The notes below the pieces were generated by a model. That model saw only the letters and a list, made by a program, of their open reading frames with translations. It did not search any database and was not told where the DNA came from. The position numbers and the translations under genes were made by a program. Of a stretch of 22,173 nt of DNA, positions 1 to 22,173 are shown piece by piece. Position 1 is the first letter of the stretch, and each line of letters opens with the position of its first letter. Where the stretch lies: positions 1-22,173 of IMG/VR virus record IMGVR_UViG_3300042880_000879; one strand, 5' to 3'. This DNA is from a virus.

Positions 1-231
1 TTCTTCAAACTCCGTTACAATATCTAAAAGATCATCGTCCACTATTGAATAGAAATAAGAAACATCATTTGGATTTTTTATTTTGAATTCAATTGGATAG
101 TAAGGTTTATTATGCCTTTTTGATATTATTTCTTCCCCAACTCTAACAGGAATACATTTTAACCCGTGAAGATCAATTGTATCTCCAGCAAATCTTTTGA
201 ATAGTCTTAATATTTTTTCTTGATTAATCAT
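1..231 (-). CDS. Partial hypothetical protein (5' part only, 77 codons)
   Basis: An open frame starts at the ATG at 229-231 and runs off the left edge of the window with no stop. It begins MINQEKILRLFKRFAGD and ends in the acidic stretch VDDDLLDIVTEFEE. The ATG shares an ATGA overlap with the TGA stop of the upstream lysozyme gene (228-230), the same translational coupling seen elsewhere in this window, which supports the start. The fragment has mixed charged and aromatic residues and no signal peptide or membrane segment. I do not recognise the family, and the C-terminal part that could identify it lies outside the window. Confidence 0.75.
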   Translation of the reverse strand, partial: MINQEKILRLFKRFAGDTIDLHGLKCIPVRVGEEIISKRHNKPYYPIEFKIKNPNDVSYFYSIVDDDLLDIVTEFEE

Positions 232-1139
232 ATAAACATTTCAGATTCTTTTTTTCTTCTTGATTTAAGACCAGGAAATTCGTCAAATAAGTTTTCACTT
301 GTTGTTAATATTAGTTTTCTCGCTAAATCAAAATCACCTCGTTTAACTGCTTGGATGAAATCTGAAGTTCTTATACCTCTTCCCATATTGAATGACATAG
401 AAACCATTGCGTCATACATTCCTTGTGTAATTGGTGGTTTAATTCCTTTTTCTTCCCATTGATCCAAAATTCGATTAACGATACTTTCAGCTTCTCTCAT
501 ATCATCTTTCAATAATGTTTCGGCATCTTCTTTTGTAATTTTTGTTCTACCTGGAATTATTTTTGAGTATCTTGGTAAAAAATCAAATCCTTCTTGTTCA
601 TCAGGAAATATAGCATGTCCATAACCAATGGTATAAGCACCATCACCAAGATCATAGGCAACTAAATTTGGTTGTCCTTTATGTCTAATGGATCCTTCTT
701 CGTACTTTAAATGATTAATTAAACCTTCTGATGATTTTCTTATTCTTGGCGGTATTACCTTTTTGATGAATTCTTTTTCAGTTTCTACCGCACTTTGTAA
801 TGGAGGATCCAAGTACTTTTCAATTTGTTTCAAACTCAACAAACCTAATAAGGAATAAGCAATATACTTTACGATTCTGTTTTTTAAGTCAGAAGGAAGA
901 TTTTCAATTTTATCTTTAACTTTTTCAATATATTTTATAGCATCTTCCTTCGTTTTAACCCATAACTTGGATAAATCAATTTCTTTTTTGATAGGTTCAA
1001 AATCCCATTCCATATCAGGTTTAGTCTTACCATCTTCTGTAATTAAAGATAGTTTGAAAACAAGATCGTCAAGGATTTGTTCATAAAGCAATTTTGATTG
1101 TACAACTTTGAGTTGATCTTCTGTAATCGATACTTTCAT
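228..1139 (-). CDS. GH24 (T4-type) lysozyme with long N-terminal extension
   Basis: Peptidoglycan muramidase of the phage lysozyme family (GH24). The catalytic domain is C-terminal, about residues 135-303: a glutamate in LKYEEGS (E147/E148), the YDLGDGAYTIGYGHA block with candidate Asp (D163/D166) and Thr (T170), and the family's usual end LKSRRKKESEMF. Usual GH24 endolysins are about 150-180 aa; this protein has 303, so about 130 residues of mostly charged helix precede the enzyme. It has no signal peptide. It starts MKVSITEDQLKVV, a peptide like the starts of four other proteins here, with LLYE at 17-20 as a possible prohead-protease site. It may therefore be a virion-borne lysozyme rather than the lysis enzyme, since a GH19 endolysin is also present. 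Fold assignment is firm; virion location is inference. Confidence 0.88.
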   Translation of the reverse strand: MKVSITEDQLKVVQSKLLYEQILDDLVFKLSLITEDGKTKPDMEWDFEPIKKEIDLSKLWVKTKEDAIKYIEKVKDKIENLPSDLKNRIVKYIAYSLLGLLSLKQIEKYLDPPLQSAVETEKEFIKKVIPPRIRKSSEGLINHLKYEEGSIRHKGQPNLVAYDLGDGAYTIGYGHAIFPDEQEGFDFLPRYSKIIPGRTKITKEDAETLLKDDMREAESIVNRILDQWEEKGIKPPITQGMYDAMVSMSFNMGRGIRTSDFIQAVKRGDFDLARKLILTTSENLFDEFPGLKSRRKKESEMFI

Positions 1140-1160
1140 ATTAATAAATATAAAAGAACT

Positions 1161-1523
1161 CTAAACATATTGAATCTTTGAGATACAAATGTTTTCTATC
1201 CCGAAGAATTGTAGTTCTTCTAATAACGCTTGTTCGTTAGACCAAGCTCTAACTCGAGAGTTTAATCTTCTTTTATTAGAGTTTATGTAGTAACGAGGAA
1301 AAGGTGCGTTACCAATCATTTTGACATCAACCTCATAACAATATTTATTTTTATCGCTAAAAGACCATGAGTTTTTATATTTTCTGATATTAGTGATTTG
1401 GAATTCAACTTTATCTCTCCAAACATTAAATTCTAAAGACACTCCTTTATTATTTAAAAGTTTTTTAACTCTTTTAATGTGATCGTCCTTAATTACGTTT
1501 CCTGATTTAAATCTGTGTTCCAT
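1161..1523 (-). CDS. Hypothetical protein, 120 aa
   Basis: Complete basic protein (ATG at 1521-1523, stop at 1161) that I do not recognise. It carries clusters of Lys/Arg (KRVKKLLNNKG, NSNKRRLNSRVRAW) and alternating hydrophobic segments suggesting a small alpha/beta fold. There is no signal peptide, membrane segment or cysteine motif. It sits between the last glycosyltransferase and the GH24 lysozyme, with gaps of about 20-25 bases on each side, the longest gaps in this part of the operon. A TATATTTG sequence lies four bases before its ATG (see promoter entry), so it may begin a transcription unit. Confidence 0.75.
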   Translation of the reverse strand: MEHRFKSGNVIKDDHIKRVKKLLNNKGVSLEFNVWRDKVEFQITNIRKYKNSWSFSDKNKYCYEVDVKMIGNAPFPRYYINSNKRRLNSRVRAWSNEQALLEELQFFGIENICISKIQYV

Positions 1524-1527
1524 AAGA

Positions 1528-1535
1528 CAAATATA
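1528..1535 (-). promoter_or_regulatory. Candidate -7 element TATATTTG upstream of the 120-aa gene
   Basis: On the minus strand the sequence TATATTTG ends four bases before the ATG of the 120-aa gene. It fits the Bacteroidetes primary-sigma -7 consensus TAnnTTTG. No convincing TTG/TTTG -33 element is seen at the usual spacing, and the transcript would be almost leaderless. In AT-rich DNA a chance match is quite possible. Confidence 0.25.
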
Positions 1536-1548
1536 GTGAAAAAAAATT

Positions 1549-2505
1549 CTAACGCCTCGAATTTCTTTTAATATTTTCTAATTTTGCCTTTTTTAATGCA
1601 TTACCCAAATTTGATTGAGTTTGTCGATTTGTTATTTGATTTACTTGATTATAATTAACAACTTTGATTTCAGTTTGTGGGACTTCTTTTGGTGCATCAC
1701 TAAAAATTGATTCAAGTAGTTTGTGTTTTTTTTCTTTGAGTTCTTTTTGTAAATCAATTTTTCTTTGTTCTATTGTTGATATTGGTTCTGACCATAATTT
1801 AGTTTCATTATCCAACATTTGGTAATCAGCCTTTTCTAATTTTGGTAGTGGACCATGATCTGTTTTATTTTTGGATATTGAAAAGTATTTTCCCCTTATT
1901 TCAGAAGCATATCCGGTTTCTTTGGACATGGTAAGGCTGTTTCCGTGTATTCTTCTGTGGAATAAAATTAAATTTGTTAGATTAATTTTTCTTCTTAACT
2001 TGTATAATCTCCCCATAAAATCAGAGTCTGCCGCACATCTCCATCCTTCAAAACCATTCATGGCTAAAAAAACACCTTTGTGAATTGCAAACACACCTTC
2101 ACCATGTAGACCATTACCATCAATATAAACTCTACCATCTTTGGTATCCTTAAAGTTTATAAATTTTGGTTTTATGCACTCGTATTTACCTATTAACTTA
2201 TTTATCTCTGATAGACAATTTTCGGTCATGTAATCGTCTGAGTCGAAGAAGAATAAATTGTCATATTTTGCAACTTCGGCTAAAGTATTTTTTATTTTAT
2301 AAGGTCCAACATTTTCAACAAAATAGAAAAAAAATACATTTTTAGGAAACTCTTTTTCTTCAATATATTGTTTTGTTTTTTCACAATAATCAACACCAAT
2401 CAAATATTCATGAGGAAAATTTACTTTATTTTTCTCAAATGAATCAAATAACTCATCTAAGAATTCAATATTATTAAATGTTGGGACTATAATAGATAAC
2501 GACAT
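1549..2505 (-). CDS. Family 2 glycosyltransferase (GT-A fold), paralogue 1
   Basis: Transfers a sugar from a nucleotide-sugar donor to an unknown acceptor, in the cytoplasm. The start MSLSIIVPTFNN is the classical GT2 first strand; FFFDSDDYM carries the metal-binding DSDD (88-91); WRCAADSDFMGRL (155-167) occupies the place of the ED acceptor/base motif. The GT domain ends near residue 215. A roughly 100-residue Lys/Gln-rich tail follows (ISTIEQRKIDLQ, then VVNYNQVNQITNRQTQSN) with no recognised domain. The next gene upstream is a clear paralogue with the same DSDD position and a tail containing the same STIEQ motif. Start and upstream stop overlap as TAATG (base 2505). Donor and acceptor cannot be read from the sequence. 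Confidence 0.88.
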   Translation of the reverse strand: MSLSIIVPTFNNIEFLDELFDSFEKNKVNFPHEYLIGVDYCEKTKQYIEEKEFPKNVFFFYFVENVGPYKIKNTLAEVAKYDNLFFFDSDDYMTENCLSEINKLIGKYECIKPKFINFKDTKDGRVYIDGNGLHGEGVFAIHKGVFLAMNGFEGWRCAADSDFMGRLYKLRRKINLTNLILFHRRIHGNSLTMSKETGYASEIRGKYFSISKNKTDHGPLPKLEKADYQMLDNETKLWSEPISTIEQRKIDLQKELKEKKHKLLESIFSDAPKEVPQTEIKVVNYNQVNQITNRQTQSNLGNALKKAKLENIKRNSRR

Positions 2506-3560
2506 TATTTTTTTTTGTTCAATTTATTTAGAAAACTTGTATTGTTTCTAACTTGTTGTGGTATTGTGGGTTTGTTAACTCTCATTGAAGTAAGTTTGTT
2601 ATTGTTGTTTTGAAAAACGTAATTAACTCTATCATAATCTATTTGAGATCTTTTTTGTTCGATAGTACTTTTAACGGATAAATCTTTGTATTCATTTTTT
2701 GGAGGTTCTACTTCAGTACTGGAATTCAAGACTCCATTTAAAGCTTGACTTTTTTTCAGTTTTTCCCTTTCAAAAATTTCTTGAAAATTATATGGGTTAG
2801 GTAACTTTAAATGTTCAAAAATAATTTTATAATTTTTAATGTTAGTTTTATTTATTTCCAAATATTCAGAAACACTAATATTTTCTATGTTACCGTATTT
2901 ATTATTTTTAATTTTTTCTTTTTTTAGCGAATGATAATATAATCTTATAGGTGATTTCATACCAGTTTTACTATCAACGGTAAGGTTTGAATTGTGTCTT
3001 CTATAATACAGTCCAACGTTGTTTTTTGTTATTACCTTTTTTTTAGTCATTTCAACTCTCCATTGAAATTCACCGTCAGCAGCACAAGACCAAGGTTCAA
3101 ATCCCCCCATTTCTAAAAAAGTATTTTTTTTAATACCAAATGATCCCGCTGGACTTGTTTCGTATTTTTTATATGTTTTAACTTTATTGATATCAAAATT
3201 ACCACCAAACATTGCAAATTTATATTTGACTAAATCATACTTTTTCAAATTTTCATAGACAAATCCCAAAGTATCATCTGTTAATATATCATCTGAATCA
3301 ACAAACAAGAGATCATCAAATTTAGAAATTTTTGCCAAACTATTCCTAATAACATATGTTCCAACCTTAGGAAAATAAAAGACCTTAACATTTTCAGATA
3401 TTTTATTGATGTTATCTTTAATCGAGTCCATCGTAATTTGACAGTTATCCACACCTAATAAAATTTCATAATCAAAGTTTACATTACTTTTATTTATAGA
3501 ATCTAATGTTTCGTATAAAAAAAAATCATTATTGTGTGCCGTGATTATGATACTTATCAT
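2505..3560 (-). CDS. Family 2 glycosyltransferase (GT-A fold), paralogue 2
   Basis: GT2 enzyme with the nucleotide-binding start MISIIITAHNNDFF, the metal-binding motif LLFVDSDDIL (DSDD at 88-91) and the acceptor-site region FEPWSCAADGEFQWRVE (about 154-170). It aligns along its whole length with the 318-aa downstream neighbour, including the VGVDNC/VGVDYC strand and YRRHNSNLTVDSKTG versus HRRIHGNSLTMSKETG, so the two arose by tandem duplication. The C-terminal 110 residues are a basic, Asn-rich tail containing STIEQKRSQIDYDRVNYVF, matching STIEQ and VNY in the paralogue. The tail may bind a partner shared by both enzymes; this is inference. It follows the 206-aa glycosyltransferase after two bases. 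Confidence 0.88.
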   Translation of the reverse strand: MISIIITAHNNDFFLYETLDSINKSNVNFDYEILLGVDNCQITMDSIKDNINKISENVKVFYFPKVGTYVIRNSLAKISKFDDLLFVDSDDILTDDTLGFVYENLKKYDLVKYKFAMFGGNFDINKVKTYKKYETSPAGSFGIKKNTFLEMGGFEPWSCAADGEFQWRVEMTKKKVITKNNVGLYYRRHNSNLTVDSKTGMKSPIRLYYHSLKKEKIKNNKYGNIENISVSEYLEINKTNIKNYKIIFEHLKLPNPYNFQEIFEREKLKKSQALNGVLNSSTEVEPPKNEYKDLSVKSTIEQKRSQIDYDRVNYVFQNNNNKLTSMRVNKPTIPQQVRNNTSFLNKLNKKK

Positions 3561-3562
3561 TA

Positions 3563-4183
3563 TTAAAAATTTTTAATATTTGTCAAGTGACCCCATTTTT
3601 GTTTTAATCTTTTTTTGTATTCCGCATAATTACCCCACTGATATTTAACTGTCCTACAGGTATAGCTGTGGTGTTTGAAGGATAATGGTGAGTTTTCTTT
3701 ACCCCAATTAATTAATATACTATATGTTCCTCTGTCATGTTTTTCCTGACTTCCAATACAATAGTCCTCAACACCAAAATGAAATTCATCAAATGTGACT
3801 TCATCAAATCTTAATGGATTTTCTTTATCAATAACAAAAAAACAAGGATCACAAAATTTTAGATCATATCTATTAGAAGCTAAAGCCCCAACATTTTTAT
3901 TATCACCATTTTTTCCGACGACACATAACACACCAAAATTTGGAGTTTGATCTATTGTTTTTTCAATTTGGGTTATAATATCATCAGAGAATGTTACATC
4001 TTCGTGGGAAAATATAATATACCTATTTGGGGATTCGTTAATAACTTCATTATGAAATTTTGATGATTTAATATTAGATTTAGTTATAATATCAACCCTG
4101 TCTTTAATTTTATCCAAACAAGGTCCTAAATATTGGTCATAAACATCCTTTTTGTATGTTATATATGCATAGGTAAATCTCAT
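3563..4183 (-). CDS. Glycosyltransferase-like protein (StrF-type GT2-like)
   Basis: About 206 aa, one GT-A-like domain. The pattern RYIIFSHEDVTFSDDIITQIE (about 54-74) matches the part of StrF-type glycosyltransferase-like proteins where the usual DXD is replaced by H-x-D-V (here HEDV, 60-63). FDEFHFGVEDYCIGSQ (131-146) resembles the later motif in which an acidic pair (ED) follows a conserved His/Phe. The end is basic. The protein is short for a full GT2 and lacks a typical DSDD, so it might transfer an unusual sugar or be a non-catalytic partner. It sits in the middle of five glycosyltransferase-like genes, one base from the next upstream gene. Family assignment is from motif reading only. 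Confidence 0.72.
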   Translation of the reverse strand: MRFTYAYITYKKDVYDQYLGPCLDKIKDRVDIITKSNIKSSKFHNEVINESPNRYIIFSHEDVTFSDDIITQIEKTIDQTPNFGVLCVVGKNGDNKNVGALASNRYDLKFCDPCFFVIDKENPLRFDEVTFDEFHFGVEDYCIGSQEKHDRGTYSILINWGKENSPLSFKHHSYTCRTVKYQWGNYAEYKKRLKQKWGHLTNIKNF

Positions 4184-4184
4184 A

Positions 4185-4859
4185 TTAATTCAATGGTTTG
4201 TCATTTGGGGTTAATTTAGATAAAGTATTATTACCGTGAATTCCTAATTTAACATATCCTCTTGGAATATATATAATATTTCTTGTGAATCCTTTCAAGT
4301 GATCATGTACACAATCCATAATTCCGTGTTTGACGTTCTTTTGTATTAAAGTACTAAACATCGAACATACCTTACTGTAATCTCTACCATGAGTATATTC
4401 TTTACCTGTTTCAACAACTAATTTTGTTGGGTGAAAATTCAAAATAAAATCGTCGTAATTGTTTTTATTTTGATTATAAAGGTTATGTATATATTCAATA
4501 TAGTTTGGAGCCATAACATCATCACAATCGTGTCTAGTTTGAATTGTGATATTATTTTTTATTACAAAGTCTCTATAATCTTTCTTGGTGTCCGAAAAAG
4601 GTATTAAATCTATTTTTTGTCTAACTTCTAAATCTTTGTACTCATCATTTTGATCAAAAAATTTAACTATTTCAATTTCTTTGTTGATTTCATTCCTAAT
4701 CAAATCATAATGTCTTGGATTGACAATTAATGCGATTGAAAAATTTTTATCTGTTTGTGAATTTATTGATGGTATGTAAGTTTTTTTAATAACCTCAAAA
4801 TATTTTTGGAATTCCTCATCTTTTCCAAATTTACATCTTGTTACTATAACATGTTTCAT
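4185..4859 (-). CDS. Putative rhamnosyltransferase-like glycosyltransferase
   Basis: 224-aa protein resembling the putative rhamnosyl transferase family. The start HVIVTRCKFG and the first strands (ARVNPRHYD-like SIALIVNPRHYD at 41-52) lead to ITIQTRHDCDDVMAPNYIEYI, where DCDD (111-114) takes the place of the TRLDxDD metal-binding motif of that family. No signal peptide or membrane segment is present. Its start overlaps the stop region of the RgpF-like gene in the other direction: its ATG (4857-4859) and the TGA of the upstream gene (4856-4858) form an ATGA overlap, so the two are coupled. An rmlC gene for dTDP-rhamnose synthesis lies about 5 kb away, which fits rhamnose as donor sugar, but specificity is inferred. 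Confidence 0.75.
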   Translation of the reverse strand: MKHVIVTRCKFGKDEEFQKYFEVIKKTYIPSINSQTDKNFSIALIVNPRHYDLIRNEINKEIEIVKFFDQNDEYKDLEVRQKIDLIPFSDTKKDYRDFVIKNNITIQTRHDCDDVMAPNYIEYIHNLYNQNKNNYDDFILNFHPTKLVVETGKEYTHGRDYSKVCSMFSTLIQKNVKHGIMDCVHDHLKGFTRNIIYIPRGYVKLGIHGNNTLSKLTPNDKPLN

Positions 4860-5734
4860 TTAATAATTTTAATATTTTTATTTTCAAAATAAACCAATAT
4901 ACCAAAAACTCTTTCCATTGCATGATTTATTGATGGTTCTCTGACATATCCATATGGCATCAATTCAATTATTTCATTGATAATGTTATTCGATAAGTAT
5001 TTTTTTAGAATTTCATTTCTAACCCAAAAAATAGTTCCCCCAATAAAATCAGAATTTTCGGGTATTTTTTTTACATTAAGCTTGGATAATATTTTTAAGG
5101 TTTCATCATAATTAACTGTAAAATTTTTATACTTTCTGAACCCCACCATACCTGTGGTACTGTCTTGAGTAAAGTTATTAATTATATTATTTACCTGAAC
5201 ACTATTAGATAAAACCCCACCCATTAATCCATGAAACCAATTCCTACCATGACTTATTGCAAATCCCCCACCTCTTCTCATTAAATCTAGTGAAGGAACT
5301 TTTTCAGAACCTAAACCTTTTTTCGTATGTATTTTGAGTATTAAATCAGTATCGTTATCGATTTTTTTATACGTATATAAAAACCCACCAATATCAACAC
5401 CTCTGTTAGGAGATAGAAAAACTTTAGTGTCATTCTTAAATTTGATTATTTTTTCATAAACATCCAAATGATCTTTTCTATAAAATCTTCCCTCGTTTAG
5501 TCCATGTTTAATAAAATGTTTGTAAGCCTTTTCATTATTATTTTTCCCCGCATTTTTCAAGTCTTGGTAATAATTTACATAAGTCTCCCACTGAAAATCT
5601 AAAAAGTTGTTTCCGTCAGTTTCATAAGGTAAATTAACATATAATTTATATGGTAAATCTAAATTATTCAAATAATTTTCAATTTCATCCCACATATCGG
5701 TATGATACAAATGAACACAAACAGCAATCCTCAT
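4856..5734 (-). CDS. RgpF-like rhamnan synthesis protein
   Basis: 292-aa protein of the rhamnan synthesis F (RgpF) family, which helps build rhamnose-containing polysaccharides. Family features visible: start RIAVCVHLYHTDMWDEIENYL, NRGVDIGGFLYTY (110-122), ILKIHTKKG (132-140), TGMVGFRKY (194-202), and FIGGTIFWVRNEIL (230-243). Between the first strand and the NRGVDIGG motif there is an inserted segment, about residues 48-85, with the pattern YYQDL...AYKHFIKHGLNEGRFY; this HF-x-HG-x-x-EGR motif is known as an accessory module in many bacterial glycosyltransferases. It is the first gene of the five-gene glycosyltransferase run, three bases after the zinc-ribbon gene. Confidence 0.85.
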   Translation of the reverse strand: MRIAVCVHLYHTDMWDEIENYLNNLDLPYKLYVNLPYETDGNNFLDFQWETYVNYYQDLKNAGKNNNEKAYKHFIKHGLNEGRFYRKDHLDVYEKIIKFKNDTKVFLSPNRGVDIGGFLYTYKKIDNDTDLILKIHTKKGLGSEKVPSLDLMRRGGGFAISHGRNWFHGLMGGVLSNSVQVNNIINNFTQDSTTGMVGFRKYKNFTVNYDETLKILSKLNVKKIPENSDFIGGTIFWVRNEILKKYLSNNIINEIIELMPYGYVREPSINHAMERVFGILVYFENKNIKIIK

Positions 5735-5737
5735 AAA

Positions 5738-6046
5738 TCAATTTCTTTTTTTTCTACCCTGACAATGTGCTCTTTGACTAAAACCTTTTGGATTATTACA
5801 ATTTATTGACTTTTTGTACTTTTGAGACCATTTTTCGTCAATTGGTTCTTTGGATAATTTCTTTTTCCAAAACTTGAATAGGTTTTCTTTATCGTATTCT
5901 TTTTTCTTTTGGTCCCAACCACAATCGTGACAAAGAAAAGGTTGTGGATCACTTTTTTCTTTCTTCCAAGAGTGTTCACACTTTTCACATTCAATCTTGT
6001 CGTTGAATATTCTATCTGCCTGTTTTTCTGATATTAGTATTTTCAT
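5738..6046 (-). CDS. Small zinc-ribbon protein with PKGFSQ-AHC tail motif
   Basis: 102 aa, read from the ATG at 6044-6046. A TTG three codons earlier is possible but less likely, because the ATG start matches related N-termini here (MKILISEKQADRIF). A zinc ribbon C20-x2-C23 ... C39-x2-C42 is followed by a basic helix (FKFWKKKLSKEP) and the C-terminal motif NCNNPKGFSQRAHCQGRKKR. That last motif recurs in phage proteins of unknown function, in my recollection. IFNDKIE ends at E19, a possible processing site if the N-terminus is a capsid-targeting peptide. The function is unknown; nucleic-acid binding is suggested only by the zinc ribbon and high charge. Confidence 0.8.
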   Translation of the reverse strand: MKILISEKQADRIFNDKIECEKCEHSWKKEKSDPQPFLCHDCGWDQKKKEYDKENLFKFWKKKLSKEPIDEKWSQKYKKSINCNNPKGFSQRAHCQGRKKRN

Positions 6047-6048
6047 TA

Positions 6049-6642
6049 TTAACAATCTGCGTCATTATAAAGACCAACTAAATAGTCATAGTATTTATCA
6101 TATATATATTGTTCAACCTCATCTCTCACTTCTACCATTGCTGGTGATGGTCCTTCATAATCTTCAGTATCTTCATCTTCATCACAATATCCTTCATCAC
6201 AGTAATAAAAATGAATTCCCTGTAAAATACAAAAGTCGGAATAGTCTTCCTCATCCTCAAAATCACAAGGATCTTGTATTTCTGTTTGATATTCTACTAT
6301 ATCACCAATCTTTTCTAATTCTACTCCTCGTCTGAGTAATCTAATAGGTATTTCTGAACTTTCATTAATTACATCATTATCTTTTTCTGATAAATAAAAA
6401 TCCTCCAATTGATCTTTAAACATGTCTTCCATAGCAGATAAAATACCACTATATTTGTCTAAAAAATTACTTTCTGATTGATAACTTTCATCATGTAATC
6501 TATTTAAAGCACTATCAAATACATCCATCATCCAAGATTGGAAATTTGGATAATCTCTTGTATCAATGTCTCCAGCAGCTTCTTCAACAGTTCCGATTAT
6601 ATCATCCAACCTTCTTGTGATCCATATTTGACCTGAATTCAT
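6049..6642 (-). CDS. Acidic hypothetical protein, 197 aa
   Basis: Strongly acidic protein, with an Asp/Glu-rich stretch near the C-terminus (YCDEGYCDEDEDTEDYEG). I do not recognise a family. The first half is helical and the middle contains NESSEIPIRLLRRGVEL, the only basic patch. Six or so cysteines are scattered near acidic residues, without a clean CxxC pair. Its ATG overlaps the stop of the upstream nuclease-like gene by one base (TAATG at 6642), so translation is probably coupled. A DNA-mimic or metal-binding role could be imagined but nothing in the sequence proves it. Confidence 0.75.
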   Translation of the reverse strand: MNSGQIWITRRLDDIIGTVEEAAGDIDTRDYPNFQSWMMDVFDSALNRLHDESYQSESNFLDKYSGILSAMEDMFKDQLEDFYLSEKDNDVINESSEIPIRLLRRGVELEKIGDIVEYQTEIQDPCDFEDEEDYSDFCILQGIHFYYCDEGYCDEDEDTEDYEGPSPAMVEVRDEVEQYIYDKYYDYLVGLYNDADC

Positions 6643-7490
6643 TATAATTGAATTTTTTCTTTAGTTTTATTATCATAAATAGTGAAAGGGTTTGCAATTA
6701 TTACCCAATCAACATATTTGTAATCTTGATCATAAGCCTTTTCATTCGCCTTAACTTGGATTGTTTTAACTCCAAAATCAGGATGAGACATAATAAGATC
6801 GGTCCCAAATACCATATCAATTAAATCACCATTTCCACCTTCATATTCAACTTTGAATCCTTTGTTTTGTAAGTATTCTTTAACTCTTCTTTCGGCACTT
6901 TCACCCTGTTGAGTTGTTCGTTGGATGTTTTTGGTGTAATCGAATAACATCATAGGATCGTCAAAATAATCTTCAATCATTTTCTCTAACTCTGATTTCA
7001 TCCTCATTAAAGTGGTTTTAGGATCTTTGATAATTGCTTGGAATGTAGTATTGTTTTTATTTTTATAGATTAGTTCAGTTAGTAATTCTGCCAAATCAAA
7101 ATAATTTGTGTTCAACTTATTTATTGGTTGCCATTCTCCATTCAAATAAACCAATTTGTTATTTATTACGTTATTTTTTATAAAATCATTTTTTTTATCC
7201 TCAGTTATTTTTCCAAGGGATTCTAAAAAAATAGCACAATCAATAAATTTTTTTTGTAAATCTTTTGGTATTTCAGTTTCTAAATCTGAAATTTGTTTTT
7301 CTATAACCGTTTTTAAATCAAGACCGTTACTTCGAGAAAGAAGTCCTTTTAATGATCCGATTTTACTACAAACATACATTTTTTGTTTGTTACCTGAAAA
7401 CCTATCGCAAAAATTGTACTCATTCTTACCTTCCGACTCAATCATCAAACTTTTTATTCTTTCAATATCTTCTCTAATTAGTTTATCCAT
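6642..7490 (-). CDS. PD-(D/E)XK-like nuclease domain protein with N-terminal tag
   Basis: 282 aa from the ATG at 7488-7490; a TTG five codons upstream is possible but would overlap the previous stop. The C-terminal ~90 residues have the arrangement of a restriction-endonuclease-like fold: QQGESAERRVKEYLQNKGF (194-212, E197/E200 on the first helix), GGNGDLIDMVFGTDLI (218-233, acidic D222, D225, D231) and KTIQVKANE (242-250), where Q-V-K replaces the more usual E-x-K. Residues 25-190 are mostly helical with no known domain. The start MDKLIREDIERIKSLMIESE is the tag-like peptide shared with four other proteins, with LMIE ending at E18. It could be a virion-delivered or recombination nuclease. 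Fold call moderate; role unknown. Confidence 0.72.
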   Translation of the reverse strand: MDKLIREDIERIKSLMIESEGKNEYNFCDRFSGNKQKMYVCSKIGSLKGLLSRSNGLDLKTVIEKQISDLETEIPKDLQKKFIDCAIFLESLGKITEDKKNDFIKNNVINNKLVYLNGEWQPINKLNTNYFDLAELLTELIYKNKNNTTFQAIIKDPKTTLMRMKSELEKMIEDYFDDPMMLFDYTKNIQRTTQQGESAERRVKEYLQNKGFKVEYEGGNGDLIDMVFGTDLIMSHPDFGVKTIQVKANEKAYDQDYKYVDWVIIANPFTIYDNKTKEKIQL

Positions 7491-7492
7491 AA

Positions 7493-8224
7493 TTAAAATT
7501 TCCAAGTCATATAATGTTCATCAACGTTTTCTTCTACATTTTGGTTGTGATTTAATTCAACAGTTTGGTCTTTGAAATTGAAATCGATAGATCCATTTGA
7601 TCCTTCATTTATTTCCCAACCTCCGTAATATAATTCTAATAAGTCGTAACAAATATATTCTAATTGTTGATTTAAACCTTTTGATCCCTTTGAAGAATCT
7701 ACCATATCTTGGACCCATCCACTATCTCCGCTCCCGTCATAACTACATCTACAAGAATCACCATAAACAGATTTCAATTCTTCAACGATTGCAGGATCTG
7801 ATAGTTTTTTTGCTTCTCTATCATCTCCTCTCCACCCCGGTCTTATATCTGAAAAGTCTGAAAAATTTTTCTCAATCTGACTATCTTCGGTGCTAATCTC
7901 ATAATAATCATACATTACATCTATTTCATTTCTTTCAGCAAAAATTGTAAAAGTTAAAGTACCGTTTTCATTGTCATAATAGTCGTTGTAAAAATTTCCT
8001 GTATCAAAATTATCTCTAATGTTTTCAAAGAATTCTTCAATTGATCCAGGTAAAAATGATAATTCATCACTAACATTTCTACCTCCATGCGTAGGACCAT
8101 ACAAATTTTCAAATTCACCATCGTAGCATTGGTAATACCAAGTCACACCATCCTCCATGTTTAAGGAGTTTAATAGCTTTGAATACTTTTTTAAATCTTG
8201 TATTTGTTTTTCTGTAAGTTCCAT
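7493..8224 (-). CDS. DUF6878-like acidic protein with N-terminal tag
   Basis: 243-aa acidic protein. The C-terminal third carries SYDGSGDSGWVQDMVD, YDLLELYYGGWEINEGSNG and a final HYMTWKF, a set of motifs I associate with DUF6878, a family of unknown function found in bacteria and phages. The N-terminal part begins MELTEKQIQDLKKYSKLL, similar to the tag-like start of other proteins here, with NME at 22-24. The middle is rich in Asp, Tyr and Phe. A TATTTATTAGAAAA sequence ends 12 bases before the ATG, and the gap to the upstream gene (23 bases) leaves room for a promoter. The gene is followed after two bases by the nuclease-like gene. Confidence 0.75.
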   Translation of the reverse strand: MELTEKQIQDLKKYSKLLNSLNMEDGVTWYYQCYDGEFENLYGPTHGGRNVSDELSFLPGSIEEFFENIRDNFDTGNFYNDYYDNENGTLTFTIFAERNEIDVMYDYYEISTEDSQIEKNFSDFSDIRPGWRGDDREAKKLSDPAIVEELKSVYGDSCRCSYDGSGDSGWVQDMVDSSKGSKGLNQQLEYICYDLLELYYGGWEINEGSNGSIDFNFKDQTVELNHNQNVEENVDEHYMTWKF

Positions 8225-8230
8225 ACGATA

Positions 8231-8244
8231 TTTTCTAATAAATA
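8231..8244 (-). promoter_or_regulatory. Shared upstream motif TATTTATTAGAAAA (copy 1)
   Basis: On the minus strand TATTTATTAGAAAA precedes the ATG of the DUF6878-like gene. Similar sequences stand before four other genes that open transcription units in this window: 8651-8664 (+), 9995-10002 (-), 20047-20054 (-) and 20118-20125 (+). It may be a phage-specific promoter element. AT-rich chance similarity cannot be ruled out. Confidence 0.4.
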
Positions 8245-8247
8245 CTT

Positions 8248-8601
8248 TTAATCTTCAAACTCTAACTTTTTTGTTCGAGTCGCCCATGTTGGTCTTTCAC
8301 CTGACATTAATATTTTCATCCATTCTGATGCTGAAGGAATATACCCATCACAATCTTCTTTAACATGTTGTTCTCCAACATATCTAGTATAAACAGTTTT
8401 ATCATCACTATTTTTAAACTCAGGTCCGAACTTTTCTTGAAGTTCAAATATACCTTCTGAGTGGTGTCTAAACGCTCTGTGTAAAGAATGTCCATACCAT
8501 CCTTTGGTCTCATCTAACCAATTATGAATGTGAATATAATCTTCCCACTTTCCACCAAACTTTTTGGCTGAACTCTTTGCATGTAATATTGGATGTGCCA
8601 T
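8248..8601 (-). CDS. DUF6915-like protein
   Basis: 117 aa. The sequence follows the DUF6915 pattern: start MAHPILHAKSSAKKFGGKWE, then IHNWLDETKGWYGHS, HRAFRHHSEGIFELQEKFG, YVGEQHVKEDCDGYIPS and SEWMKIL. This family is common in phages and has no known function; its conserved His residues (HRAFRHHSEGI and GEQHV) suggest metal binding. The gene is the first of the leftward run that includes the DUF6878-like and nuclease-like genes and is divergent from the plus-strand zinc-finger gene at 8677, with a 75-base shared upstream region. Confidence 0.82.
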   Translation of the reverse strand: MAHPILHAKSSAKKFGGKWEDYIHIHNWLDETKGWYGHSLHRAFRHHSEGIFELQEKFGPEFKNSDDKTVYTRYVGEQHVKEDCDGYIPSASEWMKILMSGERPTWATRTKKLEFED

Positions 8602-8650
8602 ACTATTGTTTAATTGATATTTTTTTATTGTATCATTACTAAAAATAAAC

Positions 8651-8664
8651 TATTTATTTGAAAA
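8651..8664 (+). promoter_or_regulatory. Shared upstream motif TATTTATTTGAAAA (copy 2)
   Basis: TATTTATTTGAAAA lies 12 bases before the ATG of the plus-strand CxxCxGxG gene, within the 75-base divergent intergenic region. It matches the other copies of the TATTTAT(A/T)-xx-AAAA motif. The start codon is preceded by an A/T-rich leader with no Shine-Dalgarno sequence, as is usual in Bacteroidetes. Confidence 0.4.
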
Positions 8665-8676
8665 AATAAATTCATA

Positions 8677-9510
8677 ATGGATCCAAATAAAATTCCTTTA
8701 CTCGTAAAATTTACTAAACAAATTCATAGATCTTTGGAGGATTCTTCCCATCCTGATGTTTTTAACACTGTTGCTGATATTAAATATGAAATCCATGAAG
8801 ACGATTTTTTAAGTTTATATCTTTCCAAGTTAAATGGATCTGAAGAAATGTACTTATTTTTTTCAATCTATTACTATCACATAACAGGTGACGCCGCAAA
8901 ATCAGTAAAGTATGTTTTAGAAAATCTTAAAGGTTACCAGTTCTTTGTATATGAAGAATTTGGTTATTTAGAGGAGGACTGTTCGTCATGTGATGGGAGT
9001 GGTAAAGAAGCTTGTGATAATTGTGATGGTCAAGGTAATGTAATCTGTAGGTCATGTGATGGTGATGGTAAAGAAGATTGTTCTACTTGTGATGGTACAG
9101 GTGAGGATGATGAAGGCGATGCTTGTGGTGAATGTAATGGAACTGGTGATAAAATTTGTAATGAATGTGATGGTAGAGGTGATGAGATGTGTTACAGTTG
9201 TGATGGCGACGGAGAATTTGATTGTAATAATTGCGATGGTCGTGGGAATGTAGAAACAGATATCATGGGTTACGATGAATTCTACGATAAAGTATATACC
9301 ACAAATAAACTTGGTGATATGGATGACGACATTCCTTTTGAGGGGCGTTATTATAATTCATTAGTACTCAAACAACCTTTCTTAAGAGAAAGGAACTTTA
9401 GAGAAACTTACAGTATGGAAGATATCAAATACGATTGGAATGTAGGTAATGAAATAGATGATCTAAATGATAATAACTTTGTTTTCTTTGGTGGTAAATT
9501 ATTACTGTAA
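8677..9510 (+). CDS. Protein with eight DnaJ-type CxxCxGxG zinc-binding motifs
   Basis: 277 aa, plus strand in a minus-strand neighbourhood. The N-terminal ~95 residues are a helical, acidic domain I do not recognise. Residues 102-190 hold eight CxxCxGxG motifs starting at C102, C113, C124, C135, C150, C161, C172 and C183: an 11-residue period with one 15-residue step in the middle, so two blocks of four. DnaJ/Hsp40 has four such motifs that bind two zinc ions; two blocks would bind about four. There is no J-domain, so it is not a DnaJ. The C-terminal ~85 residues are acidic. A role in protein folding or disulfide handling is possible but inferred from the zinc module only. The last nine bases overlap the end of the convergent gene. 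Confidence 0.85.
   Translation: MDPNKIPLLVKFTKQIHRSLEDSSHPDVFNTVADIKYEIHEDDFLSLYLSKLNGSEEMYLFFSIYYYHITGDAAKSVKYVLENLKGYQFFVYEEFGYLEEDCSSCDGSGKEACDNCDGQGNVICRSCDGDGKEDCSTCDGTGEDDEGDACGECNGTGDKICNECDGRGDEMCYSCDGDGEFDCNNCDGRGNVETDIMGYDEFYDKVYTTNKLGDMDDDIPFEGRYYNSLVLKQPFLRERNFRETYSMEDIKYDWNVGNEIDDLNDNNFVFFGGKLLL
8980..9246 (+). repeat. 33-bp-period coding repeat (CxxCxGxG module)
   Basis: Eight imperfect copies of a 33-base coding unit with the core TGTGATGGT followed by a second Gly codon. Copies 1-4 and 5-8 are separated by an extra 12 bases (9098-9124 region, acidic EDDEGDA). It is the DNA-level view of the zinc-motif array and arose by unit duplication. Confidence 0.75.
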
Positions 9511-9981
9511 GAATTTCAACTTATACATAGTTGAGTAAGCCAACTCCTGTATAGTATCAATTTGATTCTGTATAAAAGAATCATCACAACAGTCTCTTTT
9601 TTCTTCAATCATATTTAACAAACCTGTAAAGTATTTTAATACTTGGTTTTTGTTTTTATAAGATTGATTCTTGAATGACTTGTAATTAGTCAAAAGACCG
9701 TATTTACCTTGATAAGACTCTATCACACCATCAACAAGAGCATCGATTCCTTCATAATAACCTTGTAATGCTTTGTGTTCAGAATATGATTTAGTACCTA
9801 AATGAAATATATGTACTTGTGTTTGTGAGTGGAGTAATTGACAAACCATGTCACAGAAATCTTCATTGTGATTTGAAGAAGTTTCTTCATCTTGATCTTC
9901 ATCTTCATCTTCTTCTTGTTCCCAAAGATTTCGTCTTTTTAATTCTTCTTTCAATTTTTCACTTAAATCAAACTTACTCAT
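9502..9981 (-). CDS. Dps/ferritin-like four-helix protein (DUF5856-like) with N-terminal tag
   Basis: 159 aa. After an acidic linker (EQEEDEDEDQDEE), residues 42-159 form helices with the phage family pattern LLHSQTQVHIFHLGTKSYSEHKALQGYY ... DGVIESYQGKYG, which I believe is DUF5856. The residues H57, H69, D84 and E88 have exactly the spacing (12, 15 and 4) of the Dps ferroxidase ligands; the Dps aspartate four residues after the second His is a Gln here (Q73). A Dps-like iron or DNA-protection role is therefore plausible, with one ligand changed. The start MSKFDLSEKLKEELKRRNLWE resembles the tag-like N-termini of four other proteins, with LWE at 19-21. Its 3' end overlaps the convergent gene by nine bases. 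Confidence 0.8.
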   Translation of the reverse strand: MSKFDLSEKLKEELKRRNLWEQEEDEDEDQDEETSSNHNEDFCDMVCQLLHSQTQVHIFHLGTKSYSEHKALQGYYEGIDALVDGVIESYQGKYGLLTNYKSFKNQSYKNKNQVLKYFTGLLNMIEEKRDCCDDSFIQNQIDTIQELAYSTMYKLKFLQ

Positions 9982-9994
9982 AATATATTTTTAT

Positions 9995-10002
9995 TATAAA
10001 TA
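9995..10002 (-). promoter_or_regulatory. Shared upstream motif TATTTATA (copy 3)
   Basis: On the minus strand GATATTTATAATAAAA ends upstream of the Dps-like gene; TATTTATA is 13 bases before the ATG. It lies in a 32-base gap between this gene and rmlC, so it could give the Dps-like gene its own transcript. Confidence 0.35.
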
Positions 10003-10013
10003 TCACCAAGTTT

Positions 10014-10514
10014 TTATTTTTCAACTAAATCTTTATCTGCAATCTGAACAAACTCTTCAACAAACCATTCATGATATTTTCTTACTTCTCTAATTATTTC
10101 AGGATAATCAGTCCATACCTTGATTCCTTCGTTTTCAGGGCTATAATCATTATCAACTAAATATTGTACAATACAATCTTCCTCCATGGTTATAAAACCA
10201 TGTGCAAAGTATCTCGGAACATAAACTTCATCCCCTTCTTTCATATCAAAAAAGAAAATTTTATTGTAGTCATCAGAAACAGGTCTCAAATCAACAACAA
10301 AATCTAGTATCCATCCTTTGATGACCTTAATTAGTTTACCTTGGGCAAATTCGTTCTTTTGAAAGTGTAACCCCCGAAGTGTGTATTTACGGGGGTTTAC
10401 ACTGATATTACTCTGCACCCAATTCTTATCTAACTTGGCGAGATCTAATGGACTAAATGTTCCTCTTTTATCTTTGAAAACTCTGTTCTCAATAAAATGT
10501 GCTTTTTCCATCAT
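10014..10514 (-). CDS. rmlC: dTDP-4-dehydrorhamnose 3,5-epimerase
   Basis: Epimerises dTDP-4-keto-6-deoxyglucose at C3 and C5 in dTDP-L-rhamnose synthesis (RmlC/RfbC); cytoplasmic cupin. At 166 aa it is slightly short of the usual ~180. Visible motifs: DKRGTFSPLDLAKL, VNPRKYTLRGLHFQ (catalytic His H50), QGKLIKVIKGWILDFVVDLR (K60 and following strand), GDEVYVPRYFAHGFITM and YLVDNDYSPENEGIKVWTD with the catalytic Tyr. RmlA, RmlB and RmlD are not in the window, so the host pathway or genes elsewhere must supply the rest. It is coupled to the metallophosphoesterase by an ATGA overlap (10511-10514). A second ATG directly follows the first, so the start may be one codon later. It may instead make a related deoxysugar. 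Confidence 0.9.
   Translation of the reverse strand: MMEKAHFIENRVFKDKRGTFSPLDLAKLDKNWVQSNISVNPRKYTLRGLHFQKNEFAQGKLIKVIKGWILDFVVDLRPVSDDYNKIFFFDMKEGDEVYVPRYFAHGFITMEEDCIVQYLVDNDYSPENEGIKVWTDYPEIIREVRKYHEWFVEEFVQIADKDLVEK
10365..10402. repeat. Strong inverted repeat inside the rmlC coding sequence
   Basis: The arms GTGTAACCCCCG (10365-10376) and CGGGGGTTTACAC (10390-10402) are complementary except for one extra base, with a 13-base loop. It codes for the conserved VNPRKYTLRGLH segment. No U-tract follows on either strand, so it is not a standard terminator. Confidence 0.7.
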
Positions 10515-11203
10515 AAAAATTGTATTTCATTTGTTATTGGGTTCCAATCAATATGCCAAGGTAAATGAGAATATAAGTATCGTTCATTCAACACAGACGC
10601 ATTGAAGTAGTGGGTGTGTCCGTCATAGTAGTGCCCATAACCTGTATGAATGTGTCCGCAGATGTGAATCTTTGGTTTGATTTGTTTGATTCGCTCCGCA
10701 AGTAATTCACAACCCAAGTGAACATTACGATTACCTTCAACGTCATCCAAGAATCCCCAAGCTGGACCGTGAGTAATCAAGATATCAATATCTTCAGGTA
10801 TCATATCCCATACAGCTTTTAACTCTTCACCATTTCGTGGTAAGTTAAATGCCCAATTGTAGAACTCAGGTTGCCAAGGACTACCCCAAATTTTAACTTC
10901 AGTCCCATTATCATCTTGAATGGTATGTAGTTGGTCTTGTAGATAAGTCATAGTAGGATAAAAATCAACTATCTCTTTAACTTTCTCAACATTATTTTGA
11001 AAACCCCAATCGTGGTTACCAGCAATGAATACTTTGTGTTTGTACGCATCAAGTCTACTAAACCAAGAAGTAAATTGTACGATCTCGTGTTCATAACCCA
11101 TAGAGGAAATGTCACCAGCATGTAATAACAAATCACCACCTTTCAAGTCACCTTTGACATGATTGTGTTTGTTGTGTGTATCAGAAAGTATTGTAAGTAT
11201 CAT
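10511..11203 (-). CDS. Calcineurin-like metallophosphoesterase
   Basis: 230-aa dinuclear-metal phosphoesterase. All family blocks are present in order: ILSDTHNKH (D8, H10), LLHAGDISS (D31), IAGNHDWGF (N63, H64), ILITHGPAWGFLDD (H145) and CGHIHTGYGHY (H184, H186). The overall pattern, including THGPAWGFLD and GHIHTGYG, resembles the MPPED1/239AB-type branch, whose members hydrolyse phosphodiesters including cyclic nucleotides. No signal peptide, so cytoplasmic. In phages such enzymes may act on nucleotide signals or phosphorylated ends, but the substrate is not readable. It shares an ATGA overlap with rmlC downstream; TAAATTTG lies four bases before its ATG. Confidence 0.9.
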   Translation of the reverse strand: MILTILSDTHNKHNHVKGDLKGGDLLLHAGDISSMGYEHEIVQFTSWFSRLDAYKHKVFIAGNHDWGFQNNVEKVKEIVDFYPTMTYLQDQLHTIQDDNGTEVKIWGSPWQPEFYNWAFNLPRNGEELKAVWDMIPEDIDILITHGPAWGFLDDVEGNRNVHLGCELLAERIKQIKPKIHICGHIHTGYGHYYDGHTHYFNASVLNERYLYSHLPWHIDWNPITNEIQFL

Positions 11204-11207
11204 AGTA

Positions 11208-11215
11208 CAAATTTA
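11208..11215 (-). promoter_or_regulatory. Candidate Bacteroidetes -7 element upstream of the phosphoesterase gene
   Basis: TAAATTTG on the minus strand matches TAnnTTTG and stands four bases before the ATG. A TTG lies 18 bases upstream of it, within the reported spacing for Flavobacterium-type promoters. The transcript would be leaderless or nearly so. It overlaps the stop codon of the 49-aa ORF. Confidence 0.3.
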
Positions 11216-11362
11216 ATGAATTTTTCCCAAATTCAATTCAAAATATGTATTAAAACATAAAAATGTTCCAACACAAATAAAACAATTATCATAGTAACTA
11301 AATGTTATTCCTAATCCAAGTCCTCTAAAAGTACTTACGAAAAATTCTAATCTTTTAAACAT
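11213..11362 (-). CDS. Small hydrophobic protein, 49 aa
   Basis: A short open frame fills what would otherwise be a 143-base gap. It begins MFKRLEFFVSTFRGLGLGIT and ends FNTYFELNLGKIH, then TAA at 11213-11215. Its ATG (11360-11362) overlaps the end of the upstream gene by 16 bases, typical of this window. The phrase FRGLGLGITF followed by a hydrophobic, aromatic stretch is like small phage proteins I have seen in Bacteroidetes phages, but I cannot name a family. It may be membrane-associated. Confidence 0.55.
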   Translation of the reverse strand: MFKRLEFFVSTFRGLGLGITFSYYDNCFICVGTFLCFNTYFELNLGKIH

Positions 11363-11553
11363 AATTTTGTTCTTTTCATATCATATGTTGATTGAAATCG
11401 ATACATATAGTTTATCATCTCCATTTTAGGGATTTGTCTGATCCACTTCTGTTTGAAGTTTTCAAATAATTTTTTTGTAGTCAACATTTGTTCATAAGTT
11501 TGACAAGAACTTACAATTTTTGAAATGTACTGAAAGTCATCTTCGTAAACCAT
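11347..11553 (-). CDS. Small hypothetical protein, 68 aa
   Basis: Read from the ATG at 11551-11553 (MVYEDDFQYISKIV), three bases after the stop of the DUF2452 gene; a start eight codons earlier at 11577 would overlap that gene by 22 bases. The protein is helical and basic, with ISKIVSSCQTYEQMLTTKKL and FENFKQKWIRQIPKME. Small phage proteins with an S-C-x-T-x-E-Q-L/M helix are common and uncharacterised. No function can be given. Confidence 0.65.
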   Translation of the reverse strand: MVYEDDFQYISKIVSSCQTYEQMLTTKKLFENFKQKWIRQIPKMEMINYMYRFQSTYDMKRTKLCLKD

Positions 11554-11555
11554 TT

Positions 11556-11888
11556 TTAGTCTTCTATTTTTTCCCATTTGTTATCGTGATTATATTTAAA
11601 ACTTCCTATATGTTCTCTCTTCCACTCGTTTGGAGATATCAAAGATAGAAATATTTTTCCATCATTCGCATAATATAGGTGATAAATTTTTCCGATTACT
11701 GGTTCAAAACTAAATTTTGATTTATAGACCAAGTCATTCCATTTATATTCGTCAATAAGTTTTTGATATTCTTTTTTTAATTGTTCGAACCTATCTTCAA
11801 ATTGTTTGTTAACATTTAGAACTCTTGGTTCTTTCCAGTGTTCTAACATTACTACCATAAGGAAGTAAACCAGGGTTGTCGGAAACAT
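11556..11888 (-). CDS. DUF2452 family protein, frameshifted N-terminus
   Basis: The open frame covers the body of a DUF2452 protein (family that includes human C1orf50): RFEQLKKEYQKLIDEYKWND, then FSFEPVIGKIYHLYYANDGK and FLSLISPNEWKREHIGSFKYN. In this frame the first ~15 residues (MFPTTLVYFLMVVMLEH) do not look like the family. The expected start is found in the frame one base away: MSNKPDNVSDNPGLLPYGSN from an ATG at 11905-11907. That ATG forms a TAATG overlap with the upstream stop, so the original gene probably ran 11556-11907 and a +1 shift (or single-base change) near 11830-11850 separates the two parts. Function of the family unknown. Confidence 0.75.
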   Translation of the reverse strand: MFPTTLVYFLMVVMLEHWKEPRVLNVNKQFEDRFEQLKKEYQKLIDEYKWNDLVYKSKFSFEPVIGKIYHLYYANDGKIFLSLISPNEWKREHIGSFKYNHDNKWEKIED

Positions 11889-11907
11889 TATCAGGTTTGT
11901 TTGACAT
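11809..11907 (-). pseudogene. Out-of-frame N-terminal part of the DUF2452 gene
   Basis: A 32-codon frame starting at the ATG 11905-11907 and stopping at TAA 11809-11811. Its first 21 residues, with DNPGLLPYGSNV, match the conserved N-terminus of DUF2452 proteins; the rest (RTLERTKSSKC) does not. The conserved body continues in the +1 frame. This is either a real frameshift mutation, a sequencing or assembly error, or a programmed +1 shift. Confidence 0.6.
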
Positions 11908-12230
11908 TATAAAGTTTCAATTTTGTCTTTAATTTTTTTAATTAGATATTCATCTGTTATACTTTCAGTTGCCAAAATTTCTTTTAGTAAATTTTCTGTT
12001 TCTAATTTTCCTTTGACTTTAACTCTGTGTGTTGCGTTTAACTCAACTTCATATAGTTTATATGCAACCTCATCAACTTTCTTTAACTTAGTAATATATT
12101 TTTCAATCCGTTGGTCAAGTTTTCGTCTTCGTTCCATATTAGTTACAGTTGGGATCGCTTTGTATAATTCATCCAATCTTCCTTTAAGATATTGAATCTC
12201 TCCGAACTTAAGTATTTCTTGATCTGTCAT
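11907..12230 (-). CDS. Helical hypothetical protein, 107 aa
   Basis: Complete protein, almost entirely predicted helix with high Lys/Glu content and heptad-like spacing (FGEIQYLKGRLDELYKAI, RRKLDQRIEKYITKLKKVDE). No known family. Start ATG 12228-12230 overlaps the TGA of the preceding gene (ATGA), and its stop overlaps the true start of the DUF2452 gene (TAATG at 11907), so three genes are translationally coupled. A coiled-coil or structural accessory role is possible. Confidence 0.75.
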   Translation of the reverse strand: MTDQEILKFGEIQYLKGRLDELYKAIPTVTNMERRRKLDQRIEKYITKLKKVDEVAYKLYEVELNATHRVKVKGKLETENLLKEILATESITDEYLIKKIKDKIETL

Positions 12231-12520
12231 TTTTTGTGGATTGGGTTTTTACAATTTCCTTTATGTGTTCCCCAAGCACGAGTGCCAATTCCTACCTTGA
12301 TGTATTCACACTCTTGGTAAGTGTATTCAGTTACATTTGTAATTTCTGTTGGAATTTCTTTTTGTGATTTTTGTTCTTCACAGGACACTAAAGACATAAA
12401 AACGATACCAAGTAAAAATCCAAGTATAATTGTAAATAATGGAGCAACATCAGGACCTTCTTTGATCATTCTTGGTTTTACTCTAATAATTTTGTTTGGA
12501 TCTATTTTAAGTTTTTTCAT
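12227..12520 (-). CDS. Single-pass membrane protein or lipoprotein with HKGNC motif
   Basis: 97 aa from the ATG at 12518-12520; a TTG 29 codons earlier is less likely because it would overlap the upstream gene. Residues 1-25 are basic and polar, followed by one hydrophobic segment (APLFTIILGFLLGIVFMSLV) ending SLVSCEEQ. The cysteine after LVS could be a lipobox, but the 30-residue N-terminal part is long for a signal peptide, so a plain anchor is equally possible. The C-terminal half contains CEYIKVGIGTRAWGTHKGNC, similar to a small cysteine motif I have seen in Bacteroidetes phage proteins. A spanin-like role is possible given the lysis genes upstream, but there is no direct evidence. Confidence 0.65.
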   Translation of the reverse strand: MKKLKIDPNKIIRVKPRMIKEGPDVAPLFTIILGFLLGIVFMSLVSCEEQKSQKEIPTEITNVTEYTYQECEYIKVGIGTRAWGTHKGNCKNPIHKK

Positions 12521-12555
12521 ACCTAAAAAATAAATGATTTGTGTTGTGAAATCAA

Positions 12556-13008
12556 CTATGGTTTTGAATAAAATTTGATTTTGTTTTTGGCGTTTTCTAT
12601 TAACCAATCATCAACACAAGGTATTTTCTCTAAAAACTCCAACTCGTGTTGATAACATACCACTTCTTCAAGATTTGGTTTAAGGTTGAAGTTGGATCTT
12701 TTGAAGAATAAATGTAAAGATTCGTGAACAAGTATTGCAGAAATGTTATAGATATTTCCATCTTTCATTTCTCTTGTTGAAATAGTAATTGTACTATCTC
12801 CTTCTGTCGTTGAGAATCCTCCATTCCAATATGCGACATTAGAGCAGTTCTCCATAATCAGATAATACTTCTGAACATCATATTTTTTTATGGTGTCTAA
12901 AGCTTGTTCTACTTTATTTTTCCAACCATCTCCAACATCTGCAATACGGATTTGCGAGAAAGATGATGACCAAAACATTAACAATATCGAAAGTTGCCAT
13001 ATTCTCAT
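12556..13008 (-). CDS. Secreted HExxH metallopeptidase-like protein
   Basis: 150 aa. N-terminal signal peptide (MRIWQLSILLMFWSSSFSQ, cleavage near residue 19). ISAILVHESLHLFFKR (90-104) contains HESLH, the HExxH zinc motif, and a downstream glutamate in LEEVVCYQHELEFL (about 114-124) could be the third ligand, as in gluzincin-type peptidases. The length is small for a peptidase, and specificity cannot be given. It would act in the periplasm or outside the cell. It is in line with other exported proteins and starts inside the tail of the preceding gene (4-base overlap at 13005-13008). Confidence 0.75.
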   Translation of the reverse strand: MRIWQLSILLMFWSSSFSQIRIADVGDGWKNKVEQALDTIKKYDVQKYYLIMENCSNVAYWNGGFSTTEGDSTITISTREMKDGNIYNISAILVHESLHLFFKRSNFNLKPNLEEVVCYQHELEFLEKIPCVDDWLIENAKNKIKFYSKP

Positions 13009-13457
13009 ATTTTGATAACAGCTTCGTGTATAGCCTTTTTAAGTGCTGATGATACAGTCATTTTTTCAAAAGGTAACATCCCCTCTTTTACTTCAATCAT
13101 GATTGCTCTAATCTCAGTTTCAGATTCCCCAATACCTTCATAACATTTACCATCGTAATATAATCTTACACCAACCTGCGTAACTGATTCTGTTTTCTCA
13201 ACACCAACAATTCTAATTGTCGTCTTCGGTAATCCAAAGTAATAAACCTCAACATCAATATCCTTTCCATCTTCAGATAAACAGAACTTCTCAGATAGTT
13301 CGTCTTCAACTATTTGTCTTATACCAAAACGAATGTCTCTGTTTCCCATCTCTTTTAATTTAGCTGTGTTGTAAACTGAATCAACATAAACACATTGTTG
13401 AGACATTGCGAGGTTACCAAGTAGTAACATACCAAGTAGTAAGATTATATTTTTCAT
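13005..13457 (-). CDS. Exported protein resembling a reduced CsgG domain
   Basis: 150 aa with a clear signal peptide (MKNIILLLGMLLLGNLAMSQ). The mature part shows RFGIRQIVEDELSEKFCL, TQVGVRLYYDGKCYEGIGES and FEKMTVSSALKKAIHEAVI. The same order of short motifs occurs in the CsgG-like lipoprotein three genes upstream (RVGLGVTNIVIEYLEY, TRLGLQIKFVDAETSQVIVG, FNQSTVGISTKKALETASSR). I infer a distant, shortened paralogue; the similarity is by eye and could be wrong. It lacks a lipobox, so it would be periplasmic or secreted. The stop/start junction with the lectin gene shares one base. Confidence 0.7.
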   Translation of the reverse strand: MKNIILLLGMLLLGNLAMSQQCVYVDSVYNTAKLKEMGNRDIRFGIRQIVEDELSEKFCLSEDGKDIDVEVYYFGLPKTTIRIVGVEKTESVTQVGVRLYYDGKCYEGIGESETEIRAIMIEVKEGMLPFEKMTVSSALKKAIHEAVIKI

Positions 13458-14455
13458 TAGTAATTAACTGTTGATTTATACCCAGGAGCAATCAGATAAT
13501 AGTTTTGTGATCCCCCACTTACAGGTGAGTTTATTGTCATAGATGACACACCAGGAATTGCTATTCTCATATCTGATGTATTTGTTGTTAATGTTGTATA
13601 TTGTGCGGTAGTAAAGAATCTTGCGGGGTTTGTGTTTACCCAACCATTTAAAAAACCAAATCTTCTAAGGTTAATATAGTTCTCATCAGCAACATTTATT
13701 CTACCATCGTAGTTAACATCATATCTATGGTAATGAATACTTTTAATTGGTGTAATACCCAAAACTAACTTTGAAACCTCAATCATGTCTGTCAATTGTA
13801 ATGTTGTTACAGGTGTTGTCGCATCAAACTGAATGTACCATTCAACTGATGGGTTTGTTGGTTGAGAAAAACTATAATATCCTGTTGCGTTTGTATATAC
13901 TGTTTGGTGTAACACCCATGGTGTGTATGTAACTATGTATTCAAATTCTAATACATATGGTAGTGAAATTGCATTTGGTAAGTCATTCCATTTACCTCCC
14001 CCTACGAATTGGACGTAATCTTCGTTACCAGCGTTATTTGGTTCACCGGGATTCCATGAGGTGTATGAATAAGTTTCATTTGTAACCCATCTCCATTGAC
14101 CTTCTATTACTTCATCAGTTAATCCAATCCAACCTGAAGGCCATAAACCAAATATAAAAGAATTTTCTGCTGCGGTTGTTACAGTAACCAAGTGGCCTCC
14201 CATATTCAAACAAGCTTGTCTTGCATCACTCCAAAACATAGATCCTGTAGATCTGTAGTATGAATGTCCGTTGTAATTGTTTTGGGATGTAAACCCATTC
14301 ATTACAGGTGTTGTTCTTTTATATAACTTTACCGGTACGTTGACGGCTCCTGTACCATCGGCGTTTCTTATGTAACCTGAATAAGTAAAAGTCTGTGCAT
14401 TTAATGAAAAAACAGAAAATAATACTATTGTCCAACTAATAATCTTGTTCCACAT
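13457..14455 (-). CDS. Secreted C-type lectin protein with Ig-like and dockerin-like modules
   Basis: 332 aa from the ATG at 14453-14455 (signal peptide MWNKIISWTIVLFSVFSLNA); a GTG 13 codons earlier would place the signal peptide internally. The mature protein starts with a strand set of a carboxypeptidase-regulatory/CnaB-like fold (FTYSGYIRNADGTGAVNVPV). A C-type lectin domain follows, about residues 60-173, with HLVTVTTAAENSFI, WIGLTDE, EPNN (138-141) and KWNDLP (155-160). The Ig-like fold seems to resume after it (HQTVYTNATGYYSF), then a dockerin-like calcium loop (YDVNYDGRINVADEN). Carbohydrate or host-surface binding is likely from EPN and WND. It overlaps the end of the upstream gene by 31 bases. 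Confidence 0.85.
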   Translation of the reverse strand: MWNKIISWTIVLFSVFSLNAQTFTYSGYIRNADGTGAVNVPVKLYKRTTPVMNGFTSQNNYNGHSYYRSTGSMFWSDARQACLNMGGHLVTVTTAAENSFIFGLWPSGWIGLTDEVIEGQWRWVTNETYSYTSWNPGEPNNAGNEDYVQFVGGGKWNDLPNAISLPYVLEFEYIVTYTPWVLHQTVYTNATGYYSFSQPTNPSVEWYIQFDATTPVTTLQLTDMIEVSKLVLGITPIKSIHYHRYDVNYDGRINVADENYINLRRFGFLNGWVNTNPARFFTTAQYTTLTTNTSDMRIAIPGVSSMTINSPVSGGSQNYYLIAPGYKSTVNY

Positions 14456-16104
14456 GTTATTGTATAATTTAAAGTGTTTACCTTGATCGCCCACGCCCCT
14501 CCTGCATTTATATTAAATTTAAATCTTTTTGTAATTGCGATGTTTGTACCTAAACTTGGTAGAACCACATATGGTGATTTTAATACCAAATCGTTATAGT
14601 AACTTACATATGGTGAATAGACAAATAAAGCCATAAGTTTAACATCTATTCTTTTACCAAACTTCAAGTCATACATTCCACCACCAATTAAAGCCGTTCC
14701 TAAAAATGATGTTTTATAAACTTGTCCGTATGATACTGTTCCCATATAAACAGCCTTAAGACTTGGGATCTTTGGGAACATGAACATCTGTCCTCCAGCT
14801 AAAGTGCCGTATACTGATCCCCTACCTTCAAACCCTACAGATAAAGTTCCCGATAAAAGTCCAACACTTTTTTTGTTGATCCATGCATGATATCCTGTTA
14901 TGTTTGGTCCTTGTTGTGCTGACACATAATCAACCAAACCACCACGAGCAGTTTCACCATCCCAACGCATGTTATGATATCCTCCTGTTAATTTTAATCC
15001 TGTTCTAACTTCAGAGTTTTGAAAGTTAAAACCCACAAAGTCGCTTGATGCGATAACTGTGGGTTTCCCACCTTCCCTATTCTGATTTACTGTTTTAGTT
15101 GCCCCTTGGGTAATGTTTGTTTGTCCTCCTCCTTGTTCTTCTGTTTGGGTTGTGGTTTCCTCACCGTTTGGTGGGTTTCCACTATTATTCCCCACACCAG
15201 AGTTCCCACCGTTATTAGAACCATTACCGTTAGGGTTAGTTGTAGAACCATTATTTGTTACTTCTTGGTTCGTTTGGTTATTTCCTTCACCATTCCCACT
15301 AGTCCCATTCCCACTAGACTCCCCAGTATTGCTACCGACAGTAGTATTGCTATTGTTTTCATTCGTATTAGTGTTTTGATTGTTTATAGGCGACACAGCC
15401 TGTGAATTTCCATTTTCATTTGATCCACTTTGAGTTGTAGAGCTTCCTGTTGATGTTGTACCTTGAGTTCCAACATTTGTATTAGGGGTTCCATTTCCTC
15501 CGTTGTTCGAACTTGTTTCATTTGTTCCAGAAGTGGTTTGACTTCCTTCAGTAGTGTTACTTGTTCCATTATTTTGGTTTTGATTGTTATTGGTTGTGGA
15601 GTTATTAGTATTTGTTGTTGTACCGTTATTATTATTTCCACTTCCATTTTGGGAACTATTCCCATTCTTCTTATTACCTTTGTTTCCGTTGGTGTTAGAA
15701 GAATTAGATGCTGCGGTTAGACTACCGCTAAGAAAATCTGTGGCTCCGTTTGATAGATCCATTAAAGACGATAGTGAGTTGATAATACCTATCGTGTTTA
15801 ATGCCACATCTTGAGCCATGTTTATTTGACCACCAAGTCCAACTATTTCGGCACATGGTGATCCTTGATATTGTGAAAAAACTTGGTTAGCCCAAGTTTC
15901 AAAAGTTCCATCGGTAAATTGTTGTTGAGTAAAGTTCTCGACAAAACCATAATACCCCACCGTGACTGAACCATTGATGGGGACTATGATATTTTTTACA
16001 TTTCCTGTACAAGGATCGGTGTATGAATAGTTATAAGTCTGTGCTTTTAGATTGAAGAAACTAAATAAGACAAACAACAAAGATATGAAAATGTTTATTC
16101 TCAC
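14425..16104 (-). CDS. Exported protein with NGST-rich linker and probable outer-membrane barrel end
   Basis: 559 aa. Signal peptide about 1-21 (MRINIFISLLFVLFSFFNLKA). Residues 22-130 are a soluble N-terminal domain with YNYSYTDPCTGN and a second cysteine at 84. Residues 131-343 are low complexity, almost only Asn, Gly, Ser, Thr and Gln. Residues 350-559 have alternating hydrophobic/aromatic strands with Gly turns (GTLSVGFEGRGSVYGTLAGG, TCGTRLLVGQ end) as in outer-membrane beta-barrels. The order suggests a periplasmic domain tethered to a barrel, next to the CsgG-like pore gene. I know no family name for the whole protein. Its stop lies inside the next gene. Confidence 0.75.
   Translation of the reverse strand: MRINIFISLLFVLFSFFNLKAQTYNYSYTDPCTGNVKNIIVPINGSVTVGYYGFVENFTQQQFTDGTFETWANQVFSQYQGSPCAEIVGLGGQINMAQDVALNTIGIINSLSSLMDLSNGATDFLSGSLTAASNSSNTNGNKGNKKNGNSSQNGSGNNNNGTTTNTNNSTTNNNQNQNNGTSNTTEGSQTTSGTNETSSNNGGNGTPNTNVGTQGTTSTGSSTTQSGSNENGNSQAVSPINNQNTNTNENNSNTTVGSNTGESSGNGTSGNGEGNNQTNQEVTNNGSTTNPNGNGSNNGGNSGVGNNSGNPPNGEETTTQTEEQGGGQTNITQGATKTVNQNREGGKPTVIASSDFVGFNFQNSEVRTGLKLTGGYHNMRWDGETARGGLVDYVSAQQGPNITGYHAWINKKSVGLLSGTLSVGFEGRGSVYGTLAGGQMFMFPKIPSLKAVYMGTVSYGQVYKTSFLGTALIGGGMYDLKFGKRIDVKLMALFVYSPYVSYYNDLVLKSPYVVLPSLGTNIAITKRFKFNINAGGAWAIKVNTLNYTITCGTRLLVGQ
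15076..15714 (-). repeat. Low-complexity Asn/Gly/Ser/Thr coding region
   Basis: About 213 codons drawn from Asn, Gly, Ser, Thr and Gln with few charges. The low complexity produces long spurious open frames on both strands here. Length in such regions usually varies between related genomes. Confidence 0.8.
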
Positions 16105-16841
16105 TTCGGAAATACACCTTTTGATATAAGTCTAGTTACAACTCTTGATGAAGCTGTCTCTAAAGCTTTTTTTGTAGATATACCTACAGTTGATTGATTG
16201 AATTTAACATCATCTGAGATATCACCTAAAATTGATGTTGTTTTAATTGTTACCGCTTCTCCAAGTCCTGATCCTACAATCACTTGACTTGTTTCAGCAT
16301 CTACAAATTTGATCTGAAGACCTAATCTTGTAGTTTGATTTACAGTTTGTTGTCCATTAACTTTTACAACTTCGTCTTCTGATACTGAAAAATCATATAC
16401 CTCAATATAAACAAAGTACTTAGCTAATACAACATTACCTTTCACTTCGATTTTGTTTGAAGATACTCCCTTGTCTGATGCCTTGTCTTGAGCAATCATT
16501 CTTTGTTTGATCTCTTCCTTTTCTTCAGTGAAAATAAATCTGTTGGTATATTCCAAATATTCAATTACAATATTTGTTACACCAAGACCTACTCTTTTAT
16601 CTTTTAACTCAGGATATAATTCGTAAAGTTCTTCGTTAATACCAATCTTTAATAATTGGATTGGAACTTGAATTGATCCATCGTAGTCAGCAACCGAGTC
16701 TATTGATTGTTTCTTTTCAAAATCGGCAACATATTGTTCTGTCTTAACAGAGCCAATACCCCCTCCGTTTTGAGGGGGTTGGGCTTGTACTGTTTTACAT
16801 CCAATCAAAAAGAATGGTAATATGTAAAGTAGGTTTTTCAT
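16101..16841 (-). CDS. CsgG-family outer-membrane lipoprotein
   Basis: 246 aa. Lipoprotein signal peptide with FFLIGC, acylated Cys at 15. The rest follows the CsgG family: KDKRVGLGVTNIVIEYLEY, FIFTEEKEEIKQRMIAQDK, VVLAKYFVYIEVYDFSVSED, RLGLQIKFVDAETSQVIVGS and a final helix with FNQSTVGISTKKALETASSR. In curli systems CsgG forms a nonameric outer-membrane secretion pore; many homologues in Bacteroidetes have other roles. Its stop shares four bases with the start of the 559-aa gene, so the two are coupled. A hairpin-forming ACCCCCTC/GAGGGGGT pair (16758-16779) lies in codons just after the lipobox. Pore function is inferred by family. Confidence 0.82.
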   Translation of the reverse strand: MKNLLYILPFFLIGCKTVQAQPPQNGGGIGSVKTEQYVADFEKKQSIDSVADYDGSIQVPIQLLKIGINEELYELYPELKDKRVGLGVTNIVIEYLEYTNRFIFTEEKEEIKQRMIAQDKASDKGVSSNKIEVKGNVVLAKYFVYIEVYDFSVSEDEVVKVNGQQTVNQTTRLGLQIKFVDAETSQVIVGSGLGEAVTIKTTSILGDISDDVKFNQSTVGISTKKALETASSRVVTRLISKGVFPK

Positions 16842-17122
16842 TATCCTTCTACTTCTTCTTCGTTGTTATCCTTGTTTTTACCAGCAAAGTATTTGTCGAC
16901 AGAAGCAATTCCAAATGAACCTAAAGTGATCCATAAGAAACCATCATAGATAAATTGATTGATCGGCATTTTTTGTCCGTGAAATCCTGTGTAGATATCT
17001 ACACCAAGACAAACAACCATCATTAAAAATGATCCGAAACCTACGATTGATTTTTCATTTATGTCGTTGTGATCCATAAACATTCTTACTAAGAATGATT
17101 TCTTTTTTACTTTCTTTTCCAT
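16841..17122 (-). CDS. Holin-like protein with two membrane segments
   Basis: 93 aa. A basic N-terminus (MEKKVKKKSFLVRMF) is followed by two hydrophobic segments, about residues 25-47 (SIVGFGSFLMMVVCLGVDIY) and 57-79 (FIYDGFLWITLGSFGIASVD), then an acidic tail ending EEEVEG. Two helices with charged ends in a lysis-gene neighbourhood is a common holin layout. A size of 93 aa fits. It shares its stop/start base with the CsgG-like gene. A simple inner-membrane protein of another kind cannot be excluded. Confidence 0.65.
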   Translation of the reverse strand: MEKKVKKKSFLVRMFMDHNDINEKSIVGFGSFLMMVVCLGVDIYTGFHGQKMPINQFIYDGFLWITLGSFGIASVDKYFAGKNKDNNEEEVEG

Positions 17123-17143
17123 AATTTTAATTTTTATTATTTA

Positions 17144-17476
17144 TTACCAAGACTCTTCCTCTTTTTTAGGTTGAGTTTGAGCTGGTTGTTGAGCCGCAGG
17201 TTTTTCGATAATTCTTTCACGAATTACACCACCACCATTATTGTTCTCAGTTTTTTGTTTATTTTCTTGATTTTGTTGTACGTTTATTGTGATTGGTGCT
17301 TGACCTCCAGTCTGTTCCGTTTTTGTTTCTTCTTTTGGTTCTTCTTCACCGCCACCATATAACATTACACCTAACCATGTTCCACCACCAGCAATTACTG
17401 TTGTTAGTGTTCCGATGATGGTCTTCTTTAATCCTGACCATGTTCCATCATTTGTGTCTTGTGTTTCTTCTGACAT
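17144..17476 (-). CDS. Small single-pass membrane protein with polar tail
   Basis: 110 aa. One hydrophobic segment, about residues 17-41 (KKTIIGTLTTVIAGGGTWLG), preceded by a short acidic N-terminus and followed by a long hydrophilic tail rich in Glu, Gln and Asn (QENKQKTENNNGGG, QQPAQTQPKKEEE). No family recognised. The position between the secreted 635-aa protein and the holin-like gene suggests a lysis or envelope role, for example an antiholin or structural anchor. This is inference. Confidence 0.7.
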   Translation of the reverse strand: MSEETQDTNDGTWSGLKKTIIGTLTTVIAGGGTWLGVMLYGGGEEEPKEETKTEQTGGQAPITINVQQNQENKQKTENNNGGGVIRERIIEKPAAQQPAQTQPKKEEESW

Positions 17477-17499
17477 TTTTGTTTTTGTTTATTTTGTGT

Positions 17500-19407
17500 T
17501 TATTGTTTTACAATTTTTGAAACTTTAGTTTCTCCGTTTTCCATAGTTAATGTAACTAAGTAAAGACCTCTTTCTAAACTACCTAAGTTCTCAACATAGT
17601 TATACTCTCCGTTTGGTAATTGACCATCCAATATTGTAATTAACTTTCTTCCAACAACATCTGTAATTGATAGATTTGCGTTTGTTGTTTCTTTTACTTC
17701 AAATGAAATTGTTACTTCATCAATAACAGGATTAGGAACTACAGAAATTGTATTACCGATTACCTCACCCATATTACTTTTTAATACTTGAAGGATTCCA
17801 TTTGTTGGTGTGATTGTTAAATCTTCAGATTGAGTTGTTCCTGCAAACTTCAAAGAAGTATAAAGAGGACTTTCTTCCCATAGATTCTGTGGTTGTTTTG
17901 CAATAAATTGTAAAGTCACAACCTCATCACCATCTACTAATGGTTGTTCATTATTTGTAGGATCAAATCCACCCCAATCAACTTGACCATCATTTGGATT
18001 TATATATGTGATCCATTGCATGGCATTTGATGTTGAGTTAACCCCTTTGAATTCCAATAGGTCTGTATTGTATTTCAAACCAAACTGAAGTGATGATAAC
18101 TCATTCCCATTTGTAAAAACTTTAACGGGTAACTCAACTAAATTTCCAGCTTCTACAGAAATGTCAGGTACATTTACTTCGATTGTTGATGTTGGAAAAT
18201 CATACTCAACTTTAGTATCGATTACATTATAGATTTGTGACTCTAAACCTGGCATTGGTCCAACCAATACTTCAATCGGAGTAACACGAGCCATGTTGTA
18301 ACCTGTACCGTTAGCATCACCAGGAACCATCACATAATAAACCACAGAGTCAGGTTGACCCGGTAAGATATCAAATGTAAAGTTTGTTACACCCGCAATT
18401 GTTGATGTATAGTTAGTTGCGGATCCGTTGATTGTTGTATATTCAGATACAGTAAAGAACTTAACATCTTTTGTGTTGTTAGGCCATACGTTAAATCTTC
18501 CTGAGATTCTACCAAACACACCCCATACATCGGATATAGTTGTACTATTAGAACCATTCACATCTGCCGTGTAGTAATCAAATCCAGTCATAGTTCCGTT
18601 TCCAAGAACCCACTGATTGATTTGTTGAGCGTCTGTTGATGAAATAATATTACCTACACCCATTGTATCTCCTTGAATTGCTAATCTTACATCCCAATAT
18701 GTTGTGTCCAATGGAACTGAGATGTTGAAGTCTCCGTTGATGTCAGTAACATAAGCAGAATGTTGTGTCCAAGTGTTTCCACCAAATGGTCTTCTTTGTA
18801 ATGCTAAGTTAAGATATTTGGCAGGAGAACCTGTAACGTTTGTGAACGTTCCATGATAAGCAAAGTTCACAGGAGTAAACACACCACCATAGTTATGAAC
18901 ACTTAATGTGGTATCCATACCATCTTGTTTAGCGGCATACGGTGTAAAAGACTGAGGTCCTGTCCAAGTTAAGTTGGAAATAGACGCCAAGTTATTAAAT
19001 GTTGCCGCTGGTGCGTGAGTAAAGGTAATTAGAAATCTCTCACCATTTGGAATCGTATAAGTTGCACTTGGACCTGTATAAACCAAAGTAATGGTAATAA
19101 AACCATTTGTTGTGTTGGTGATAAACTGAAGGTCTAAGTTTGTTGATGATCCGATAAGAGATACGGTTGCATTTGTAAACGCTACATTATCGTAGAATAC
19201 TCTAAACTGAACCCCTGCAAATTTTGTAAGGGTTGTGTTTTGTAATGTAATCTTCGCATCAGTTGTGCCTTGTGCTGTTGTCCCAACTTGATATTGGGAT
19301 GCAATGATACCCCACAATCCGTTTGAAGGTGCTGCGGGTACTTGAGCTTTACCGATAAACGGTAATAAGAATAAAAGTCCTAATAACAGACCTTTTAGTT
19401 GTTTCAT
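17500..19407 (-). CDS. T9SS-sorted surface protein with cohesin-like and dockerin-like modules
   Basis: 635 aa. Signal peptide (MKQLKGLLLGLLFLLPFIGKA). Order: cohesin-like beta domain ~30-175; Ig-like strands ~185-245 (WTQHSAYVTDINGDFNI); dockerin-like segment ~250-305 (DYYTADVNGSNSTTISD); further strands to ~385; a second, clearer cohesin-like domain ~408-545 (PDISVEAGNLVELPVKVF, LSSLQFGLKYNTDLLEFKGV, VDGDEVVTLQFIA); and a type A T9SS C-terminal sorting domain ~550-635 (SVVPNPVIDEV, LSITDVVGRKL, LERGLYLVTL, KIVKQ). The sorting domain directs export through the Bacteroidetes type IX system and cell-surface attachment. The central module is shared with the lectin protein. Role probably adhesion or scaffolding. 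Confidence 0.88.
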   Translation of the reverse strand: MKQLKGLLLGLLFLLPFIGKAQVPAAPSNGLWGIIASQYQVGTTAQGTTDAKITLQNTTLTKFAGVQFRVFYDNVAFTNATVSLIGSSTNLDLQFITNTTNGFITITLVYTGPSATYTIPNGERFLITFTHAPAATFNNLASISNLTWTGPQSFTPYAAKQDGMDTTLSVHNYGGVFTPVNFAYHGTFTNVTGSPAKYLNLALQRRPFGGNTWTQHSAYVTDINGDFNISVPLDTTYWDVRLAIQGDTMGVGNIISSTDAQQINQWVLGNGTMTGFDYYTADVNGSNSTTISDVWGVFGRISGRFNVWPNNTKDVKFFTVSEYTTINGSATNYTSTIAGVTNFTFDILPGQPDSVVYYVMVPGDANGTGYNMARVTPIEVLVGPMPGLESQIYNVIDTKVEYDFPTSTIEVNVPDISVEAGNLVELPVKVFTNGNELSSLQFGLKYNTDLLEFKGVNSTSNAMQWITYINPNDGQVDWGGFDPTNNEQPLVDGDEVVTLQFIAKQPQNLWEESPLYTSLKFAGTTQSEDLTITPTNGILQVLKSNMGEVIGNTISVVPNPVIDEVTISFEVKETTNANLSITDVVGRKLITILDGQLPNGEYNYVENLGSLERGLYLVTLTMENGETKVSKIVKQ

Positions 19408-19432
19408 TTTCGTAGTTCTTAAGTTTTAGTTT

Positions 19433-20032
19433 TTATTTTATGTCTGTTGATTCAATCAATGTGTAAGTAAAAGAGTTTCCGTGAGTGTCTCTAGCCTTTC
19501 TACAGATTTTCATAAACGCTTCAAAGTCTGCAGATCTTTTAAAAACTTGACATCCTTCACTCCAATTCTCTACATAAGTTGAGTCAGCACCAGCCTTGTG
19601 AATGTTAATACCAAATACACCCTCAGCAATTTTTGTTTCGTCATAAGTTAAATCACGATTTGGGTCACGATAAACTTTTACGTTCTTTGCTTGTTTAAGT
19701 GCTTCGTATTTTCCTTGATGAAGACCGATTCCGTGTGAACCTCTGTATTGTCCTTCAACAAGTCTGGCAACACCAGCTTTGTTGTGATATTCCATCACAC
19801 CTTTTTTTCCAGGATCTGTGGTTGCCGGCCATTCGTGATATTTCCACGCACCTGTTTCATCTTTGTAACTTAATGTGATTAAGTCATCAAACGCGTTCGT
19901 TACTTTTTGACCAGTACCGGCGTTTCTTATACCTATAATGTTTACATCGAACCCTTTGTTGTTTGTGTCTTCGAAGTAAACATAACCTTTGGCTTTGACG
20001 GCAGCCTCGACCTGTTCTCTTGTGTATCCCAT
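19433..20032 (-). CDS. YkuD-like (L,D-transpeptidase-type) peptidoglycan enzyme
   Basis: 199 aa, no signal peptide. FGINIHKAGAD (140-150) and WSEGCQVFKRSADFEAFM (157-174) give the H145 ... S158-E-G-C161 arrangement of YkuD-type L,D-transpeptidase domains, with C161 as the nucleophile. The rest (GSHGIGLHQGKYEALKQ, SFTYTLIEST) follows a phage-associated branch I recognise but cannot name. Such enzymes in phages may cleave or modify peptide cross-links. It stands beside the divergent GH19 endolysin gene and ahead of the holin-like gene, so it probably belongs to lysis. The TACTTATTAGAAAA motif ends 14 bases before its ATG. Confidence 0.78.
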   Translation of the reverse strand: MGYTREQVEAAVKAKGYVYFEDTNNKGFDVNIIGIRNAGTGQKVTNAFDDLITLSYKDETGAWKYHEWPATTDPGKKGVMEYHNKAGVARLVEGQYRGSHGIGLHQGKYEALKQAKNVKVYRDPNRDLTYDETKIAEGVFGINIHKAGADSTYVENWSEGCQVFKRSADFEAFMKICRKARDTHGNSFTYTLIESTDIK

Positions 20033-20046
20033 AATTCTCTTTTTCT

Positions 20047-20054
20047 AATAAGTA
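20047..20054 (-). promoter_or_regulatory. Shared upstream motif TACTTATT (copy 4)
   Basis: On the minus strand GATACTTATTAGAAAAAG stands before the YkuD-like gene. It differs from copy 1 (TATTTATTAGAAAA) by one base. It lies in the 108-base divergent region shared with the endolysin gene. Confidence 0.4.
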
Positions 20055-20117
20055 TCTTAAAAATTACTAACTGAAGTTTTTTTTATAATAAAATCTTTAC
20101 TTTGTCTGAGAATTTAC

Positions 20118-20125
20118 TATTTATA
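20118..20125 (+). promoter_or_regulatory. Shared upstream motif TATTTATA (copy 5)
   Basis: On the plus strand CTATTTATAGGAAAA precedes the chosen ATG (20141) of the endolysin gene by 15 bases. It falls inside the extra codons that a TTG start at 20102 would add, which supports the ATG at 20141 as the real start. Confidence 0.4.
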
Positions 20126-20140
20126 GGAAAATCAAAAATT

Positions 20141-20977
20141 ATGGTATTAAAAGTTGGATCAGAAGGAGCTGACGTAAAAAAACTCCAAGAAAAATTAGGT
20201 GTAGAAGCAATCGGAAAATTCGGACCTAAAACTGAAGCAGCAGTTAAAGCTTGGCAAAAGGCAAACGGACTTAAGGATGATGGTATCGTTGGTGATGCTA
20301 CTTGGTCTAAGTTGTTTGGTGAAGAACCAAAACAACCTCAAGTGGTAAAAGAAGACGTAGTTATCCCAAGTGGTGGATCATTAAACATTGAAAAATTGAA
20401 GGGTCATATTCCTGATGCAGTTCTTGCTCAGATTCCTGAAACTGCTAAAAAATTCAATATTACAAATAATTTGAGACTAGCTCATTTCTTGTCACAATGT
20501 GGTCATGAGTCAGGTAATTTCAAAGCGGTTAGTGAGAACTTGAATTACTCTGCTGATGGTTTGAAAAAAATCTTTGGTAAATATTTCCCTGGTAATCTAA
20601 ATGAGTCTTACGCTCGTCAACCTGAGAAGATCGCCTCTCGTGTTTACGCATCAAGAATGGGTAACGGTGATGAAGCATCAAAAGAAGGTTTCAAGTTTAG
20701 AGGAAGAGGTTATATTCAATTAACAGGTAAAGCAAACTACACTAACTTTACAAAATTTATTGGTGAGGACTGTGTTTCTAATCCTGATTTAGTTGCAACC
20801 AAATATCCTTTGGCTTCAGCCGCATTTTTCTTTGACTCAAATAAATTATGGGCAATCTGCGATAAAGGTGCGGATGACGCAACTGTAACTGCAGTAACAA
20901 AAAGAGTGAACGGTGGAACAATCGGGTTACCTGATCGTATTAAACACTTTAAAGAGTATTACAACTTACTTAAGTAA
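20141..20977 (+). CDS. Endolysin: peptidoglycan-binding domain plus GH19 chitinase-like domain
   Basis: 278 aa from ATG 20141, which gives the usual start of a peptidoglycan-binding domain (MVLKVGSEGADVKKLQEKLG); a TTG start 13 codons upstream is unlikely. Residues 1-60: PG_binding_1 fold (FGPKTEAAVKAWQKANGL, GIVGDATWSKLF). After a short linker, residues ~88-278 form a GH19 (chitinase-class I type) lysozyme domain: FLSQCGHESGNFKAVSENLN with catalytic E123, and FRGRGYIQLTGKANY. The enzyme cleaves the glycan backbone. There is no signal peptide, consistent with holin-dependent release. It is one of only two complete plus-strand genes and ends at a strong hairpin terminator. Confidence 0.92.
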   Translation: MVLKVGSEGADVKKLQEKLGVEAIGKFGPKTEAAVKAWQKANGLKDDGIVGDATWSKLFGEEPKQPQVVKEDVVIPSGGSLNIEKLKGHIPDAVLAQIPETAKKFNITNNLRLAHFLSQCGHESGNFKAVSENLNYSADGLKKIFGKYFPGNLNESYARQPEKIASRVYASRMGNGDEASKEGFKFRGRGYIQLTGKANYTNFTKFIGEDCVSNPDLVATKYPLASAAFFFDSNKLWAICDKGADDATVTAVTKRVNGGTIGLPDRIKHFKEYYNLLK

Positions 20978-20982
20978 AACAC

Positions 20983-21009
20983 AAAACCCCGATCACTCGG
21001 GGTTTTTTT
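20983..21009. terminator. Bidirectional intrinsic terminator between convergent genes
   Basis: Arms AAAACCCCGA (20983-20992) and TCGGGGTTTT (20997-21006) with loop TCAC, followed on the plus strand by a T run to 21009. On the minus strand the stem is followed by TTTTGTGTTTT. It closes the endolysin gene (+), six bases after its stop, and the 82-aa gene (-), whose TAA at 21008-21010 lies in the T run. Confidence 0.88.
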
Positions 21010-21256
21010 ATGATATAATATTTATATCACTCGTAGTTTCAATTACCACTCTCGCCCCACAACTCAACAGTGGTTTGGCATCAACACCGTGTCCTCCGTA
21101 TATAATCTTAGAAGGTCCTAAGATTTCCACTTCATTACAATAAGTATTTGTTTTACCTTCCTTTATTGTAATCACGGGTAGATCAGTCCCTTTTGTTTTA
21201 TTAGATCTGACGTTGTGTTGATTAACGTGAATACGTTTTACTTTTGGTCGTGCCAT
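21008..21256 (-). CDS. Small conserved phage protein (MARPKVKRIHVNQH type)
   Basis: 82 aa from the ATG at 21254-21256; an upstream TTG is unlikely. The sequence ARPKVKRIHVNQHNVRSNKT, followed by DLPVITIKEGKTNTYCNEVE, GPSKIIYGGHG and LLSCGARVVIETTSDI, matches a small family often seen in phage genomes with no known function; the pattern looks like an all-beta fold. The start overlaps the end of the next upstream gene by 19 bases. It is the last gene before the bidirectional terminator. Confidence 0.8.
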   Translation of the reverse strand: MARPKVKRIHVNQHNVRSNKTKGTDLPVITIKEGKTNTYCNEVEILGPSKIIYGGHGVDAKPLLSCGARVVIETTSDINIIS

Positions 21257-21519
21257 TTCCAACCTAACAATAGTTTGGTAAAGAATCTATAAATCGCTTT
21301 TGGTTTTTCTTCAAAGAAGATGTGAAAACTTTTACCAATTTTATAATACCCAACCTGTTTTTGTATTCCTTTTATATTAGGAATTTCTTCAGATCTCATT
21401 ACCATTTCATCTACCAAATTAACTTTAGTTTCTTTTTTATTTCTTGGTTTGTAATTTCTTTTCTTTTGCGGTACTGGTCTTTCTTTACTTACCGTTTCTT
21501 TTAATATTTCTTTTTCCAT
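21238..21519 (-). CDS. Basic hypothetical protein, 93 aa
   Basis: The N-terminal 35 residues are a basic, Lys/Pro-rich disordered segment (ERPVPQKKRNYKPRNKKE). The rest has helices and the end KAIYRFFTKLLLGWKWHDQK. No family recognised. It lies between the clpP-like gene and the 82-aa gene, overlapping the latter by 19 bases, and has a 37-base gap upstream that contains a possible terminator for the ClpP gene. Nucleic-acid contact is suggested by charge only. Confidence 0.65.
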   Translation of the reverse strand: MEKEILKETVSKERPVPQKKRNYKPRNKKETKVNLVDEMVMRSEEIPNIKGIQKQVGYYKIGKSFHIFFEEKPKAIYRFFTKLLLGWKWHDQK

Positions 21520-21534
21520 AATTTAATTTTAATT

Positions 21535-21571
21535 AAAAATATTTGGGTGTAAATATTTACTTCACACCCAA
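21535..21571 (-). terminator. Probable intrinsic terminator after the ClpP-like gene
   Basis: On the minus strand TTGGGTGT ... ACACCCAA forms an 8-bp stem around a 13-base loop containing the ClpP stop codon (21557-21559). The stem is followed by ATATTTTTAATT. The loop is long and the U tract interrupted, so it is weaker than the one at 20983-21009. Confidence 0.4.
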
Positions 21572-22171
21572 TACTTCTTTCTTGTAATAATCATCAAACC
21601 CATCCAAGTAGTTTGTGATTGTTTTGTTTTTATCCGTTCCGATTACCTCATCGATAAGTCCGAACTCTTTTGCTTCTTCTGAATTGTACCATCTATCTCT
21701 TGCCGAAAAATCCAATACTTCTTGGAATGTTCTACCACAATTCTCCGCCAAGATCTTGAATAAAATGTAGTTATACTTCTCACCTTCCATTTGATTAATT
21801 CTGGTGTCCTGAATGTTTCCTTGTGTTCCGTGACTTACTTGGTGAGTCATTACTTTTGCGTGTATCAAAGATGATCTTTTTCCTTTTGTTCCTGATGACA
21901 CAAGAACTGAACCCATAGATGCACACATACCCAAGTTTGTGGTTACAATATCTGAACTTACGTAGTTCATCAAATCCACAATACCAAGACCACACATCAC
22001 AGAACCACCAGGACTATTGATGTAAAGTGTGATGTCTTTCTTCTCAACTGAATCCAAGAACAATAATTGTGCTTGTACAATGTCAGACATGTGTTGATTT
22101 ACAGGTCCTGATAACCATAAGATACGATCACGCATCAATCTTGAGAAGATATCCATTTGAGTTACCCTCAT
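21557..22171 (-). CDS. clpP: ClpP-like serine protease, probably 5'-truncated by the window edge
   Basis: ATP-dependent Clp protease proteolytic subunit. The triad is in the expected blocks: GMCASMGSVLVS (S85), IHAKVMTHQ (H110) and DFSARDRWYNSEEAKEFGLI (D159). DITLYINSPGGSV is the substrate-binding strand. In Bacteroidetes ClpP, the MRVTQ segment is internal, preceded by about 25-30 residues ending PRE; the two bases beyond the ATG (AA on the coding strand) fit a Glu codon. I therefore think the visible Met is internal and the gene continues beyond 22173. Phage ClpPs are used in head maturation or protein turnover; no ClpX/ClpA is present here. Length in view 204 aa. Confidence 0.9.
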   Translation of the reverse strand: MRVTQMDIFSRLMRDRILWLSGPVNQHMSDIVQAQLLFLDSVEKKDITLYINSPGGSVMCGLGIVDLMNYVSSDIVTTNLGMCASMGSVLVSSGTKGKRSSLIHAKVMTHQVSHGTQGNIQDTRINQMEGEKYNYILFKILAENCGRTFQEVLDFSARDRWYNSEEAKEFGLIDEVIGTDKNKTITNYLDGFDDYYKKEVLGVK

Positions 22172-22173
22172 TT

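Follow-up and report, generated by a model that had tools for sequence, protein, structure and literature searches.

Pelagimyophages and the methylophage Melnitz carry the curli genes csgF-csgG (PMC7029224, PMC9004378), and T9SS type A sorting domains have been found in variable genes of Cryophage, a Bacteroidetes phage (Bellas et al., 2020, PMC7468147). The window analyzed here, a stretch of 22,173 nucleotides from the virus record IMGVR_UViG_3300042880_000879, contains nine adjacent genes (12227-19407) that each encode a signal peptide, a lipobox, or a membrane segment. The reading we favor from the sequence data, with moderate confidence, is that this block would be a phage-encoded surface-display module acting on the infected Bacteroidota cell, with an exchangeable binder docked on a scaffold. 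The block and its two neighbors comprise the following features.

12227-12607, minus strand: small lipoprotein of the phage family phrog_19356 (1.7e-8)
12556-13008, minus strand: putative exported zincin with a signal peptide, an HESLH motif, and sub-threshold metallopeptidase matches
13005-13457, minus strand: another protein of the CsgG fold (150 aa), distantly paralogous to 16101-16841
13457-14494, minus strand: payload, a C-type lectin with a dockerin-like C-terminus (Lectin_C 3.3e-15, weak dockerin)
14425-16104, minus strand: barrel protein (AF2 model, Foldseek)
16101-16841, minus strand: CsgG-fold, predicted outer-membrane protein with the lipobox FLIGC (AF2 model, Foldseek, hhalign)
16841-17122, minus strand: TM93, two-TM holin-like protein whose position varies among loci
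17144-17476, minus strand: TM110, short protein with one TM segment and a polar tail, a constant part of the module
17500-19407, minus strand: scaffold protein, 635 aa, predicted to be T9SS-exported, with a cohesin and a sorting domain
19433-20032, minus strand: neighbor, putative peptidoglycan hydrolase (phrog_3000 9e-36, endolysin phrog_33083 1.3e-12)
20102-20977, plus strand: neighbor, divergent GH19-type endolysin with a peptidoglycan-binding domain (PG_binding_1 1.7e-13, Glyco_hydro_19 3.5e-8)

Distribution, gene order, and lysis neighbors

Capsid and/or terminase genes were located on the same records as the module, and a related module is present in an isolate, Flavobacterium phage immuto, which infects Flavobacterium sp. 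LMO8. A pattern scan of a chromosome collection (84,980 genomes) returned two relatives, both on MAG contigs with the same gene neighbors, and a chromosomal origin was rejected on this basis. An order-level search of 298 genomes found one of these MAG contigs again, together with one further viral-type contig and one weak match that was a true CsgG. These results support the phage origin stated in the first-pass annotation of this DNA. Searching other phages for the gene order, as that annotation had proposed, recovered the module in two divergent groups: about 80 contigs plus phage immuto (group 1), and 35 marine contigs. The CsgG-like proteins of the two groups are only ~33% identical, and the gene order is kept in both.

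All ORFs of the block lie on the minus strand, overlapping or separated by short gaps, and the tightly spaced run described earlier, of seven to nine genes, is present as claimed. A simple signal-peptide rule was passed by 6 of the 33 genes in the window, all six inside the block (the T9SS, CsgG-like, barrel, and lectin proteins, the product of 13005-13457, and the peptidase); the other three members are TM110, TM93, and the small lipoprotein. No RNA families or tRNAs were found within the window. The core order runs from the cohesin protein with the T9SS sorting domain through TM110, the CsgG-fold protein, and the 12-strand barrel protein to the second CsgG-fold protein. Among group-1 loci, the T9SS-cohesin and TM110 genes were found 5' of the CsgG-like gene in 67/67 cases with sufficient upstream DNA, the barrel gene lay 3' of it in 80/80, and relatives of 13005-13457 followed in 60 of 62. 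This constant association exceeds chance. Signal peptides were kept across the protein families of the module (80/80 members for the T9SS protein), and together with the sorting domain discussed below this supports the proposed export and envelope location.

The block had also been described as directly following lysis genes. This is correct for the window, where both upstream neighbors, 19433-20032 (25 bases from the scaffold gene) and 20102-20977, encode peptidoglycan hydrolases, but the linkage varies among loci, because the holin-like and GH19 genes shift place relative to the module. The holin and endolysin neighbors are a lysis cassette separable from the module. In 22 loci TM93 sits between the genes for TM110 and the CsgG-like protein, and in 5 it is downstream; it was rejected as a core member and probably belongs to such a cassette.

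The same neighbors bear on an alternative explanation, in which the block would be an outer-membrane-breaching (spanin-like) lysis module made of an inner-membrane single-TM protein and an outer-membrane CsgG-fold lipoprotein and barrel, with nearby endolysins. The GH19 endolysin, another hydrolase, and the holin-like gene adjoin the block in the window, and the pairing of a TM protein with an outer-membrane lipoprotein recalls i-/o-spanins. The topology is similar in the marine group, where the counterpart of TM110 has one TM segment and a coiled coil and weakly matches an Rz-like PHROG (E=0.0045), and pinholin/secretin roles have been suggested for phage CsgG (PMC9004378). We nevertheless consider this explanation unlikely: the holin-like and endolysin genes relocate independently of the module, the immuto block adjoins RNR, DnaB, and RecA genes, and it is not obvious what the cohesin, T9SS, PorV/PorQ, and swappable binding domains would do in lysis.

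Two further genes of the block are less regular companions of the core. The supposed secreted peptidase has the signal peptide and, as signs of a peptidase, only the HESLH motif and the sub-threshold matches; its relatives occur in 65 loci, 34 of them downstream and 27 upstream on the opposite strand. Relatives of the small lipoprotein occur in 15 of 81 loci and are not conserved with the core. The TTG start of its gene is doubtful, and an in-frame ATG near 12469 would give a standard lipoprotein with a signal ending in FMSLVSC.

CsgG-fold and barrel proteins

The 16101-16841 protein showed no meaningful match to Pfam, NCBIfam, PHROG, or PDB sequences, and the CsgG family model PF03783 did not match it. 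Its AF2 model, although mediocre (pLDDT 60), matched E. coli CsgG in Foldseek (E=1e-8, prob 1.00), the top matches all being CsgG, and hhalign placed its family profile on chromosomal CsgG at 90.5% over 229 columns. The profile match needed deeper profiles on both sides: a 25-row alignment against the single E. coli CsgG sequence gave a probability of 2.2%, and the marine group profile by itself gave 13% against CsgG. The protein had been called a CsgG-type pore; the fold is supported by both methods, but complete pore hairpins were not seen in the model. In this low-confidence model, strands 142-161/164-181 are formed, yet the invariant residues E155 and D156 fall there, and a single strand (187-203) stands at the position expected for the second hairpin. 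The second hairpin looks truncated, so a channel may not form. A lipobox was found in the window protein and, by a strict pattern, in 49 of 79 group-1 members, so it is not universal. The 13005-13457 protein matched the CsgG-like family with 98.35% probability in hhalign; searches of Pfam, PHROG, NCBIfam, and PDB sequences gave nothing usable for it or for the barrel protein.

The barrel protein consists of a signal peptide, an N-terminal domain with a DPC motif, an N/T/G/S-rich linker (approximately residues 125-346), and a barrel that has 12 β-strands in the AF2 model, in agreement with the earlier assignment. Both domains are homologous to the marine-group counterpart. Foldseek matched the barrel to 12-strand barrels including FapF, a match that is generic among such barrels. 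The Pseudomonas functional-amyloid exporter FapF likewise has an N-terminal helical region, a disordered linker, and a 12-strand barrel, but no sequence relation to the barrel protein was found, and the likeness may be generic barrel similarity.

The CsgG fold of 16101-16841 also raises the possibility of a curli-type (type VIII) secretion system exporting a fiber, as proposed for pelagimyophages. Pelagiphage HTVC008M groups genes for a small TM protein, CsgF, CsgG, and a curlin-like protein, the barrel matches include an amyloid exporter, and the initial residues of the barrel protein are faintly CsgF-like. This reading appears improbable to us, as no Pfam curlin or CsgE match was seen among the block proteins and the CsgG family model was unmatched. 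Assigning the barrel N-terminal domain as CsgF was rejected, the 32 matched columns being the signal peptide plus about ten residues.

Putative cohesin scaffold and exchangeable payload

The scaffold protein comprises a signal peptide, a transthyretin-like plus dockerin-like region, a cohesin (about residues 405-525; PF00963, E=3.2e-10), and a C-terminal T9SS type A sorting domain (E=3.7e-10; Por_Secre_tail in Pfam, E=7.5e-10). The signal peptide and C-terminal sorting domain are those expected of T9SS cargo, as the first-pass annotation had it. The sorting domain (TIGR04183) was present in 28/28 scaffold relatives scanned and the cohesin in 23 of the 28. Scaffold residues 245-308 matched the profile of a ScaB dockerin structure in the PDB (E=0.0016), and Dockerin_1 was found at E<=0.01 in 9 of the 28 relatives; the dockerin matches in the window itself (scaffold and lectin) were under the Pfam cut-off (E=0.012-0.033), with one Ca-loop-like motif. 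The marine phages encode, next to the cohesin/T9SS protein, a PorV/PorQ-family protein of their own (NF033709 up to 1e-28; above cut-off in loci L152 and L168, below in L145). The earlier annotation had neither the cohesin and dockerin-like domains nor the second protein of the CsgG fold, nor the swapping at the payload position described next.

The payload gene encodes a C-type lectin domain (E=3.3e-15), which upholds the lectin call; its true start is probably the ATG at 14455, and the window payload has no T9SS signal. Its position is a swap slot with at least five binding-domain types and a recurring dockerin-like tail, occupied by a lectin, lectin+LamG, lectin+Ig_7, GEVED, or an unnamed domain with a dockerin-like tail. 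This tail falls to 24-38% identity between some classes. On the core tree, the slot class changes 19 times (minimum 5; shuffled mean 23.8). Near-identical phages differ mainly at the slot, as in L006 and L007, whose neighboring proteins are 92-99% identical and whose slot proteins share 34%. A scaffold identity of 22% between L015 and L022 was rejected as an artifact, because L022 begins within the module, so that its payload entered the comparison in place of the scaffold protein. A separate dockerin-only payload was not found in the marine group.

Virion decoration or tail-fiber parts, which the lectin, GEVED, and LamG domains and the slot swapping would suggest by their resemblance to receptor-binding proteins, are a very unlikely explanation, as had been argued before for the T9SS protein: the soluble parts keep Sec signal peptides, all scanned scaffold relatives carry the sorting domain, the capsid genes lie about 13 to 140 kb away, and the outer membrane is the expected home of CsgG-fold and barrel proteins.

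Proposed function and relation to known systems

Under the surface-display reading, the host T9SS would take the cohesin scaffold across the outer membrane and anchor it there. The payload would leave through the phage CsgG-fold/barrel apparatus, or follow the scaffold, and dock onto its cohesin, so that the infected cell would be coated with a binder chosen by the phage. A docking platform on the cell with exchangeable sugar- or ligand-binding proteins could give control over who sticks to the infected cell; the likeliest benefit would be cell-surface control during infection, either exclusion of rival phages or adhesion/aggregation, and payload swapping would mirror shifting targets. The purposes put forward in the first-pass annotation would likewise be possible ones: the phage may block rivals, keep its progeny from re-adsorbing to debris, or hold infected cells together. 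More tentatively, the set may be a cellulosome-like platform, in which a T9SS-anchored cohesin scaffold is combined with interchangeable dockerin-tagged binders exported by a dedicated CsgG-fold/barrel apparatus, and a swap at a single gene would redirect the system to another target.

Whereas the known effects of phages on their hosts mostly concern the cell interior, this conserved, widespread module, carried by large phages with Flavobacterium-type hosts, appears to rebuild the exterior via the host T9SS. If true, this would explain in concrete terms the presence of CsgG-like genes in phages, a matter unsettled since the description of the pelagiphage curli operon, and the swap slot could be read as a record of the things these phages must bind or block. 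Open-licence literature on CsgG and Flavobacterium phages, PorV and viral genomes, and cohesin or lectin and phages did not describe the module: CsgG and T9SS cargo have each been reported from phages before, whereas no precedent for their combination turned up in the papers covered.

As in the cellulosome, a cohesin sits on a scaffold that would be anchored, with dockerin-like ends on its partners, and the dockerin-like end following a transthyretin-like domain resembles the X-dockerin pair. The window set differs in being phage-borne, with a predicted T9SS-domain anchor, binding domains instead of cellulases as partners, and a putative docking. With the PelC/LpoB/CsgG superfamily of outer-membrane lipoproteins it has a CsgG-like domain and a lipoprotein in common (the PelC fold match being weaker), but the window family is distinct and was met here almost solely on phage contigs. 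In Cryophage, the T9SS cargo consists of enzymes and a PA14 protein and no conserved module was described (PMC7468147), whereas in the present module the cohesin scaffold gene keeps a fixed order with the genes for the CsgG-fold and barrel proteins, and the marine group adds the PorV/PorQ homologue. The curli genes of pelagimyophages and Melnitz are comparable in that a T4-like phage encodes an envelope protein of the CsgG fold away from its structural cluster, with a small coiled-coil TM protein encoded nearby. In contrast to them, the window block lacks CsgF, CsgE, and curlin; it encodes a pair of CsgG-fold proteins along with a 12-strand barrel protein, and the payload that accompanies its T9SS cohesin scaffold is swappable.

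An exported gene block and its relatives

The first-pass annotation had described a set of adjacent exported or membrane genes at 12227-19407 of the window (an IMG/VR viral record of 22,173 bases). This observation was right, because the block lies on the minus strand throughout with small gaps or overlaps between genes, and contains all six signal-peptide genes that a simple signal-peptide rule found in the whole window, along with two transmembrane (TM) proteins and one small lipoprotein. The members discussed here are:

17500-19407, minus strand, 635-aa T9SS-cohesin protein (scaffold)
17144-17476, minus strand, single-TM protein (TM110)
16841-17122, minus strand, holin-like gene
16101-16841, minus strand, 246-aa CsgG-like protein
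14425-16104, minus strand, 559-aa barrel protein
13457-14494, minus strand, 345-aa lectin protein (payload)
13005-13457, minus strand, 150-aa second CsgG-fold protein

With the CsgG-like protein as query, 150 related places were retrieved from IMG/VR, 80 of which were kept, along with a single group among isolates, Flavobacterium phage immuto (71% identity). In 67/67 fetched loci with enough DNA, the CsgG-like gene came after the scaffold gene and TM110; the barrel gene followed the CsgG-like gene in 80/80, and relatives of 13005-13457 came after in 60 of 62. A marine group of 35 viral contigs was reached through a more distant contig in the genome collection; its CsgG-like proteins were about 33% identical to those of the window and its closer relatives (group 1). 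The marine order was T9SS-cohesin protein, PorV/PorQ-family protein, coiled-coil TM protein, CsgG-like lipoprotein, linkerless barrel protein, and second CsgG-fold protein. The gene order was the same in both groups, and its retention across such low identity argues for the module being one functional unit.

CsgG-fold and barrel proteins

The 246-aa CsgG-like protein had no family match. Its AlphaFold2 model (25 input sequences, pLDDT 60) gave E. coli CsgG as the first PDB match (E=1e-8, prob 1.00); in a viral structure library its top match was a phage protein that carries a CsgG annotation (E=9.9e-7). A CsgG-like profile of 76 sequences aligned over its full length with chromosomal CsgG (90.5%, E=1.4e-6). 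The earlier label of a CsgG-type pore was not justified, since E155 and D156 are invariant in hairpin 1 and this mediocre model shows no return strand for hairpin 2. The 13005-13457 family aligned with the CsgG-like family at 98.35% by profile, which makes the 150-aa protein a second CsgG-fold protein.

In the barrel protein, a signal peptide precedes an N-terminal domain that carries a DPC motif; an N/T/G/S-rich linker then leads to a 12-strand barrel resembling many outer-membrane barrels, including FapF. Both domains were homologous between group 1 and the marine group (98.3% and 96.7%). The linker (~residues 125-346) varied greatly in length across group 1 and was absent in the marine group.

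Scaffold and payload

The scaffold carries a cohesin and a T9SS type A sorting domain, the latter kept in 28/28 relatives scanned. A ScaB dockerin structure matched the middle of the protein (E=0.0016), and Dockerin_1 was matched in nine relatives; the window's own dockerin assignments were under Pfam cut-offs. In immuto (L081:9805-11629) two separate genes encode the scaffold, one dockerin-like (363 aa) and one with cohesin and sorting domain (243 aa). A phage-encoded PorV/PorQ-family protein, homologous to an outer-membrane component of the T9SS, adjoins the T9SS cargo gene in marine loci L145 (8304-9173), L152, L157, and L168.

The payload gene follows the barrel gene. Its product combines a signal peptide and a variable binding part with a tail related to the dockerin-like region of the scaffold. 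The binding part was a C-type lectin (as in the window's 345-aa payload), lectin plus LamG, lectin plus Ig_7, GEVED, or an unnamed domain. On the CsgG-like protein tree, payload classes changed 19 times (minimum 5; shuffled mean 23.8). Between L006 and L007, neighbouring genes were 92-99% identical and the payload gene 34%; between L005 and L001, the values were 91-98% and 36%. Payload tails were 24% to 84% identical between classes, and exchange therefore usually covers most of the gene.

Origin, role, and known systems

The block is of phage rather than chromosomal origin, as the earlier annotation had assumed. A T4-type capsid gene was present in 11/20 records checked and a terminase match in 14/20 (12 over cut-off); RNR, DnaB, and RecA genes precede the block in immuto, and a pattern scan of the genome collection found only two relatives, both MAG contigs with the same neighbours.

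The module is a conserved set of exported proteins with cohesin, T9SS, CsgG-fold, barrel, and binding domains. We propose that the host T9SS would export and anchor the cohesin scaffold; the dockerin-like payload, which has no T9SS signal, may leave through the CsgG-fold/barrel apparatus or with the scaffold, and would then dock on the cohesin. The most likely purpose is control of the infected cell's surface, by superinfection exclusion, adhesion, or aggregation. A role in lysis, to which the spanin-like appearance of the marine TM protein and outer-membrane lipoprotein would lend itself, is less likely because the holin-like gene and the GH19 gene (20102-20977, an endolysin neighbour) change position relative to the module. 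A virion part had already been argued against for the T9SS protein, and this held for the block: signal peptides are conserved family by family, a poor match for cytoplasmic virion assembly, and by coordinates the distance between block and capsid gene ranges from about 13 kb (L034) to 140 kb (L038); the L038 record also has a weak second capsid match at about 17 kb.

Elsewhere in the window, 1549-5734 and 10014-10514 hold two GT2 glycosyltransferases, a GT-like gene, an RgpF-like rhamnan gene, and a dTDP-4-dehydrorhamnose epimerase, possibly a phage-borne rhamnose polysaccharide set and compatible with the surface theme. A plus-strand gene at 8677-9510 contains many CxxCxGxG repeats, a zinc-finger motif of the DnaJ type, and no J domain was seen in it.

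No description of the present module was found in the open-licence literature searched. A phage T9SS cargo has been described in Cryophage (PMC7468147), and csgF/csgG genes, of unclear function there, in pelagimyophages (PMC7029224) and phage Melnitz (PMC9004378). In pelagiphage HTVC008M, a small TM protein directly precedes csgF and csgG, and curlin-like genes follow. The latter (L122:8871-9557 and 10638-11963) contain curlin-like repeats, and gp016 is annotated CsgB, in contrast to the pelagiphage account in which CsgA and CsgB are stated to be missing (PMC7029224).
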